NCBI GenBank assembly: GCA_027493955.1
Contig: JAOSJT010000001.1
Span: 2,715,131 to 2,779,130, forward strand
DNA from: Bacteroidia bacterium
GTDB lineage: Bacteria > Bacteroidota > Ignavibacteria > SZUA-365
Reading direction: 5' to 3'
DNA length: 64,000 bases
Position numbers and translations under genes: made by a program. The notes beneath the pieces were generated by a model that had not been told where the DNA came from, ran no database searches, and saw nothing but the letters and a program-made list of their open reading frames with translations. Of the stretch, positions 1-64,000 are shown piece after piece (positions within the stretch are counted from its first letter, which is position 1; the number at the start of each line of letters is the position of its first letter).

Positions 1-2187
1 TCTCGGTGTAATTCTCGCCGGCGGCAATCACATGCGGCTTCACGATGCCGAACATGGCGTAGGAGGAGTCGTTTTTGCGCACCACTAGCTCGCGCAGCGG
101 ATCGCTGACGAGTATCGATGTTGACTTTCGCAGACCTGTGGTTGTGGTGTTGACGTGGTATTGCAGAGCCTCGCGCAACACCGGCGATCCGGGATCGGCG
201 GGTGATGGATACCCCCAAGAGGTACTGAAGATCTCCAACGGTTTGTACAACTCGGAAATCGCAGGATAGTACCCCATGGCTTGGGCATTCGCTGCAACAG
301 TTGCAGGCATATTGTGAGGGAATCTCGCGTATGCGATCTCGTGCGCCACTGAAGTCAGCGGTAGTACTACCTCTCTGAGATTCATGGCCACAAGAAAATC
401 CATCGAACCGTTGAACATCGAAAAATTCAACACCGGTTCCGGTTTTACGGCTTGCGTTGACGGCAGATTGGTGACCTGAGTCACACGGGTTCCGGCCGCG
501 CTGAACCTCGTCACTGCCACGCGGTTACCGGTCGGTATCGGTAGAGTAGGATCGGGAGTGACGATCGGCCACAAGGAAGTGACTGGCATGAACGTGCGGC
601 CCATCATGGACAGACCCAACGGAGATATTTGCGCAGGATTCGGGAAAGTACCCCGATTTACCATCTCGTAGGCGATCGCGGCTACAGTATTCCCCCCGAA
701 ACATTGACTGGTGACGGACGGCCCGGCGGTGTTGGCGATATTGATGCTGTTTGCCGGAACGTTGGCTGCATCGGGATTCACCACGACGGTGCTTCCTGGC
801 GTTTGGTCGTCTATCGTGAGCATCTTGTAACGCATGCGTCCGGTTATGCCTTCTCTCCATGCCACAACAAACTGTTTCGCATTGTTGCAGGCATACAAAT
901 GGCTTATGGAAGGATACTCCGGCTGATGCTGATCCGGCCTGAAGTCCCAGAGACCGTCCTCCAGAAGAACATCGCTGAATAACACGTTCGCAGTGCCTTG
1001 ACTGGTTTGATGACCGGCGTACAGGGGAAAGCTGGCATTATAGACCGAGTAACGCATTTGCTTGTTCCCCTCGTACACGAGCACACAGTATCTGCTCTCG
1101 CTATAGCTTGCCGCCGCGACGACGGGGTGCGTGTTGGGTGGATCCGCCACAGCGATACTGTCGAGCGTATACCAGGCATCGGGTCGCTCCGAGAGTAGCT
1201 TGCTTTTCAGCACAACAGCCCCCGCCGAGTTATCGACATAGGAAATGTATATCATCGTCGGAGCTGCGAGCGAGCCCGGATCGTGCTCGTTTTTGACGGC
1301 AATACACGGATTTGATGCGTTGTGATGGAAGTCGCTGATCAGCACCTCCGGTTGCCACGTGTCGCCCGCGTCTTCCGTCCAGGTGTACCACACGCGCCCG
1401 CCGCTGACGTACACGGCATGGTACCAGGTGGAGTCCCAGGTCCAGCGCATGGCCGCAATTTTTCGCTGACTGTTGCCGCGGGTAGGCGGGATCTCTTGCG
1501 TTGCGCGCATGTGTGCTTTGTAGAACGCAAAGATCTGAGCATCCGGATTCTCGAACTTCAAGTCCACCCCGAGTGAGGCGGTGCGCTGCCATTGCCTGGT
1601 TTGAGACAATTCGTAGACATTCGGCTCGCTGCTGAACGACACCACCGCATCATCCGCATCGCGCGCATAGACTCTGACCAGCGACCAGTCGCCCTGCGCG
1701 AGCGGCGGCGTCACCGTCGAGCCGCGGTCCCACGAAAGAAATGTCGGAAACTCCGCGGAGTAGAACGGACGGCCTGATGTTACCGGTTGATCCAAAAACA
1801 CCGCCGCGTCCGATGGATCCGGATAATTCGCGTTACCCGTCGGGATGTAGGGCGAGGGAAAGTCGTTCGGCTCGCCGGTCTGATCGCCGTTGCCATCCAC
1901 AAACCAGGGGTCACGAAAGCGCACCGTGCCGTCGTCGGCGAATTCCTCGAAGTTGTTGAAAATTTGAACGGAGGCGGGAGACTTGAAGTGTGCTCGTTTC
2001 GGCAATGGATTTTGTGGATTCCCAGTATTGAAGAGATGCTTTAGCTTATACTCTCCAATATTCCCATCCCAATTGTGATGCTTGTACAGGATGTCGGGGT
2101 GAATTCTGTCGGAGTGAAGTTGCACTTGGTAGTTGGTATTGGCATCCAATGTGGTGGAGATGGGAGGCAGTGTCGGGCCAAAGCCCC

Positions 2188-3562
2188 CAAAGGCGCTAAC
2201 TTAAGGAAAAATGGGAACCAGATCATTTGCTAGTACTCGCGCTTGCTGCATGCCTCTGCGGCGTGGCGCGTTGAAGAAATGTCGGAAGAGCGATTCGGCG
2301 TCCCGACACCAGTCCTGCGCCGAGACCCTCCCGAGAATACAAAAACGAATTCCATCAATCAAAGCTCGTTGAATACGCCAAATCGATGGATTACGTTCTG
2401 ACAAGTCGATGCCCCCAGGGGGAAAAAGAGAGGAATTCCTCCGTCAAATCTTCCAGAATTAAAGCGGCCAGGAATTTCGCATAGAGGTAGCTGTGCGTAA
2501 GGGGAGGATCCTTTGTCGGGACCTCGCCAAGATTCAGGAGGCTTTTCAGACGCTTGAACGCCAACTCGATTTGCCATCGGAACCGATAGAGTTCGAGCCC
2601 ATCGAGCGCGCTCAACTCGTCGGCGGGGACGGACGTCAGCACCATAATGTACCTCGCCGCTTCAAGTGTTCGAGGGTCAATGGTTCTGCTCTTTCTCGAT
2701 CGTTCGCGCAGGACCCGTTCACGCGCAGCCTTCGCGGCGGCTTCCGATTTCCGAATGACCAGCAATCGCGCGGGGATTGCCGGGATGTTGTCTTTCGGTA
2801 CCGCCTGCGTGCGGACAGCAAACTCCGTCGGTGTCGCGTCACTGATACTGCGGAGCGCTCTGAGGATGTCGAACGCGTCTCCCGCAATATCACATAACGG
2901 CACATTCTGCCAATTCAGTCGAATAAGAAAATCAGCCTTGGCGGAGATCACGGCATGGAACCCCGCGCGATGTGCATAGCCACAATCACCGACAACGAGA
3001 TCATGAGGGCAAAAGTGAAAGCGCTTGAGGCTTTCGCCGCCATGGACATCGGTCACTTCCACTGAATCAATCTTCAAATCCATCAGATTGAAGCCAAGGT
3101 GGACGCGCCAATCTGTTCCCATCGAACCCGGTCGATTGATAGTGGTTGCATCCACCAGACGTAGATGTCGTGCGGCATGGGCTAGCTGGGGTGGCGGCGC
3201 TCGTTCTGTTAACTTAAGAGCGAGTAAATGTCCGAGCCAGTCCGAGGCGAGACGCAGACGCTTCATCAAGGCGACATCAGATATATGAGCAATGTCGATG
3301 ACCTCGGCCCATGCGGCTGTTTGTCGGAGCGACATCTCGCAGAACCCATAGGCAAACGCTAGCCGTAGTAGGGTTGAAGCCTTATCAATAAGCCTTTTCC
3401 GGGTAATCGCCCCAAATTCCTTTGCCGTCCGCTCCAGCACATCATCAGGGGGAAAGAAGGAAAGAAGATGGGCCCACTCGTATTCAAGTTGACTCTTGGC
3501 ATCCATGCGGTAAAGGTACAAAACCGCACGGAAAAAGTCAAGCTCTTAAGTTAGCGCCTATG
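2188..3562 (-). mobile_element. Complete IS4-family insertion sequence, about 1375 bp
   Basis: Terminal inverted repeats CANAGGCGCTAACTTAAG lie at 2188-2205 and 3545-3562 (inverted). The flanks carry an apparent 11-bp target duplication GCCAAAGCCCC (2177-2187 and 3563-3573), a length usual for IS4-family elements. One transposase gene fills the element. It sits inside X1. The poly-C flank makes the exact ends uncertain by one or two bases. Confidence 0.85.
2391..3506 (-). CDS. IS4-family DDE transposase
   Basis: This is a cut-and-paste transposase of 371 residues from the ATG at 3506. A TTG start 15 bases upstream is also open. The RNase-H-like core shows the first Asp in VDATTIN, the second in VGDCGYAHR, and the IS4 signature Y-x2-R-x3-E-x6-K in YRFRWQIELAFKRLK. 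The length and all three catalytic regions are intact, so the element is probably active or recently active. The C-terminus is followed by about 190 bp of non-coding IS sequence before the inner end repeat. It is the only gene of the IS and has no partner genes. Confidence 0.9.
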   Translation of the reverse strand: MDAKSQLEYEWAHLLSFFPPDDVLERTAKEFGAITRKRLIDKASTLLRLAFAYGFCEMSLRQTAAWAEVIDIAHISDVALMKRLRLASDWLGHLLALKLTERAPPPQLAHAARHLRLVDATTINRPGSMGTDWRVHLGFNLMDLKIDSVEVTDVHGGESLKRFHFCPHDLVVGDCGYAHRAGFHAVISAKADFLIRLNWQNVPLCDIAGDAFDILRALRSISDATPTEFAVRTQAVPKDNIPAIPARLLVIRKSEAAAKAARERVLRERSRKSRTIDPRTLEAARYIMVLTSVPADELSALDGLELYRFRWQIELAFKRLKSLLNLGEVPTKDPPLTHSYLYAKFLAALILEDLTEEFLSFSPWGHRLVRT

Positions 3563-3719
3563 GCCAAAGCCCCCCCCGTCAGGGAGTACTCGGGTTCGGC
3601 GATATCTTCGCCATTGATTTGCTCCTGTCCATCGGCGACAGTTTTGAACGTCGTCTGCACCTGCGCGGAGAGGCCTCCGGCGAGCAGGACGAGGAGCAGT
3701 GCGGTGATAATGACAGATC

Positions 3720-4752
3720 TCATGGAGACCTCCTTTCTTGATGATAGAAATGTTGACGGCTACTGTGCCGCCTTGGTGCCACGAATGAAAATGGCGGTAC
3801 TGTTGCTGTTTCAACTAAAAACACGCCGTTTCGTGAAACCGCGATGTCATAAATGACAAGGCCGTTGGGGAATCGCCGTGATATTTCCTCGTAGAAATAC
3901 AGATTTCTGCCATTGTAGTGCAGGACAGTCGCATAATGCCCCGCATAGAAGACATCATTGTCCGCGCGTCCATTTGCGCAGATTGGCAAGCCAACGATGC
4001 GATCCGGCGTAGGCGGCGGAATATGCAGAGTATCCCATACGGCGGGATTCACCAGCGATTGCATGTAGATGAAATCCGGGCATACCGCATGCAGGCGCTC
4101 CTCGCTCGCCCAGATAGCGGTGGCATAGGTGATCGGATGGGCGCGACCGGTTTCACGGTATATTGGGGTGATCATCCCATCCCGCAAGTGATGGAAAATT
4201 CCTCCGGTCGAGTCATAATCCCAGCCGCCGATGTAGAATTCATTCGGCCCGGCCTGCGCAAACGACTTTATCGTCTTGGCCGTGCCCGTGGGGATGGGCT
4301 CGAAGCGTTCATGCTTTGGACCGATGAAGCGGAGCAGATTTCCTCGCCCCCCGAACATGTAGACATGACCATCGGTGCCGGATTTTATTTTGCCAGTGCC
4401 AATGTACAGGCCATTGAGCTCGCGGTGGAAGCGTAATGTTGCCGAGTCGCCTCGCAGTTTCGTACTCGCGATTGGGCCCCAAAATGTGACGTTTCCGTCC
4501 TCGACAGTAACTCCGTCGAGGGCGCTGTAGGTCGTGCGGCCATATTCGTCCAGTTCGACGGCATACGGTTTGATCTCGTTCGGAGTGATGTGAAATGCAT
4601 TCGCCCTTCGCTTCATCCGCCCGCTCGACAGGCCGGGTATCTCATATCCGAGTTCCACATCGCCCACAGCCCAGACACTGGTGTCGGATTCCGCGGCTAC
4701 GGCCACGAGCGTGGAGCCGAACTTGCCGAGCACGAAAAACTCCCAGGTGTAG
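3720..4752 (-). pseudogene. C-terminal part of lipoprotein-like propeller gene Y1, cut off by the prophage
   Basis: This is the downstream part of Y1; its first codons lie beyond the prophage at 34348-34482. It is nearly identical to the intact paralogue Y2 (35515-36636), which serves as the empty-site reference. Repeated blade-like strands (DTSVWAVGDV, GHVYMFGGRG, NEFYIGGWDY, NDVFYAGHYA, NGVFLV) suggest a beta-propeller. Besides the prophage insertion, one C present in Y2 is missing near 3812, which shifts the frame and replaces the last residues. A short stretch (about 4530-4575) differs strongly from Y2 although both sides match. The copy cannot make the normal exported protein. Confidence 0.85.
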
Positions 4753-4799
4753 TGTAAATTCTCACGCTATTTGCAAAGCGTTTTCACGCTATTTGCAAA
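4753..4799. repeat. Left prophage end with two transposase-binding repeats
   Basis: Two direct copies of YTCACGCTATTTGCAAA lie about 22 bp apart (roughly 4760-4777 and 4782-4799), right behind the terminal TG. The right end carries inverted, less perfect copies. By analogy with Mu attL these are binding sites for the DDE transposase encoded at 27200-28927. Confidence 0.85.
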
Positions 4800-4801
4800 T
4801 T

Positions 4802-5410
4802 TCAACCCTGTAGCAGGTACTGTAGCTTCGGAATGAGTTCAAAAAGCGTCCCATCGTGACCAGGCAACTGCACCGCATCCCACGCTTTTGCTATCATCCA
4901 ACCCGCCTCATCGAGTCTGAGTGCTTTGTGTTTGTCCTCGGTCTGACGCCGAGTGAATAGTGGCCGAACCTTATCGCGCTTCATCCAATACGTGTCCCGC
5001 CCAATGCGCTTCACGAAGTCGAAGTAACAAGGCACGAACTGGTAAAACGGGTGCACCCGTGTCATCCATTCGATTACCGCCTCCCAAGTCATACAATTTT
5101 GCCTTATCTGCTCATCTTCCAAGGCTAGGGCGGAGCGACTCTCTGCGTCCGCACGCCACTTCTTGTTCCACATGGCCTGATAACTTGATTTGACCTTCAT
5201 GAGGAAGCCGATCGCCCGTTGCGCCTCGGTATAGGTGTAATCTTCGTACCTGATCCTAAGCGTGGCAGTTACGTGCCTGCTATACGTCATTCCATGAATG
5301 TTCGCTTCAGTCCACTCGGAATATTTTTCGCCGAGCTTGATCCAGATGGAAAGGATGGTGTCGCTTATGCTCGACAGGGTAGCAAGCTGCTTTTCAGATG
5401 GGGAAGACAT
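4802..5410 (-). CDS. Phage protein of unknown function at the left prophage end
   Basis: A 202-residue soluble protein. The start chosen is ATG 5410 (MSSPSEKQLATL), just after the tail-fibre stop at 5418; upstream in-frame codons overlap that gene and look non-coding. It is rich in aromatic and basic residues, mostly helical in appearance, with no signal peptide or membrane segment and no motif I recognise. It is the last gene of the minus-strand late operon, next to the phage end, the position of tail-fibre assembly or accessory (moron) genes in many phages. No function is assigned. Confidence 0.6.
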   Translation of the reverse strand: MSSPSEKQLATLSSISDTILSIWIKLGEKYSEWTEANIHGMTYSRHVTATLRIRYEDYTYTEAQRAIGFLMKVKSSYQAMWNKKWRADAESRSALALEDEQIRQNCMTWEAVIEWMTRVHPFYQFVPCYFDFVKRIGRDTYWMKRDKVRPLFTRRQTEDKHKALRLDEAGWMIAKAWDAVQLPGHDGTLFELIPKLQYLLQG

Positions 5411-5417
5411 GTCTCGC

Positions 5418-7556
5418 TTACAGATTTTCGATTTGCACATACCATGACGACGATGTGTTGACCGGGGTAACGTAGTATACCCGGAGGCGGAAAAAATGCG
5501 CCGTTGTTCCGCTGTTCGACTGTTGCATGAGTGCATTGGCCCAGTAAATCGGCGCATATCCATCCGCTCTCACATTCGAATTCGGCGCGGCTATGGTCGT
5601 TAAAGTTGATGGACCGGCCGGAGACCCACCGCTGCGCGTCGTTCCAGATGCAGTAGCCATCAGATTAGGTCGCCAGATTACTTGCCAGTTCGCCGTTGCG
5701 TCCGAAATGTATGGCGGGCTCGACGTGCTTGTTCGGACGGACGTTCCGTTCGCCTCCCACATCAGGATTGCTACATCATTTAGCGAATCGGAGCGGATGT
5801 CAAAATCCAGATGGCCGGTCGTCACGTTGTTTCGCACCTGGAACCAGACGACTTCCCATTCTTTCCATCCTATCCGGTTTTTCGTCACGAGCGAATCGCC
5901 TCCCGCCGAAGGGTTCATCGACTTTTGTGGCTTCATTTCACGGAAGTACCAATAGTATGCGCTATCGGATGCGACGTAATTCGTTGAATCCATTACGACG
6001 GTAATACCGCCGCCGCCGCCGCCGGTTTCGTCATCGGCAAAAATTAAGGCGTCCGCGCTTGGGTTCACCTTCACGACCTTGCCCGCGTTGCCGGTATATG
6101 ACGACGGCGTATCCGTCAGGCCGAGAAACGTGCTCGATGATGCAGTCCAAATCATGACGGAATCCTTTATCCAATCCCAATCCAGCGAGAAAAGGTAGGA
6201 TATTGTGTCTTGCGAAGGGCCATTGTATTGATGACCAACGATAACACCACCCAGCCCTACGAGCCAAACGTAATCGGCCGTTCTGTCGAGCGGAGTCCCG
6301 AGATAATTCGAGTATCCGATAATTTGACGCGTGGCCGCGCCGGCGTCGATGAATTCGAGTCCGTCTTCCGTCGCTTTGACGGCGACAAGTTTGCCGGATT
6401 GCCCAACATAGCTATCGGGCGTGTCGCGTAGCTGCAGGAATGTTGAATCGGTACAAGGTGGAGTAACGGGCTCGCCTTCGTAAATCGCGGGAAAATGGAT
6501 ATGGCTTGCGGCTGTGTCGCCTTCCATTACGAAGGTGACCGTTCGCGAGGGTACGCTCGTGCTATAGGCATATACACGCGCCAATATTCGATCACCGGTG
6601 TTCATCACCTGTTGTCCGCCGTAATAGGTCATTTCGTGACGAGCCAGCGAGGTAGTGAGCGTGGGTGTCGACAACGTAAATAGGCTGGTCTCTGTCCCGT
6701 TCGACGTCCTGTGAAGGACTTCCGTCCAGATATAACTCCCGCCAGCGGCGTTGTCGACGTAGCCGTATATGTGTACGATCCATTTGCCCGCAGGAATGAA
6801 AATCGGGCTCGTTACGGAATCGGTTGCGAATTGATGAAATAATGTCGGAGGCCCGGAGCTGACCGCCAGATTATGAACGTGCTCCGGATGGTCGGCGGGC
6901 ACGGGACGTAAATAATTGTACCCGGCAAGATCCGACGTGTCCTCGTGAAAGAAATACGTCGCCGATAATGGTTTGCCGATGATGTCATCCCAGTGTACCG
7001 GCTTCGTCAGAAACTGAATGGTGTCCGGCGCGAAAGCGCGGACGTAACTTGTGTCATACTTGACGGGATAGCCGGCAATGGAGATCGTATCGATCCTCAT
7101 AGCCCACATCTGGCGCCCGCGGCTGTAGCGAAACATGATTGTGCTGTCGGCTGGCGCGACGAGGGCAATACTCCCATTCGTGAGTGTGCCGGAACCGACG
7201 AATATGGTGTCGGCCGTGCCTCGGCATGTATCCGCGATCCGGAGATGGAAGGCGCTGTCCGCGGCATTTCCCAGCCTGGTAATGCGGAGGCAATCATCGA
7301 AGTAATACCGGGCGCGGGGGCGTCCGGCGAGATCGTCCCGCACGAGTTTGAGGCTGTCGGAAATTCGCCTGGTCACAGAGTCGATGCGTACGTGCAACTT
7401 GGTGTTGGCCGGCGTGAACTCGAAGTAGAGCCACGACCCCGGAGCGACCTGTGCGGCGAGGTCAGAGGGTGACACGAACGATGCCAGACTCAGGCTGATG
7501 AAAAACGATAGCAACGTAATAGTACGGGTTGTCGGGGTCGGTTGTCTCGTGGCCAT
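5418..7556 (-). CDS. Tail fibre or receptor-binding protein with DTPxSYxG repeats
   Basis: A 712-residue protein. Two copies of a repeat common in phage tail fibres, FLxLxDTPxSYxGxxGKxVxV..DxLxF, lie at residues about 371-404 and 474-507, followed by a Gly-rich hinge (511-517) and a C-terminal region that probably binds the host surface. The N-terminus from ATG 7556 looks like a Sec signal peptide (LLSFFISLSLASFVSP...AAQ), unexpected for a tail fibre. The first 95 bases overlap the previous gene, so a downstream non-ATG start is possible. It lies at the end of the tail operon, the usual place for a fibre gene. Identification rests on repeats and position. Confidence 0.75.
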   Translation of the reverse strand: MATRQPTPTTRTITLLSFFISLSLASFVSPSDLAAQVAPGSWLYFEFTPANTKLHVRIDSVTRRISDSLKLVRDDLAGRPRARYYFDDCLRITRLGNAADSAFHLRIADTCRGTADTIFVGSGTLTNGSIALVAPADSTIMFRYSRGRQMWAMRIDTISIAGYPVKYDTSYVRAFAPDTIQFLTKPVHWDDIIGKPLSATYFFHEDTSDLAGYNYLRPVPADHPEHVHNLAVSSGPPTLFHQFATDSVTSPIFIPAGKWIVHIYGYVDNAAGGSYIWTEVLHRTSNGTETSLFTLSTPTLTTSLARHEMTYYGGQQVMNTGDRILARVYAYSTSVPSRTVTFVMEGDTAASHIHFPAIYEGEPVTPPCTDSTFLQLRDTPDSYVGQSGKLVAVKATEDGLEFIDAGAATRQIIGYSNYLGTPLDRTADYVWLVGLGGVIVGHQYNGPSQDTISYLFSLDWDWIKDSVMIWTASSSTFLGLTDTPSSYTGNAGKVVKVNPSADALIFADDETGGGGGGITVVMDSTNYVASDSAYYWYFREMKPQKSMNPSAGGDSLVTKNRIGWKEWEVVWFQVRNNVTTGHLDFDIRSDSLNDVAILMWEANGTSVRTSTSSPPYISDATANWQVIWRPNLMATASGTTRSGGSPAGPSTLTTIAAPNSNVRADGYAPIYWANALMQQSNSGTTAHFFRLRVYYVTPVNTSSSWYVQIENL

Positions 7557-7803
7557 AGTGGATGCTCGCTATTCGTTCGGGAGGCAATTGGTAATGGTCT
7601 GTGTTGTAGATGGTAACCTGCACCCAGCGATGAGGTCCTGGATGTATTACGAGCATGCTTTCGGCATCCTCGAAATCGATGATAACGGCCTGCGCAACTT
7701 GCTGGACGATGGTCACGTTTTCGACCACGGACGTTTGCGAACCGCCCTGCAGCAGATTACGGATTTGCGCCTTGCTGAGCGTGTGGAAATCCCTGTTGAA
7801 CAT
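7462..7803 (-). CDS. Small tail-region protein, unknown
   Basis: A 113-residue protein from ATG 7803 (MFNRDFHTLSKAQ), whose start overlaps the stop of the preceding gene at 7803. The N-terminus looks helical. The remainder alternates hydrophobic and charged residues as in small beta-rich phage proteins (VENVTIVQQV, YYYVAIVFHQ). Its last 95 bases overlap the start assigned to the fibre gene. No family recognised; possibly a baseplate or tail-tip component given the position between the tape-measure cluster and the fibre. Confidence 0.6.
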   Translation of the reverse strand: MFNRDFHTLSKAQIRNLLQGGSQTSVVENVTIVQQVAQAVIIDFEDAESMLVIHPGPHRWVQVTIYNTDHYQLPPERIASIHYGHETTDPDNPYYYVAIVFHQPESGIVRVTL

Positions 7804-8264
7804 TACTCCTCCGGTTCCGGCGGAATCTCTCGAAACACGCTCATAAGCGAAGCGCTCTCGCCTTCGAACAGCACGTGAAAGGCGCTCTCGTAACCGCGCC
7901 CTTGAGGGGTGAGCGCGAAGCGCATGCCGGCGCACTCGATAACCTGTACACCATCCAGACGCCAGAGCCGGACGGTAACTCCCGTTACCTGTAGCTGCGG
8001 GAGAACTTCCTCGGAGTATATGTCATTGAGCGTGTCGATGTCCGCCTGGTAAAACAACAGTGTCAGACGTTGCTTGTAATAATGCACGTCCACAACGCCG
8101 TCGAGGCCGCGGTCCTGCACCGCTTCCTCCACGAAATCGCCGCCACCGGACGGCATGACCTTGGTCCACGTTGGCGTAACGCCTCGGGTCAGCAAAATCT
8201 CGACCTTAGACCAACCCGCGCGATCGATCGCGCCAGTAATGTCGTTTCCCAGGATATTCGGCAT
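7803..8264 (-). CDS. Tail-region protein, unknown
   Basis: A 153-residue protein (MPNILGNDITG...), separated by seven bases from the gene at 8272-9939 and touching the next gene. Its Trp and aromatic content and predicted beta strands (VVDVHYYKQRLTLLFYQ) fit a structural protein. The acidic C-terminus ends EIPPEPEE. I see no named domain. Its place among genes that follow the tape measure suggests a distal tail or tail-tip role, which is inference from order only. Confidence 0.65.
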   Translation of the reverse strand: MPNILGNDITGAIDRAGWSKVEILLTRGVTPTWTKVMPSGGGDFVEEAVQDRGLDGVVDVHYYKQRLTLLFYQADIDTLNDIYSEEVLPQLQVTGVTVRLWRLDGVQVIECAGMRFALTPQGRGYESAFHVLFEGESASLMSVFREIPPEPEE

Positions 8265-8271
8265 ACAACAC

Positions 8272-9939
8272 CTACTCGAATGGATTTGGCAAGGGAAGTT
8301 CTTCCTTGCGGATTTTTATGTGCCCGCTTTCGCTGTCCATTTCAATGCCGGTTACTTTATAGGGCCAGTCCGGGCGCTCGATGTCAGTCGTCAGGCAATA
8401 CGGAATCCAGTTGCCTACATCTTCGCTCTCACCGTCAGATCCCTCGAGCCGCGACCAGGTATCTTCGATGATTGCCCGGCCAGGTGAAAAGATCTCCTCC
8501 GCGTAGAATACGGACAGCACGCCCGACAGGCCGTGAAAGCCGTTCGGGTTGGGCTGGATCGCGAAATAGCTTGCGAGGTTATACGGCGCCCAGAGCTGGC
8601 TGGAGGTTTCGTAGAGCGGACGAATGACGTTTTTCCAACGTACCTGATTGACGATCTGCAACTGTTCCGGCGTCACTTCAATCACCATCGTCCCCCACAT
8701 GATGTTTTCCTTTTGCCAGCCGTTGAGGTCGTTCATGGTCTGGTCATCATTGAGATTGTTGTCGACGGCGTCGCCGCGATGCCCGACCGTGCGCCAATGC
8801 ACGGTCAGTTTTTTCTCCGGTCCGGCTCCGTGATAGGCATCGAAAATCGGGTATTTCGCTCCCGAGGGCGTGCGCGTGGTCACGACCACTTTGCGACCAC
8901 CACGTCTGCTGCGTGGTCCCGTCTTTTGCAGCAATACTCCAGTGGGCGCCACCTCCAAATCGTTGTCGCCGTCCACACGCATGTAACACAACACTCGCAC
9001 CCAGCGGCCGTCTTCGAGGTAGTGCTTGGTGGTCACGACAAATCCGAGCATCTCGGCCAGTTCGGCGAGAAACTCGCCCCAGGAGGAGAACTCCGCTTTC
9101 CACTCCGCCGCGAAAAGGTCATACCAGAAGTACAGCGACTCGAAACCCGTTTCGACGTAGCTGTACGGCCATACATAATTTGTAAAAGCGCGGAATTGGA
9201 TGGGTGAGGTCACCGGGTTGTCTTTATCCGGACCATACTGCGCAAGCGGCAAAGCGGTCGCCTCCTCGCGCTCGGCGAAACAGACCTTAGCCAGTTCCTC
9301 GAGATAATACTTGCAGTGGATGAGCTGGGCGTATCCGTCTTTTTTCGGTTGCACGTTCCAGGTCATATTGTTGTACCTGCCCATAACGAGACCCATCATC
9401 GCCGGACCGAGATAAACATCGTCATGCGCGAAACGGTGGTAACCTTCCGTATCCATCTTTGACTGGTCATTGAACCGCGCCTTTCCCAATGCTGACAATC
9501 CGTCATAAGCCATAATCGTAACCGTCTTGTGCCAAACGCCCCCTACGATGGCTCGGGTGTCCGGGTCCACATCGTCCAGATCTACAACACCCCAGAATCG
9601 AGGCACCCATGTTGCCGGAGCATCCGGCGTGCGCGTCCACCACAAGCGCAGCTCCGCCGATACGTTTGCCGGATTCACAAGCGCGGCGATCACCGCATCC
9701 ATTTTGATTTTTATCTCGACGCGGTCGACGGCCAGAAGCTCGTTTTCGTCGCGAGGCAATATTTTGAACGAAGGCACGGTAAAAAGCGTCACCTGACCCG
9801 CGGGCTGCTGTGGGATTTCACCAGTCCACTCATCGATAAAGTGCCGAGGATCGGCATCGTGCGTCCGCCACGAAACATCCAGCCTCCAGTAACGGCCCGC
9901 TTGAAATATCGGGTTGAAACGGTACGACTGCTGCGCCAT
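8272..9939 (-). CDS. Large distal tail or baseplate protein
   Basis: A 555-residue protein whose ATG at 9939 overlaps the end of the tape-measure gene. The sequence is rich in Trp, Tyr and beta-type stretches (AELRLWWTRTPDAPATWVPRFWGVVDLDDVD) and has no export signal. The first gene after a tape measure in siphoviruses commonly encodes the distal tail or tail-tip hub protein; about 250 residues would be usual for a minimal Dit, so this may carry extra domains. No motif is recognised, so the call is by gene order and general composition. Confidence 0.6.
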   Translation of the reverse strand: MAQQSYRFNPIFQAGRYWRLDVSWRTHDADPRHFIDEWTGEIPQQPAGQVTLFTVPSFKILPRDENELLAVDRVEIKIKMDAVIAALVNPANVSAELRLWWTRTPDAPATWVPRFWGVVDLDDVDPDTRAIVGGVWHKTVTIMAYDGLSALGKARFNDQSKMDTEGYHRFAHDDVYLGPAMMGLVMGRYNNMTWNVQPKKDGYAQLIHCKYYLEELAKVCFAEREEATALPLAQYGPDKDNPVTSPIQFRAFTNYVWPYSYVETGFESLYFWYDLFAAEWKAEFSSWGEFLAELAEMLGFVVTTKHYLEDGRWVRVLCYMRVDGDNDLEVAPTGVLLQKTGPRSRRGGRKVVVTTRTPSGAKYPIFDAYHGAGPEKKLTVHWRTVGHRGDAVDNNLNDDQTMNDLNGWQKENIMWGTMVIEVTPEQLQIVNQVRWKNVIRPLYETSSQLWAPYNLASYFAIQPNPNGFHGLSGVLSVFYAEEIFSPGRAIIEDTWSRLEGSDGESEDVGNWIPYCLTTDIERPDWPYKVTGIEMDSESGHIKIRKEELPLPNPFE

Positions 9940-12707
9940 CAGGGACCTCCCAACGTGGAGCGCGACTGCCTGAATTCCTGCAAAAGCACCACCGCGTGCA
10001 AATCGCTTCCGCGCTGCACGAACTCCACCGGCTCGGCCCTCACTCCCACGCTGATCGTGTCCTGACGCTGCCGCCTGTCCGCCTCCTCGAGCACCATCAG
10101 CGCGCGTGTAAACGTCTGCACGGCAGTCTCCACGATGCGGTCCGCAAAGCTCGAGAAGTCCCGGGCGGGCGCGATAATTTCAGGACCGGATTCTCCTACG
10201 ATTACACCTCCATGCTCGTAACCGGATATTGCGCCCTTTGCGGCCTGCAAGCCACCCTGGATAACGCCCATGGCGATCCCCGCTGTGATCAGTCCGGCGA
10301 GTCCCTTCGTCGCCAGTTCCTCGAGCGCAACAGCCACTTGCGTTATCACGGCTTTGCGTATGATAAATTCCAGCATCTCGGCGAGGATAGACCTGTATAT
10401 GGCACGCAACGCGTCCCCCGGAGACTTGGCGCCTTTGAGCGCATCGCCGAGGGCCGAACCTACCGATTGCCCGAGAGATCCGCCAAGGGCGCGATACTCG
10501 TTGAGAGTTTCCTCTTTCTGTTTCTCATCCAATTTGAGCCCTTCGGCAATGCGCTCCCTGAATCCCTTTTCGTCCACGTCGATCAATCCGCCAAAGCCAG
10601 GCAGCATCTGATACAGCGGGTCGGATGCTTTTTTCCGAAGCTCGTCAAGTTGCTCGGAGAGCTGACGCGTCTCAAGCACGGCGGCGGCGAAGTGCGGGCT
10701 GCGCGGGTCCACTTTCGACAGGCGCGCTCCCACGTCGCGTAAGCGCTTTTCCAAATCCTCTATCGATCCCGCGACCGCCCGGTTCATGGCGATGAGCCCG
10801 ATCTCCAACTGCGCCTTCTCTATGTCGCTCCGCGTCTTCGCGATCGAGAGCGCCTTATCCTTGTGCTTGATCTGCTCGCCCAACTGCAACTGCAGGTATT
10901 GCACGCGAGTGGCGAGAATATCCTCCTCGCCGGCTTTCGCATACTTGGCGCGGAGTAGCGCCAATTCCTCTTCCCTGCGCAAATTTTCCAGCGCCAGTTG
11001 CAGCGCTTCGTTCACCCCGCTACTCTTTTTTCCAGCCCCCGCACTCGTAGTGTCGGTGGCGGGTGGCGGGGCTGCTGCTACGTTTTGCAGAGCCTTCCAG
11101 TATTCCACGGTGCTCTTGATTTGTTCGTCTGTGGCGCCCTTTGCCGCCTCCAACCCGCGCACCATGTCCGCCGTTATCTTCACATTGTCCAGGGCGGCGT
11201 CGTTTTCGAGGCCCAGCATTTTCACGGCCTGCGCTCGATCCTGCAAGCGCTGCCGCTGCGCCTGATCGGCGAACGCCTCGGCGCCCCGCTGCTCGGTTCG
11301 GCGCATCAGCGCTTCGGTGCTCAGCAGCGCCTCGTTGATCTTTTGCAGACCACCGGTAAAGTTTTCGAGCACCCAATTCGCGGCGGGACCGAAGGTTTCC
11401 ACCACCGCCATCTTCACCGCGTCTACGTTGTTGTTGAGCAGCTTGAGCTGATTGGCCGCGCTCCTGGCATTCACTTCGTAGGCTTTGCCCATTGCGCCGG
11501 CGGCATTGTTCATCGCATCAAGATCGGCGGCGGCCATGGCCGCGTTCTCGCCGGTCAGCGCCAGCGCCGCCGAGCCCGCCTCGACGCTGCTGAACACTTG
11601 CGTCATGGTTTTGCCCGATGCATCCGCGGCGACCTGTAGTTTTTGGAGTGTGCCCTGCAGCCCGAGTGTTTTGAGAGCCGCGGCGCCGTTTGCAATGCCC
11701 GCCTTGGTCATGATCTCTTCGAGTTCCTTGCCGGGCTTGAGAAGCTCAACGATCGCCTGGCGCATCTGCGTCGATGCCTGCGCCGTGGGAATGCCCTGCT
11801 TGGTCATCGTCGCGATGCCGGCGCTCACCTGGTCGAATCCAACTCCCGCGCTTGCCGCAACCGGCACCACGTTCGCGATGGCCGCGTTGATTTCCTCGAA
11901 GGTTTTTTTCCCATTCTTTACGGCAGTGAACATCTGATCGCTGACCAGGCGCGCCTGATCGGCGTTGAGCCGGTACGCGTTCACCACCGAACTCAGCGCG
12001 TTGACGGCCGTCTCGGTGCTCGAGAGCCCCGCGATTCCAGCCTGCGCAGCCGTTTCAACGAAGGCTCCCGCCTTCATCGGATCGACGCCGGCCGAGATCG
12101 CCTGATACGTACCCTTCGCTATTTCGGCGGCCGTCTGCGGCAGGCGCGTGCTCATCTCGCGGGAGATCTCCCTGAAGCGCTCGAAGTTCGCCACGCCAAG
12201 CGAGCCGATGTTGCGCACCTCGGTATCGAGTTCGATGGCCTTCGCCGCGCCGTCTTTGAGTGCGGCCGTGAGCGCCGCCACGCCCCCAACAGCCGCGCCG
12301 ATACCACCGAGCTTGAGGAGCGCTCCGCCCGCCAATCCACCGTTGAGGAGCCCCCCGATACCACCGGCGGCGCCGGCGGCTCCCGCCGCGGTGGAGGCGG
12401 CGCCGGAAGCCGCGGACTTCGACAGAAGGCTTGACACCCGCCCCTCCAGGCCGCGTATCTCATCCTGCTTTTTTGCGATCGCATCGTTATCGGCGAGGTG
12501 CTCGATCTCCGCGTTCAGCTCCCGGATCTTCGCCTTGAGCGAACCGACCGAGCCTTCGGCGAACTTCGCCTGGCGTTCCACCTCCGGCAATCCCGGAGCG
12601 CGCACCGGAACGTCGATCGGCTTGCCGCCGGCGCGTTTGATGCGCTCCTCCATCGCCTTGACGTCGTCGGGGCTTACGCGCAATCGCAATGTTACAGTGT
12701 CGCTCAT
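9939..12707 (-). CDS. Tail tape measure protein (TP901-like core)
   Basis: A 922-residue protein that sets tail length and is threaded through the tail tube. Residues about 1-100 are charged and probably coiled coil, followed by an Ala/Gly-rich segment (100-145). A TP901-type core (about 150-430) contains typical phrases such as NFERFREISREMSTRLP, GTYQAISAGVDPMKAG and AASAGVGFDQVSAGIATMT. A long helical region with EELALLRAKY follows. A hydrophobic stretch (about residues 820-850, GLAGLITAGIAMGVIQGG) precedes GYEHGGVIVGESGPEIIAP, a C-terminal motif frequent in tape measures. The preceding genes show the expected frameshift pair. Confidence 0.92.
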   Translation of the reverse strand: MSDTVTLRLRVSPDDVKAMEERIKRAGGKPIDVPVRAPGLPEVERQAKFAEGSVGSLKAKIRELNAEIEHLADNDAIAKKQDEIRGLEGRVSSLLSKSAASGAASTAAGAAGAAGGIGGLLNGGLAGGALLKLGGIGAAVGGVAALTAALKDGAAKAIELDTEVRNIGSLGVANFERFREISREMSTRLPQTAAEIAKGTYQAISAGVDPMKAGAFVETAAQAGIAGLSSTETAVNALSSVVNAYRLNADQARLVSDQMFTAVKNGKKTFEEINAAIANVVPVAASAGVGFDQVSAGIATMTKQGIPTAQASTQMRQAIVELLKPGKELEEIMTKAGIANGAAALKTLGLQGTLQKLQVAADASGKTMTQVFSSVEAGSAALALTGENAAMAAADLDAMNNAAGAMGKAYEVNARSAANQLKLLNNNVDAVKMAVVETFGPAANWVLENFTGGLQKINEALLSTEALMRRTEQRGAEAFADQAQRQRLQDRAQAVKMLGLENDAALDNVKITADMVRGLEAAKGATDEQIKSTVEYWKALQNVAAAPPPATDTTSAGAGKKSSGVNEALQLALENLRREEELALLRAKYAKAGEEDILATRVQYLQLQLGEQIKHKDKALSIAKTRSDIEKAQLEIGLIAMNRAVAGSIEDLEKRLRDVGARLSKVDPRSPHFAAAVLETRQLSEQLDELRKKASDPLYQMLPGFGGLIDVDEKGFRERIAEGLKLDEKQKEETLNEYRALGGSLGQSVGSALGDALKGAKSPGDALRAIYRSILAEMLEFIIRKAVITQVAVALEELATKGLAGLITAGIAMGVIQGGLQAAKGAISGYEHGGVIVGESGPEIIAPARDFSSFADRIVETAVQTFTRALMVLEEADRRQRQDTISVGVRAEPVEFVQRGSDLHAVVLLQEFRQSRSTLGGP

Positions 12708-12985
12708 CGTGTTTTGATCAGATGTTTGGCGTCTGTGGTAAGGACGGTGCGGGCCATGCGCATGCCGAGGCGTTTCGCGAATTCAACGAAGGCCATATCG
12801 CGCAACGCGCGTTCCTCGGCCGCATCGCCCGAGGCCATAAAAAGCAGGAAGTTGTAGGTTTCTCCGTCCGGCAGCACATCGCTCAGTCCGAGGCCGCTTT
12901 GCCCCGCTCCAGCAATGATTGTATAGCCGAAAGACGGGAATGCTCGGAGTGCAGCCTGGCCATCGCGCAGCGTTCGAGCCATCGA
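12704..12985 (-). CDS. Tail-assembly chaperone extension (gpT-like), reached by a -1 frameshift
   Basis: This frame lies exactly -1 relative to the gene at 12883-13227 and joins it at a run of ten T on the minus strand (12994-12985), a strong slippery site. The joined product would read ...EMTCFFF-SMARTLRDGQAALRAF... and be about 174 residues. Independent initiation at ATG 12982 is the alternative. The frame stops at 12704, overlapping the tape-measure start (12707). In tailed phages two overlapping chaperone frames just before the tape measure, linked by a frameshift, are a conserved arrangement (lambda G/GT). The motif is seen directly; the function is from gene order. Confidence 0.7.
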   Translation of the reverse strand, partial: SMARTLRDGQAALRAFPSFGYTIIAGAGQSGLGLSDVLPDGETYNFLLFMASGDAAEERALRDMAFVEFAKRLGMRMARTVLTTDAKHLIKTR

Positions 12986-13227
12986 AAAAAAAAACACGTC
13001 ATCTCCAGCTCCAGCAGTTCCACCGGCGCGTCTTCGGCTTCGCGTGCCGGATAGCCCAACACGTCCGTCATCAGCCGGAGTTTCTGCTCTATCGTGATCA
13101 CCGCCTGCCCGGTGCGCTCGAGTGTTTGCAGCGGCTGAGACCCGATGATGCGTTCGACGAGGGCGATGGTGCCGACGGTCATCGGCACGGAGGCCGCCTT
13201 GAGTTCGTATTCGTCAAGTGGTATCAT
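12883..13227 (-). CDS. Tail-assembly chaperone (gpG-like), frameshift donor
   Basis: A 114-residue protein from ATG 13227 (MIPLDEYELKAASVP), whose start overlaps the stop of the gene ending at 13224. It is helical and charged (TIEQKLRLMTDVL, EAEDAPVELLELEM). Codons 79-81 are TTT TTT TTT inside a T10 run, after which the -1 frame continues to 12704. The zero-frame product ends ...RLSAIQSLLERGKAASD. Position directly upstream of the tape measure and the frameshift signal support the tail-chaperone call; sequence similarity alone would not. Confidence 0.7.
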   Translation of the reverse strand: MIPLDEYELKAASVPMTVGTIALVERIIGSQPLQTLERTGQAVITIEQKLRLMTDVLGYPAREAEDAPVELLELEMTCFFFRWLERCAMARLHSEHSRLSAIQSLLERGKAASD

Positions 13228-13604
13228 GCTCCCTCGCCCTCCCACACGCGGTAAATCGAGATCGGGTTCACGCCCCAGTTGCCGCACGGGTCGGGATCGT
13301 ATACGCCGCTTTCGCACACCATCCGGATTACGCGCACGTCCGAATCGCGCCCGTCCGCGTAATCGCACTCGACGTGATAATCGATGATCACAGGACTGAC
13401 CTTGATTGCGCGCAGCACTTTCACATACGCCAAGGGCATGCCCGCCAGCTGGCGTTCCGTGTTCGGCAGGCTGTCGCTCGTTGTTTTTGCGTATGTGATT
13501 TGAAGAACATCGGGGAGCTGTTCCCATTTGCGTCCGAGCCAGATGTCGAGGAACCTCGCGATTACCGGGGCGGGGTTCGAGGGCTTTTTCCGTTTCTCTT
13601 TCAT
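13224..13604 (-). CDS. Head-tail or tail-completion protein, unknown
   Basis: A 126-residue protein from ATG 13604 (MKEKRKKPSNPAP), preceded by AAGGAG a few bases upstream. It is basic at the N-terminus with a mixed beta-type C-terminal half (VIIDYHVECDYADGRDSDVRVIRMV). It is the first gene after the terminator at 13620-13652 and overlaps the tail chaperone start by four bases. The frame extends upstream to 13676, but that part crosses the terminator and is unlikely to be translated. No family recognised. Confidence 0.6.
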   Translation of the reverse strand: MKEKRKKPSNPAPVIARFLDIWLGRKWEQLPDVLQITYAKTTSDSLPNTERQLAGMPLAYVKVLRAIKVSPVIIDYHVECDYADGRDSDVRVIRMVCESGVYDPDPCGNWGVNPISIYRVWEGEGA

Positions 13605-13619
13605 TCGCGCTCCTTTGAT

Positions 13620-13652
13620 AAAAAGCCCCGGACACGAGTCCGCATCCGGGGC
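13620..13652 (-). terminator. Rho-independent terminator after the putative major tail protein gene
   Basis: On the minus strand, GCCCCGGA (13652-13645) pairs with TCCGGGGC (13632-13625) across a 12-base loop, followed by TTTTT (13624-13620). It would raise expression of the upstream gene relative to the tape-measure cluster, as is usual for major tail protein genes. Confidence 0.85.
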
Positions 13653-13672
13653 CGTCGCTGCATCGGGGGGTA

Positions 13673-14359
13673 TCAAAACTCCAATTCCACGCTCGGCATA
13701 TCGGCGGCGAGTTCGCTCGTCGTCGGGAGCGTCACCGCGTTGCCGAATCCACCCTTGTCGTCATCCGCGGCCGCAAGCAACCATCCGAGGTACTCCATGT
13801 TGGCAGGGTCCGTTGTGAAGAGGGGATCGGCGTTCGTCGGCAAAGCGGGGAAAGTCGGCGAGGTCTGACCGTGCGGTTCGAAGCGGAACGTGGCGTTGGT
13901 CGCGATGATCTGCGCGTAGTCGTGATTGCGCGTGAAGGTGCGCTCGAAATAACCGAAACCGAACTGAACGATCTTCGTTGTCGGCGTGAGCAGGACGGGG
14001 TCCACGATGAAGAATCGCTTGCCCTTGGTCCAGCGTCGGATAGAGAAGGTGTACATATCGCTCATCGCGATCACGAGCGCTTTCGTCTCCTGATCCTCGG
14101 CGCTGTCGAACTCGGAATCTTTGAGCACGTGGCGTGGACCGTGCACGAGCTGCAGCGTCAGATCCTGCCGCCCGCCCGCGGCGGATTCCGCCACGTTGTC
14201 GGATTTGCTCTGCAGGATGGTGAGCGCGTTCCACTCGGCGCCGCTCGCGGCCGCGCTGTAATCGGACTCGCATTCGATGAGCAAAACCGATGGGCCGCCG
14301 CCGCGGCGCACGTGCGTCGGGAGCGAGGGGATAACGAGGGTGCTGTCAAACGTGGGCAT
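13673..14359 (-). CDS. Putative major tail tube protein
   Basis: A 228-residue acidic protein (MPTFDSTLVIPSLP...), beta-rich with no signal or membrane segment. The gene sits alone between the tRNA and a strong intrinsic terminator, upstream of the chaperone pair and tape measure, the place of the major tail subunit in siphovirus maps. The sequence FSIRRWTKGKRFFIVDPVLL...IVQFGFGYFERTFTRNHDYAQII is compatible with a tube protein, but no domain motif is diagnostic. Inference from order and regulation; a tail terminator protein is the alternative. Confidence 0.6.
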   Translation of the reverse strand: MPTFDSTLVIPSLPTHVRRGGGPSVLLIECESDYSAAASGAEWNALTILQSKSDNVAESAAGGRQDLTLQLVHGPRHVLKDSEFDSAEDQETKALVIAMSDMYTFSIRRWTKGKRFFIVDPVLLTPTTKIVQFGFGYFERTFTRNHDYAQIIATNATFRFEPHGQTSPTFPALPTNADPLFTTDPANMEYLGWLLAAADDDKGGFGNAVTLPTTSELAADMPSVELEF

Positions 14360-14390
14360 GGTTCACTCCGAATAAAAATGGAAATTTATG

Positions 14391-14463
14391 TCGCGGGTGG
14401 AGGATTCGAACCTTCCGACCTCCAGGGCATGAGTCTGGCGAGCTACCACTGCTCCAACCCGCA
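14391..14463 (-). tRNA. Phage-borne tRNA-Met (anticodon CAT)
   Basis: The minus strand folds as a cloverleaf: acceptor TGCGGGT/ACCCGCG, D arm GAGC-AGTGGTA-GCTC, anticodon arm CCAGA-CTCATGC-CCTGG and T arm GAAGG-TTCGAAT-CCTCC, with discriminator A at 14391. No CCA is encoded. The D stem has the A11-U24 pair and the acceptor has a weak 1-72 pair, both initiator-like, but the three G-C pairs of the initiator anticodon stem are absent. There is one mismatch in each of the anticodon and T stems. A CAT anticodon could also belong to a lysidine-modified tRNA-Ile. It lies between late genes on the same strand. Confidence 0.8.
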
Positions 14464-14474
14464 AAAAGAAACTG

Positions 14475-15011
14475 TTACAGCCGGATAAAGCCCACGACGC
14501 GCCAGCCATCGTTGATGCCGCGTCGGTTGATGACCTTGCGCTCGTATTCGCTTTCCTCGCCAGCGGGCGCGGGATGCGAGATAAACACGCCCATCTCCGT
14601 CGGACCCACGGTCTCGACAATCGCACTCCAGTGCAGACGCGAGGATCGGTAGCGGAACACAACGATGTCTCCGGGCATCGGCATGTCCACGCACGCGCCC
14701 GCCTGCATAGCCTGGCGCAGGAACAGGCCCATGTCGCCGAGATTCGGTTTGATCTCGCGGCCGTTGGACTGGTCGCGCAGCTTCACGCCGGCGCGGTCCA
14801 GCGCCTCTTCGATCAGCATGGGTGTGCTGTCGCCCTGGTCGCTTTCTCCAAGGAGCTGATCGGCACCCTGTAAAAGGATGTCGTGAAACGCGGGAGCGGC
14901 CTTCGCGCCGTCATCGGCGGTATTGCCGTCGTAACCGGGAGCCGAGCCTTTTCCTTCGCCGTCTCCGTCGGGCATTTTGTTGATATCCGCTTCGTTCAAA
15001 TCGTCTTGCAT
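14475..15011 (-). CDS. Phage protein with a weak NlpC/P60-like or SH3-like C-terminal half
   Basis: A 178-residue protein. The first 45 residues are acidic and low-complexity (NKMPDGDGEGKGS...). Residues about 65-178 contain MPGDIVVFRYRSSRLHWSAIVE, resembling the GD-V-F...H-A-I-V-E strand pair of NlpC/P60 or CHAP peptidases. The expected N-terminal catalytic Cys is not in place (the only Cys is in QAGACVDMP), so enzymatic activity is doubtful. It is adjacent to the putative cell-wall enzyme at 15022-15594. It may be a degenerate lysis accessory or a structural protein. Confidence 0.55.
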   Translation of the reverse strand: MQDDLNEADINKMPDGDGEGKGSAPGYDGNTADDGAKAAPAFHDILLQGADQLLGESDQGDSTPMLIEEALDRAGVKLRDQSNGREIKPNLGDMGLFLRQAMQAGACVDMPMPGDIVVFRYRSSRLHWSAIVETVGPTEMGVFISHPAPAGEESEYERKVINRRGINDGWRVVGFIRL

Positions 15012-15021
15012 GAGTACCTCG

Positions 15022-15594
15022 CTATGCGCGCTCTTCGATGAGCACGTAGTAAATGATGCTTTGGTTCATCGCGGTCATTTCCGCATACGTGGCTTCCATG
15101 AATTCCGTGTACTGCCCGGGCCAGATCGTCTGGCAGCCCTCGCTGCTCACCGACGTGCGCGAGCCCTTGTGTATGTTGATCGCGATACCGGTGTACACAT
15201 CCGTCATGCCGTCGCGCCAGACTGGCAGGCGCTCGCCCGGCGTGGCCGGTCTGAGAGCCGGATAACCTGGTCCGCGCGAAATTCCGTGCCTGCCGCGCTT
15301 GTAGGGATGGATGCCCGGCAGCAGCGTGGCGATGCCGCGCCGGTGCGCTCCGGGGTCCGTGTTGGCATTCGCCGCAAGATGGATGCGCGGCGAAACGAGA
15401 AACATTGCGTCGTCGTACAGCTTGCGGTCATTGACGCCCGCCAGTCCCATAGTGTCCAGGTAATACCCGCGCACGCCCAGGAGCACGGCCGCGCCGTGCG
15501 CGCCAACGGAGTACCCCGCCTCATGGAGGCGCTGCATGGTGACCGCGCGTTTCTGTTGCGGCCGCGATGGTGGTATGATCTGGAAACGCGCCAT
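15022..15594 (-). CDS. Putative cell-wall enzyme with L,D-transpeptidase-like HxG...SxGC motif (lysis candidate)
   Basis: A 190-residue protein from ATG 15594, overlapping nothing upstream and ending eleven bases before the next gene. Residues 139-154 read INIHKGSRTSVSSEGC, resembling the HxG and S-x-GC motifs of the YkuD/L,D-transpeptidase fold (His142, Cys154). An N-terminal region with GLAGVNDRKLYDDAMFL precedes it. No signal peptide is present, so export would need a holin; membrane proteins follow in the neighbouring genes. In phages this motif set would act on peptidoglycan as lysin or hydrolase. Moderate confidence from the motif only. Confidence 0.55.
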   Translation of the reverse strand: MARFQIIPPSRPQQKRAVTMQRLHEAGYSVGAHGAAVLLGVRGYYLDTMGLAGVNDRKLYDDAMFLVSPRIHLAANANTDPGAHRRGIATLLPGIHPYKRGRHGISRGPGYPALRPATPGERLPVWRDGMTDVYTGIAINIHKGSRTSVSSEGCQTIWPGQYTEFMEATYAEMTAMNQSIIYYVLIEERA

Positions 15595-15596
15595 GA

Positions 15597-16136
15597 CTAA
15601 CGGGTCGAGTCGCCGGTTTCCGTGGGGGACTGCGGCCGCTCCACAAGGCGCGGATCGTCGGTGTAGATGATCGGACCTCCCGCGGCGGGCACGTTGAGCA
15701 CATACTGATTCACGCCGCCCGCAATCTTCCGGATTTGATCCGCGCCGTCGCGCAGCCATGTGGGCAGCGGCATGAGCAGAGCCAGTATCCACGGCGATAC
15801 GCCGGGACCACCACCAAGCACCTGTACGCACAAATCGGCGAGCCAGATCAGGAGCGGAGCCGCGACATACGGCGCCCACTTCGGAAACCATTTCGGCAGG
15901 GACTTGACTATTGTGCCGTCGGACAGCGTCGTTTCAATGATAAGCTGCCGCTTAAGCCAGCCGAGAATCATCGGGGCCAAAAAAGCGATCGCGACCGGGA
16001 CGAGCTGCGTCCAGTCGCCAATGAGCGCGGGAAGGTCGATCGCGGAAATATCCGGCAACTGCTGCGCCGCGGCTTCGATGGCCGCAAGCACGGCGATCGC
16101 GCAAACAACGATGAAAAGAAAAAGACGGGACTTCAT
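15597..16136 (-). CDS. Membrane protein in the lysis region, holin candidate
   Basis: A 179-residue protein from ATG 16136. The N-terminal segment (MKSRLFLFIVVCAIAVLAAI) is a signal peptide or anchor. Two further hydrophobic segments (LVPVAIAFLAPMILGWL and VAAPLLIWLADLCVQVL...WILALLMPL) follow, with a soluble C-terminus rich in Pro and acidic residues. The stop lies three bases from the start of the putative cell-wall enzyme. Multiple membrane segments next to a lysin candidate suggest a holin-like role, but its length is large for a classical holin. Confidence 0.55.
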   Translation of the reverse strand: MKSRLFLFIVVCAIAVLAAIEAAAQQLPDISAIDLPALIGDWTQLVPVAIAFLAPMILGWLKRQLIIETTLSDGTIVKSLPKWFPKWAPYVAAPLLIWLADLCVQVLGGGPGVSPWILALLMPLPTWLRDGADQIRKIAGGVNQYVLNVPAAGGPIIYTDDPRLVERPQSPTETGDSTR

Positions 16137-16144
16137 TATGAACC

Positions 16145-16672
16145 TCACTTGATGATGACTGCCAGCACGGCGGCTATCGCCGCGCCGGCGGCTGTGATCC
16201 AGCTCCACGTATTGGAGGGACATACGGCTGTTTGCGTCAGTACCGCCTCCGCCACGCGCAACGCCAGCGTCGTATAGCCCCGCTCGATCTCGTGGCTTAC
16301 GCGCACCTCGAGCGTAATGCTCGAGCTGTCGCCCAGGGCTATGGTTATGGTCGTATCTATGTCGGCCCGGGTTTCGCCCAGCCGCAAAATTTCGAAGTTC
16401 AGGCTGTCGCGCTCGATGATCAGGCGGCGCAGCGCTTCACCGTCCAAAGCCATCGCTCCGGGATCGCGCTCTACAGTATCGCGCCGCACTATCACCACGC
16501 GAGCGGGCACACGAGCTTCGTTCCACACCGTATCGCGCACGGTGTCGCGCACCGTTACGAACATGGGTTCCGCCGGCGCGCCCGGCTCCGGAGAACCGGA
16601 GCCGAGCCACGCCCACAGGGCCGCGAGGATGAGCGTAATCGCCCAGGGAAGGATTTTCTTCAAGCTTTGCAT
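16145..16672 (-). CDS. Bitopic membrane protein of the lysis region, spanin-like candidate
   Basis: A 175-residue protein with an N-terminal membrane segment (ILPWAITLILAALWAWL), a periplasmic-type charged middle containing the repeats VRDTVRDTV and VVIVRRDTVERD, and a C-terminal hydrophobic segment (WSWITAAGAAIAAVLAVII). This topology resembles small phage envelope proteins, including unimolecular spanins. Its start overlaps the end of the 69-residue membrane protein gene by 13 bases. No family motif recognised. Confidence 0.55.
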   Translation of the reverse strand: MQSLKKILPWAITLILAALWAWLGSGSPEPGAPAEPMFVTVRDTVRDTVWNEARVPARVVIVRRDTVERDPGAMALDGEALRRLIIERDSLNFEILRLGETRADIDTTITIALGDSSSITLEVRVSHEIERGYTTLALRVAEAVLTQTAVCPSNTWSWITAAGAAIAAVLAVIIK

Positions 16673-16869
16673 TGCATGCCCTGCATTATGGCGCGGATGA
16701 TGATCGTGAGTTGGTCGGTACGCACGTAGTCCCTCGCAACGAGCACCTCGAGTGAGGTTACGCGCCCGTGCAATTCGTCGGAGCTACGCTTAAGGTCTTT
16801 CAGCAGCCAAACGGCCACTCCGGATAGGGCCGAGGCGAGCAGCGATATTGCGAGAATCGCGTACTCCAT
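16660..16869 (-). CDS. Small single-span membrane protein, holin-like
   Basis: A 69-residue protein from ATG 16869: one N-terminal membrane helix (AILAISLLASALSGVAVWLL) and a charged amphipathic tail (HGRVTSLEVLVARDYVRTDQL). Size and topology match class III holins or holin-associated proteins. The gene starts two bases before the previous stop at 16872. The longer frame upstream to 17592 runs antisense-like through other genes and is not used. Confidence 0.6.
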   Translation of the reverse strand: MEYAILAISLLASALSGVAVWLLKDLKRSSDELHGRVTSLEVLVARDYVRTDQLTIIIRAIMQGMQCKA

Positions 16870-16871
16870 AC

Positions 16872-17270
16872 TTAATACGGCTTTCGTATGGCCACGTCCA
16901 GCGTCAGCGTATCCGCCTTCTGGAAATTGAGAATGAACTTGCCGCGCTTCGGCACCATGTGCGTTAACCACGGGTGATTGTCCAGCACGCCGGGGGCGCG
17001 CGCCCCCTTGCTCACGCGCGTAAAATGCACTGTGCACGTCGAGTCGTAACCCGGGACCACGAGCGTATCCGCCCAGGCAACCGAATCGGACAGTTGCAAC
17101 TGGAACTTCATCTCGCCGCGATAAAACGCGCGGTCGGGCAGGGTGATGGTGTGCGGATGGAGAGTCTCCGAGCCGTAGGTCGGTTGCGTCTGCGCCGTCG
17201 CCTGCCCCGGCATGCCCGCGAGGAGCATGCCGAAGAGGCTCAGGGTAAGGAGTGCGAGAAAGGCTTTCAT
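16872..17270 (-). CDS. Exported phage-encoded protein, unknown
   Basis: A 132-residue protein with a clear Sec signal peptide (MKAFLALLTLSLFGMLLAG...ATAQ). The mature part of about 105 residues is beta-like (TITLPDRAFYRGEMKFQLQL, KRGKFILNFQKADTLTLDV). It lies between the major capsid gene and the small membrane proteins. A signal-bearing protein within a phage late operon suggests a role in the host envelope, such as lysis control or superinfection exclusion; that is inference. About 108 bases of non-coding DNA separate it from the capsid gene. Confidence 0.6.
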   Translation of the reverse strand: MKAFLALLTLSLFGMLLAGMPGQATAQTQPTYGSETLHPHTITLPDRAFYRGEMKFQLQLSDSVAWADTLVVPGYDSTCTVHFTRVSKGARAPGVLDNHPWLTHMVPKRGKFILNFQKADTLTLDVAIRKPY

Positions 17271-17378
17271 GGTCTATTTCCTTGATTCTTGGTTTGCGGT
17301 TGTCCGGTAATCGCGGGAGCGCCGGGGCCGGGAGCGCCACTCTGGCTCGACCCCGGCGTCCCTGTCTTGGGGGTATTA

Positions 17379-18305
17379 TCAGCTCGCCTGAATTTCGTCG
17401 ATCACGTAGATCGATTCGTCCGAAAGAATTTCCATGTCGATGTCGAACTCCACCTTCGTGGTCCAGTGCGGGTCGATCAGCCCAAGGTCTTTGACAACCA
17501 GACCCACGTTGCTCGCGAAGGCGATATCCTGCTGCTCGCCCGAGCGGCCGACGATGACTTTGGTCGCGTTTGCGCCCGCGCCCGACGTCCACGGCAGCAC
17601 GCGCGCGCCCGAAGAGCTGTAGCCGGCAATCACGATCGGTACGTTCTCGATGCTCCGCACCTGCGTGCCGAGCTCATTCATGCCGAGTTGCACATAACCC
17701 ATGCCCAGCGTGGAGAGCCGCGAGCGCACGCCCGAGTCCATGATGATGAACTGCGCGCCGCCCGGAATGTCGCTGACCGCGTACGCGATCTTTTCCACGA
17801 GCTTCTTCACCTTGTCGTCGGTGGCGAGCGTGTCGCTCAGCGAGGTGGTGCGTCCGGCGGGCAGCGATGCGAGCATGCCGTCCCAGCGGCGGGTATCCCC
17901 AACGGTGGTGTTGTTCACAACCGCATACTGCAGGTTCTGGCCCACGCGGCGCGCCCACTTCTTCATTTCGCGCAAACGCAGCGTGGCGAGCGCCAGCGCC
18001 TTGTCTCCGGCATGCCGGCGCACGTGCGCATCGTCCACCTGGATCTTGCCGCCGAAAATCTTCAGAGCAATGTCCGCGTAGTCCGGATCAACGATGTTGT
18101 CGGGGAAGGGGGCGTTCAGGTCGCGGTGCTCGCCACCAGTGGCCGTGGAATCCTTGAGGGGTTTGTCGGCGGAGCCCACAATCTGGTAGAACTCCATGTA
18201 GTCGAGGAGCGGGCACCACTGCCGGAGCTCCGCGGATATCAGCGAGCGCTGCTGCTGATTTTCCTGGCCGGTTTCGGGCGTGTTGCCCAAGTCGAAGAAC
18301 TTCAT
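17379..18305 (-). CDS. Major capsid protein
   Basis: A 308-residue protein, a normal length for HK97-fold coat proteins. It follows the scaffold-like gene and starts at MKFFDLGNTPETG. Phrases such as REMKKWARRVGQNLQYAVVNNT, GGAQFIIMDSGVRSRL, PIVIAGYSSSGARVLPW and WTTKVEFDIDMEILSDES match the spine-helix, P-domain and A-domain style of coat proteins of Mu-like and related phages. No protease gene is recognised, and the scaffold precedes it directly. The gene is on the opposite strand to terminase and portal, which is unusual. Confidence 0.8.
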   Translation of the reverse strand: MKFFDLGNTPETGQENQQQRSLISAELRQWCPLLDYMEFYQIVGSADKPLKDSTATGGEHRDLNAPFPDNIVDPDYADIALKIFGGKIQVDDAHVRRHAGDKALALATLRLREMKKWARRVGQNLQYAVVNNTTVGDTRRWDGMLASLPAGRTTSLSDTLATDDKVKKLVEKIAYAVSDIPGGAQFIIMDSGVRSRLSTLGMGYVQLGMNELGTQVRSIENVPIVIAGYSSSGARVLPWTSGAGANATKVIVGRSGEQQDIAFASNVGLVVKDLGLIDPHWTTKVEFDIDMEILSDESIYVIDEIQAS

Positions 18306-18349
18306 ATCTGCCTCGTGAAAAATTGAGTCTCGTTTTCGTTGGGTGGTGG

Positions 18350-18979
18350 TCAGACCTTGCCGGCCATGCCGTCGATGATTTCCTGCAGCGCCGCGTCCTC
18401 CAGCGCTTTGCGTTCGGCGTGCGCATCGTTGGGCGAGTAGCTGCGGCGTTCGCCGCCCTTGCTCTCTTCGCTCCTCGGCTGCACGCCCTGAGTACCCGCG
18501 CCCTTGAGGGCGGGGTTGACGGGGAGCTGGCTCGTGGTGTCGATAAACACGTCCAGCGCCTTGCCGTACTTCTCCGCGTTCTCGGGCTTGAGGTATTCGT
18601 CGCTCTGCGCCTTCGTGATGCGCCCCTCGGCAACGAGCTTGGCCACGTGATCGACGTACTTCTGCTTCTGCGCGGCGGCTTCCTGGGCGGTGCGCTCGGC
18701 CTGTCCCGCCTTCGTCGCGTCCACAACCACCTTCAGCCCGCTTGTCAACTCTCCAACAGTGTTTTTCAGGGATTCGAGGTCCGCGAGCACCTCCGGAGGC
18801 AGAGCGGCAACGGCCGCGCCCTCCGCCGGCTTATCGGCGGGTTTCGCCGGCGCGACGGGCTTCGCGAGCGAATCCTCGATACCATCGAGATCCTTCTCGA
18901 GGTCTTTGAGTTTCGACTCGTCCGCGTCGGCGGGCAGGAGACCGTGCTTCTTGAAGAGGTTGTAAAGCTGCTTGGCCAT
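18350..18979 (-). CDS. Capsid scaffold protein candidate
   Basis: A 209-residue protein from ATG 18979 (MAKQLYNLFKKHG). It is highly charged and helical, with an Ala/Pro/Lys-rich linker (AKPVAPAKPADKPAEGAA), probable coiled coil (ADLESLKNTVGELTSGLKVV) and a basic C-terminus, typical of phage scaffolds, which organise coat protein and are later expelled. It ends 45 bases before the major capsid start and is the first gene of the minus-strand late operon. No protease signature is seen. Confidence 0.7.
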   Translation of the reverse strand: MAKQLYNLFKKHGLLPADADESKLKDLEKDLDGIEDSLAKPVAPAKPADKPAEGAAVAALPPEVLADLESLKNTVGELTSGLKVVVDATKAGQAERTAQEAAAQKQKYVDHVAKLVAEGRITKAQSDEYLKPENAEKYGKALDVFIDTTSQLPVNPALKGAGTQGVQPRSEESKGGERRSYSPNDAHAERKALEDAALQEIIDGMAGKV

Positions 18980-19302
18980 TGGGGGTCCTTCGTTGAGTTT
19001 TAGCGACCGGAGCCGCGAGGTACATGATGCAAGATCGCCGGGTGGCGAAACGAAATCATGTTGCATGCGCATGCAACATTTTTTTCATCGAGGAGCGAGC
19101 GAGATTGCCCTTGAGACCTTGCGCGGAGCGCAAGGTCTCAAGGCCATCCGGGCCGCAATCTCGGAGAACACACGGGGGGCCTCGGAATTTGCTTGGTAAC
19201 ACGTTGATAAGCCCACTCCGGCCCGCTCCGCTCCCGAGAACGACCCGTTGGACCCTAAAAACGATCGCCCCGCAGAAACGCTCTATGACCGCCGGAGGCA
19301 CC
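18980..19302. promoter_or_regulatory. Divergent late-operon control region with a 22-bp palindrome and a long stem-loop
   Basis: This 323-bp non-coding stretch separates the divergent late operons. It holds a perfect palindrome ATGTTGCATGC/GCATGCAACAT (19058-19079) followed on the plus strand by seven T. It also holds a 16-bp perfect stem, CCTTGAGACCTTGCGC (19109-19124) with its inverse at 19128-19143 across a GGA loop, extended by an outer pair CGAGATTGC/GCAATCTCG (19100-19108, 19155-19163). These could be sites for a late activator, a terminator or a structured RNA. GGAGG lies before the ATG at 19303. Confidence 0.6.
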
Positions 19303-19689
19303 ATGCCCTTTACATCCCCGGATTTACTCAAAACCACGCTCGGCGAAAGCGCCGTCGCCTCGTTCGTCGCGGCAAAGCCCGATGTGCTCGAAGCGCTGAT
19401 CACTACCGCCGATTCCGTCATGACCACCGCGTCCGGCATCGAAGCGCCCGACGATCCGGCCGCGCAAACCGGCAACGAGCAAATGCTGCTCTACGCCGCC
19501 TGGATCGTGAGCTACCTCATGCTGCCGCATCTCGGAATACGCGACGACGACGAGGTATCCCGCCGCCGCGCCAACTACGACCGCGCCGTGCGCGAGCTCA
19601 AGGATCTGCGCGGCCGCCCGACGGCGCCCGGCTTCACGCGCCCCACGGCGCAATACGCCACCACCGAACGCACCGGAGAAATACTGTGA
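19303..19689 (+). CDS. Mu gp36-like (DUF1320) head-completion protein
   Basis: A 128-residue protein from ATG 19303, preceded by GGAGG. It is helical, with TPxxL-type N-terminus (FTSPDLLKTTLGESAVASFV) and a C-terminal phrase YDRAVRELKDLRGRPTAPGF close to the pattern of DUF1320 proteins, which adjoin the gp37 and capsid genes in Mu-like phages and probably act at the neck. It overlaps the next gene by four bases (GTGA). Here it opens the plus-strand operon upstream of terminase. Confidence 0.65.
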   Translation: MPFTSPDLLKTTLGESAVASFVAAKPDVLEALITTADSVMTTASGIEAPDDPAAQTGNEQMLLYAAWIVSYLMLPHLGIRDDDEVSRRRANYDRAVRELKDLRGRPTAPGFTRPTAQYATTERTGEIL

Positions 19690-20105
19690 CCAACCCGCAA
19701 GACTTTATCGACATGGCCGAGGCCATAGCCCAAGCCCTCGCGGACGCCGCAACCGAGATCGGCATCACAACCGCCGAACTCCGCTTCGAAGGGCAGGGCG
19801 TGGACATGGTCGCGCCGGGCATCATCGTCATGTTCTCCCCGCCCGCCGCGCCCGACGCCGCGCGCGGCCTGCCGCAATTCCAGTCGTGGGAGCTCACGCT
19901 CTTCGTGTGCGCCTCCGCCAAAGCCACCGTCGCGCACGCGGCGGTGGAGGCAATGACCATCGCGCAAAAAGCGCACATGATCCTCCGCGCCTGGCGCGGA
20001 ATGCTCGAACTCAACGCCGCCGAGCCCTTCGCCTTCGTGCGCGCGCTTCCAGACAACTTCATCTGCGCGGTGAACTATGACGTCCCCTTCAGCCTCTTCC
20101 CGTAA
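19686..20105 (+). CDS. Mu gp37-like (DUF1834) tail-region protein
   Basis: A 139-residue protein using GTG 19686, which overlaps the previous stop; this is the start that fits the coupling and gives MTNPQDFIDMAEAI. The sequence (QSWELTLFVCASAKATVAHAAVEAM) fits a DUF1834-type neck or tail-completion protein, which follows gp36 in Mu. The order 36-37 is retained. The family call is by order plus general pattern rather than a firm motif. The next gene starts within its last 29 bases. Confidence 0.55.
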   Translation: MTNPQDFIDMAEAIAQALADAATEIGITTAELRFEGQGVDMVAPGIIVMFSPPAAPDAARGLPQFQSWELTLFVCASAKATVAHAAVEAMTIAQKAHMILRAWRGMLELNAAEPFAFVRALPDNFICAVNYDVPFSLFP

Positions 20106-20763
20106 AGCAAAGTCCGCGCCGAAAAAACCGTCGAAGGCCGCGTCCAAGCCGGAGCCCATGGACCCAAAGCAAAAACGCGCGCCCAAAATGCCCGGCAAGC
20201 TCCGCACGGGAGAGGAACGCCGCCCGGGCCGCCCCCGCAACGACGGCAAGCCCCCGCGCAAAGTGCGCAAGCCGCTGCCCATCAAGGTCCGGCGCGAAAT
20301 AAAAATCATGCTCGACGAAGGCAAGCCGATTTCGCAAATCAAGCTGCGCTTCAAACGCTACGATCCGACGGACGCCCAGATAAATGGCATCAAATACGGA
20401 CGCACCAAAACCGTTAAGACGCCCCGCAGCGATTCGCACGATTCGCCCGTCGGAGCCGACGCGCCCATCCGCAAGTCCAACGATGCCGTCGCGCTCATCC
20501 GCGACGGCCTGGTCGAAGCGCTCAACCAGCTCGCCGTCCGCACGCGCGTTACTCCCGAAGATCGCATCGAACTGCTCAAGGATGCGTCGCTCGTCAACCA
20601 ACGCACAACGCGCGCATCGCTCGTCAACAGCATGGGCCGTCGCGACGCCGAAGTGATCCTGGAAATCATCCGTATGTACGAAGCCAACGCCACCGAGGAA
20701 GAGGCCATCGCGATTTACAAACAGGCGGTGGACATCGTCAAACGGAGGTCCGATGCGGAGTGA
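20077..20763 (+). CDS. Terminase small subunit candidate
   Basis: A 228-residue protein with a strongly basic, Pro/Lys-rich N-terminus (about residues 1-70) that includes an AT-hook-like RPGRPRN. A helical HTH-like part follows (IKVRREIKIMLDEGKPISQIKLRFKRY), and the C-terminal half is helical (EVILEIIRMYEANATEEEAIAIYKQAVDIV). DNA recognition for packaging is the likely role, since it overlaps the large subunit start by 11 bases. Mu-like phages carry small subunits of the DUF3486 type here; similarity is not certain. Confidence 0.65.
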   Translation: MTSPSASSRKAKSAPKKPSKAASKPEPMDPKQKRAPKMPGKLRTGEERRPGRPRNDGKPPRKVRKPLPIKVRREIKIMLDEGKPISQIKLRFKRYDPTDAQINGIKYGRTKTVKTPRSDSHDSPVGADAPIRKSNDAVALIRDGLVEALNQLAVRTRVTPEDRIELLKDASLVNQRTTRASLVNSMGRRDAEVILEIIRMYEANATEEEAIAIYKQAVDIVKRRSDAE

Positions 20764-22390
20764 CTTCGGACATCTTGACGAGTCGTTCTCCCAACTCGCC
20801 GAAGATCTGCGCCTCCGCGCGCTCTACTCCCATGCGGCTCCATGGAGCGCGGCGGAAGGAGCCCGCACCGCAGTCGAAGAGCGGCGCCGCGCGGCCAAAG
20901 CCCCGGGCGGCTTCTGGAAGTTCGACCAGTGGTACTTCCCGCCCGAAGCCTACGACGGCCAGTACGCCCGGCCCAACAAACACTTTCACGGCGCCGTCGT
21001 GGCCGCCACGGAAAAAACCGGACGCGAGTGCACACTCATCCTCGGACCGCACGACCATGCCAAGAGCGCCTTCGTCTACAAGCGCATCGTACACGCCCTC
21101 GTCACCGGCGAGCGGCACTTCATCGGCCTGGTCTCCGAAACGCTCGATACCCCGCGCTCCATCGTCGCGGCCATCGCCGGGTTCATCCAACGCAACGAAC
21201 GCCTCCGGCACGACTATCCGGACATCGAACTCCTCACCGCGTCCGCCGAAGAGCTGTGCGTGCGTACCCGCGACTCCCGCCAGTCCTGGATAAAGTGCTT
21301 TTCCGAATGGCGCTCACCGCGCGGCCGCAACGTGGACTTCTTCCAAAGGTTCGACCTCATCTGCGTCGAGGATCTGGAAAATCAGATGTCCGCGCTCGAC
21401 GAAGACGCGGTGCTGCGCCGCCGCCGCAAACTCGGCGAGTATCAGGCCGCGCTGGCCGAGGACGGCTGCCTGGTGATGACCGCGAATAATTTCGCCGAGG
21501 AATGCGTCGCTAACCGCATGCTCGCGGAGTACCGCGCGGGCACGCTCGATGCGTCGTGGACGGTCCATTGCTTCGTCGCTTGGAAAGACGCGGGCGACGG
21601 CTCGAGCAACCGCCGCACCGGACCGCTCTGGCCCGAGCGCTTTCCCGCGTCTTCGGAGGCCGAGCTGCGCGGGCTGCTCAAACCCATGGACGATGACACC
21701 TGGGAAGGCAGCTTCCAGCAGCGCCCGCGCAAGCCCACCGGATTTTACTTCCTCTCGCAACATTACGCCGAGTGGAACGGCCTGCCCGCGGACCTCGTCG
21801 CGCTCGTGTGGTGCGATCCCAACCTCGCGCTCAAATCCCAGGGCGACACCACCGCCATGCACGCGCTGGCCTACTCCCGCGCAACGGCCCGGAAATACGT
21901 GCTCTACCCGCGCTGCCGCTCCTTCGGCGACAGCAACGAGCTGCTGGCCGCATACATGCGCATCGTCGCGCAGCTCTACGACAACCGCATGCCCGTCACC
22001 GCCCTCGGCTTCGACGGCAACGTGTCGCAGGAGTCGCACTGGACCAATCACCTGCGCAATTACGCGCGCGAGGCCCGCATACCCACGCCGCGCATCGAGT
22101 TCCGCAAGTACTCCGTTTCCGACATCGCCAAGAATACGCAAATGGAGTTCAACCGAGGCGGCTTCCTCTTCCCGCCCGGCTTCGCCAAAACGGAAGAGGG
22201 CATCCGCTATACCGCGCAGCTCTGGAGCTTCTCGGGCAAAAAGCGATCGGGCCGCAAAGACGACGCGCCCGACGCCCTGATCTGCGCAAACGAATTTCTC
22301 TACGACCTCGGCTACGGCTCGCGGCCCGTGGGCGCAAGCGAGTATCACTCCGTGCGCAAACGGCGGCTCGGACCGCTCGATAAATTTTAA
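20753..22390 (+). CDS. Terminase large subunit
   Basis: A 545-residue DNA-packaging motor. The ATPase part shows a Walker A variant GPHDHAKS (residues 98-105) and Walker B with catalytic acid in FDLICVED (200-207). The RNase-H-like nuclease part shows Asp355 in LVWCDPN, Asp421 in GFDGN and the terminal acidic cluster RKDDAPDAL (501-509). Family length is normal. The start ATG 20753 overlaps the small subunit gene. Portal follows ten bases downstream. It is intact, supporting a functional prophage. Confidence 0.92.
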   Translation: MRSDFGHLDESFSQLAEDLRLRALYSHAAPWSAAEGARTAVEERRRAAKAPGGFWKFDQWYFPPEAYDGQYARPNKHFHGAVVAATEKTGRECTLILGPHDHAKSAFVYKRIVHALVTGERHFIGLVSETLDTPRSIVAAIAGFIQRNERLRHDYPDIELLTASAEELCVRTRDSRQSWIKCFSEWRSPRGRNVDFFQRFDLICVEDLENQMSALDEDAVLRRRRKLGEYQAALAEDGCLVMTANNFAEECVANRMLAEYRAGTLDASWTVHCFVAWKDAGDGSSNRRTGPLWPERFPASSEAELRGLLKPMDDDTWEGSFQQRPRKPTGFYFLSQHYAEWNGLPADLVALVWCDPNLALKSQGDTTAMHALAYSRATARKYVLYPRCRSFGDSNELLAAYMRIVAQLYDNRMPVTALGFDGNVSQESHWTNHLRNYAREARIPTPRIEFRKYSVSDIAKNTQMEFNRGGFLFPPGFAKTEEGIRYTAQLWSFSGKKRSGRKDDAPDALICANEFLYDLGYGSRPVGASEYHSVRKRRLGPLDKF

Positions 22391-22399
22391 GGACCCATT

Positions 22400-23638
22400 A
22401 TGGCGTATCAACATCCCGGCCTCCGCAACAACGCGCTGCCCAACGTCCGGCACCTCAAAGCCGCCATCCGCTCGGCGGACGATCCCAATCCCCGCACGCG
22501 CGACATCCGCCCGCTCGTCGCCATCTGCACCGCGCTGCCGCAGGCGGATCCGGACATCCTCGGCTTCATGCAAACACGCCGCCTCAACCTGCTCTCTTGG
22601 CCCCGGGCGCGTGGAGGCTCCCCCACGCCGGGCGGCACGAGCGCCGAGGCCCGCGAGCTGCAACGCGCCGCCGACATCGAAACCCGCATCCGCGAGTGCG
22701 GCATCACCTCCGAATTCGACGCCGTGGCAAACGCCCTCTACTTCGGTCACACCGGTATCGAACTCGCCTGGAGCACCGCCGTGGACGGCGCGCACCGCAT
22801 CGAACGCTACGAGCTTATCGACGCCGTGGACCTCCATCCCGACGCCGCGTCCATCACCGGATACAGCCGCGTCACCTACGCGCGCCCCGACGACGACAAG
22901 ATGATTCTCGTGCCATACGCCGCCCGGGAGAATCTGCTGCTCGCCACCTACAACCCCATGAAGGGCGGCAAGGCACTGTACTATGGCGGACTGCTGCGTT
23001 CGGTGATCTGGCACACCATGCTCAAGCACGGTAACCTGTACGACTGGGCGCGCTTCAACGAAAAGTTCGGCGATCCGCCCGTCATCGCCCGTTATCCCGT
23101 GGGAGCCCAGGCGCCGGACATCGCCGTGGTGTTCGAGTTCCTCCGCCTCCTGGCGCAGGACTCCGCCGCCGCGATACCCGACGACGTCAAGATCGACATC
23201 ATAGACGCGCTCAAGTCCGGCGCCAATATCGAAACCTTCGACCGCTTTATCGACCGCATCTCCAGCAAGCAGGAGCGCATTCTCCTCGGTCAGGACGTGG
23301 TCAACAAAACCACCGAAGTCGGTTCCAACGCCAAGTCGCAGGAGGCCAACAAAACAACCGCCAACTACAACTTCGCCGACATCGAGCTCTTTCAGACCTG
23401 GCTCTCCGAGCAGGTGGTGGCGGCGGACTACCGCCTCAACTACGGCGTCCCCCCGCGCGGACAGTACCCGCGCTTCCGCATCGTCACCGACGAGGGCGAA
23501 GACTACGAGCGCAACGCCCGCATCATCGAGCGGCTCGACGGCGCCGGGTGGGACCTCGATCCCGACGAGATCCAGCGCAAAACCGGCTTCACCGTCAAAC
23601 GCAAACCCGCCGCCCCCGATCTGGACGCCGCGTTCTGA
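22400..23638 (+). CDS. Portal protein, Mu gp29-like (DUF935)
   Basis: A 412-residue head portal candidate. Typical DUF935 phrases are DIRPLVAICTALPQADPDILGFMQTRRLNLLSWP near the N-terminus, VANALYFGHTGIELAW in the middle and the helical C-terminal region with QTWLSEQVVAADYRLNYGVPPRGQYPRFRI. Length is somewhat below Mu gp29 (about 510). It follows the large terminase directly, as in Mu. Its stop overlaps the next start (TGATG). Mu's next gene would be the F-like minor head protein; here that gene is displaced to 32636-33997. Confidence 0.85.
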   Translation: MAYQHPGLRNNALPNVRHLKAAIRSADDPNPRTRDIRPLVAICTALPQADPDILGFMQTRRLNLLSWPRARGGSPTPGGTSAEARELQRAADIETRIRECGITSEFDAVANALYFGHTGIELAWSTAVDGAHRIERYELIDAVDLHPDAASITGYSRVTYARPDDDKMILVPYAARENLLLATYNPMKGGKALYYGGLLRSVIWHTMLKHGNLYDWARFNEKFGDPPVIARYPVGAQAPDIAVVFEFLRLLAQDSAAAIPDDVKIDIIDALKSGANIETFDRFIDRISSKQERILLGQDVVNKTTEVGSNAKSQEANKTTANYNFADIELFQTWLSEQVVAADYRLNYGVPPRGQYPRFRIVTDEGEDYERNARIIERLDGAGWDLDPDEIQRKTGFTVKRKPAAPDLDAAF

Positions 23639-24207
23639 TGGCCGAGGCCGAACTCAATATCGCCGCCCGCGTCATAAGCCGCGCCCTGCTCATCAACCTG
23701 GGCACAGCCGCGCTGTATATCATCAAAGAGCGCACCCTCCGCGGCCAGTTCCTTCCCGGCTCCACCGGCTCGGGCCGGTACAGCACCACGCCCATGCCCC
23801 TGCCGCTCGGAGCGCTGCCCGCTCGGGCGCGCGGCAAGCGGGCGCTCGCGCAGCTCGTGGCGTCGGGCGAGGCGCGCCTGTTTACCAGCATGCGCAGCCG
23901 CCGCGCATGGATCGTGCTGCAAGGGGGTTACGCCAAGTTCCGCGAGCTCGCGGGCCGCGAGTCCGACCGCGTCACACTCAATTGGTCCGGCCAGATGATG
24001 CGCAACCTCAAAATCACGCGCGTCTCGGCCCGTGAGTTTACCGTCGAGCTCGGCTTCACCGAGGGCCGCGCCCGGCGCCTGGCATCGTATCACAACGAAC
24101 TCGGCGCGGGCAAGTCCCGCACGACGCACAAGTTCCTCGGCCTCACCGCGCAAGAGGTTTCGCGCCTCGCGTCCGATGCGCAGGCGGCCATTCAATACCA
24201 ACAGTAG
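23638..24207 (+). CDS. Virion morphogenesis protein, Mu gpG-like candidate
   Basis: A 189-residue protein from ATG 23638, overlapping the portal stop. It contains Arg-rich segments and the phrase AWIVLQGGYAKFRELAGRESDRVTLNWSGQMMRNLKI, similar in style to phage virion morphogenesis (gpG) proteins, in which a surface-exposed Y-x-x-F-R and a Ser/Thr-G-x-hydrophobic turn recur. Tail completion or head-tail joining would be the role. The assignment is tentative and supported by order after the portal. Confidence 0.55.
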   Translation: MAEAELNIAARVISRALLINLGTAALYIIKERTLRGQFLPGSTGSGRYSTTPMPLPLGALPARARGKRALAQLVASGEARLFTSMRSRRAWIVLQGGYAKFRELAGRESDRVTLNWSGQMMRNLKITRVSAREFTVELGFTEGRARRLASYHNELGAGKSRTTHKFLGLTAQEVSRLASDAQAAIQYQQ

Positions 24208-24220
24208 GGAGTTTTTTTCC

Positions 24221-24436
24221 ATGTCGCTTTCCGATATAAAGGATAGCGTAGGCCGCTATCGCGCCTCGCACCCGGGCGCTAAATCGGTGTGCAAGCAAGC
24301 CAGCCCGCAAGCGGACGGCACGTTCAAATGCGTGTTCAACTGGCTCGAACGTGGGCGCGAAACCGCCGTCGAGCACGGCACCTTTCCGCCCCACGAAAAG
24401 TCCGCCTTTTACCAGTGGGCGAGGTACGCATTATGA
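24221..24436 (+). CDS. Small phage protein, unknown
   Basis: A 71-residue protein from ATG 24221, rich in Lys, Arg and His, with two Cys (KSVCKQAS, FKCVFNW) but no metal-binding pattern. No membrane segment. It overlaps the next gene by four bases (ATGA), so it is part of the packaging operon. Function unknown. Confidence 0.55.
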   Translation: MSLSDIKDSVGRYRASHPGAKSVCKQASPQADGTFKCVFNWLERGRETAVEHGTFPPHEKSAFYQWARYAL

Positions 24437-24837
24437 CGCGCCGCTCAGCCATCGCCCTCAACTGCTACCCGGAGCCAGACTCGAAGGCGCCGGATATCGT
24501 CTTCTTTGTCGGTCCGGGATGCCTGGACTTCAGCTCCCAGCTCTCCGGGCAGGACTTGATCTTCAGGGGCCTCGGCGGTCCGCTGCGCAGCGCCATCGCG
24601 CTCTGGAACGCCATCGTCTCACGCAAAGTCACCGACGAGCAGCGCATAGGCAACCGCATGCAGAACATCGCAAGCCGCTGCCTGGACGCGCTCCACTGCA
24701 AGTCCGTCGAAATCACCTGGCTCTTCCCCGACGATCTCCCGCTCGGTGCGCAACTCACGCTGAAGAAAAAGAAAAAACCGCCGAAAAAGAAAAAGCCACG
24801 GAAACACCGGGGCAAGCAAACATCAGTAAAGGAGTAA
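24433..24837 (+). CDS. Phage protein with a Lys-rich tail, unknown
   Basis: A 134-residue protein from ATG 24433, coupled to the previous gene. The body (ALNCYPEPDSKAPDIVFFVGPGCLDFSSQL) shows no domain I can name. The last 30 residues are almost all Lys, Pro and Arg (KKKKKPPKKKKPRKHRG), suggesting nucleic-acid or surface binding. It ends three bases before the next gene. Confidence 0.55.
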   Translation: MTRRSAIALNCYPEPDSKAPDIVFFVGPGCLDFSSQLSGQDLIFRGLGGPLRSAIALWNAIVSRKVTDEQRIGNRMQNIASRCLDALHCKSVEITWLFPDDLPLGAQLTLKKKKKPPKKKKPRKHRGKQTSVKE

Positions 24838-24840
24838 CCC

Positions 24841-25062
24841 ATGAATACCATGAGCTCAGAAGCCCGCATCGTTCTCGATGAACTCACCAGACTACGCGGC
24901 GCGCTGGAGACGGCGCGTCACGAGTTGATGACGCTCAACGGCCTGCACGCGGCCGATGCCGCAGAACCGCAAACCACGTGGATCATCGATACCAACGGCA
25001 CACTCTGCGTCATTGACGCAGCGCTCAACGCAACTTCGTGTACGGATACCCAGCCTTCTTGA
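24841..25062 (+). CDS. Small phage protein, unknown
   Basis: A 73-residue protein, with an N-terminal helix (MSSEARIVLDELTRLRGALETARHEL) and a short strand region (TTWIIDTNGTLCVIDAA). An AAGGAG-type site lies just before the ATG. It is the last gene of the plus-strand late operon, and its 3' end overlaps the convergent KTSC gene by about 38 bases. Function unknown. Confidence 0.5.
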   Translation: MNTMSSEARIVLDELTRLRGALETARHELMTLNGLHAADAAEPQTTWIIDTNGTLCVIDAALNATSCTDTQPS

Positions 25063-25240
25063 TGTGGGCGTCGAAGTACGAGCCGTGCGACGAGGCGGAC
25101 ATCAATCCCGCATGCACGGAAGCCGGCACCCCGGTGTACCGATACAGCCCTCCATTCAGGAACTCGATTTCGAGAGTGCGGCTCGCCGCGTCGTAGCCGA
25201 CTGAGCGCAGATTGCTTGAACTGACGGAGACCCTTTCCAT
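25025..25240 (-). CDS. KTSC-domain protein
   Basis: A 71-residue protein from ATG 25240 (MERVSVSSSNLRSVGYDAAS). The sequence RTLEIEFLNGGLYRYTGVPASVHAGLMSASSHGSYFDAHIKKAGYPYTKL matches the KTSC family (S-N-L...V-G-Y-D, L-x-I-x-F, Y-x-Y-x-x-V-P, S-x-G-x-Y-F-x-x-x-I). These are small proteins of uncertain role, sometimes linked to DNA- or RNA-associated functions in phages. It probably shares a transcript with the repressor upstream. The frame upstream to 25312 is not needed. Confidence 0.8.
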   Translation of the reverse strand: MERVSVSSSNLRSVGYDAASRTLEIEFLNGGLYRYTGVPASVHAGLMSASSHGSYFDAHIKKAGYPYTKLR

Positions 25241-25359
25241 AGTGAAAACTCCTGTAACAGTTAATGATTGTATATACGGCCCTGGTGACCCGGGGCCTGA
25301 TTTTCCCGACAATCGTCAATAATTCCGGCACCCACCATGGCTGAAATTGCACTCATGAG

Positions 25360-25758
25360 CTACGCATCGTCATCGCGGAGGGCGCTGGGAAGGTCGGGAT
25401 TTTCAGCCAATTGCCGTCGGATATTGGCCCTGATCTCATCTAGCGCAGCCAGTTCCAAATCGAGGCGTTCGGTCCAAGTCTTCACCTGCCCTTCGCAATA
25501 CCCCAACCATCGCGCCATTTCTTCTATGCTTGGGTCAGGCGGCAGTCCGGCGCCGGTCATCAACCAGTTCAAATCGCAACCGAGGAGGGCAAGATCATGG
25601 AAAAACATAGATCCAGGGAAAGGGGTCTCTTTGAGATATGTGGTATGAAGGCTTTGAGAGGAGATGCCAACGTCCTCGACGAATGCCACCTTGCTCGGAT
25701 ACTTCGATTCGATGAATCGTAAGAGCCTCTGAGAGAATACGTGAATATTTTTTGGCAT
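25360..25758 (-). CDS. Phage CI-like repressor
   Basis: A 132-residue DNA-binding protein. The N-terminal HTH (residues about 8-60, QRLLRFIESKYPSKVAFVEDVGISSQSLHTTYLK) is followed by DLNWLMTGAGLPPDP, the linker phrase typical of phage CI/XRE repressors. The C-terminal part is a helical oligomerisation segment (VKTWTERLDLELAALDEIRANIRRQL) with no peptidase domain, so the repressor is not of the self-cleaving type. It faces the early operon across a 97-bp control region carrying an inverted repeat. It probably maintains lysogeny. Confidence 0.8.
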   Translation of the reverse strand: MPKNIHVFSQRLLRFIESKYPSKVAFVEDVGISSQSLHTTYLKETPFPGSMFFHDLALLGCDLNWLMTGAGLPPDPSIEEMARWLGYCEGQVKTWTERLDLELAALDEIRANIRRQLAENPDLPSALRDDDA

Positions 25759-25855
25759 GCTTAGTCATAATCCTTGACAATGTGTTAATAAATCTGTATG
25801 TTGTCAATGACGCTGACACGGCGCTACTGGATTCAACACACAACTAGGTAAAGTA
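25759..25855. promoter_or_regulatory. Early promoter/operator region between repressor and Cro-like gene
   Basis: The 97-bp divergent gap contains the inverted repeat TTGACAA (25774-25780) and TTGTCAA (25801-25807). On the plus strand TTGACA (25774) is followed after 17 bases by TATGTT (25797-25802), a good sigma70-type promoter overlapping the operator, so repressor binding would block the early operon. AT-rich composition contrasts with the GC-rich neighbours. Confidence 0.65.
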
Positions 25856-26038
25856 ATGATTGTCAAGTTAAAAATCTACAGAGCCATCGCCACAAAGTGT
25901 GACTGCTCATTGACCTACGTTTTGAATATTGCCAACGGCTATACGTACGATACCGATCTGTATCGAAAGGTCCGTAAAGCTTTGGATGATGCATTGGAAG
26001 CCGAGAAGCGTTTCAAGCATGCGATTGAGGTACTGTGA
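25856..26038 (+). CDS. Small Cro/Ner-like HTH protein
   Basis: A 60-residue protein, with an HTH-like region (YRAIATKCDCSLTYVLNIANGYTYDTDLYRKVRKALDDAL) similar in plan to small phage Cro proteins. First gene of the early operon opposite the repressor, the position of ner in Mu. It probably turns down early and repressor transcription. Its stop overlaps the next start (GTGATG). No signal or membrane segment. Confidence 0.65.
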   Translation: MIVKLKIYRAIATKCDCSLTYVLNIANGYTYDTDLYRKVRKALDDALEAEKRFKHAIEVL

Positions 26039-26310
26039 TGGAACATTTAATCGAGGCACCGCCACCGGTGGTCACAGTCGCGGAGCGGGTCTGCATGTTT
26101 TGGAATATGAAGCAATCGCGCCGGTTCAGATTAACTGAAGGTCGGACCATGAAAGCTTACTGCGAAGCGCACGGGTTCAGCTATGCGTACGCAAAGTATC
26201 TAGTCTTCAAGGGCAATCGCGTCGCCAAAGCGCATACTGCCGAACACGCATTCCGCCCAAAAGTGCTGACACCCAGCATGGTTCGTCAGTACACGTCCAA
26301 TGAGTTATAA
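26038..26310 (+). CDS. Early HTH-type regulatory protein, partial paralogue of the next gene
   Basis: A 90-residue protein from ATG 26038 (GTG 26035 is an alternative). The central segment MKAYCEAHGFSYAYAKYLVFKGNRVAKAH closely parallels MKELCEKHNFSHAYAKHLVSKGNRIADAI in the 282-residue protein that follows, so both share a duplicated DNA-binding-like motif. It also shares the preceding VAERVCMFWNMKQSRRFRLTEGRT / VRIAALWNINEGKLWRADGL pattern. Its last codons lie inside a 26-bp palindrome. Probably an early regulator; the exact family is not recognised. Confidence 0.6.
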   Translation: MEHLIEAPPPVVTVAERVCMFWNMKQSRRFRLTEGRTMKAYCEAHGFSYAYAKYLVFKGNRVAKAHTAEHAFRPKVLTPSMVRQYTSNEL

Positions 26311-26320
26311 CTCATTGGAC
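26295..26320. promoter_or_regulatory. Perfect 26-bp palindrome at a stop codon
   Basis: GTCCAATGAGTTA (26295-26307) is followed directly by its inverse complement (26308-26320), with the TAA stop of the small HTH gene in the centre. There is no T run, so it is not a standard terminator. It could be an operator for one of the HTH proteins or a processing or attenuation hairpin ahead of the genes for the 282-residue protein and the transposase. Confidence 0.7.
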
Positions 26321-26364
26321 TGCCGTAACTCGTTTGTTTACAACACATATTTAATGGGGTCTCA

Positions 26365-27213
26365 ATGAGCGATCTGGCCAGGTACAACGGGAAAGTCGTC
26401 AATCCGACGAAAGAGAAACAGAAGCTTCAGGACTATATTTCGACCTTCCACCGTAGCTTCCTCGCTGAGCGCATTTCGATCGCGGTACGCATCGCTGCCC
26501 TCTGGAATATCAACGAGGGGAAGCTCTGGCGCGCAGACGGCTTGGTGAGCATGAAAGAACTGTGTGAGAAACATAATTTCAGCCATGCGTACGCAAAGCA
26601 TCTTGTATCCAAGGGCAACCGTATAGCCGACGCGATCAAAGCGGTGTCGGGCAAGCGTCCCGTGGAGATCAAACTCAACGAGGTGAAGGAATACATAAAG
26701 ATTTTGGACCAGAAGCGTCTCTTGCCGGGGCCGCCCGAGTCGGGGCAAGAAGTCCCGGAGGACGGGGATGCACTTGACGTCGTACCGTGCATGGATCGCG
26801 ACTCCGTGAATTACGATGAGGTAAAATCCGAGTTCATGCTGCGCACACGCAAGCCACCCAAGCCGCCGAAGACTCCGGAGGAGGCAGTTGCCGAAGGGAA
26901 GCGCGGCAACAGCACCTGGGCCATTGACAACCTCTCCGCCTTCGCCAAGGACCTCCGACAGAAATATTGGTCTGCTGGATTTGGTGATAAAGCCGACCGA
27001 GAGTCCGCGCTGTATTATCTCTACGTCCTGGAGTACTTCTTGACCACTGAACGGAAGCAGGATTCGTCCTACGCTATTGAAATGATGAAGTTGACGTTTG
27101 CGGACTACGACCAGGCGCATCAATTGAATGAAGAGGGCAAGCTCCAGAATCATAGTCATCCGGAAGCCGTGTACGCACTTAAAAAGATCATGGCGCGAAA
27201 TGGCAAAAAGTAA
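26365..27213 (+). CDS. Early regulatory protein upstream of the transposase, unknown family
   Basis: A 282-residue soluble protein. Residues about 60-95 hold the motif shared with the preceding gene (CEKHNFSHAYAKHLVSKGNRIADAI), probably DNA-binding. A Pro/Lys-rich linker follows (RTRKPPKPPKTPEEAV), and the C-terminal half is helical (KADRESALYYLYVLEYFLTTE). No P-loop is present, so it is not a MuB ATPase. It overlaps the transposase gene by 14 bases and is probably co-translated, suggesting a partner role in regulation or transposition. Function not assigned. Confidence 0.6.
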   Translation: MSDLARYNGKVVNPTKEKQKLQDYISTFHRSFLAERISIAVRIAALWNINEGKLWRADGLVSMKELCEKHNFSHAYAKHLVSKGNRIADAIKAVSGKRPVEIKLNEVKEYIKILDQKRLLPGPPESGQEVPEDGDALDVVPCMDRDSVNYDEVKSEFMLRTRKPPKPPKTPEEAVAEGKRGNSTWAIDNLSAFAKDLRQKYWSAGFGDKADRESALYYLYVLEYFLTTERKQDSSYAIEMMKLTFADYDQAHQLNEEGKLQNHSHPEAVYALKKIMARNGKK

Positions 27214-28927
27214 AGAACACATCTCGCCCGAGCTTTACGATCGGATTGCCGCGGCGCGTAAGGAAGGCGTCAAGCCGAAGGACATCGCCGTTGCGACCGG
27301 TGTACCGGAACGGATCATCTACCTGATCCCGAATCGCATGAAGAAGCCCGGCGAGCCCCGTGCCGACAAAGGCAGCACCGACTTTTCCGATATGCCCGAA
27401 TTCCTGGAGTTGGTCAAGGAAGTGTACCTGCGCCAATCGCGCCGCGATTTCGCCATGCAGATATGCGTCCAGATTGCCAAAGACCGCCTGATCAGCCAAG
27501 GCAAAATTCTTAATGCAATTCACGCCTCATTCCCGACGATATGGCGTTGGCTCAAGCCAATGGAAGATGGCATGAAAATTCAGTGGAACGCGCGATACAA
27601 TCAAAAGGAGTTCCAAGCAAATCTGCCAAAAATCCACGGCCACAACCATTGGCACGACTTGCGTCAAAACCAGTTTTGGGGGATGGACGGCCGGCAGAGC
27701 GACGTATGGTGCTATGACGAGGAAACCGACGAACTCTTCAAACCATTCGGTTATTACATTATCGACATCAAAACCCGCGCAATACTTGCCGCTATATTTT
27801 CGAAGCAAGCCTTCAATGCCAAAAAGGTGCGACAGGTCGTACTGTTCGCAGCGAATCTATACGGGTTACCACCGGGCGGAATGTTCATCGACAATGGTAG
27901 GGAGCAGGACAACATCGACTCGCGTTCGTTTTACGAGAGCCTCCATACTCCAGAAGCGCTGGCGGAGTTTCGCACGGGCGGTAATGAATACACATGGGGC
28001 TTCATCGAGCCAGTCAACAGTCCGTTTCATAACAGCATGGCAAACATCCCCACGGATTTTGTTAAGCCAATAACGGAACGTGTATTCGGTGTGATCCAAC
28101 GCTATGGAGACGCGCTGTTCAGTCACTACGGATACGCCGGATCGACAAGAGCTACAGCCACCGGCCGCTCGCTACGGCGTTCCCCACGAAAACAGGATGC
28201 CGTACCATGGAAGACTTTTTTGGGAAATATGTGCGGTTTTATCGAATCGCGCGAGATCGGCCCTGATGGAATCCGACCGTATCACATGCTTGAAATGCCA
28301 GAAGCGCTGAAAGAGGTGAAAAAACTTGGGCTTTCCCCAACTCCCCACAATGCGATTGAATGCACACGCGCGGAAAGAGTCTCTCTACCGATATCTGAAG
28401 AATGCTTACGCGCAGCGATGTACCACCATTACGACAGGTTCGAAGGCAAAAGCGTGAATGAAATGGGGAGCATTCAGTTCAAGCACAAGGGCGAGATACT
28501 GACGTACTACTGCAATGAGATCAACTTCCGCTGGCCGAAATACGAGAAGGTGGACTTGGCGCTGGACCCCGTGGATGAGTCCTTCGCGCATGTCTACAGA
28601 TCCAGCGATCGCAAGTATATCGGAGTCGCGGAGTGTCCTATCCTGCGCAAGCGTCGCGGAGAGATAACCACCGAGCAATTGAAGTCTCATGTCAGAGGCT
28701 TTAGAAATAAGAAACGGCGTGAGGTAACGGAGGCCAATAAAAAGGTTGTGAACCGTCCACTGAACTTCCCTACGGAAGAAATCAAAGAATACGATTCACA
28801 ACCATTGCGACTGCCGATACATCCCGTCGTCAATGACGACATAGAGATCAACCTGAACGACCTGCCGTTGGAGTATCGCCAAATTCTCGAGGCGACAGAT
28901 CGTTCATTCACAACACCATCAATATAG
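27200..28927 (+). CDS. MuA-type DDE transposase
   Basis: A 575-residue enzyme that joins phage ends to target DNA and drives replicative transposition. N-terminal HTH-like segments (residues 8-45, KDIAVATGVPERIIYLIPNR; then about 75-125) would bind the end repeats. The catalytic RNase-H core has Asp163 (WGMDGRQSDVW), Asp231 (MFIDNG) and Glu293 (ITERVFG), with spacings 68 and 62, close to MuA. A beta-barrel region follows (LALDPVDESFAHVYRSSDRKYIGVAEC), as in MuA, then a basic C-terminus. Start ATG 27200 avoids overlapping the upstream gene further. All catalytic residues are present. Confidence 0.92.
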   Translation: MAKSKEHISPELYDRIAAARKEGVKPKDIAVATGVPERIIYLIPNRMKKPGEPRADKGSTDFSDMPEFLELVKEVYLRQSRRDFAMQICVQIAKDRLISQGKILNAIHASFPTIWRWLKPMEDGMKIQWNARYNQKEFQANLPKIHGHNHWHDLRQNQFWGMDGRQSDVWCYDEETDELFKPFGYYIIDIKTRAILAAIFSKQAFNAKKVRQVVLFAANLYGLPPGGMFIDNGREQDNIDSRSFYESLHTPEALAEFRTGGNEYTWGFIEPVNSPFHNSMANIPTDFVKPITERVFGVIQRYGDALFSHYGYAGSTRATATGRSLRRSPRKQDAVPWKTFLGNMCGFIESREIGPDGIRPYHMLEMPEALKEVKKLGLSPTPHNAIECTRAERVSLPISEECLRAAMYHHYDRFEGKSVNEMGSIQFKHKGEILTYYCNEINFRWPKYEKVDLALDPVDESFAHVYRSSDRKYIGVAECPILRKRRGEITTEQLKSHVRGFRNKKRREVTEANKKVVNRPLNFPTEEIKEYDSQPLRLPIHPVVNDDIEINLNDLPLEYRQILEATDRSFTTPSI

Positions 28928-28936
28928 GAGTGCATC

Positions 28937-29404
28937 ATGGCAAAAAAAACGGCTCTAATCAAGAGCAACAAAGCTACCAAACGCGGAGGTGTCCCGGCGT
29001 TGATCCCACCCATGAAGGTAGCCGAGCTACCCGACACAACGATGGAGTGCGTTGAGGAATTCAAACGGCGGGTCCCCGAAATAGCGGAACGGATCTCAAG
29101 TATCGACAGCATCCGCTACAGCTTGGAGCGTCGTCTTCGCGCATTGGATCACGACAGGAAACTGTTTGAAGCCGCTTACAAATCCACGCGCGAATATCGC
29201 GAATATGCATCCACCGTCGCCAACATTACGAGGGTCAAAGAGTCCATTCGCGGTTTACAGGAGGAGCACCACGCCCTTGACGCCCTCCTCGCAAGTAAGA
29301 TTCCGGACCTTGATCTGACAACCGAGGAGAAGGTTGCCTCCTATTATGCAACCGATCTCAAACGCCTCTCTGCGGGCGAGAATGAGGAGCTGCGCAATGG
29401 CTGA
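28937..29404 (+). CDS. Coiled-coil early protein in the MuB position, unknown
   Basis: A 155-residue protein with a basic N-terminus (MAKKTALIKSNKATKRGG) and a long charged helix with probable coiled coil (EEFKRRVPEIAERISSIDSIRYSLERRLRALDHDRK...). It follows the transposase where Mu has the AAA+ protein MuB, but contains no Walker motifs, so it is not MuB. It overlaps the next gene by eight bases. It may help transposition or replication; this is speculation from position. Confidence 0.55.
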   Translation: MAKKTALIKSNKATKRGGVPALIPPMKVAELPDTTMECVEEFKRRVPEIAERISSIDSIRYSLERRLRALDHDRKLFEAAYKSTREYREYASTVANITRVKESIRGLQEEHHALDALLASKIPDLDLTTEEKVASYYATDLKRLSAGENEELRNG

Positions 29405-29987
29405 ACGACGGATCGTCATCAACATAACACTCGGCATGGTTGTCACATTTCAGGATAACAACCTCGACGGGTCAGCCAATGCAATGCTCGAGCGCGGAGA
29501 CATGGACGGAAGTATTCGCGAAGAGATAATGCGACTGGCCGAGGGAATTGGCGATGGGTATGGCATGGACACATTCAACTACGAGGTGCTTCGGGTCTCG
29601 GTTGCTAACGCTCCAGACGTGGAGGCGCAGGCCTTTCTTAAAGACGCTCTATATATGCGCAGGGCTGGCGAGCTTCTTGCCAATTATGACTTCGGTTCTC
29701 TTGCTGACCTAATGTCGGAGGAGAATGGTATTACTGCCTTCATCAACCATCCCGCGAATATCGAAGATCGTGATGAACTACAGCAGTGCTATGCTGAACA
29801 TCGCGACCTCATGTCACGGTTAGGAGATCACTTCGCGCAACAAAACCCTTTGTTCAACAAGGTCCCGATAACGAAGGAGCAGTTCTTCAACCTCTTCGCG
29901 GACAACGACGCTATCAGTGATGACCTTCTAGAAGGCATGTGGGAGAGACACCCGTACAAACTTTTGGAAGGAGGTTCCGAGTCATGA
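29397..29987 (+). CDS. Early phage protein, unknown
   Basis: A 196-residue acidic protein from ATG 29397. The start (ERRIVINITLGMVVTFQDN) is strand-like, the rest helical (EEIMRLAEGIGDGYGMDTFNYEV, ELLANYDFGSLADLMSEENG). No signal, membrane or metal motif. Coupled on both sides (the ATG overlaps the previous stop; the next ATG lies just before its stop). Function unknown. Confidence 0.55.
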   Translation: MAERRIVINITLGMVVTFQDNNLDGSANAMLERGDMDGSIREEIMRLAEGIGDGYGMDTFNYEVLRVSVANAPDVEAQAFLKDALYMRRAGELLANYDFGSLADLMSEENGITAFINHPANIEDRDELQQCYAEHRDLMSRLGDHFAQQNPLFNKVPITKEQFFNLFADNDAISDDLLEGMWERHPYKLLEGGSES

Positions 29988-30259
29988 CCAGCCACACCCT
30001 CGTCGCCCTCGCCACCTTCATCATCCGCGTGGATGTGCCGGATGATTTTACCCCCACGCCCGAGAAGCTTCGCGACGCCGCAGGTACCGCCATGACAAGG
30101 CGCATCGTATCCGCCATCGAAGGCGCGCCCGTCGGCTTTGGGCTCATTACACCCACCGCCACGGAGATCAGCTTCCTCGACGATCAACTCGCCGAAATGG
30201 TGTTGAGCGATCGCGGCTTTACGCACATCATGCCAGCGCAGGAGGTGTTGCCGCTATGA
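29984..30259 (+). CDS. Small early phage protein, unknown
   Basis: A 91-residue protein from ATG 29984, preceded by a purine-rich GGAGG site. Strand-like N-terminus (TLVALATFIIRVDVPDDFTPTPEKLRD) and Ala-rich helix. It could be a small beta-alpha domain but no family is recognised. It overlaps neighbours by four bases on each side, as expected for a polycistronic early operon. Confidence 0.55.
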   Translation: MTSHTLVALATFIIRVDVPDDFTPTPEKLRDAAGTAMTRRIVSAIEGAPVGFGLITPTATEISFLDDQLAEMVLSDRGFTHIMPAQEVLPL

Positions 30260-30459
30260 CACTCTTCTGCGAAATCCTCTACTACATCCAACTCGCCTTC
30301 GCCGGCCTCATCGTTGCACTGGTCTGGCACGTGCTGGAGTTGCGCGCAATGCGCCGCCGCATGGAGCGCGAGGGCTACGCCGGCGCCCGCCGCCCCGAGG
30401 GCGAACGCCGCTGGTTTACCTGCCTCAGCCGCGACAAACAAACGCTGAGGCAGATATGA
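30256..30459 (+). CDS. Small single-pass membrane protein
   Basis: A 67-residue protein with one N-terminal membrane helix (FCEILYYIQLAFAGLIVALVWHVL) and an Arg-rich cytoplasmic tail (ELRAMRRRMEREGYAGARRPEGERRWF). Encoded in the early region, so more likely an exclusion or host-takeover factor than a lysis protein; this is inference from position. The start overlaps the previous stop and the stop overlaps the next start. Confidence 0.55.
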   Translation: MTLFCEILYYIQLAFAGLIVALVWHVLELRAMRRRMEREGYAGARRPEGERRWFTCLSRDKQTLRQI

Positions 30460-31010
30460 CCAGCCTCGTCACCACCCCTTTCATCGAGCCGGGCCAGAGC
30501 ACCGCAAAGCCGCAAGTGCCCGTATCGCTGCTCAGGCAACAGCTACACAAGCTGCTCGTCGCCAAGATGGACCGCGCCGGGTATCAAACGCATTACCTGC
30601 CCTGCGTCGTGCAAATGAAGCAGGAATTTCTCAAGCGTTATTGCGGCGTCACCAGCAGCAGGCAACTCGACGCCGCCATGTGCGAGTATGCCATCGAGCA
30701 GCTCCAGAGCGTCACCATCGCCATGCCGCGCAAAGCCCAGCACAAGCGCCCCACCATACAGCAGCGCAAGAAAATTGCCCGCCTGGGCAAATACGTGCTC
30801 GGCGCCGTGTATGGCGATCAGTGGTTCTGGAACAACCTCCCCGTCTGGATCGGCGAGCTCTACGCCGGTGCCACCGATCTCGAATCAGGCGTCGATATCA
30901 GCAAGCGCACCGTCCGCAAAATCGACAACCTCACGCAGTACGAAGCCTGGTACATCATCCAGCGCATGGAAAAAGTGGAGTTCAAGCTGCACAAGGATGG
31001 CCGCGTATGA
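30456..31010 (+). CDS. Early phage protein, possible GemA-position regulator
   Basis: A 184-residue basic protein with helices (VSLLRQQLHKLLVAKMDRAGYQ, KIARLGKYVLGAVYGDQWFWNNLPVWIGELY) and a C-terminal phrase SKRTVRKIDNLTQYEAWYIIQRMEKVEFKL. Mu-like phages carry a regulator of similar size (gp16/GemA) near Gam, and the T-x-x-E-A-x-x-I-I-x-x-M/L ending is reminiscent of it, but this is not a secure match. Overlaps the next gene by four bases. Confidence 0.5.
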   Translation: MTSLVTTPFIEPGQSTAKPQVPVSLLRQQLHKLLVAKMDRAGYQTHYLPCVVQMKQEFLKRYCGVTSSRQLDAAMCEYAIEQLQSVTIAMPRKAQHKRPTIQQRKKIARLGKYVLGAVYGDQWFWNNLPVWIGELYAGATDLESGVDISKRTVRKIDNLTQYEAWYIIQRMEKVEFKLHKDGRV

Positions 31011-31225
31011 AAACGGGCGAAACCTTCACAGCGGGCGGCCGCACCTTCGCGATAGACGAGTGGAACGGCAAGCGATTCTACGTCTGCGACATCTGCGGGC
31101 GCGGAGCATTTAGAAGCTTGCTCGATGTGGCAACCTGTTGCGGCGAGCCGCTCCAACGCCACGAGCCGCAACCCTACCCATACCGCGTGCGTTTCGACGC
31201 CGCACTAACCCTATCCCAGGCGTAA
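31007..31225 (+). CDS. Small zinc-ribbon-like protein
   Basis: A 72-residue protein from ATG 31007. It has paired Cys sites (YVCDICGRG and ATCCGEP) that could bind zinc, preceded by a short strand segment. No partner domain. Part of the early operon upstream of gam. Function unknown, possibly a small regulator. Confidence 0.5.
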   Translation: MKTGETFTAGGRTFAIDEWNGKRFYVCDICGRGAFRSLLDVATCCGEPLQRHEPQPYPYRVRFDAALTLSQA

Positions 31226-31283
31226 GTGAAGCGGTGCGAGAAAGGCACCACACCGTTTCCCTCACCATCAAGGAACAGCCGTC

Positions 31284-31808
31284 ATGGCAAAAGCAAAACC
31301 CGATTCCGCAGCCATTCACTCCCGCGCCAAAGATCTCATGAGCAACCTCAAGGATCTGACCATAAAGCGCGATACGATCCAGGCAAAGTGCGATGCCAAA
31401 ATCAAGCCCGTGCAAAACGAGTTTGACAAGCAAATCGCGCCCATTGCCGAGCAAATCGCCACGAAGGAAAAGGCGCTGGAAGATCTCGTCACCGAGCATC
31501 GCGCGCTGCTCTTCACCACCGATGCCAAGTCGCTCGAATTGCCCTTCGGGACATTCGGCTTCAAGGATTCGCCGCCCTCGCTGCAATACCTCGAAGATCA
31601 CTCCGAAGAAACCGTCATCGGACTCATCAAAAAGTTCGCGAAGAAGTTCATTCCCACGTGGATCAAATCGAAGGAAACGCTGGTGAAGAACGCCGTCAAG
31701 AAAGCCGTGGACGATGGCACCTTCAAGGAAGCGGGGCTCGAAAAACTCGGCCTCAAAATCGAAGCGGCCGAGAAGTTTTTCTACAAGATCGGCAAGCAGA
31801 AACTCTAA
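31284..31808 (+). CDS. gam: Mu Gam-like host-nuclease inhibitor
   Basis: A 174-residue protein, the size of Mu Gam. The N-terminal two thirds form a coiled coil (AKDLMSNLKDLTIKRDTIQAK...EKALEDLVTEHRALLF), followed by LELPFGTFGFKDSPPSLQYL, the characteristic Gam segment. The C-terminal part is basic (IKKFAKKFIPTWIKSKETLVKNAVKKAV). Gam binds DNA ends as a Ku-like dimer and protects them from exonucleases. Early-region position also matches Mu. Confidence 0.85.
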   Translation: MAKAKPDSAAIHSRAKDLMSNLKDLTIKRDTIQAKCDAKIKPVQNEFDKQIAPIAEQIATKEKALEDLVTEHRALLFTTDAKSLELPFGTFGFKDSPPSLQYLEDHSEETVIGLIKKFAKKFIPTWIKSKETLVKNAVKKAVDDGTFKEAGLEKLGLKIEAAEKFFYKIGKQKL

Positions 31809-31818
31809 GAGGCCCGTT

Positions 31819-32037
31819 ATGGCACGCGAGAAAGGAACAGAGTCACAGAACGAGCAGATCCTCCGGCACCTCAAAGCCGGAGGATCGCTCACACCGCTCC
31901 AGGCCCTGCGCAAGTACGGTTGCCTGCGTCTCGGGGCGCGTATATACAACCTCAAGGCGCGTGGTCACGACATCCGCAAAGATCTCGTCACCACGCCGGG
32001 CGGTAAGCGCGTAGCCCGCTACAGCATGCCGTCGTAA
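31819..32037 (+). CDS. Small helix-turn-helix protein (HTH_39-like)
   Basis: A 72-residue protein from ATG 31819. The whole chain fits a winged-helix type seen in phage small proteins: SQNEQILRHLKAGGSLTPLQALRKYGCLRLGARIYNLKARGHDI, ending with a basic wing (KDLVTTPGGKRVARY). Probably DNA-binding. It follows gam by ten bases. Confidence 0.75.
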   Translation: MAREKGTESQNEQILRHLKAGGSLTPLQALRKYGCLRLGARIYNLKARGHDIRKDLVTTPGGKRVARYSMPS

Positions 32038-32059
32038 CACCCAACATAGGAAGGAGCTC

Positions 32060-32359
32060 ATGAGTAAGGCATTTCACCGCAAATTCAAGACTCACTGCCG
32101 CCGGATGGGCTATACCCTGCGATACGTGGCAAAGTCGTGCGGGGTAAGTCCCGCATATATCAGTAAAATCATGAACGATAAAACGGCGACGCTCAATCCC
32201 GAGACGTTGACCGCTGTGCATGCGCGGATGCAACACATCATGGACAATGACGAGGCTGATATTAAGGCATGTATCGAATGGATCGGTCTGTCTATGCGAA
32301 GCGCTCGCCCCGTGGTGCAGCGGATCGCCCTGCAGCGGCACCTAAAATCAATGCAGTAA
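32060..32359 (+). CDS. XRE-type HTH regulator
   Basis: A 99-residue protein with an AAGGAG ribosome site. Residues about 5-50 form an XRE helix-turn-helix (YTLRYVAKSCGVSPAYISKIMNDKTATLNPETL), where SPAYISKIM is the recognition helix. The C-terminal part is helical. It could control middle or late genes in place of Mu Mor, which is not recognised here. Inference from position. Confidence 0.7.
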   Translation: MSKAFHRKFKTHCRRMGYTLRYVAKSCGVSPAYISKIMNDKTATLNPETLTAVHARMQHIMDNDEADIKACIEWIGLSMRSARPVVQRIALQRHLKSMQ

Positions 32360-32363
32360 CCAC

Positions 32364-32639
32364 ATGCGCTGCCCCAACTGCCAAAAGGATAACAACCGGG
32401 TGCACACCGTGCGCGACAACTTCATGTTGCCGCACAAATTGCGCCATCGGTTATGCCTGGAGTGTGGGCACCGCTTCGTGACTGAGGAAAAATGCATTGG
32501 TATAACCTGGGGAAAGGGAGCACAAGACGGCAACACTATGGATATGTTTGACGATACATACATCCACAGGCGCGAGAAGGAAAAGGAGCGCAAAGAGCGT
32601 CAGCTCGCGCAGCGCATAGCCAGGTACATCCGCAAATGA
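32364..32639 (+). CDS. Zinc-ribbon protein, NrdR-like N-terminus or Com-like
   Basis: A 91-residue protein. MRCPNC and LCLECGHRFVTEE give a four-Cys zinc ribbon spaced as in the N-terminus of NrdR, but no ATP-cone follows; the tail is Lys/Arg/Glu-rich (HRREKEKERKERQLAQRIARYI). It overlaps the next gene by four bases (ATGA). In Mu a small zinc protein, Com, sits at the right end directly upstream of the GNAT-related Mom. The parallel in size and place is suggestive only. Confidence 0.6.
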   Translation: MRCPNCQKDNNRVHTVRDNFMLPHKLRHRLCLECGHRFVTEEKCIGITWGKGAQDGNTMDMFDDTYIHRREKEKERKERQLAQRIARYIRK

Positions 32640-33997
32640 TCGACCCGGAACAATACCGCAAGCTCATCGCACAGCTTGGTCCATTGCGCGATCGCATCAT
32701 TGCAATTCTCAGCGCCGATGCCGAACTCCTCGCCGAGGCCACACTCGCAGCACTCCACCGCATCATCCGCGACAATCCCGACACCGACCTTACCGAACTT
32801 GCCGATATAATAGACCGCGATTTGCGTCTGCCGGCATCCGCCCGCGATCGTCTCACAAAGCACCTTCACGAAGGGCAGGCACGCATGGCGAGGCTCCGCG
32901 CGCAAATGCACGGCAGCATCACCGACGCGGTACTCAGCCTGGAGCCCGTAGCTCTCCAAGCACGCGCCGCGGTGGACTTCCCGGCCATCAGGCACGGACT
33001 CAATCGCACCGTGCAGCGGGCCTTGCAGCACGTCATCGATACCGGCGGCGAAATCACCGATGTAACGCGCAGGCTCCAACGCCTGCGCGTCGTCGGTCAT
33101 CGCGCACGCACGCTGGCAAACACCGCCCTGGCGCAATACGACAATGCCGCGAACGTGCTCCTCGCGCGTCAGGGAGGCATCACCAGGTACAAGTATCACG
33201 GTCCCCCCGCTGAGCGCGAATTTTGCCAGGCATTGCTCTCCACCGGCCGTTTCTACACCCTTGCCGAAATCAACGCAATGGACAACGGCCAGGGACTTCC
33301 CGTATGGTCCAGTTGCGGCGGCTACAACTGCCGACACCAGTGGCTGCCGGTGCCGGTGAGGGACGAGGTGTCGGAGGAGTGGTTTAATAGGGACGTACAA
33401 ACGCTGATCGACGTTGATGCTTCCACCCAAAAACGCATTTTCGGAAGAGAACTGGAGCGCAGTGAATTTATACGATTGGCGGGAGCACCGGACGGTGCAA
33501 AGCTTTTGGTAGAGCCTGCCGGCAATGCAATTGAACTCGTTGTTGAGCACCCTTTGTACAGCGATCAGTGCGTCCGCAGGATCTATAAAGCCGGTAATGG
33601 TGATGTAAGGATGGTAAATGAGGGATTGTTTACGAAGAAGGAATCGCCTGGCGCCTTTGGATTGCGAGCGTTTCAGCAGCAGGTGCAGCAATGTAGCGAA
33701 TTAGGGATTCGCAAGATTAGAACGACGGCTGCACGCGACCGCGATTTGAATGGATATTACACGTGGCCGAGATTCGGTTACGATGCTGAGCTTCCAGTCA
33801 AATTCAGGAGCCTACTTCCCCCGGAACTTTCTGACGTTGATAACCTTTCAGACTTGATGAAAACGAAACAAGGCCGAGATTGGTGGACGCTGAACGGCGA
33901 TACTGTTACCGTCGATTTTGACCTTGCGCCGGATAGTTATTCGATGCGAACTTTGAGGGAATATTCATTATCTCGGAAGGTGTATCCATGGCCGTAA
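32636..33997 (+). CDS. Mu F-like minor head protein fused to a GNAT-like C-terminal domain
   Basis: A 453-residue protein. Residues about 100-240 match the minor head / head-morphogenesis family (RARTLANTALAQYDNAANVLLARQ, then CQ...WSSCGGYNCRHQW with Cys197, Cys227, Cys232 and His234, a probable metal site). After a linker, residues about 295-453 form a different domain. FGLRAFQQQVQQCSELGIRKI looks like GNAT motif A, and NGYYTWPRFGYD like the following strand-turn. The gene is at the right prophage end, far from portal, in the early-strand cluster. A head-linked effector, or a Mom-like modifier, is inferred; the domain needs structural confirmation. Confidence 0.7.
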   Translation: MIDPEQYRKLIAQLGPLRDRIIAILSADAELLAEATLAALHRIIRDNPDTDLTELADIIDRDLRLPASARDRLTKHLHEGQARMARLRAQMHGSITDAVLSLEPVALQARAAVDFPAIRHGLNRTVQRALQHVIDTGGEITDVTRRLQRLRVVGHRARTLANTALAQYDNAANVLLARQGGITRYKYHGPPAEREFCQALLSTGRFYTLAEINAMDNGQGLPVWSSCGGYNCRHQWLPVPVRDEVSEEWFNRDVQTLIDVDASTQKRIFGRELERSEFIRLAGAPDGAKLLVEPAGNAIELVVEHPLYSDQCVRRIYKAGNGDVRMVNEGLFTKKESPGAFGLRAFQQQVQQCSELGIRKIRTTAARDRDLNGYYTWPRFGYDAELPVKFRSLLPPELSDVDNLSDLMKTKQGRDWWTLNGDTVTVDFDLAPDSYSMRTLREYSLSRKVYPWP

Positions 33998-34209
33998 AAG
34001 TGATCGAGACCCCTCCTATGACAGATGAGCAAGTGGCGGCGATCCGCGCCAGATCCAAAGCGAGACGCGAAAACCCCGACCGTCTCCTGGGTGACGAAAT
34101 TTCGTTTACCACTGAAGACGAGGCCATTCTCGATAGGATATGGGATAGCTACGCTCAAGAGGATAATAAGGCCAAGTCCGAGCAAAAATCGCAAGACTCA
34201 GAAAAGTGA
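33988..34209 (+). CDS. Small charged protein coupled to the head-GNAT fusion gene
   Basis: A 73-residue, highly charged and probably helical protein (MTDEQVAAIRARSKARRENPDRLLGDEISFTTEDEAILDRIWDSYAQED). It starts ten bases inside the preceding gene, so the two are translationally coupled. It is the last gene before the right end. Such a small partner of an effector-bearing gene could be an antidote or a subunit; no motif proves this. Confidence 0.5.
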   Translation: MAVKVIETPPMTDEQVAAIRARSKARRENPDRLLGDEISFTTEDEAILDRIWDSYAQEDNKAKSEQKSQDSEK

Positions 34210-34266
34210 GTCAGTCTGAGGCTACCCCTCGAAAACGGCTCATTTTAGCCACCCGCCTCTCCCGTT

Positions 34267-34347
34267 TTTGCATTTAGTGTGAAAACGAATCCCCGTAAGT
34301 CATTGATTTTTCGTCCGGCCATTTTGCAGGTAGAGTGAGAATCTTCA
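34267..34347. repeat. Right prophage end with inverted transposase-binding repeats
   Basis: Read inward from 34347, TGAAGATTCTCACTCTACCT corresponds to the left terminus. A second copy lies at about 34267-34285 (minus strand TTTTCACACTAAATGCAAAA). Spacing of the two right-end sites is about 55 bp versus 22 bp at the left, so the ends are asymmetric as in Mu. The 57 bases between the last stop (34209) and the first repeat hold nothing I recognise. Confidence 0.8.
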
Positions 34348-34482
34348 GTAGGCGTGACTGGTGGAATCCGCAGGCGGCTCGAGCTTGGGCGGCGGCGTCT
34401 CCGGCACCGTGGGCTCGGAGCAGCGCCACAAAGCGGCGGCGAGCACGAAAAGAAATAGTGTACGCAGGTGTTTGTCCATGGC
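34348..34482 (-). pseudogene. N-terminal fragment of Y1 (signal peptide end)
   Basis: This is the start of Y1, ATG at 34480-34482 after CAGGAG, encoding a signal sequence (MDKHLRTLFLFVLAAALWRC) and SEPTVPETPPPKLEPPADST. It is cut after about 44 codons by the prophage, whose GTAG duplication begins it. It matches the start of Y2 apart from a few bases. The promoter side (34483-34733) is also a near copy of the Y2 upstream region. Confidence 0.85.
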
Positions 34483-34725
34483 AACTCCTGTTGTTGTGTT
34501 GAGTAACGGAAACGTGGCCGGTGCCGCGCGGAAGCATGCACATGCCCGTGGTTTTCGGAGTACGCGACTGTGTCCCCTTGCACCCACGCAGGGCGGCAGT
34601 CAAAGGACACATGCGGGATGTATCTATGCAGGCTCGTTGTACGAACCGGTCACATTTCGGGCCGGGACGGAATATCAGATGGGAATAACGTAAATAGAAG
34701 ACATGCTACGGAACAAGGGAAATAT

Positions 34726-35478
34726 TTATGACCTGAATGGGATGGCCGCATCCCTGAAATCCATTCCCCGGGTAAGCACCGCATCATCCGCGTCGCGCGC
34801 ATAGACTCTGACCAGCGACCAGTCGCCCTGCGCGAGCGGCGGCGTCACCGTCGAGCCGCGGTCCCACGAAAGAAATGTCGGAAACTCCGCGGAGTAGAAC
34901 GGACGGCCTGATGTTACCGGTTGATCCAAAAACACCGCCGCGTCCGATGGATCCGGATAATTCGCGTTACCCGTCGGGATGTAGGGCGAGGGAAAGTCGT
35001 TCGGCTCGCCGGTCTGATCGCCGTTGCCATCCACAAACCAGGGGTCACGAAAGCGCACCGTGCCGTCGTCGGCGAATTCCTCGAAGTTGTTGAAAATTTG
35101 AACGGAGGCGGGAGAGAAGAAGTTTGCAACTTTCTCGATCGGATTTTGTGGATTACCTGTATTGAACAGGTGCAGGAGGCGATGCTCTGCAACTTGACCA
35201 TCCCAGTTGTGGTGCTTGTACAGTATATCCGGAGTGATCCGGTCGTCAAGGAGTAACACCTTGTAGTTGACATTGGGATCAAGCTGCAATGTGCGAGGGG
35301 GAGTGAACTGGAATGGTTGCCCTCCTTCCCGTGTCAGGGAGTACTCGGGTTCGGCGATATCTTCGCCATTGATTTGCTCCTGTCCATCGGCGACAGTTTT
35401 GAACGTCGTCTGCACCTGCGCGGAGAGGCCTCCGGCGAGCAGGACGAGGAGCAGTGCGGTGATAATGACAGATCTCAT
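34726..35478 (-). CDS. Short exported paralogue X2
   Basis: A 250-residue protein with the same signal peptide, ribosome site and first 49 residues as X1. A segment of about 75 residues then differs (REGGQPFQFTPPRTLQLDP...), and from SPASVQIFNNFEEFADDG to YARDADDAV it is again identical. After that X1 continues for hundreds of residues, while X2 ends within 16 residues (LTRGMDFRDAAIPFRS) at the junction of the tandem repeat. It is probably a truncated product of the duplication rather than a complete protein. Asp-box parts of X1 are missing. Confidence 0.65.
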   Translation of the reverse strand: MRSVIITALLLVLLAGGLSAQVQTTFKTVADGQEQINGEDIAEPEYSLTREGGQPFQFTPPRTLQLDPNVNYKVLLLDDRITPDILYKHHNWDGQVAEHRLLHLFNTGNPQNPIEKVANFFSPASVQIFNNFEEFADDGTVRFRDPWFVDGNGDQTGEPNDFPSPYIPTGNANYPDPSDAAVFLDQPVTSGRPFYSAEFPTFLSWDRGSTVTPPLAQGDWSLVRVYARDADDAVLTRGMDFRDAAIPFRS

Positions 35479-36892
35479 GGAGACCTCCTTTCTTGATGAT
35501 AGAAATGTTGACGGCTACTGTGCCGCCTTGGTGCCACGAATGAAAATGGCGGTACTGTTGCTGTTTCCAACTAAAAACACGCCGTTTCGTGAAACCGCGA
35601 TGTCATAAATGACAAGGCCGTTGGGGAATCGCCGTGATATTTCCTCGTAGAAATACAGATTTCTGCCATTGTAGTGCAGGACAGTCGCATAATGCCCCGC
35701 ATAGAAGACATCATTGTCCGCGCGTCCATTTGCGCAGATTGGCAAGCCAACGATGCGATCCGGCGTAGGCGGCGGAATATGCAGAGTATCCCATACGGCG
35801 GGATTCACCAGCGATTGCATGTAGATGAAATCCGGGCATACCGCATGCAGGCGCTCCTCGCTCGCCCAGATAGCGGTGGCATAGGTGATCGGATGGGCGC
35901 GACCGGTTTCACGGTATATTGGGGTGATCATCCCATCCCGCAAGTGATGGAAAATTCCTCCGGTCGAGTCATAATCCCAGCCGCCGATGTAGAATTCATT
36001 CGGCCCGGCCTGCGCAAACGACTTTATCGTCTTGGCCGTGCCCGTGGGGATGGGCTCGAAGCGTTCATGCTTTGGACCGATGAAGCGGAGCAGATTTCCT
36101 CGCCCCCCGAACATGTAGACATGACCATCGGTGCCGGATTTTATTTTGCCAGTGCCAATGTACAGGCCATTGAGCTCGCGGTGGAAGCGTAATGTTGCCG
36201 AGTCGCCTCGCAGTTTCGTACTCGCGATTGGGCCCCAAAATGTGACGTTTCCGTCCTCGACAGTAACTCCGTCGAGGGCGACAGCGCTTAGAAAGCCATT
36301 CAGGTCTAAATCGATGGCATACGGTTTGATCTCGCTCGGGGTGATGTGAAATGCATTCGCCCTTCGATTCATCCGCCCGCTTGACAGTCCCGGTATCTCA
36401 TATCCGAGTTCCACATCGCCCACAGCCCAGACACTGGTGTCGGATTCCGCGGCTACGGCCACGAGCGTGGAGCCGAACTTGCCGAGCACGAAAAACTCCC
36501 AGGTGTAGGCGTGACTGGTGGAATCCGCAGACGGCTCGAGCTTGGGCGGCGGCGTCTCCGGCACCGTGGGCTCGGAGCAGCGCCACAAAGCGGCGGCGAG
36601 CACGAAAAGAAATAGTGTACGCAGGTGTTTGTCCATGGCAACTCCTGTTGTTGTGTTGAGTAACGGAAGCGTGGCCGGTGCCGCGCGGAAGCATGCACAT
36701 GCCCGTGGTTTTCGGAGTACGCGACCGTGTCCCCCGCGTCCGCGCAGGGCGGCGGTCATAGGGCACATGCGGGATGTATCTATGCAGGCTCGTTGTACGA
36801 ACCGGTCACATTTCGGGCCGGGACGGAATATCAGATGGGAATAACGTAAATAGAAGACATGCTACGGAACAAGGGAAATATTTATGACCTGA
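34776..36892. repeat. Second unit of a 2.1-kb tandem direct repeat (X-Y-upstream region)
   Basis: Bases 34776-36892 correspond to 1641-2187 + 3563-4752 + 34348-34733 once the IS and prophage are removed (about 2117 and 2123 bp). Long stretches are identical, while two internal blocks (in X near 35130-35330, in Y near 36280-36320) are strongly diverged. It is a tandem gene duplication, later invaded in the first unit only. Confidence 0.85.
35515..36636 (-). CDS. Lipoprotein-like beta-propeller protein Y2 (intact copy)
   Basis: A 373-residue exported protein from ATG 36636 after CAGGAG. The signal sequence MDKHLRTLFLFVLAAALWRC ends at a Cys, so a lipoprotein is possible, though the residues before Cys (ALWR) are unusual for a lipobox. 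A Pro-rich spacer (PTVPETPPPKLEPS) leads to blade-like repeats (SVWAVGDV, VTFWGPIAS, VYMFGGRG, FYIGGWDY, VFYAGHYATVLHYNG, GVFLVGNS). This suggests a cell-surface propeller with unknown ligand. It stops 37 bases before X2, so Y and X form an operon. The intact copy defines the prophage target site. Confidence 0.75.
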   Translation of the reverse strand: MDKHLRTLFLFVLAAALWRCSEPTVPETPPPKLEPSADSTSHAYTWEFFVLGKFGSTLVAVAAESDTSVWAVGDVELGYEIPGLSSGRMNRRANAFHITPSEIKPYAIDLDLNGFLSAVALDGVTVEDGNVTFWGPIASTKLRGDSATLRFHRELNGLYIGTGKIKSGTDGHVYMFGGRGNLLRFIGPKHERFEPIPTGTAKTIKSFAQAGPNEFYIGGWDYDSTGGIFHHLRDGMITPIYRETGRAHPITYATAIWASEERLHAVCPDFIYMQSLVNPAVWDTLHIPPPTPDRIVGLPICANGRADNDVFYAGHYATVLHYNGRNLYFYEEISRRFPNGLVIYDIAVSRNGVFLVGNSNSTAIFIRGTKAAQ

Positions 36893-36959
36893 GGGATGCT
36901 CCCGGCCATGCCATCGTTTCCGCATTGCACGATATCCGCGCGAGCGAGTATTTTACAGG
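36637..36959. promoter_or_regulatory. Divergent intergenic region between Y2 and the M16 homologue
   Basis: 323 bases without a gene. Bases 36639-36892 repeat 34483-34733 (with a few changes) and must hold the Y promoter. Beyond 36892 the sequence is unique and should contain the promoter of the M16-like gene. No clear promoter hexamers, terminator or RNA motif are recognised. Confidence 0.5.
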
Positions 36960-38324
36960 ATGATAACTCGCACCCTTTCCGCCGTCATAGGCGTCGCGTT
37001 GCTGCTCACGGGCACACTCACCGCCCAGAACTGGGCTCCGAAATTCGAAAAATTCACGCTGAAGAATGGACTGGACGTTATCCTGCACAGGGACACCACG
37101 CTGCCGTTGATCAGTGTCTCCATGGCGTACCGGGCAGGATCGTCGGCCGACAAGCCCGGCAAAACCGGCATCGCCCAGATAGCCGGGGAGCATCTCATGC
37201 TCGGGACACGAAAAGTGCCGCGCGAGAAACTGCTGGAGTTTCGATCGAAATACAACGCCATGATTCAGGCGCAAACCGGGGTCGACTGGGTGAACCTCTC
37301 CACCACCATGCCAATGAACCACCTCGAAGCCGCCATCATGATCGAGGCGGATCGTCTCGAGAGCATCGATGACGCCCTGACCGCGGAATCCGTCGGCGCG
37401 GCCATCAAGCGCCTGCGCGAGGAACATGCAGCCCGCGCGCAGAAGCCGCTCGGAACACTCAATCCGAAAATCTTTCAGGAACTGTACGATGAGCGGCATC
37501 CCTACAGGCATGTGACCATCGGCGACGCGGACGATCTCGACAGTATCGGTCTCGCGGACGTCCGTGCCTTCGTCCGCAGGAACTACCATCCCGGCAACGG
37601 CAGTCTCACGATCGGCGGCAACTTCTCCCTCTCCGCAGCGCGCAATTATGTCGAAAAGTACTTCGGAAGGATACAGGGGAACCGCGGCGCGCAGAAATGG
37701 AAAACCGACGCCGTGTTCACTCCCATCGGACAAGGTGGGTTTATTCTTGAGGACAATATCCGCTACAATCAGCTCATGCTGGTGTTCCCCACCGTGGCGG
37801 CCGGCCATCCCGACGAGCCCGCGCTGCGCCTTCTCGCACAGGTGCTCGCCGGCTCCAACGAGGCCGTCCTGCGCCGCAATCTCCCGAAGCAGAATCCCAA
37901 TATCATCTCCGTCGAGGCCTCACAGAGCTCGCAGGAAGTGACCGGCACATTCTGGCTGACCATCACCTGCAAAATGGATGCCCAGCTGCAACCCGTGTAC
38001 GACGACGTGATGCGCATTGTCGCGGCCATTGCAGACGGCGGTGTGCCGGAGGACGATCTTGTTTCGGCGCGCAACCATATGTCCATGGCCTTTTTCGCGC
38101 CGATGGAAGCCTTCTACGGCTTCGGTGGTCGCTGCGATCTGCTCAACCTCGGCAATCTCCTGGCCGGCTCACCGCTGTTCAACTTCAATCAATTCCACGC
38201 CTCGCTGGCTGCCGGCTCCCCTTCCCTGCAGCGCGCTGCCGGCAGCTACCTCACGCAGAACAATCAACTCGTTGTCAGCATCCTCCCCGCCGGAAAAAGT
38301 TCGCAAGCCGTCACATTACAGTAG
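36960..38324 (+). CDS. Secreted M16-family peptidase homologue lacking the first zinc-ligand His
   Basis: A 454-residue protein with a Sec signal peptide (MITRTLSAVIGVALLLTGTL...TAQ), so periplasmic or secreted. N- and C-terminal M16 domains are recognisable (KFTLKNGLDVILHRDTTLPLISVSMAYRAGSSAD; later YHPGNGSLTIGGNFSL, GFILEDNIRYNQLMLVFPT). The zinc motif HxxEH should lie at residues 74-78 but reads IAGEH: the first His is Ile74. Active M16 enzymes need it, so this is probably a non-catalytic partner, as in two-subunit M16 peptidases, though no active partner is adjacent. It precedes the 41-bp repeat array. Confidence 0.8.
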   Translation: MITRTLSAVIGVALLLTGTLTAQNWAPKFEKFTLKNGLDVILHRDTTLPLISVSMAYRAGSSADKPGKTGIAQIAGEHLMLGTRKVPREKLLEFRSKYNAMIQAQTGVDWVNLSTTMPMNHLEAAIMIEADRLESIDDALTAESVGAAIKRLREEHAARAQKPLGTLNPKIFQELYDERHPYRHVTIGDADDLDSIGLADVRAFVRRNYHPGNGSLTIGGNFSLSAARNYVEKYFGRIQGNRGAQKWKTDAVFTPIGQGGFILEDNIRYNQLMLVFPTVAAGHPDEPALRLLAQVLAGSNEAVLRRNLPKQNPNIISVEASQSSQEVTGTFWLTITCKMDAQLQPVYDDVMRIVAAIADGGVPEDDLVSARNHMSMAFFAPMEAFYGFGGRCDLLNLGNLLAGSPLFNFNQFHASLAAGSPSLQRAAGSYLTQNNQLVVSILPAGKSSQAVTLQ

Positions 38325-38332
38325 AAGCTCTC

Positions 38333-38812
38333 TCTGCGTCTCTGCGCCTTTGCGTTGAATTCTCCTCCGCGTCTCTGCCTCTCTGCGCCTTTGCGTTGAA
38401 TTCTCCTCCGCGTCTTCGCAGCTCTGCGCCTTTGCGTTGAGTTCTCCTCCGCGTCTCTGCCTCTCTGCGCCTTTGCGTTGAGTTCTCCTCCGCGTCTTCG
38501 CAGCTCTGCGCCTTTGCGTTGAGTTCTCCTTCGCGTCTCTGCCTCTCTGCGCCTTTGCGTTGAATTCTCCTCTGCGTCCTTGCAGCTCTGCGCCTTTGCG
38601 CTGAGTTCTCCTCCGCGTCTTTGCAGCTCTGCGCCTTTGCGCTGAATTCTCCTCCGCGTCTCTGCCTCTCTGCGCCTTTGCGTTGAGTTCTCCTCCGCGT
38701 CTCTGCCTCTCTGCGCCTTTGCGTTGAATTCTCCTCTGCGTCTTTGCGTTGAATTCTCCTCTGCGCCTTTGCGTTGAATTCTCCTCTGCGCCTTTGCGTT
38801 GAATTCCCCTCT
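38333..38812. repeat. Tandem array of a 41-bp repeat
   Basis: About ten units built on CTCTGCGCCTTTGCGTTGAA with period 41 (for example GAATTC-type starts at 38357, 38398 and 38439), then three shortened units near 38745-38805. A second sub-type has TTCGCAGCTCTGCG. It is intergenic between the M16 homologue and cydA; the minus-strand reading frame through it is an artefact of the repeat. Confidence 0.9.
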
Positions 38813-38890
38813 TCGGCTTGTCGTTTTTCTTCTGACACGGAAGTTTTGTAGATTCTACGGTCGCAGCACCTCAGTGAAAGGCCTGATATC

Positions 38891-40327
38891 ATGGAATTAG
38901 ACGTACTGTTTCTCTCGCGATTTCAATTCGCGCTCACGATCATGTTCCATTATCTCTTCCCGCCGCTCTCCATCGGGCTCGGTGTGCTCATGGTGATCAT
39001 GGAAGGGATGTACCTCAAAACGAAGAACCGCCAGTACGAAACCATGGCGCGGTTCTGGACGAAGATTTTCGCCGTCGTGTTCGCCATGGGCGTGGCCACC
39101 GGCATCGTCATGGAATTTCAGTTCGGGACCAACTGGGCTACCTATTCCCGTTATGTCGGCGACGTCTTCGGATCGCCGCTCGCGGCGGAAGGCGTGTTCG
39201 CGTTCTTCCTCGAATCCGGCTTCCTGGCCATACTCGTGTTCGGCTGGGATCGCGTCGGCCCGAAAATGCATTTCTTCTCCACTGTGATGGTCTCTCTCGG
39301 TTCGATGTTTTCGGCCGTGTGGATCGTCGTCGCGAATTCGTGGATGCAGACTCCCGCCGGATATCATATCGTGGGTGAGGGCATGACCGCGCGCGCGGAG
39401 ATCACCGACTTCTGGGCAATGGTGTTCAATCCCTCCAGTGTGGACCGGCTCACGCACACACTCATCGGATGCTGGATTCTCGGCGCCTTTTTCGTGATGA
39501 GCATCACCGCGTATTACATTCTTCGTGGCCGCCATGTCGAGATCGCGAAAAAATCCTTCACCATCGCCCTGGTCATGGGAACCCTTGCGTCGCTGGCCGC
39601 CCTGGTTTCGGGTCACACGCAGGCGCATACCGTTTCGCAAACGCAGCCGGCGAAGCTGGCCGCCTTCGAGGGACACTTCGAAACGGGTCCCGGCACGCTG
39701 TACCTGTTCGGGATACCCGACGAGGAAACGCGGCAGGTGCGCTACGGGCTCGGCATTCCCGGCGGATTGAGTTTTCTCCTCTACAACGACTTCGACGCGC
39801 CGGTGAAAGGGCTCGATCAGATTCCCCGCGACGAGTGGCCCCCGCTGCAAATCCCTTTCCAGATGTATCATCTGATGGTGGCGCTCGGTATGTATTTCAT
39901 CGGCATCACACTGCTGGCTTCGTGGTTCCGCTGGCGCGGAACGCTCTTCGACAAGCGCTGGCTGCTATGGATATTCGTGTTCTCCATCATCGGTCCCTAC
40001 ATCGCAAATCAGGCGGGATGGATCGCCGCCGAGGTGGGACGACAACCATGGATTGTGTACGGACTGCTTCGCACCAGCGACGCTCTTTCAAAAACGGTGA
40101 AAGCGGAGGAGGTGCTGACCTCCATCATTCTGTTTTCGCTGATCTATCTTTTCCTTCTCGCGATCTGGCTGTACATCATGAACGACAAGATCAAACACGG
40201 GCCCGAAGAGCTCTCACCCGCCGGAACCGGAGAGAGGCGTCCGCTGCTGGAAACCCTGTCCGCGCTCGCCGACCATGGCGGACCGTCTCTCGCACACGGC
40301 GACAGAGAAGAAAAGGAGAAGAAATAG
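38891..40327 (+). CDS. cydA: Cytochrome bd ubiquinol oxidase subunit I
   Basis: A 478-residue integral membrane protein that oxidises quinol and carries the haems of cytochrome bd. Haem ligand His20 ([11 protein letters not shown]) and His189 (DRLTHTLIG), and conserved Glu100 and Glu108 ([14 protein letters not shown]), are present. The quinol-binding loop has [20 protein letters not shown] and is short, as in the CIO-type enzymes without the E. coli insertion. The C-terminal [20 protein letters not shown] is also conserved. It starts 80 bases after the repeat array and ends with a charged tail. cydB follows one base later. Confidence 0.97.
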
Positions 40328-40328
40328 C

Positions 40329-41345
40329 ATGGATCTGAACATTTTCTGGTTCATACTGCTCGGCGTACTGCTCACGGGTTACGCCATACTCGACGGCTTC
40401 GACCTCGGTGTGGGCATACTGCACTTGTTCAGCAAGGGCGACCATGAGCGCCGGATTTTCATGAATTCCATCGGTCCGCTCTGGGACGGCAATGAAGTCT
40501 GGCTGGTGACTTTTGGCGGTGCACTGTTCGCGGCATTTCCAAACGCCTATGCCACGGCCTTTTCCGGTTTCTATCTGCCGTTCATGTTTCTGCTGTTCGC
40601 GCTGATATTCCGGGCCGTGTCCATGGAATTCCGCAGCAAGCAGGAGATGCGCTGGTGGCGCCGCATGTGGGACGGAAGTTTCACCGTTGCGAGCACACTC
40701 GCGACGCTGCTCTTCGGTGTGGCGGTGGGTAATATGATGATAGGCCTCCCCATCGGTCCGGACATGGAGTCGCAGGGCACGGTGTTGTCCATGCTGAATC
40801 CCTTTGCCCTCCTGACCGGCGTTTTCGCCGTCGCCACCTTCGCGATGCACGGCGCGATTTACCTGTATCTCAAAACCGAAGGCGCATTGCAGCAACGCAT
40901 TCACACATGGATGTGGACGACGTTCGGGATTTTTCTCGTCCTCTACATGGTCACGACCATGGCCACGCTCGTAACATTGCCGAGCGCGGTAAGGAATTTT
41001 CAGGAAATCCCCTGGGCCTGGGTCGTCGTACTGCTGAACGTGCTCGCGATCGCGAACATCCCGCGCGCGATATATCTCGGAAAGCCGTTCTATGCCTTCA
41101 TTTCCTCCTGTTGCACCATCGCGGCGCTCACGTTTCTCTTCGGCTTTTCGCTTTTTCCCAACATGATCGTATCGAGTCTGAATCCCGCATGGAGTCTGAC
41201 CATTTACAACGCCGCGTCGTCACAAAAGACGCTCGGTATCATGATGTGGATCGCCTTCCTCGGCATGCCGTTTGTGCTGAGTTACACGATAGCGATTTAC
41301 TGGATTTTCCGGGGGAAAACGAAACTCGGGAAGTTCAGCTACTGA
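40329..41345 (+). CDS. cydB: Cytochrome bd ubiquinol oxidase subunit II
   Basis: A 338-residue membrane protein from ATG 40329 (MDLNIFWFILLGVLLTGYAILDGFDLGVGIL). GYAILDGFDLGVG and WDGNEVWLVTFGGALFAAFPNAYA are hallmark CydB motifs of the quinol oxidase proton channel subunit. About eight to nine hydrophobic segments are visible. It pairs with cydA in an operon ended by the intrinsic terminator at 41464-41491. No cydX-like small gene is evident between the stop and the terminator. Confidence 0.97.
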   Translation: MDLNIFWFILLGVLLTGYAILDGFDLGVGILHLFSKGDHERRIFMNSIGPLWDGNEVWLVTFGGALFAAFPNAYATAFSGFYLPFMFLLFALIFRAVSMEFRSKQEMRWWRRMWDGSFTVASTLATLLFGVAVGNMMIGLPIGPDMESQGTVLSMLNPFALLTGVFAVATFAMHGAIYLYLKTEGALQQRIHTWMWTTFGIFLVLYMVTTMATLVTLPSAVRNFQEIPWAWVVVLLNVLAIANIPRAIYLGKPFYAFISSCCTIAALTFLFGFSLFPNMIVSSLNPAWSLTIYNAASSQKTLGIMMWIAFLGMPFVLSYTIAIYWIFRGKTKLGKFSY

Positions 41346-41463
41346 GCAAAAAGCGATAAGAGCGCTGAAGAAAAAGAAATCGTCACGCTGCGTCCTGAAG
41401 GCATCAGACAGCCTTGATCTGATTGACGGTTCACATCGGGGATGACATGAGGCTCTGAAAGCG

Positions 41464-41491
41464 AAAAAACCCGCCATACGGCGGGTTTTTT
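41464..41491. terminator. Bidirectional terminator between cydB and the small exported protein gene
   Basis: AAAAAACCCGCC (41464-41475), ATAC loop, GGCGGGTTTTTT (41480-41491): a perfect 12-bp stem with T runs on both strands, serving the convergent genes cydB and the gene at 41515-41784. Confidence 0.93.
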
Positions 41492-41514
41492 CAACGATCT
41501 ATTCAATTTCCGAA

Positions 41515-41784
41515 TCAGTTCTTGTTGCTGGATTCGGTCTTGTTGCTTGCTTTCTGGGCGGTTTTGGTCGTCTCGACGGCCTTGTCTTCACACTCGGCTT
41601 TGTTCGAGGCTTTCTTCGCCTTTGCTTCGCTGCTGCAGTCGCTCATCTGCTTTGCCTTGGAAGAGGAACTGGCGCAACAGCCGGACTTGACTTTGGACTC
41701 GGCCTTGGGCTGCTCCTGGGCGTTGACTGCGGACAGCGCAAAGGTAAGAGCGAACACTGTCGCGAGGCTGAGGATTTTCTTCAT
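41515..41784 (-). CDS. Small exported low-complexity protein with Cys
   Basis: An 89-residue protein with a clear Sec signal peptide (MKKILSLATVFALTFALSAV...NAQ). The mature part is made almost entirely of Lys, Ala, Ser, Glu and Asn, with four Cys (GCCASSSS, SDCSS, AECED). No known family. A charged, unstructured periplasmic protein with paired Cys might bind metal or act as a structural filler; nothing else is visible. An AAGGAG site precedes it. Confidence 0.7.
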   Translation of the reverse strand: MKKILSLATVFALTFALSAVNAQEQPKAESKVKSGCCASSSSKAKQMSDCSSEAKAKKASNKAECEDKAVETTKTAQKASNKTESSNKN

Positions 41785-41902
41785 ACGTGGCTCCTTCTGG
41801 TGAAATGGTGAACAAATTAAATATATGCGCTTGTCAATCTTTTTCCAAGGGGAGAAAGGAGTGACCTGATTTCGCAGGTCGCGTTGCGAAGCAGCGGTGC
41901 TG

Positions 41903-42505
41903 TCATCGTTGTTCTGCTTTCGGCGCAGAAGACGGACATGGGATTGTAGTCTCTTTCAGGACGCGCAGACATTCGTAGCACAGCACCCCCGTCGCCACAG
42001 CTACATTGAGGGAGTGTTTGGCGCCAAGCATGGGGATGTCAATGGCCAGATCGCAATAGGGGAGAACCGTGTCGGACACACCAGTGATTTCATTCCCCAC
42101 CACGACGGCCAGCGGGAAGTGCTCCGGAGCAAGATCGAAGCAGGAGACGCTCTGACTGGTTTGTTCAAGCGCGGCGATGGCCAGGCCTTCCTGCCTGAGG
42201 CGTCGGAGTACTTCCGTCACATCGTACACGTACTCCCAGGGCACGCTCTCCGTGGCGCTGAGCGAGGTCTTGGAAATTTCCTTGCGCGGAGGATAGGGGG
42301 TGTACCCGCACAAATACAGTTTTTGCACCAACGCGCCATCACAGCTCCGGAAGATCGAACCGACGTTGTACAGACTGCGGACGTTGTCCACGACAATCAC
42401 GAGTGGATTGCGGGATTTCTGCAGGGCTTCCGCCGGTGTCGGACGGGACAGCTCGTGATGAAGCAGTTTTTTCACGGGGTGTCTCCCGCTTCCTTTTTCT
42501 TCCAC
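41903..42505 (-). CDS. SPOUT (TrmH/SpoU) family RNA methyltransferase
   Basis: A 200-residue SAM-dependent 2'-O-methyltransferase. The three SpoU motifs are seen: motif 1 NVRSLYNVGSIFRSCD, motif 2 LAVVVGNEITGVSD and motif 3 IDIPMLGAKHSLNVAVATG, which form the knotted SAM site. There is no N-terminal RNA-binding domain, so the substrate (tRNA or rRNA) cannot be told. It overlaps the end of the upstream TPMT-like gene. The start could be 42505 or a few codons later. Confidence 0.92.
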   Translation of the reverse strand: MEEKGSGRHPVKKLLHHELSRPTPAEALQKSRNPLVIVVDNVRSLYNVGSIFRSCDGALVQKLYLCGYTPYPPRKEISKTSLSATESVPWEYVYDVTEVLRRLRQEGLAIAALEQTSQSVSCFDLAPEHFPLAVVVGNEITGVSDTVLPYCDLAIDIPMLGAKHSLNVAVATGVLCYECLRVLKETTIPCPSSAPKAEQR

Positions 42506-43128
42506 ATCATGAGCCGCTCACGTCCCATCCGGGGTTTGACGGAAGTGGTCGGCGTGCATTCAAACGTCAGATTGAAGTACGGCGACATGAGCTGCTTCCA
42601 TACGTCTACATCGATGGAAAAGGGAGGACCACCCGGGCGACCATCTATGGGAAACAGGAGCATCAGCGCGTAACCATCCGGACGGAGCAGCGCATGTGTC
42701 GCCCGCACCAGTTCAGCCCGTCTCGAAGGATCGACGGCGCAGACACAGGTGTACTCGACGATGAGATGAAAACTCCCGCGTACGTCTCCGGGCATGTCGA
42801 ACAAGTCCGCATGAAGCAGCGTGAGTCTTTCCGGCGTGGGTGTCAACTCACGCAGGTGCTTCAATGCCTCGCTGCTGAAATCAATGGCGGTGACGTCAAA
42901 ACCGTATCGGGCGAAGAGCAGGGCGTCGTAACCGCGACCGCTGCACGGAAGAGCCGCCCGGGGAGCATGGTCTGTCAGTCGGAAATCCGCTCCTCCGATC
43001 TCGCGCAGATCCAGACCGTTACGTCGGAGGATGTCATCGAACACCGGTGTCGGCGTCCCCATGTCCCATCCATCCCGCTCGCTGCGGTAGGCCTCGTCCC
43101 AGAATTCCGGGAGATTCACTTCAGACAT
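42472..43128 (-). CDS. SAM-dependent methyltransferase, TPMT-like
   Basis: A 218-residue class I methyltransferase from ATG 43128 (MSEVNLPEFWDEAYRS). The opening FWDEAYRSERDGWDMGTPTPVF is typical of thiopurine/thiol methyltransferase-like proteins. Motif I appears as LPCSGRGYDALLFARYGFDV with the acid in TAIDFS, and motif IV as HLIVEYTCVCAVDP. It shares eight bases with the end of the ddl gene and overlaps the SPOUT gene, so the three are one operon. The substrate is unknown (thiol, selenium or tellurite compounds in relatives). Confidence 0.88.
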   Translation of the reverse strand: MSEVNLPEFWDEAYRSERDGWDMGTPTPVFDDILRRNGLDLREIGGADFRLTDHAPRAALPCSGRGYDALLFARYGFDVTAIDFSSEALKHLRELTPTPERLTLLHADLFDMPGDVRGSFHLIVEYTCVCAVDPSRRAELVRATHALLRPDGYALMLLFPIDGRPGGPPFSIDVDVWKQLMSPYFNLTFECTPTTSVKPRMGRERLMMWKKKEAGDTP

Positions 43129-44239
43129 TGGCGTTGTGCCAGTCGGTTTTAGGTGTGTATTCCCTCCGCAGCCGGGAGATGCGCGCGTGCCGCTCGATGG
43201 CCAGATCAATCAGCTGTTCCAGCAATTCCGGATACGGAACACCGCTCGCCTCGAACAATTTGGGGTACATACTGATGGATGTGAAGCCCGGAATGGTGTT
43301 TACTTCGTTGACGATCAGCTCTCCCGTGCTGCGCGAAAGCAGAAAATCCACCCGCGCCATCCCTTCGAGCGACAGCGCGGTGAATGCGCGAACCGCCATG
43401 TCTCTGAGCTGCGCCCCAAAGGCGGTATCCATTTCAGCGGGGATATGGAGTTGCGAGTTGCCGTCCACGTACTTCGCGTCGTAATCGTAGAATTCGTTGC
43501 CGGGGACGATTTCACCCGCGACACTTGCAATCGGCTGTTCGTTGCCGAGTACGGCGACTTCGATCTCGCGCGCATCCTGCACCGCGTGCTCCACGAGGAC
43601 GGTGGTGTCGAATTCCGCGGCGAGGCGCATCCCTGCGACAAGCTCCTGCTCCGTCGTGGCCTTGCTGATGCCCACACTTGAACCGAGGTTCGGCGGTTTG
43701 ACGAACACCGGCAACCCGAGTGCTTCGATAACGCCGGGTGCGATATCCTCGGCACTGTCCAACACCAGCGACGAAGGGAAGGAAAGAAATTCCGCGACCG
43801 GAAGACCGGATTCGCGATGCAGACGCTTTTGCAGCACTTTATCCATCGCAACCGCCGAGCCCGCCACTCCCGCGCCGACATAGGGAATGCCGGCCAGTTC
43901 GAACAGACCCTGCATGCAACCGTCTTCGCCGTAGGTGCCGTGCAGCACCGGGAAAATGGCGTCGATCTGAAGCTGATGCGCACCTGCTTCGTCAAAGAGA
44001 AGCAGACCGCGGCCCGGTTCGGGCGGAAGCGTACAGGGGGTGCAGTCACCGGCGCCACTGCGCAGGAGTTCCAACGCCCCGTCTCCCGTCCACCATCTCC
44101 CCCTCTTGTCGATGCCGACCGGGATGACGTCGAATTTCGCCGGATCAAGAGCGTTCATAACGGATTGAGCGGACACCAGAGAAACTTCGTGTTCTCCGGA
44201 ACGGCCTCCGAACAGGACAGCGATGCGTTTGATAATCAT
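43121..44239 (-). CDS. ddl: D-alanine--D-alanine ligase
   Basis: A 372-residue ATP-grasp enzyme making D-Ala-D-Ala for peptidoglycan. From ATG 44239: VLFGGRSGEHEVSLVSAQSVM, the HGTYGEDG motif in PVLHGTYGEDGCMQGL, VKPPNLGSSVGISKA (grasp loop) and LIVNEVNTIPGFTSISMYPKL (metal and D-Ala site) are all present. Length is normal for DdlA type. The upstream frame to 44398 has no support. First gene of the operon with the TPMT-like and SPOUT methyltransferases. Confidence 0.97.
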   Translation of the reverse strand: MIIKRIAVLFGGRSGEHEVSLVSAQSVMNALDPAKFDVIPVGIDKRGRWWTGDGALELLRSGAGDCTPCTLPPEPGRGLLLFDEAGAHQLQIDAIFPVLHGTYGEDGCMQGLFELAGIPYVGAGVAGSAVAMDKVLQKRLHRESGLPVAEFLSFPSSLVLDSAEDIAPGVIEALGLPVFVKPPNLGSSVGISKATTEQELVAGMRLAAEFDTTVLVEHAVQDAREIEVAVLGNEQPIASVAGEIVPGNEFYDYDAKYVDGNSQLHIPAEMDTAFGAQLRDMAVRAFTALSLEGMARVDFLLSRSTGELIVNEVNTIPGFTSISMYPKLFEASGVPYPELLEQLIDLAIERHARISRLRREYTPKTDWHNANV

Positions 44240-44453
44240 GGGGCCTCGAGAGTTTCTGGACGCAGAGAGAAACATACGCAGGGATGCGGGTACATGCAAT
44301 CCAGCGACGATGTACGCTCGCCTGCCCGCCGAAGCATCACAGGAGCATGGCACAACCGTCGGAACATGAGAGCGCAGGCGGGACGACTTAAGATTCACGA
44401 TTCTCGGTTCTCGACTTCACAACAATTGATTGTTTTTCCACCACGCCCATGCT

Positions 44454-45026
44454 ATGTTGAATCTCATGCGGAACGCCTTGTCTTTTCTTGTTTTCTTCAT
44501 CTGTATTTCGGCTGTCTCCCTGAGTCAGGAGGCCGGGTCAGGACAATCCGATCCGCAACATCCCTCCTCAAACACCGCAAGCACGGGCACCGACACTGTA
44601 TCACCAGACTCTGCCTCTGTACACTCAGGCAAATCTCCTCTTGGCGCGGTGCTTCGCTCGGCTATCCTGCCCGGACTGGGGCAGTTCTACAACGAAGCGT
44701 ACTGGAAGGTGCCGGTGGTTCTCGGTCTCACAGGATTTCTCATCTACGGTGTGGTGACAGAGCACGCGACCTACACGGATTATCGCGACCAGTACGACGC
44801 TTCAATTACCACCGACGTACCATCGGGGAACCTCCGCTTGAAGCTTTTCAGGGAATTCTACCGCGACCGCCGCGACACCTATGCCTGGTGGCTTCTCATC
44901 GCGTATCTGTTCCAGATCGCCGACGCTTTCGTGGATGCCCATCTTTACAGCTTCGACATCGGCGACGTCGATGCACTGCAACTTCTCCCTGCCGCCAACG
45001 GTCTGCGACTGCAACTTCGTTTCTGA
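44454..45026 (+). CDS. DUF5683 family membrane protein
   Basis: About 190 residues. Starts at ATG 44454 or 44466. Signal-like N-terminus (ALSFLVFFICISAVSLSQ), a Ser/Thr/Asp-rich spacer, then the DUF5683 core: KSPLGAVLRSAILPGLGQFYNEAYWKVPVVLGLTGFLIYG, with a second membrane segment TYAWWLLIAYLFQIADAFVDAHLYSFDI. The family is common in Bacteroidota and Chlorobiota and has no known activity. It faces away from ddl across an AT-rich gap of about 215 bases. Confidence 0.85.
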   Translation: MLNLMRNALSFLVFFICISAVSLSQEAGSGQSDPQHPSSNTASTGTDTVSPDSASVHSGKSPLGAVLRSAILPGLGQFYNEAYWKVPVVLGLTGFLIYGVVTEHATYTDYRDQYDASITTDVPSGNLRLKLFREFYRDRRDTYAWWLLIAYLFQIADAFVDAHLYSFDIGDVDALQLLPAANGLRLQLRF

Positions 45027-45059
45027 GCGGTGACTCGCCCTGAACTTCCCCCGCTTGAC

Positions 45060-45125
45060 CTCACGCGTAACGTTTCAGGCTTGATGCTTCACGTTGAACG
45101 TTTCACGTTTAACGTTTAACTCGTA
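45060..45125. repeat. Short degenerate repeats (CACGTTTAACGTTT type)
   Basis: Iterations of CACGTT(G)AACGTTTCACG and TTTAACGTTTAACTCG lie between the DUF5683 gene and the DedA-like gene. They are low-complexity intergenic repeats; no hairpin terminator is clear. Confidence 0.5.
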
Positions 45126-45187
45126 GATTGAGAGATTGGACGCTATGAAAGCTGTCCGTTGACACACATGCAAATGAGCACTCCTCT

Positions 45188-45790
45188 ATGAAAATGATTT
45201 TCGGTTGGATACGATCAATGTATGATTGGGTCGAGGGCTTCTCGACGAAACCGGGCGCACTGTGGGCACTGTTCATCATAGCGTTTATGGAATCGTCCTT
45301 TTTCCCGATTCCACCGGATGTATTACTTATCGCGCTCGCGGTGGCCATGCCTGCCCGCTCGATGAAGTTTGCGGCGATTTGCACCGTCGGCTCGGTACTG
45401 GGAGGCATGTTCGGATATTTCATCGGCTATGAGCTGATGGATCTCATCGGAAGGCCGATCATCGACTTTTATAATGCCGGTGCGTACTGGCTAAAGGTGG
45501 AGGAAGCGTATCGCGGGCCGGTCGGCGTGTGGTTCCTGGTCGCAGCCGCGTTTACTCCCATTCCCTACAAAGTGGCCACTATCGCCGCGGGCGCGACACT
45601 CATGCCGTTTCTGCCCTTCGTTATCGCATCGGCGTTGGGGCGTGCCGCACGATTCTTCCTCGTCGCCGGACTGATCTGGAAATTCGGGCCGAGCATCAAG
45701 ACTTTTATCGAAAAATACTTCGACAAACTCTCCATCGCCTTTGTGATTCTGCTCGTGCTCGGCTTTGTCGCTGTCAAGTACGTGTTCTGA
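45188..45790 (+). CDS. DedA/YqaA-like membrane protein (SNARE-associated family)
   Basis: A 200-residue polytopic membrane protein. The opening helix pair with FMESSFFPIPPDVLLIALAVA and the later FTPIPYKVATIAAGATLMPFLPFVIASALGRAARFF form the duplicated re-entrant motif of the DedA/VTT superfamily (lipid scramblase/transport). Positively charged Arg in SALGRAARF is conserved. Four to five membrane segments. An intact single gene with its own promoter side upstream. Confidence 0.88.
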   Translation: MKMIFGWIRSMYDWVEGFSTKPGALWALFIIAFMESSFFPIPPDVLLIALAVAMPARSMKFAAICTVGSVLGGMFGYFIGYELMDLIGRPIIDFYNAGAYWLKVEEAYRGPVGVWFLVAAAFTPIPYKVATIAAGATLMPFLPFVIASALGRAARFFLVAGLIWKFGPSIKTFIEKYFDKLSIAFVILLVLGFVAVKYVF

Positions 45791-46150
45791 GCGGAGAGCG
45801 AAGAGCAGAGAGCATCGTCGTGCAAGTCGGACGTCGGTGTGGGAGGAGCAGAGAGACAGAATGCTCCGACCATCCTCAATTCTTTCCGTAACAGTACAAA
45901 GAGGGTTTAGTCCTTTAAGTTCTGGCTGTGAATGAGAAGTGCCGATGTAGTGCGAAAAGTGGGCAGCGGACATGACTCCGCTTCCTGCACTAACGCTCGA
46001 CTTGCATGGCCGTGCTCTACGCTCTCCGCTCTCTGCTCTCCGCTCTCTGCTCTCCGCGCTCTGCTCTCCGCGCTCCGCTATCCGCGCTGAAACACACAGG
46101 GCCGCCCGATTGGACGGCCCTGCGCGTTAGAACGAAGAAAATCGGAAGGC
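45791..46150. other. Intergenic region with CTCTCYGCTCT repeats and a hairpin
   Basis: No gene is seen in these 360 bases. 46014-46088 is a run of CTCTCCGCTCTCTGCT-type repeats. CAGGGCCG (46097-46104) and its inverse CGGCCCTG (46115-46122) form a GC-rich hairpin just after the stop of the T9SS protein gene, probably its terminator although the T run is poor. A weaker purine-rich copy of the repeat occurs near 45793-45815. Confidence 0.6.
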
Positions 46151-49100
46151 TTACTTCGAAAGCACCATCTGGTGGCTCTGGACAAAGTCTCCGGCCATCA
46201 TTCTGTACACATACGTGCCGCTCGGCAGCCCGCTCGCGTCGAAGTCCACGGCGTAGCGTCCGGCGGGAAGTATGTCGTTGATCAGCTCGCCGACTTCCAT
46301 GCCGAGTCCGTTATACACGACGATGCGTACGGGACGCTCTTCGGCAACGGTGAAGCTGACGGTTGTGGACGGGTTGAAGGGATTCGGGTAGTTCTGCTCG
46401 AGACCGAAAACGGTCGGCAACGCGTCGCCCGGCTTGCCCATCATGTACGACTGCGCAAGCGCAATATTGCCCGTGCTGTTCGTCGGATTCAGATCGAACA
46501 CCGTCACCAGGTTGTTACCCGGATCGGACGCCGAACTGGTACCCATGATCGGGTCTTCCCATTGACCCAGGGCCACCGCCTGACGCACGCCGTGCAATTG
46601 GTTGCGGTCGGCAATCATCACAGCTTCCTGATCCGCATACGGGAAGGTGATGTTCGCCGTCCACCAGCCGCCGCCCGTCGTCGTGATCTGCCAGTAGCGC
46701 TTCACGTACAGCATGCGCGCAAGGTTCTGTGGCAACTGATACGGATACACGCGAATGGTCATACCCGCGATCGAACCACCCGTCACCTCCACCGTGGCGA
46801 TCGGATTGCCGGTGCCGGTGGCGGTGAAGTTGTAGGTGTTGCCGGAGGACAGCGACGAAAGCGTCGCTTCCTCGTACTGTGTGCCGCCCTTCGTGCCGGA
46901 GTTCACCACGCGAAGTTCCACGTCGATGTTCAGCGGTTCGTTGGTCGCGACCAAACCGTTATTTGGCGGCGGGAAGTCGTCGTTGAACAGAAAACCGTAG
47001 AAGGTGATCTGTCCCACGTGCAGACCCGGAGCCAGGCCGTTCGGGTTGATGGTCAGCGTGAAGTCCTGGAACTGCCGCGGACGCGGCGGAGTGAAGTTGT
47101 ACCCCTGCATCGTCGGTTCCGGCGTCGCCTTCGTCAGCGTGATCCACGGGGTGTTCGTCTCCACATCCCAGAGGAAGTCGCCATTGGCACCGTAGATGTT
47201 GGTGGACGATGCCACCTCGTACGTCCTATTGATCAGGCCGGGTACCTTATAGGTTGCCGTGAACTGCAGCTTCTTCCCCGGATCATTGATGAACGTGTTC
47301 ACCGGATCGCCGGGGATGCCAAAAGCGATTTTCGGCGGAGGAGAGGGATTGTCATCCAGTACGATGTCATCAATTACCACCGCGCCCGCGCCGGCGTTGC
47401 TTGTGACGTGGAAGCCGATGAAGTACACACCTGGCTGATTCGGGGTATTGAAGTACGGATCCAGACCGCCCGCGATTTGCTTGGCGGTCATGAAGCCGGT
47501 GTTGGTGAAATTCGCAAAGGTCGCGAAGGTGGTCATCGACCCGGGATCCGGGCTCATACCGTAGGCGACTTCCACGCGCTGCGGGGCGCCGCTGACGGAT
47601 TTCATGTTGAAAGCTATTCTATAGCTCGATCCGGCCTGGAGATCAGCTCCAGGCGTAAAGAACCAATCGTCGGCGACCTGCGTGTCACCGGGATATGACA
47701 CAGCGTTGCTGCCCGCACTACCGACACCGTTGGCAACCGACCATACGGTGGGACCAGCACTGTTGTACACCGTCCAATCGTAATCCAGGAATCCGGGATC
47801 ATCACTGAAATTAGGTGCAAGCATGCTGTCGAAGTTCTCGCGGCCATGAATTTTCGTATTATCGATGCGACGCGTGTCGCTGCCGGTATTGTCCGTCACG
47901 TCACCATCTGCGGCCCAGAACACCTTGACGTAGACTGTCTGTCCGGCGCTGGGCACGAGTCCCGTCACCTTCTGATTGAAGCTCACCACAGCCTTGCGGT
48001 TGTTCCAGGTCGGATTGAAGGTCTGCTGCACACCGTCGAACTCGCTTGTCGGCATGCTGCCCATCTTGTATGTGATGCTGATGCCATTCGGCGCAGCTTC
48101 GCGCCCAACACTTTCGAGCACGACATCCACGGTATGTGCCGCGCCACCTTCAATACGGGCCCAGTTCATATCGGCATAGTTCAAACGCACGTCGTCCACT
48201 GCGACATCATACTGGGGAGGTGGCTGTGGATATTCATCAGCGCCGATACATGGACTCGGCCCGCGTTGATCACCATCGAAGTCGTCCGTGTACCCGCTCA
48301 CCGCGACACCCGCCTGATATCCCACGTCCGAGCTGCTGTGGAGATCCGTTGCGCTGGCGAAATACGGATCGCCGTACACTGTATTCTGGTTGAATCCGGT
48401 CGACACCGCTTGCATGGCCGCAAGACTGGTGTAACTCGTCCCCTCCCAGTAGTATGATGTCGTTCCGGTGCCGATGCGGTAGAATGCGTTGTTGTCGAAC
48501 AGACTGTACGACACCGCCGATCCCGAAGTCATGTGATACTGCGCGTAAAATGTACCACTGCCCTCGAGCACTACCCAGTTATTGGCGTATTTATTGTCGT
48601 ACGCTGTGGCCTCTCCGTAAACGTACAGACCGTATGTGGTACCGGTGGTCTTACAAAATACAGAGTTGTACACACAATCTGTGTAACGCGGATAGCTCAC
48701 ATACAGCCCGTAATTCGTGGAGGTACCGTTCGTCGCGCCCATGTTGTTATAGACACGCGCACGGTTGTTTGTCGAGGCATAGTAATAGTTCGGGCGGTAT
48801 ACGTACAAAGGACTGTACGCCGCGAAACCGTAGTTGTAGCTGATCTCCGGGCCGTTGTTCGGATAGTAGATGTAATAGGCGTATCCGGAACTGGTTGTAA
48901 ACGTGCCGGTGGTTCTCTGTATGGAACGGTTGCGCTTCACCGTGATCGAACCACTGTAGTACATGTACATGCCATAGTAGTACCAGTCCGTAATGGTGTT
49001 ATTGATGAACTGGTTGCCCGAGGAAACGAGGTAATCCGACGAACTCGAACCGTTCCAGCGAATGCCGTAATACCCGCCGATGATGTTGTTGTCTTCGAGC

Positions 49101-50668
49101 AAATTATTGCTGCCGTGGGCGCCATACGTACTGTATGACGTTGTCGTACTGGCCAGTACCGCGATATGATTCGTGCTCGAACCGCCATTGTACACTTCGA
49201 TGTTGCAGTTGGTGATTTCGTTGTTATCGGCGGAATTCGTGAACAGAACCCCGTACCCGTATGTGGTACCTGTAGCACGGATGGTCAGATTTCTGATTCG
49301 CAGGTAATCTGCGCCATCGAGAAGCACAACGCGGTCATACGAATTGGGTGTGCTGTACTGAAGAATTCTGGTAGACGCGTTGCCTGCACCGCCGTCAAAC
49401 GTGATGGTGTTCGTTGAGCTCGCACCGGGGATGGCCGGAATGGACACCTGCTCCGTGTAGGTGGAAGCCGCGACATTGAACGTGACCGGCCCGCTGATAC
49501 CCGCCGCAAGCATCGCTGCGACGGCATTGTTGAAGGTGGTGAAATTTCTGTTTCCGCTGCCGGTGGGATTTATGGTGTAAATACCGTTCAGCATTTCGAT
49601 GATGCTTCGCGAACCCGCGGGGTTGGTCACCGTGGGAACGCGCGGGATACCGCCCACCGTGAGCCCCGTGCATTGCGCATCCACAACATGCGAAACTGTC
49701 GCGTTGACGGCGATGTCATAGGCGAGCCAGAAATAATTCGTCCCCGGCCCCAGCACCTGTGTGCCGTTGACGGTGAACGACCCGCTGGGATTAGTGACGG
49801 TTGTTCCAAACTGACTGGTCGCAGCAAAACTCGGATTCGAGCCGGTGTAAAATACTCTTGCAGCCGTCATGTTGGCCGTGCTCGTCGATCCGGTCGTGTT
49901 GAAGGTGAACGACGTTGCGGAGATCGGGCTTGTGCTGCCGGTCACCACTATCGGGACGCCGATGATCTCAGCGTTGTTCGTACCGGTACCCACAGGGGTC
50001 GTATTGTTCTGCGTGGTGGTAGAGGACGCGTAGTCCATCGGACCCGGAGAGATAAGATCAAAACCGAAGTTGTAGCGTTCAGAACCATTTCCCGTCGGTG
50101 TACTCGCCGAACAACCGCCGGTCGCCCAGATACGGCGCGGTGCGGGAGCGGTGGAGACGTTCCGCAGCGAAATGCCTGTGCTGTAGCCCTCCTGGCAGAC
50201 GATGACAATGAGGTGTTGTGTCGGATCGTATGCGAACGGCGTGTTCAGCGTGATGCCGATCCACTGATCCGCCGAGCCGGCCGGGAAGATCGTCGTCGTT
50301 GCGGTGTAGCAGAGTGTGACAGGAGTGTAATAGCCTGTTGTCGCAGTCGGCCAGGTCGCCGATTGCGCCAATGATATGGTGAGGTTGGTGAAGGTGGACT
50401 GGCTCGTGGTTGTCGCACTTCGCTGAAGGTATACACGGGTGATGAGTCCGTTGTATGCCCCGGAGAACTCGCCCGCCTGATACTGTAGCTGGATCTTATT
50501 GGTGGAGGAATTCAGCGGGAATGAGTTAGAGCCCGATGAGTTCGCAGGAGTGGAATACTGTGGTGTCGTCTGTGCGCTCAGTGTTGAGGTCACAAGAACC
50601 AGCAACAAAAGCGTCGTTGCTGTCCACAACCGATTCCGGGGTTCAAGCCTCGTGGAAGAGAATTTCAT
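46151..50668 (-). CDS. Very large secreted beta-helix protein with T9SS sorting domain
   Basis: A 1505-residue secreted or surface protein. The N-terminal signal peptide (WTATTLLLLVLVTSTLSAQ) follows a 13-residue n-region. Residues about 30-360 are beta-rich, with Fn3/Ig-like and GEVT-type repeats. About 365-800 is a parallel beta-helix (NNNLLEDNNIIGGYYGIRW, ITNCNIEVYNGGSS), a fold for polysaccharide binding. About 830-1150 has a choice-of-anchor (MAM-like) domain (NAVSYPGDTQVADDWFFTP, GAVVIDDIVLDD). The C-terminal 90 residues are the type IX secretion signal (LEQNYPNPFNPSTTVSFTV...GTYVYRM). GAGGTGATG precedes the ATG. Confidence 0.9.
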   Translation of the reverse strand: MKFSSTRLEPRNRLWTATTLLLLVLVTSTLSAQTTPQYSTPANSSGSNSFPLNSSTNKIQLQYQAGEFSGAYNGLITRVYLQRSATTTSQSTFTNLTISLAQSATWPTATTGYYTPVTLCYTATTTIFPAGSADQWIGITLNTPFAYDPTQHLIVIVCQEGYSTGISLRNVSTAPAPRRIWATGGCSASTPTGNGSERYNFGFDLISPGPMDYASSTTTQNNTTPVGTGTNNAEIIGVPIVVTGSTSPISATSFTFNTTGSTSTANMTAARVFYTGSNPSFAATSQFGTTVTNPSGSFTVNGTQVLGPGTNYFWLAYDIAVNATVSHVVDAQCTGLTVGGIPRVPTVTNPAGSRSIIEMLNGIYTINPTGSGNRNFTTFNNAVAAMLAAGISGPVTFNVAASTYTEQVSIPAIPGASSTNTITFDGGAGNASTRILQYSTPNSYDRVVLLDGADYLRIRNLTIRATGTTYGYGVLFTNSADNNEITNCNIEVYNGGSSTNHIAVLASTTTSYSTYGAHGSNNLLEDNNIIGGYYGIRWNGSSSSDYLVSSGNQFINNTITDWYYYGMYMYYSGSITVKRNRSIQRTTGTFTTSSGYAYYIYYPNNGPEISYNYGFAAYSPLYVYRPNYYYASTNNRARVYNNMGATNGTSTNYGLYVSYPRYTDCVYNSVFCKTTGTTYGLYVYGEATAYDNKYANNWVVLEGSGTFYAQYHMTSGSAVSYSLFDNNAFYRIGTGTTSYYWEGTSYTSLAAMQAVSTGFNQNTVYGDPYFASATDLHSSSDVGYQAGVAVSGYTDDFDGDQRGPSPCIGADEYPQPPPQYDVAVDDVRLNYADMNWARIEGGAAHTVDVVLESVGREAAPNGISITYKMGSMPTSEFDGVQQTFNPTWNNRKAVVSFNQKVTGLVPSAGQTVYVKVFWAADGDVTDNTGSDTRRIDNTKIHGRENFDSMLAPNFSDDPGFLDYDWTVYNSAGPTVWSVANGVGSAGSNAVSYPGDTQVADDWFFTPGADLQAGSSYRIAFNMKSVSGAPQRVEVAYGMSPDPGSMTTFATFANFTNTGFMTAKQIAGGLDPYFNTPNQPGVYFIGFHVTSNAGAGAVVIDDIVLDDNPSPPPKIAFGIPGDPVNTFINDPGKKLQFTATYKVPGLINRTYEVASSTNIYGANGDFLWDVETNTPWITLTKATPEPTMQGYNFTPPRPRQFQDFTLTINPNGLAPGLHVGQITFYGFLFNDDFPPPNNGLVATNEPLNIDVELRVVNSGTKGGTQYEEATLSSLSSGNTYNFTATGTGNPIATVEVTGGSIAGMTIRVYPYQLPQNLARMLYVKRYWQITTTGGGWWTANITFPYADQEAVMIADRNQLHGVRQAVALGQWEDPIMGTSSASDPGNNLVTVFDLNPTNSTGNIALAQSYMMGKPGDALPTVFGLEQNYPNPFNPSTTVSFTVAEERPVRIVVYNGLGMEVGELINDILPAGRYAVDFDASGLPSGTYVYRMMAGDFVQSHQMVLSK

Positions 50669-51497
50669 GCATCACCTCGAGAATGTGAGGATAATATGTA
50701 AGTGGGAAATGACCTTTCGGATAACACCTTTCGATGGATGGGACAGGAACTGCCGCGCGGATTGGTCTCCGATGCGCCTAGCAGCCGTACGTCAACATGA
50801 CTGCGGTAACCTTTTGGACGTACCGCTGTCAATCTGTAATCCGGCGCGAGGTCGCTTGTTACCCGATTGCATACGGGCCTCCAGAAGCCGCAACGTGACC
50901 GGATACAGGGTGCACTACACGAATCCCGCTGCTGCTCGTGACGCTACGGCGGGATCTCGTTATTCTATGTTTGCTTCCGCTGCACTGTGACCGTAAACAT
51001 GTCGGTATGCCATGTACCGACTGATCTCATCACGTCGGATGAGCGCGTCAACGAATCACTGGAGAGATAGCTCGAATAGAGAATAATTCAAGGGGCAATA
51101 TAACGGTGCAGCGCCATCAAACGCAAACATGCGTATGAACGTGCGGACGTAATCCTCACACGTGAAGAGGTGGCACTATGATGCGTGACTACCGTCTTTT
51201 ATTGTGATGAAGAGACAGGATGCTGCGGGGACAGCTCAATCGGATATCCCCCTGCAAAACTTCCATGGAATGAGCGATCTGCGGCAAGGCCATACACGGG
51301 ACAAATTCTTCGCAGCTTGGGCGCTCCCACGCAAAGAGATGCTATTGTCATAACAACGGCAATGCGCGAAATTTTTTCTGACGGAGGATTCTAACGCCGG
51401 GGAGAAAAACGACTCCGCGCCGTTTCCCTTCAGAAGATATCCCGGTAGGACCAGTCCTGGTCAGAACACCGATATGCGCCGGATCGCAGTATGAGAT
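50669..51497. other. Long intergenic region without convincing genes
   Basis: About 830 bases between the divergent T9SS gene start (50668) and the prfC stop (51498). Short frames (for example plus strand 51185-51394, Cys-rich, 69 codons) lack a good ribosome site and look accidental. I see no tRNA, hairpin terminator with T run or repeat. It may hold the promoter of the T9SS gene and the prfC 3' region. Confidence 0.5.
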
Positions 51498-53084
51498 TTA
51501 CGCAAGCTTGAATTCCGACGTCGCGTGAAAATGGATGGTCTTGAACATTTCCGTTGCGGCATTGAAGGACCAGTTGCCCTCCGGCAGATAGACAGGATGA
51601 TCATCCTTATCTCTGGCGATATGGTGCTGTTGCAGACGCATGAAGCGATCCAGCTCCGGCTTGTCGTCGGAAGTGAACCAGAATGCCTTGTAGATATTCA
51701 TCGGTCTGAAGTCCACCGAGGCGCCGTACTCCTCAAGCAGGCGGAATTTGATGACTTCGTACTGCAACTCCCCGACCGTGCCGACGATTTTCTCGCTGCC
51801 GGACTGCCGCGTGAATAACTGCGCGACCCCTTCGTCCGTGAGCTGTCTGATACCTTTGTCAAGCTGCTTGGACTTGAACGGATCCCGGTTCACCACCAGA
51901 CGAAAAATCTCGGGAGAAAAGCTGGGAATGCCCTTGAATTGCACATCCTCACCTTCGGTGAGCGTATCGCCGATTTTGAAATTGCCGTTATCATGCAGGC
52001 CGACCACATCGCCCGGCCAGGCGTCATCCACAACGGTCCGTTCATTGGCCATGAAGGTGGTCGGCGATGTGAAGCGCACGTCTTTCCCCAGTCGTGTGTG
52101 CCGGTAAAACTTTCCCCGTTCGAACTTCCCCGAACACACACGACAGAACGCGATGCGGGCGCGATGGTTCGGGTCGAGGTTCGCGTGGATCTTGAAAATG
52201 AAGCCCGTGAATGTCGGCTCCCCGGGATGAATGATGCGGGGCGCGGCATCGCGCGGCAGGGGCGGCGGCGCGATACGGACAAAAGTCTCCAGCAGCTCCT
52301 TCACCCCGAAATTGTTGATCGCGCTTCCGAAAAATACCGGGGCGAGATAGGCCTCGCGATAATGCTCCGCGTCGAATGGCTCGTACAAGCCCTCGATCAT
52401 CTCCAGCTCCTCGCGCAGCGCACCCGCCGCCCGCGCACCGATATGATCGGCGAGCACGGAACTGCCGATGTCCTCTATCAGGACAACATCTTCCGCAATA
52501 TCGGTTTTGCTGGGGGAAAACAGCTCCAGCTGTTTCTTGTACATATTGAAAACACCGCGAAATGCATTTCCCATGCCGATGGGCCAGGTAAGCGGACGCG
52601 TATGAATGCCGAGTTCGTTCTCGAGTTCGTCCAGGAGCGCGAAGGGCTCGCGGCCTTCGCGATCAAGCTTGTTGATGAACACAATCACGGGTGTGCTGCG
52701 CATGCGGCACACATTCATCAGATTGCGCGTCTGCTCCTCCACACCCTTTGCGGAATCAATCACGAGGATGACACTGTCCACCGCCGTGAGGGTCCTGTAC
52801 GTGTCCTCGGCGAAATCCTTGTGACCCGGGGTGTCGAGTATCGTGACCTTGTAGCCGCTGTACTCGAAGCCCATGACCGATGTGGCGACGGAGATGCCGC
52901 GCTGTTTCTCGATTTCCATGAAATCCGATGTCGCAGTCTTACGGATCTTGTTGCTCTTTACCGCGCCGGCGGTATGAATTGCGCCGCCGAAGAGAAGCAG
53001 CTTTTCGGTGAGCGTGGTCTTTCCGGCATCAGGATGACTGATGATGCCGAAAGTACGTCGGCGCGACAGTTCGTGAGATGGCAT
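51498..53084 (-). CDS. prfC: Peptide chain release factor 3
   Basis: A 528-residue translational GTPase that removes RF1/RF2 from the ribosome. From ATG 53084 ([34 protein letters not shown]). G1 HPDAGKTT, G2 region [12 protein letters not shown]3 [16 protein letters not shown] and G4 [11 protein letters not shown] are all intact. The C-terminal domains ([37 protein letters not shown]) match RF3 rather than EF-G. Length is normal. A repeat-rich stretch lies upstream. Confidence 0.97.
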
Positions 53085-53121
53085 GCGATGTGAAAATCTG
53101 ATGAATGAAACGGCAGGCGGA

Positions 53122-53214
53122 ACGGAGAGTGAAAAGCGAAGAGCGGAGAGCATCTGCTCTCTGCTCTCTGCTCTCGGCTCTCGGCTCCTGACTCTGTACT
53201 GTCGGTTCTCTGCT
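53122..53214. repeat. CTCTCTGCTCT-type simple repeats
   Basis: GAGAGTGAAAAGCGAAGAG on one side and CTCTGCTCTCTGCTCTCTGC, then CTCTCGGCTCTCGGCTC, form an imperfect inverted purine/pyrimidine repeat between prfC and fbaB. The same motif family occurs at 46014-46088. It could fold as a hairpin and act as a terminator of the fbaB transcript, although no T run follows. Confidence 0.6.
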
Positions 53215-53217
53215 CAG

Positions 53218-54270
53218 TTACGCGATGGTGACTTCAGGCGTCAGGTACACATCCTGAATGGCCTGCAGTAACGCCGCGCCCTCCTGCATGGGACGCTGGA
53301 AGGCCTTGCGTCCGGAAATGAGCCCCTGTCCGCCGGCGCGTTTGTTGATCACTGCGGTACGGACGGCCTCCGCCATATCCGTTGCTCCCGCGGATGCGCC
53401 GCCGCTGTTGATCAGGCCGGCCCGACCCATGTAGCAATTGGCAACCTGATAGCGAGTGAGGTCAATCGGATGATCGGTGGTCAGCTTGTCGTATACGAGT
53501 TTGTGCGTCTTCCCAAAGTTCACCGCAGTGAATCCGCCGTTGTTCTCGGGCATTTTCTGCTTGATGATATCCGCCTGAATGGTGACGCCCAGATGATTGG
53601 CCTGACCGGTCAGATCAGCGGCGAGATGGTAGTCTTTGTCTTTTGTGAAACCGCTGTTCCGCAGATAGCACCACAGGACCGTCGCCATTCCGAGTTCATG
53701 CGCGTAGGCGAAAGCTTCGGCGATTTCAACGATCTGTCTGCTGGATTCTTCGGATCCGAAGTAAATCGTCGCTCCGATCGCCGCGGCTCCCATGTCGTAG
53801 GCCTGCTCGATGTTTGCGAACATTATCTGATCGTGCTTGTTCGGGTAGGTGAGGAGCTCGTTGTGATTCACTTTGACGAGAAACGGGATTTTGTCCGCAT
53901 ACTTGCGCGCGACGGAGCCAAGCACGCCGAGCGTGCTGGCCACCGCGTTGCAGCCGCCCTCGATCGCGAGTTTAACGATGTTCTCGGGATCAAAATAGAT
54001 GGGATTCGGTGCGAACGAAGCTCCGGCGCTGTGCTCAATGCCCTGATCCACGGGGAGAATGGACATATAGCCCGTCCCGGCCAGTCGCCCTGTGCCGTAA
54101 ATTCGTTGAAGATTCACCAGCACGCGGATGCTTCTGTCGCTGTCCTTCCAGATGCGATCCACGAAATCCGGCCCCGGGAGGTGCAACGTCTCTTTCGGTA
54201 TTCCGGTGCTGACATGATTCAAAAGTGCGTCCGCGTCGGAACCCAGCATTTGTCGAATGGTGTCGATCAT
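53218..54270 (-). CDS. fbaB: Fructose-bisphosphate aldolase class I (archaeal/DhnA type)
   Basis: A 350-residue glycolytic enzyme from ATG 54270 ([19 protein letters not shown]). The archaeal-type class I features are [14 protein letters not shown] near the N-terminus, [11 protein letters not shown] (the Schiff-base region), [15 protein letters not shown] and [49 protein letters not shown]. The last is typical of the long FbaB proteins. The upstream extension to 54399 is not supported. A divergent promoter region (54271-54437) is shared with the epimerase. Confidence 0.93.
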
Positions 54271-54437
54271 GGTGTTTCGAACTTGTTGAGAAAAATGTAC
54301 ATAACAAAAATTACGACGGGACGGGATCACGGACAAACATTCTCCGCAAATCTGTGGAATTAAACGGAGCTGGGATGCGTTATGCTGTGACGGTTTCACT
54401 GATTGTTTTTCACGCGTTCGAACATTCCATACCTCCC

Positions 54438-55358
54438 ATGTTATCTACGTTTATCCTGACCGGCGCGACCGGTCTTATCGGCCGTCGCGTGTACCGCGCT
54501 TTGCGCGAACGCGGCAACGACGTCGTTGTGCTTTCAAGAAATCCGGAAAGGGCGAAAAGCCACTTCCCCGACGCCGCACAGGTGCTGCTTTGGGCCCCGG
54601 GCGTTGCAGGTGCCTGGTCTGCCGCCATTGACGGTTGCGCTGGTGTCATCCATCTCGCGGGTGAACCCATCGCCGAAGAACGCTGGACGGAAGAATACAA
54701 AAAACGTATTCACGGCAGCAGGGTGGACGGCACCCGCGAAATCGTGGATGCCATCGCCTCGGCCGGACAGAAACCGGCTGTGCTGGTGTCCGTGTCCGGC
54801 GTCGGCTACTACGGCGACACACGGGATGTGCCGGTTGATGAGGACTCGCCGGCGGGCAGCGATTTTCTTGCCGGTGTCTGTGTGGAGTGGGAAAATGAAG
54901 CGCACCGTGCGGAAGATTTCGGCGTCCGCGTCGTCACACCGCGGCTTGGTATCGTACTCGCCGACGACGGCGGAGCGCTGGAGAAACTGCTCACCCCGTT
55001 CAAGATGTTCGCCGGCGGACCCGTCGGCAACGGTGAACAGTGGTTTCCCTGGGTGCATATCGACGATGTCGTGGGGCTCATTCTCCATGCCATCGAAACG
55101 CAGGATCTGCATGGCGTCGTGAATGCCGTTTCTCCGGGTCTTGTGCGCAACAGGGAATTCGCCATCGCATTGGGCGAAGCGCTCAAGCGCCCGGCCCGTT
55201 TTACGGTTCCCGGTTTTGTGATCAAATTGGCCCTTGGGGAATTCGGCGAAACACTTCTCGGCGGTCAGCGCGTCTCACCCCGGCGCACTCTGGAAAGCGG
55301 CTACAACTTCAAATATACCGACATCGAGAAGGCGCTTGGCACGCTCGTCTCGGTCTGA
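54438..55358 (+). CDS. NAD(P)-dependent SDR epimerase (TIGR01777 type)
   Basis: A 306-residue protein from ATG 54438 ([26 protein letters not shown]). The Rossmann motif [10 protein letters not shown] and the [32 protein letters not shown] region are typical of the SDR39U1/YfcH family, with the C-terminal DUF1731 segment ([12 protein letters not shown]). The substrate is unknown; relatives are linked to cell-division or envelope functions. Transcribed divergently from fbaB. Confidence 0.92.
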
Positions 55359-55583
55359 ATAGAGCAACGACGCGAAAGCACGGGCACAGCGCAACGTACA
55401 CTTGGGGTGTCGGACTGCAATTCTCCGCCGCTGTGCATTTCGCAGGCGGGTGAAAGTAAATCCGCGACTTTGTGACAAGCACCCGGGGCGCTGTACTTGC
55501 AGGCGATTGACCGTGACGCAACGTTGTGGCACTGCCATGACAGACGGTTCTCCATAGTCTCCCGGATACGGCGGCATCGAGGT

Positions 55584-56150
55584 TCACACGCCGAGGCTCT
55601 CCGCATTGGCTTTGAGCGCCTCGAGCACGAAGGCCACGTGTTCGTCGAAATCGACACCCAGCTCTTCCGCTCCTTTCAGCATGTCTTCACGGCTCACGGC
55701 GCGCGCGAAGGCCTTGTCTTTCATTTTCTTCCGCACTGAACGCACTTCCACGTCGGCGATCCTCTTCTCCGGACGAACGTAGGCCACAGCGAGCAGGAAA
55801 CCGCAAAGCTCGTCCACCGCGAAAAGACATTTCTCCATCGCCGATTCGCGCGACACACCCGTGTGCTCCGCATGAGACATGATTGCCCTGCGAATGCTGT
55901 CGGACACCCCGCGCTCAGCGAGTATGGTGTTTCCGACAAACGGGTGTTCTTCAATCGATGGGTGCCGTTCGTAATCGAAGTCGTGCAACAGCCCTGTGAT
56001 ACCCCATTCTTCCACATCACCGCCGGAGCGCTGCGCGCAGGCGCGCATGGCGGTCTCGACGGCCAGGGCATGCCGTCGCAGACTCTCGGATGCGGTATGT
56101 TCATAAAGGATTTCCAGTGCCTTTTCGCGTGTAATCAAGCTGTGCTCCAC
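55584..56150 (-). CDS. HD-domain phosphohydrolase
   Basis: A 188-residue metal-dependent hydrolase. The HD motif is visible: RRHALAVETAMRACA, then WGITGLLHDFDYERHPS (catalytic His-Asp), HPFVGNTILAERG and IRRAIMSHAEHTGV. The C-terminus is helical. No regulatory domain. Bacterial HD proteins of this size often act on nucleotides or are of unknown substrate. The start is ATG 56150. It is convergent with the epimerase across 225 non-coding bases. Confidence 0.88.
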   Translation of the reverse strand: MEHSLITREKALEILYEHTASESLRRHALAVETAMRACAQRSGGDVEEWGITGLLHDFDYERHPSIEEHPFVGNTILAERGVSDSIRRAIMSHAEHTGVSRESAMEKCLFAVDELCGFLLAVAYVRPEKRIADVEVRSVRKKMKDKAFARAVSREDMLKGAEELGVDFDEHVAFVLEALKANAESLGV

Positions 56151-56431
56151 GGTTTGTTCAAAGCCCTCGGCTGGTAAATGTGCTCAAGAGAACCTATAGT
56201 AGTCAACCTCGACGAACCGGTCAGCGTCGGTCTGTGCCCGACGGTTGTGTGCGTAGCGTCGCGCTTGTAACCTTCATCGCATATCCTCTGTCATTTGAGA
56301 GCGTCTCGTTCAACAACGGAAGAATCATCCAACACAGATTAAACCTATTGCGCGGACGCCTGTCATATCCCTCGTCAGACTGACGGTTGACCAAAACACG
56401 AACCCAATTACCTATCAGTAGAGGTGCTTCC

Positions 56432-57313
56432 ATGAAACGTATTCTCTTTTCTCTGTTGCTCGTCACGGCGTTCGTCGTCAGCGCCTGCGACAGCGATCCT
56501 TCTTCGCCGGTGGACAACAGTCAGTCCTCCACCCTGCTCAAGGCGGTGGAGCAGATGTCCCTTTCCAACGAGCAGCTCGCCCAGATTGATGAAATGTTCT
56601 GGCTCGAGGAAGATCTCAGCGGCCTTCTCACTCCGACGCAGCTCAACGCTCTCAACACCGTGATCACGAGAACCGCGCCGGATTTCGCGACCTCGCGGGA
56701 TCCCCGTGGCATCGCCTTCGACATGGCCGCTCTGGTCCATCTGCGCCTGATCCTGAAAGCCAATCCCGATATGGACGAGACCGCCAAGCAGGCGCTCATT
56801 GATATGATCAAAGCTTCGAACGCCACGCGTCAGCAGATCATCCGCGACAATCTTAACAATCCGGAACAGCTGAAGGCCCTCCTGAAAGCCGAGCATGATC
56901 GCCTTATCGCAGAAATGAACGCAGCCCTGACTCCGGAGCAGCTTGCGAATCTTCAGACCTTGATCGATCAGTTGAAGCAACTTCGCGAAGAACTGCGCGA
57001 GAAATGGGCACAGGAACGCATCAACCGTCAGGTGGCGATGCTCAAGACCGCCCTCGGACTGACGGACGAACAGGCGGCCGCCATTAAGGACATTCTGCTT
57101 GCACAGCACGAAGCGATAAAGAATCTGCGCGAGCAGTACAAGGACGATCCCGAAGGACTGCGTGAAGAGCTGAAGACCCTTCTCGGGGAAACCGACGCCG
57201 CCATTATCGCACTGCTGACACCGGAACAGGCAGCGAAGTGGGACCTCCTCAAAACCCTGCGTATGAATTGGCGCCTGGGTGGTGGAGGTCATGGCGGAGG
57301 CCGCCGCGGCTGA
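56432..57313 (+). CDS. Lipoprotein with Spy/CpxP-like LTPEQ helices
   Basis: A 293-residue protein from ATG 56432 after GAGGTG. Signal peptide with lipobox (MKRILFSLLLVTAFVVSACD), so a membrane-anchored lipoprotein. The mature protein is nearly all helix, with repeated LTPxQ motifs (GLLTPTQLNAL, AALTPEQLANLQTL, LGLTDEQAAAIKDIL, ALLTPEQAAKWDLL), like the Spy/CpxP and related stress chaperones with tandem LTxxQ hairpins. The tail is Gly/His/Arg-rich (GGGGHGGGRRG). It is larger than Spy (about 160), suggesting two tandem units. Probably envelope stress or metal related. Confidence 0.8.
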   Translation: MKRILFSLLLVTAFVVSACDSDPSSPVDNSQSSTLLKAVEQMSLSNEQLAQIDEMFWLEEDLSGLLTPTQLNALNTVITRTAPDFATSRDPRGIAFDMAALVHLRLILKANPDMDETAKQALIDMIKASNATRQQIIRDNLNNPEQLKALLKAEHDRLIAEMNAALTPEQLANLQTLIDQLKQLREELREKWAQERINRQVAMLKTALGLTDEQAAAIKDILLAQHEAIKNLREQYKDDPEGLREELKTLLGETDAAIIALLTPEQAAKWDLLKTLRMNWRLGGGGHGGGRRG

Positions 57314-57784
57314 CAGCCCCCCTCCGACGCCCGGTCAAGCGTGAGCGACAGGAAGAGCATGAGACATCTCATGCTCTTTCTCTTTTCAGACAACCGACTG
57401 GCGGTGTTTCTGAGTGCACGCACCAGTCCGCCTCAGCCGGATCAGCCTAAGGCTGACCAATTCGTAGGTGACATCGCTGCGCCAGCAAACCTCGTCATGC
57501 TGAGCGCTGCGACAGCACAGATTTCCCTCAAGTATTTGTTGTCAGCTGAGCAGTTCCGCTACTGCGGAAAAGTATGATTTTTTCCTTTACGCACGTAGTA
57601 CGTAGGTACTGTTTTGGGATGTCATTAACAGGACAGATGACATGGTTGGCATGCGTGGCCGTCGTGGGTTCCTTGATTTGACAGAAGCCTTTCGGTATTT
57701 TTCCTCTGATACACCGATACTTGGTGTTGCCCGACCATACAGTGCATATCACATCAGCAGCGTACCTGCGTACCGGAGCCGGAC
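57314..57784. other. Intergenic region holding a terminator and the promoter side of the PLP enzyme gene
   Basis: 471 bases without a convincing gene. The first 70 bases hold the terminator described separately. The remainder is AT-richer near 57560-57750 with some palindromic pieces (GCACGTAGTACGTAGGTAC near 57591) that could be a regulator site for the downstream enzyme, but I identify no riboswitch pattern. Confidence 0.5.
57353..57383 (+). terminator. Rho-independent terminator after the Spy-like lipoprotein gene
   Basis: AAGAGCATGAGA (57353-57364) and its inverse TCTCATGCTCTT (57367-57378) form a 10 to 12-bp stem with a tight loop, followed by T-rich TTCTCTTTT. It lies about 40 bases after the lipoprotein stop. 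Confidence 0.85.
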
Positions 57785-59089
57785 ATGAGCGACGATTCAA
57801 TGAATGAAAACTATTCCAAAGAAACGCACCTGATTTACGGAAAATCCCATTCCATGAAATGGGATTACGATCATCACGTCATTCCTCCCATTTCCTCTTC
57901 CGCGACCTACCGCCTGGACTCCGCGCAACGCGGCGCCCAGGGCTTCATCGAATTCGCGAACACCACGGATGAGACCAAGCGCAAGCAACCAATCCTGATT
58001 TACGATCGTCTGGGCGAGCCGAACAAAGATATGCTGGAAGAGAATCTGGCCTATGCCGAGGGAGGCGAATGTGCCGTGACCTTCGGCTGCGGCATGGCCG
58101 CCATCAGCGCCGTGTTCGGCATACTCACCAAATCCGGCGATCAGATCATTGCTCACCGCACCATGTACGGCTGCACGTTTTCCCTGCTGCGCAACTGGTA
58201 TCCGCGCTACAATATCGACGTGCAACTGATCAATCTCCATGATCTTGCCGCGCTCGAAGCCAGCATTACTCCGCATACCCGCGTCGTGTATTTCGAAACC
58301 CCGGTCAATCCCACGCTCACGCTGATTGACATCGCAGCGATCGCCGGACTGGTGCGCAAAATCAACAATGCGCGTCCGGCGGATGAGCATATTCACATCG
58401 TCGTGGACAACACCTTCTCCACACCCTACTGCCAACGTCCGCTGGAACACGGCGCCCATTTCGTGGTGCATTCGCTCACCAAGGGCATAGGCGGTTTCGG
58501 TACGGACATGGGCGGCGTGGTGGTCGGTCCCGAGAAGTGGCTCGACATGCTGTTGCTCTATCGCAAGGACTTTGGCGGGGTGCTTTCCCCGAAAGCGGCA
58601 TGGCCGGTGCTTGTGTACGGCCTTCCGACGCTCTCGCTGCGCGTGCAGAAGCAGATCGAAACAGCGATGCGCGTGGCGGAATTTCTCGAGCAGCATCCCA
58701 AAGTACGCAGTGTGAGTTATCCGGGATTGAAGAGCTTCCCGCAATACGAGCTCGCGCGCCGACAGATGACGAATTACGACGGCGAATTCGCTCCGGGTAC
58801 ACTGATGTATTTCACCCTCGACAGCGCTTCGGCTCAGGAGAGCCGCGATAAAGGCGAAGCGCTGATCAACTTTGTCGCCGACAACGCCTATGCCATCACC
58901 CTCGCGGTGAGTCTGGGACACACGCGTACACTCATCGAGCATCCCGGGAGCATGACCCATTCCGCCATCCCCGCCGAGGAGCAGGTGCAGCGCGGCATGG
59001 ATCCGGGAGGTATTCGGCTCTCGATAGGTATCGAACGGTCGGAGGATATTATCAGAGACCTCAACGCGGCGCTTTCCGCGATCGGGTAG
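57785..59089 (+). CDS. Cys/Met-metabolism PLP-dependent enzyme (gamma-lyase/synthase fold)
   Basis: A 434-residue enzyme, slightly longer than usual (about 390). ATG at 57785 or 57800. The PLP Lys lies in HSLTKGIGGFGTDMGG. FGCGMAAISAVFGILTKSGDQIIAHRTMYGCTFSLL and VVYFETPVNPTLTLIDI are typical, and GMDPGGIRLSIGIERSEDIIRDL ends the fold. The Asp of VVDNTFSTPYCQRPLEHGA binds the pyridine N. The family includes cystathionine beta/gamma-lyases, methionine gamma-lyase and O-acetylhomoserine sulfhydrylase; the exact reaction cannot be told. It has its own upstream region. Confidence 0.92.
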   Translation: MSDDSMNENYSKETHLIYGKSHSMKWDYDHHVIPPISSSATYRLDSAQRGAQGFIEFANTTDETKRKQPILIYDRLGEPNKDMLEENLAYAEGGECAVTFGCGMAAISAVFGILTKSGDQIIAHRTMYGCTFSLLRNWYPRYNIDVQLINLHDLAALEASITPHTRVVYFETPVNPTLTLIDIAAIAGLVRKINNARPADEHIHIVVDNTFSTPYCQRPLEHGAHFVVHSLTKGIGGFGTDMGGVVVGPEKWLDMLLLYRKDFGGVLSPKAAWPVLVYGLPTLSLRVQKQIETAMRVAEFLEQHPKVRSVSYPGLKSFPQYELARRQMTNYDGEFAPGTLMYFTLDSASAQESRDKGEALINFVADNAYAITLAVSLGHTRTLIEHPGSMTHSAIPAEEQVQRGMDPGGIRLSIGIERSEDIIRDLNAALSAIG

Positions 59090-59382
59090 TGTCCTTGGTC
59101 TATCCTCGGCCCTTCTCATGCTGAACCCGCGGTAGTCACAGGCCTGTGCTTCGGATGAATCAATGATGCTTCCGACGCGGTGTCGCAAATCCGCCCCTTT
59201 CCCGGGAAGCCGGTTCTCAGACCGCAAATACCTTCAGACCTCAAGCGCGTACGGTGAACACCCGTACGCGCTTTTCGCAGCGCCCTCCAGAGGACGCTTG
59301 TGTTTGACAGCTGATGCGAATCCGAAGTACATTAGAGTCTGTGAAGTGTCACCGCAACAGAGATACAGCGATCGGAGTAACC

Positions 59383-60141
59383 ATGTTCGAATACCCCCTT
59401 ACATTGATTCGCAGTTCGCTGCTTTCCCAATTCCCGAACATCGAATTCGCGATGAGCACGCGGCAGGGCGAGGCGCCGGATGCGCCCTTCGGCTTCAATC
59501 TCGGCTACGAGCTCGGTGACGCCGATGAGCGTGTGACAGGCAACATCGCCCGCTTTGCGGAGGCGCTGGGTCTCGACGCCGGAGACCTGGCGGTCATGAA
59601 GCAGGTGCACGGCGATACCATCCGCGACGTCGCGGAGCCGGGCCTGTACGACGCTTCCGATGCGCTGGTGTGCACGCAGCCCCGCGTCGGCATTACCGTG
59701 CGCGTCGCCGATTGCGCACCGGTGATATTGTATGCACCCGATGTGCAAGCCGTGGCCGTCGCACACGCCGGATGGCGCGGCACAGCGGAGCACATTACCG
59801 CGAAGCTTCTTGCGCATCTGATCGAGCAGAAGCATGCCGATCCCGCCGGAATATTCGCGTACATCGGACCCTGCGCCGGCAAGGAGCACTACGAAGTGGG
59901 CCCGGAGGTCGCGGCGTTGTTTCCCGCGACGTATGTCGACTCCTCGGGCGACCGGCCGCGCATCGATCTGAAAGGACTCAACGCGCAACAACTTGAGCAC
60001 GCCGGTATCCCTTCCGCCAATATCGAAATCGACGAACTCTGCACGATTCGGGACCGTGCGCTGTTTCATTCCTGGCGCAGGGATGGAGAGCGTTCCGGCC
60101 GTATGCTCGCGACGATTTATCTCAAGGATTCGATCGAATGA
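59383..60141 (+). CDS. pgeF: Peptidoglycan editing factor PgeF (laccase-domain/YfiH)
   Basis: A 252-residue protein from ATG 59383 (MFEYPLTLIRSSLL). The YfiH fold motifs are MSTRQG...FGFNLGYE, MKQVHGD, VRVADCAPVILY (with Cys) and VAVAHAGWRGTAE (with the two conserved His), plus IGPCAG. Relatives remove mis-incorporated residues from UDP-MurNAc-peptides or act as polyphenol oxidase/purine enzymes. First gene of a plus-strand operon; its stop overlaps the next start by four bases. Confidence 0.93.
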   Translation: MFEYPLTLIRSSLLSQFPNIEFAMSTRQGEAPDAPFGFNLGYELGDADERVTGNIARFAEALGLDAGDLAVMKQVHGDTIRDVAEPGLYDASDALVCTQPRVGITVRVADCAPVILYAPDVQAVAVAHAGWRGTAEHITAKLLAHLIEQKHADPAGIFAYIGPCAGKEHYEVGPEVAALFPATYVDSSGDRPRIDLKGLNAQQLEHAGIPSANIEIDELCTIRDRALFHSWRRDGERSGRMLATIYLKDSIE

Positions 60142-60914
60142 ATTTGGATTTCGAAATCATCGACACCGGAGCGCACGACGGGGCCTGGAATATGGCGTTC
60201 GATGTGCAACGCGCTGAGGCGCTGGACCGTGGCGTCGCCGCGCCCATGCTGCGCGTGTACACCTGGGACCCCTGGTGCATCTCGCTCGGACGGCATCAGG
60301 ATATTGCGGACATCGATCAGGAAGCGGTGCAGGCAGCCGGCTATGAAATCGTCCGTCGGCCCACCGGCGGCCGCGCCATTCTTCATGCCGAGGAGCTCAC
60401 ATACAGCGTGGTCATGCCTTCGGAAGGCCGCAGCATCATGGAAGTGTACAAGGAGATCAGCGAAGCGCTCACCGCGGGTCTGCGTACGCTCGCACCGGAT
60501 ATCGCCATCGCGAAAAGTCAGCCGGATTTTCAGAAATTGTATCGCGAACCCGGGAGTATCCCCTGTTTCTCCAGTTCCGCACGCTACGAGATTGAATTCG
60601 ATAACAGAAAGGTTGTAGGAAGCGCACAGCGGCGCATAGGCTCCGCGGTGCTGCAACACGGGTCCATCCTTATCGGCGGCGCACATCTCGCGCTTGCGGA
60701 TTTCCTTGCGGTGGATGACGAGGTGCGCGAACAGCTCCGTCAGGACATGCAGCGCCACACTATCACTCTGAACGAGATCGCCGGCAGAGAACTCTCCGTC
60801 GGAGAGGTCGCAAAAGCGGTGATCGGTGGTTTTATCGAATCATGGGAAATGCATGGTACAAATCTTGCGGGGAATCAGTATTTTAGTGCCGAGACAGGTT
60901 CGCGAGGCACATGA
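60138..60914 (+). CDS. Octanoyltransferase LipM-like / lipoate-protein ligase A family
   Basis: A 258-residue biotin/lipoyl-transfer enzyme. RRPTGGRAILHAEELTYSVV (lipoyl-AMP or octanoyl site), the Cys143 in GSIPCFSSSARYEI, and KVVGSAQRR with Lys158 fit the LipM/LplA family. Cys143 in that place is the LipM nucleophile that takes octanoyl from acyl carrier protein, so octanoyltransferase is more likely than an ATP-dependent ligase. C-terminal helices follow. It overlaps panB by four bases. Confidence 0.88.
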   Translation: MNLDFEIIDTGAHDGAWNMAFDVQRAEALDRGVAAPMLRVYTWDPWCISLGRHQDIADIDQEAVQAAGYEIVRRPTGGRAILHAEELTYSVVMPSEGRSIMEVYKEISEALTAGLRTLAPDIAIAKSQPDFQKLYREPGSIPCFSSSARYEIEFDNRKVVGSAQRRIGSAVLQHGSILIGGAHLALADFLAVDDEVREQLRQDMQRHTITLNEIAGRELSVGEVAKAVIGGFIESWEMHGTNLAGNQYFSAETGSRGT

Positions 60915-61732
60915 GTACAGAATCCCAAACGTCCACCAAGCGCGTCACGACCAGACGGATACAGGAGATGCGCGATGCGGGCATACCTATTGCCTGCCTG
61001 ACGGCGTACGATTATCTCATGGCGCGTTTGCTCGACGACGCCGGCGTGGACATTATCCTCGTCGGCGATTCTGTGAGCAATGTGTTTCAGGGAAACAACA
61101 CAACCCTCCCCGTCACTCTCGATGAAATGATTTATCACACCAAGGCCGTCAGCAGAATCGTGCGACGCGCGATGGTCGTGACCGACCTCCCGTTTATGTC
61201 CTATCAGGTGACCACGGAGGAGGCATTTCGCAGTGCGGGACGCGTGATGAAGGAAACAAGCGCGGGCGGGGTCAAGGTCGAAGGAGGACGCAGGATCGCC
61301 GGGGTCGTGGAGAAGATGGCCGGGGAGGGTATTCCCGTGATGGGACACATCGGCCTCATGCCCCAGTCCATTCTCAAGTATGGCGGCTATCTGCCCAGAG
61401 GCACCACCGAGGAGGAAGCGAACGAACTGATTGATGATGCGATAATTCTCGAGCAGGCGGGCGCCTTCGCCGTCGTTCTCGAAAAAATTCCGGCCACACT
61501 GGGCAAGCGGATAACGGAGCGGCTCTCCATCCCGACTATCGGTATCGGTGCCGGTCCGAACTGCAGCGGACAAATCCTCGTCACGCACGACATGCTGGGG
61601 CTGTTCGAGGACTTCCGTCCCCGTTTTGTGCGCCGCTACGCATCCATCGCCGACGATATGGAAAACGCTTTCAGGCAGTATATTCAGGACGTCAAGTCCG
61701 GCACCTTTCCCAACGAATCGGAGAGTTACTAA
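60911..61732 (+). CDS. panB: 3-methyl-2-oxobutanoate hydroxymethyltransferase
   Basis: A 273-residue enzyme adding a hydroxymethyl group to alpha-ketoisovalerate in pantothenate (CoA) synthesis. [62 protein letters not shown] and [23 protein letters not shown] all match PanB, including the metal-binding Asp of VGDS and Glu of VLEK. Normal length. Shares four bases with the lipoyl-family gene and one base with the cupin gene. Confidence 0.96.
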   Translation: [273 protein letters not shown]

Positions 61733-62019
61733 TGGACGGTGAGCAAATAGCGGCCATCAAACAGCAACTCCGCGATGAAGGATACAACATTTACGTGTAC
61801 AGCTATCCCGGCGGTATGTGTTTCCCTCCGCACGAGCACGATCACGAAACGATACACGTGATCCTGAACGGCATGATGCGGATCACCCTCGAAGACACGG
61901 ATCATATCGTTCGCGCGGGCGAACGTTTTGTGGTTCCGGCCTACGTCAAACATACAGCCGAGGTCCTCGGCGAGATGCCGGTGGTTGTGCTCGATGCGAC
62001 GATGCCGGCAAAAAAATGA
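61732..62019 (+). CDS. Small cupin-domain protein
   Basis: A 95-residue single-domain cupin (MDGEQIAAIKQQLRDEG). The metal-type motif PPHEHDHETIHVILNGMMRITLED supplies His residues, with AGERFVVPAYVKHTAEVLG as the second motif. Function unknown; such cupins can bind small ligands or metals. Its ATG uses the last base of the panB stop codon, so translation is coupled. Confidence 0.85.
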   Translation: MDGEQIAAIKQQLRDEGYNIYVYSYPGGMCFPPHEHDHETIHVILNGMMRITLEDTDHIVRAGERFVVPAYVKHTAEVLGEMPVVVLDATMPAKK

Positions 62020-62028
62020 TCTTCTGAT

Positions 62029-62385
62029 ATGACCCCTGTCCCGAAGGAATTCAAACTTCTCGATGGCCGCGACCTGCGCATTACCTGGTCCGATGGCCAT
62101 AGTACACGCATTTCCCTGCAGCTCTTCCGTGACGAATGTCCCTGTGCCGGCTGCAAGGGTGAAACCGACATTTTCGGCGATCTCAAAATGCCGCTTCAGC
62201 TTCCAATTGCGGTACCCGGCAAGTACGAGCTGAAACGCCTGGCTCCGGTAGGCAACTACGCTGTGGCGGCATCCTGGGGTGATGGCCACGACAGCGGCAT
62301 TTACTCCTGGGAATATCTTCTCGAATTGGAGCAGCGCTTGAATCCCGCTCCCGGTGACACACCCGCCCCCTCGTCTCTCGCCTGA
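62029..62385 (+). CDS. DUF971 (GBBH-like N-terminal domain) protein
   Basis: A 118-residue protein (MTPVPKEFKLLDGRDLRITWSDGHSTRISLQLFRDECPCAGC). The DUF971/GBBH-like_N domain shows LRITWSDGH, CPCAGCKGE with two Cys that may hold zinc, and VGNYAVAASWGDGHDSGIYSWEYL. In other bacteria these proteins occur near Fe-S or Mrp-related genes. Here it lies nine bases after the cupin gene. Exact role unknown. Confidence 0.92.
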   Translation: MTPVPKEFKLLDGRDLRITWSDGHSTRISLQLFRDECPCAGCKGETDIFGDLKMPLQLPIAVPGKYELKRLAPVGNYAVAASWGDGHDSGIYSWEYLLELEQRLNPAPGDTPAPSSLA

Positions 62386-63087
62386 ATGATGCTGCGTATC
62401 GTTTGCACGGTTTTAGACCCCTCCCTGTACAGCGGCTATGGCGACTGGCTGCGGTCACTTCGCGATGCTGTCGGCGTGACTTTCGTCACCAGGAGGGAAG
62501 ATGTCGCGGAAGCGCTTGCGGACGCCCACGGTCTTCTTCTCCCGGGTGGCGGGGATCCCGCACCCGCTCTCTACGGCAGAGCGGACGCGTTGCCGCTCTG
62601 CAACGTGGACCAGGATCGGGACGCACTGGAACTGGAAGCCATCGAAATCGCGATCCGGAAAGAAATCCCGATCCTTGGTATCTGCCGTGGATTACAAATC
62701 GCTACGGTGGCATTGGGCGGCGTGCTCATCCCGGATCTTCCGGGCGCAGGATACGACGGGCATCACCGCCTGGACAAAACGGATCGTCAGCATGAAGTGC
62801 ATATCGATCCCGACAGCATGCTTGCGACTCTCAGTGGTGAACAGTTCGCGATTGTGAACAGCGCGCATCATCAGGGGGTGGAGCAGATTCCGCCGCGACT
62901 TCGCGTCACGGCGCGGAGCGCCGACGGCCTGCCGGAAGCACTCGAGTGGGCGCAACCAGACGGGAAACCATTCCTGCTGCTGGTTCACTGGCATCCGGAA
63001 CGTTTGCCCCAGGGCCATGCGCTCAAGGACAGCATAGGGCAGGCCTTTCTGGATGCGTGCAAAGAACGCCTTCTCAAGGGATACTGA
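62386..63087 (+). CDS. Class I glutamine amidotransferase-like hydrolase (peptidase C26, PuuD-like)
   Basis: A 233-residue enzyme with the triad of gamma-glutamyl hydrolases: nucleophile Cys100 in GICRGLQ, and His203 and Glu205 in VHWHPER. VNSAHHQGVE fits the PuuD/C26 pattern, and the oxyanion motif LLPGGGDPAP is present. Relatives cleave gamma-glutamyl-GABA in putrescine degradation. Starts directly after the DUF971 stop; last gene of the operon, with its end 14 bases into the convergent Fn3 gene. Confidence 0.93.
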   Translation: MMLRIVCTVLDPSLYSGYGDWLRSLRDAVGVTFVTRREDVAEALADAHGLLLPGGGDPAPALYGRADALPLCNVDQDRDALELEAIEIAIRKEIPILGICRGLQIATVALGGVLIPDLPGAGYDGHHRLDKTDRQHEVHIDPDSMLATLSGEQFAIVNSAHHQGVEQIPPRLRVTARSADGLPEALEWAQPDGKPFLLLVHWHPERLPQGHALKDSIGQAFLDACKERLLKGY

Positions 63088-64000
63088 CGGCCTCGGCCCG
63101 CACAAGCGGCGATTCGCCGCCGTCCGGATACACCACTTTCACAGCATACACATAGGTAGCACCGCTGCGTACGTCGCGATCAGCATAGCCCGACGCAGCA
63201 TCTCCTTCCGTTCTGATCAGCACCTGCGGTGAAGCGGAAGCACCACGGTAGAGGTAAAACTCACAGGGACGATTTCCTGTAAATCGCCACTGAAGCTGCA
63301 CAGCATTGGACTGCGCATCATACCGTGCCACAAGCTGCTCCGCTCCGGGGCGGGTACCCGCTGCCACCTTCCGGGCATTGACGATGTTGGAAAGCGGTGA
63401 CAGCAGCCCGTCCTCGTCACGTGCCTGAACGGCATACTCGTACACTTCTCCCGCGTCGGCCCCCTCGTCCCGATGCGTCGTTCTGGACGCCTCGTCTGTC
63501 CGCAACAGTTCCCTCCACTGCGTCTCCCCCACACGCCGGCGCAGCAGCACGTGCTCGCGTGCATCGGATGTCGGGCTCCGATACCAGGATATGGTCACAG
63601 CGTCCACCGCGCTTTGCACATCGCGTATCACCGGCGCGGAAGGAGGAACGATGTCCGGCTTTTTCACTTCCAGTGCGGGCGTGAACGGAGAGTGGTTGAA
63701 ATTCCAGTCAAGCGCCGTGACCTTATAATAGATGTGCTTCGACAGTGTTTTCAGCGTGAGTGTGTCGGTGTATATGGTATCGGTGCCGATCGTTGTCGTG
63801 AGCTGCTGAAATTCATGCGAGGGATCGTTGGCATAGAACACGCGGTAGCCCTGAAGATCCTGTTCAGTATTCGACGTCCAACGGAGCAGTACGACGCCAC
63901 TTGAGTCCACGGACCCAACCAATCCCGACGGTGTCGCGGGAGGGATGGAATCGGGAAAGACGGCAAACATTGGCGCGGACATGCGCGAATTGCCGGCTGT
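63074..64000 (-). CDS. C-terminal part of a large fibronectin type III protein (partial)
   Basis: An open minus-strand frame running off the right edge; the N-terminus lies beyond 64000. The visible 309 residues hold at least two to three Fn3 domains (PPATPSGLVGSVDSSGVVLLRWT, PPSAPVIRDVQSAVDAVTISWYR, then ATYVYAVKVVYPDGGESPLV). It lacks a T9SS domain at the visible C-terminus (ends EAVSIP). Probably a secreted or surface protein. Its end overlaps the convergent C26 gene by 14 bases. Confidence 0.85.
   Translation of the reverse strand, partial: TAGNSRMSAPMFAVFPDSIPPATPSGLVGSVDSSGVVLLRWTSNTEQDLQGYRVFYANDPSHEFQQLTTTIGTDTIYTDTLTLKTLSKHIYYKVTALDWNFNHSPFTPALEVKKPDIVPPSAPVIRDVQSAVDAVTISWYRSPTSDAREHVLLRRRVGETQWRELLRTDEASRTTHRDEGADAGEVYEYAVQARDEDGLLSPLSNIVNARKVAAGTRPGAEQLVARYDAQSNAVQLQWRFTGNRPCEFYLYRGASASPQVLIRTEGDAASGYADRDVRSGATYVYAVKVVYPDGGESPLVRAEAVSIP

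Follow-up and report, generated by a model that had tools for sequence, protein, structure and literature searches.

The probably Mu-like prophage in the window, by which we mean the whole 64-kb stretch of DNA analysed, very probably makes both a short and a longer form of a predicted tail-building helper, as judged from the sequence. In the favoured reading, to which we give a probability of about 0.78, the two forms would be a tail chaperone pair of the lambda G/GT type, the longer being a 174-aa fusion that arises when a minority of ribosomes slip by -1 on a U_UUU_UUU heptamer within a run of ten T (T10). We infer the slippage, its occurrence on the ribosome rather than on RNA polymerase and the chaperone function, the chaperone identity being taken from gene position and not from homology. 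The device itself, of the lambda G/GT kind, is already known. What differs is the slip site, and T10 represents the long end of a class of U-run slip sites that is widespread among the prophages of the phylum. The features of the region are given in Table 1.

Table 1. Positions of the proposed frameshift pair, its slip site and the neighbouring tail genes in the window.
Feature	Position	Strand	Details
ORF1, frame 0	13227–12883	-	ATG at 13227; short (G-like) product, 114 codons, 114 aa
T10 slip site	12994–12985	-	Run begins at the third position of a codon (TGT TTT TTT TTT)
Frame -1 extension (T-like part)	12994–12704	-	96 codons counted from the run
GTG 12997 and ATG 12982	12997–12980	-	Only frame -1 start codons near the run; possible independent starts
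GGAGCTGGAG, with two SD-like GGAG	13012–13003	-	14 and 8 nt before T10; possible stimulator
Tape measure protein (TMP)	12707–9939	-	PF10145, E=1.8e-31; phrog_991, E=1.2e-51
Small tail-module gene adjoining ORF1	13224–13604	-	tblastn E=1.4e-4 to L004 15315–15644; no family match
Gene where the major tail protein is normally encoded	13673–14359	-	Position only; no family match

The prophage was classed as probably Mu-like because its TMP matched PF10145 and phrog_991, its portal the Mu-type family PF06074 (E=2.6e-47), its head protein phrog_212 and its terminase phrog_38. A match to the I protein family PF10123 (E=3e-5) was just under the cut-off, and a DDE_2 match at 27128–28927 was weak (E=0.009). 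The structural module is divergent, with the terminase and portal on the plus strand (20077–24207), whereas the minus strand encodes the protease and the head and tail proteins (5418–19072). An IS transposase (2391–3521; PF01609, E=1.7e-14) adjoins the tail end of the prophage.

It was found that the run comprises exactly ten T and lies close to the 3′ end of ORF1. Frame 0 reads across it as ACG TGT TTT TTT TTT CGA and continues for 36 codons past it, and frame -1 reads TTT TTT TTT TCG ATG and is then open to a TGA at 12706–12704. The U_UUU_UUU heptamer, an in-phase slippery heptamer of the form X_XXY_YYZ in the overlap of the two frames, fits T10 at two places, and a one-base backward slip at any point of the run gives the same 174-aa joined protein. 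The pair sits directly upstream of the TMP gene, the TGA of the extension overlapping the TMP ATG by 4 nt (ATGA). An earlier note on this DNA had described the run, the frame leading to the TMP start and the 174-aa joined product, and all three were confirmed. Its statement that the second frame opens exactly at the run was mistaken, as the last upstream stop of frame -1 is at 13216–13214 and the frame is stop-free from 13213, which is 219 nt before T10; only its first possible starts are at the run.

Under the favoured reading, most ribosomes would read ORF1 to its own stop and release the 114-aa product. A minority would slip one base back on the U-run, with two tRNA-Phe re-pairing on U_UUU_UUU, and would continue in frame -1 to the end of the extension. 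By analogy with lambda, the short form may bind the TMP and the long form may bring in the tail tube protein. ORF1 was modelled as an all-helical protein of six helices (AlphaFold2, single sequence; mean pLDDT 74), and a fold search with this model gave no significant match. Neither ORF1 nor the extension matched a Pfam or PHROG family, and no close relatives of the window proteins were found among the viral and genome contigs searched. Known tail chaperones often show no similarity in sequence (PMC5009743).

The run was described in the earlier note as striking in GC-rich DNA. T10 is the sole homopolymer of nine or more bases in the window, and 21 separate runs of at least ten T occur in the 5.24-Mb genome, both strands counted. 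Over the 331 nt in which both frames are open, approximately 7e-4 such runs are expected, and approximately 2e-4 in the codon phase of T10. The all-T spelling TGT TTT TTT TTT of the residues C-F-F-F has a probability of 0.005 under the codon usage of the prophage. A codon-usage score trained on six prophage genes was +0.44 bits per codon for frame 0 in the body of ORF1 up to the run, intermediate in the overlap of the two frames, and +0.51 for frame -1 past the ORF1 stop, where the other two frames scored -0.66 and -0.80. The coding signal passes from frame 0 to frame -1 across the T10 stretch.

Relatives were sought with the head protein, which led to 15 other genomes of the phylum, from which stretches at 14 places were examined, and with the TMP, which led to a genome of the same bacterial family (L004). 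In three relatives (L025, L028 and L036) a T9 run was found near the end of the gene preceding the TMP gene, in the same codon phase as T10, with a frame -1 that is closed by upstream stops and ends +3, -1 and -4 nt from the TMP gene, respectively. Two further relatives have an in-phase T7, followed in L024 by a frame -1 of 108 codons and in L004 by an extension ending 4 nt within the next gene. In the window the small tail-module gene precedes the frameshift pair, whereas its relative in L004 (15273–15662) comes after the pair and directly before the TMP gene. An in-phase T-run with a frame -1 running on toward the TMP gene recurs in distant relatives, in line with the conservation check proposed in the earlier note.

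The first frame -1 start codon in all five relatives is 42–60 codons past the slip site, so that a full-length extension requires a shift. This bears on a reading in which the window holds two separate genes, with frame -1 starting at the GTG or the ATG and no shift taking place. Both start codons do exist, and the GTG has a GGAG 5 nt upstream; relatives of the same layout, by contrast, have no start near the run, and two separate genes would leave a long in-phase run unexplained, making this reading very improbable. The absence of an independent start holds directly in the five relatives, whereas for the window, with its GTG and ATG, it carries over by analogy only. The recurrence of the in-phase run in relatives without a near start also supports the proposal that the arrangement mirrors lambda G/GT.

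The same relatives bear on a sequencing error or a real homopolymer indel, under which the gene would be a single uninterrupted frame (T8 or T11) or recently broken. Homopolymers are prone to error in long-read assemblies; against this, independent relatives show the same relation of frame 0 to frame -1 as a true T10 gives, and the T9 of L036 was found again in two metagenome contigs. The 36-codon tail of frame 0 past the run also argues against an error or a broken gene, and we consider such an origin highly unlikely.

To survey the wider phylum, PF10145 TMP loci and their upstream DNA were taken from three draws of 395, 391 and 345 genomes and scanned for ORFs that extend in frame -1 and carry an in-phase homopolymer. 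This yielded 27 further T-type sites (T6N–T9) and 20 A-type sites, the remaining loci having neither. Codon phase 2 was found in 29 of 30 chaperone T-runs, a count that is partly circular since most survey loci were chosen for an in-phase run. Conservation of the extension protein is independent of this phase-based selection: in nine members of one family, ranging from 29 to 59 % GC, the extension aligns throughout and has a conserved core WY...LA.ND..KY..VR. The window extension showed a suggestive motif against the profile of this family, but not a significant one, as 9 % of shuffles scored equally well. Three loci joined to the T7 family by ORF1 similarity (L133, L134 and L135) carry an A9 (AAAAAAAAATTTC) at the corresponding slip place, and this replacement of T7 by A9 points to selection for the slip itself and not for the encoded residues.

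No long T-run was found at the chaperone site of the named cultured phages of Bacteroidota hosts that were checked. The slip heptamer of Flavobacterium phage FPSV-S1 is A_AAA_AAG, and jmh42 and Versailles carry other heptamers. The T-type is therefore common without being universal. In FPSV-S1 (3225–3931) the -1 frame following A_AAA_AAG reaches 6 nt before the TMP gene, and the joined gene is unannotated.

A Shine–Dalgarno (SD)-like element upstream of the slip site was defined as AGGA, GGAG or GAGG starting 12–20 nt before the run, a range that was set after seeing the data. In the window alone such a tetramer is not significant, its chance probability being 0.45 from codon usage. Among T-type sites it was present in 21 of 33, compared to 7.9 expected from synonymous-codon sampling and 3.0 from other positions in the same genes, and in none of 44 control in-phase runs of at least six T in other ORFs. 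When each protein cluster was represented by a single locus, the values were 8.7 observed and 4.3 expected (median p=0.0035). The A-type sites showed no enrichment (3 of 20). Given the post hoc range and partly related loci, the enrichment at T-type sites is a strong lead rather than a completed test. The 3′ end of the host 16S rRNA contains CCTCC, and SD-like sequences precede the starts of several prophage genes. By 16S similarity the phylum is probably Bacteroidota; a 16S pattern gave no host match, and the two top-ranked plasmid-borne 16S copies came from Persicobacter (Bacteroidota), at 80 %.

A slip could also be made by RNA polymerase, with transcripts carrying one extra U, or two fewer, joining the frames for normal translation. 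The window does present the expected setting, a sense-strand run of A or T at least about nine bases long together with conservation of the shifted frame, although most relatives have just T6N–T8. T10 is also longer than nine bases, the length from which A/T runs are avoided in the genes of many bacteria because of slippage (PMC1088944). The SD-like element was also present in only one of six sites of nine or more T, compared to 20 of 27 shorter sites (T6N–T8), a difference (Fisher p=0.016) that involves non-independent loci and is weak by cluster. However, the T6N–T7 runs usual in the relatives are too short for efficient polymerase slipping, codon phase should make no difference to a polymerase and yet is shared by the window and the three T9 relatives, all four first spotted by run length, and the window itself carries an upstream GGAG. 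We therefore regard polymerase slippage as an unlikely source of the fusion. Much the same low weight is given to a mixed scheme, in which phages of one phylum would serve the same junction by two mechanisms: T6N–T8 sites would be ribosomal and assisted by the upstream SD-like element, and T9–T10 sites such as that of the window, having no stimulator, would depend largely on polymerase slippage. To our knowledge, such slippage would be without precedent among phage tail chaperones.

The ribosomal shift is favoured because T-type sites in the phylum are usually T6N–T7, because an upstream SD sequence is a known stimulator of ribosomal frameshifting (PMC4066793), and because U_UUU_UUY shifts efficiently by -1 in E. 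coli (PMC4066793) and P2 uses TTTTTTG (PMC3091744). Counting against it, early work in E. coli found U_UUU_UUU to be less shifty than A_AAA_AAG (PMC5009743). No downstream stimulatory RNA structure was found, the region folding worse than most shuffles (z +1.2) and giving no Rfam match. A long homopolymer within a coding region could alternatively suggest phase variation, in which the run length differs between cells and toggles the long form. This is extremely unlikely, as lambda needs both chaperone forms in a set ratio (PMC5009743) and the T6N–T7 runs of the relatives are too short to vary readily.

For the window, the ribosomal reading supplies a fusion gene that the annotation of this little-studied, probably Mu-like prophage lacks, and U-run slip sites are apparently common in the tail genes of the phylum's prophages. 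A search of open-access papers found none that dealt specifically with tail chaperone frameshifting in Bacteroidota. The anti-SD sequence of Bacteroidia is reportedly occluded and plays little part in initiation, with the prfB +1 shift noted as the exception (PMC8710568). Should the SD-like enrichment hold up, ribosomes would pair with internal SD sequences at T-type sites during elongation, which would make the -1 sites a second exception beside the prfB +1 shift.

Among known systems, lambda G/GT and the HK97-type chaperone cluster of GeneTack represent the same device, but the slip motif of lambda G/GT is GGGAAAG and that of the window is T10. Protein homology between lambda G/GT and the window pair is not detectable, and the window pair is predicted from sequence. 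The E/E+E′ pair of P2 is similar in having a -1 shift on a U-run heptamer, TTTTTTG, with no downstream RNA structure, in a tail operon just before the TMP gene (PMC3091744). It differs in having six T and a G compared to ten T here and T6N–T9 in the relatives, and protein homology was not found. The E. coli dnaX site likewise combines a homopolymeric slip site with a nearby upstream SD-like element, as do most T6N–T8 relatives, but it is an A-run followed by a downstream hairpin, which is absent here (PMC5600365). In the transcriptional slippage of Thermus dnaX and IS elements, a sense-strand coding homopolymer of at least nine bases also joins two frames (PMC1088944); those are different genes, and the shorter runs in the relatives of the window argue against polymerase slippage here.
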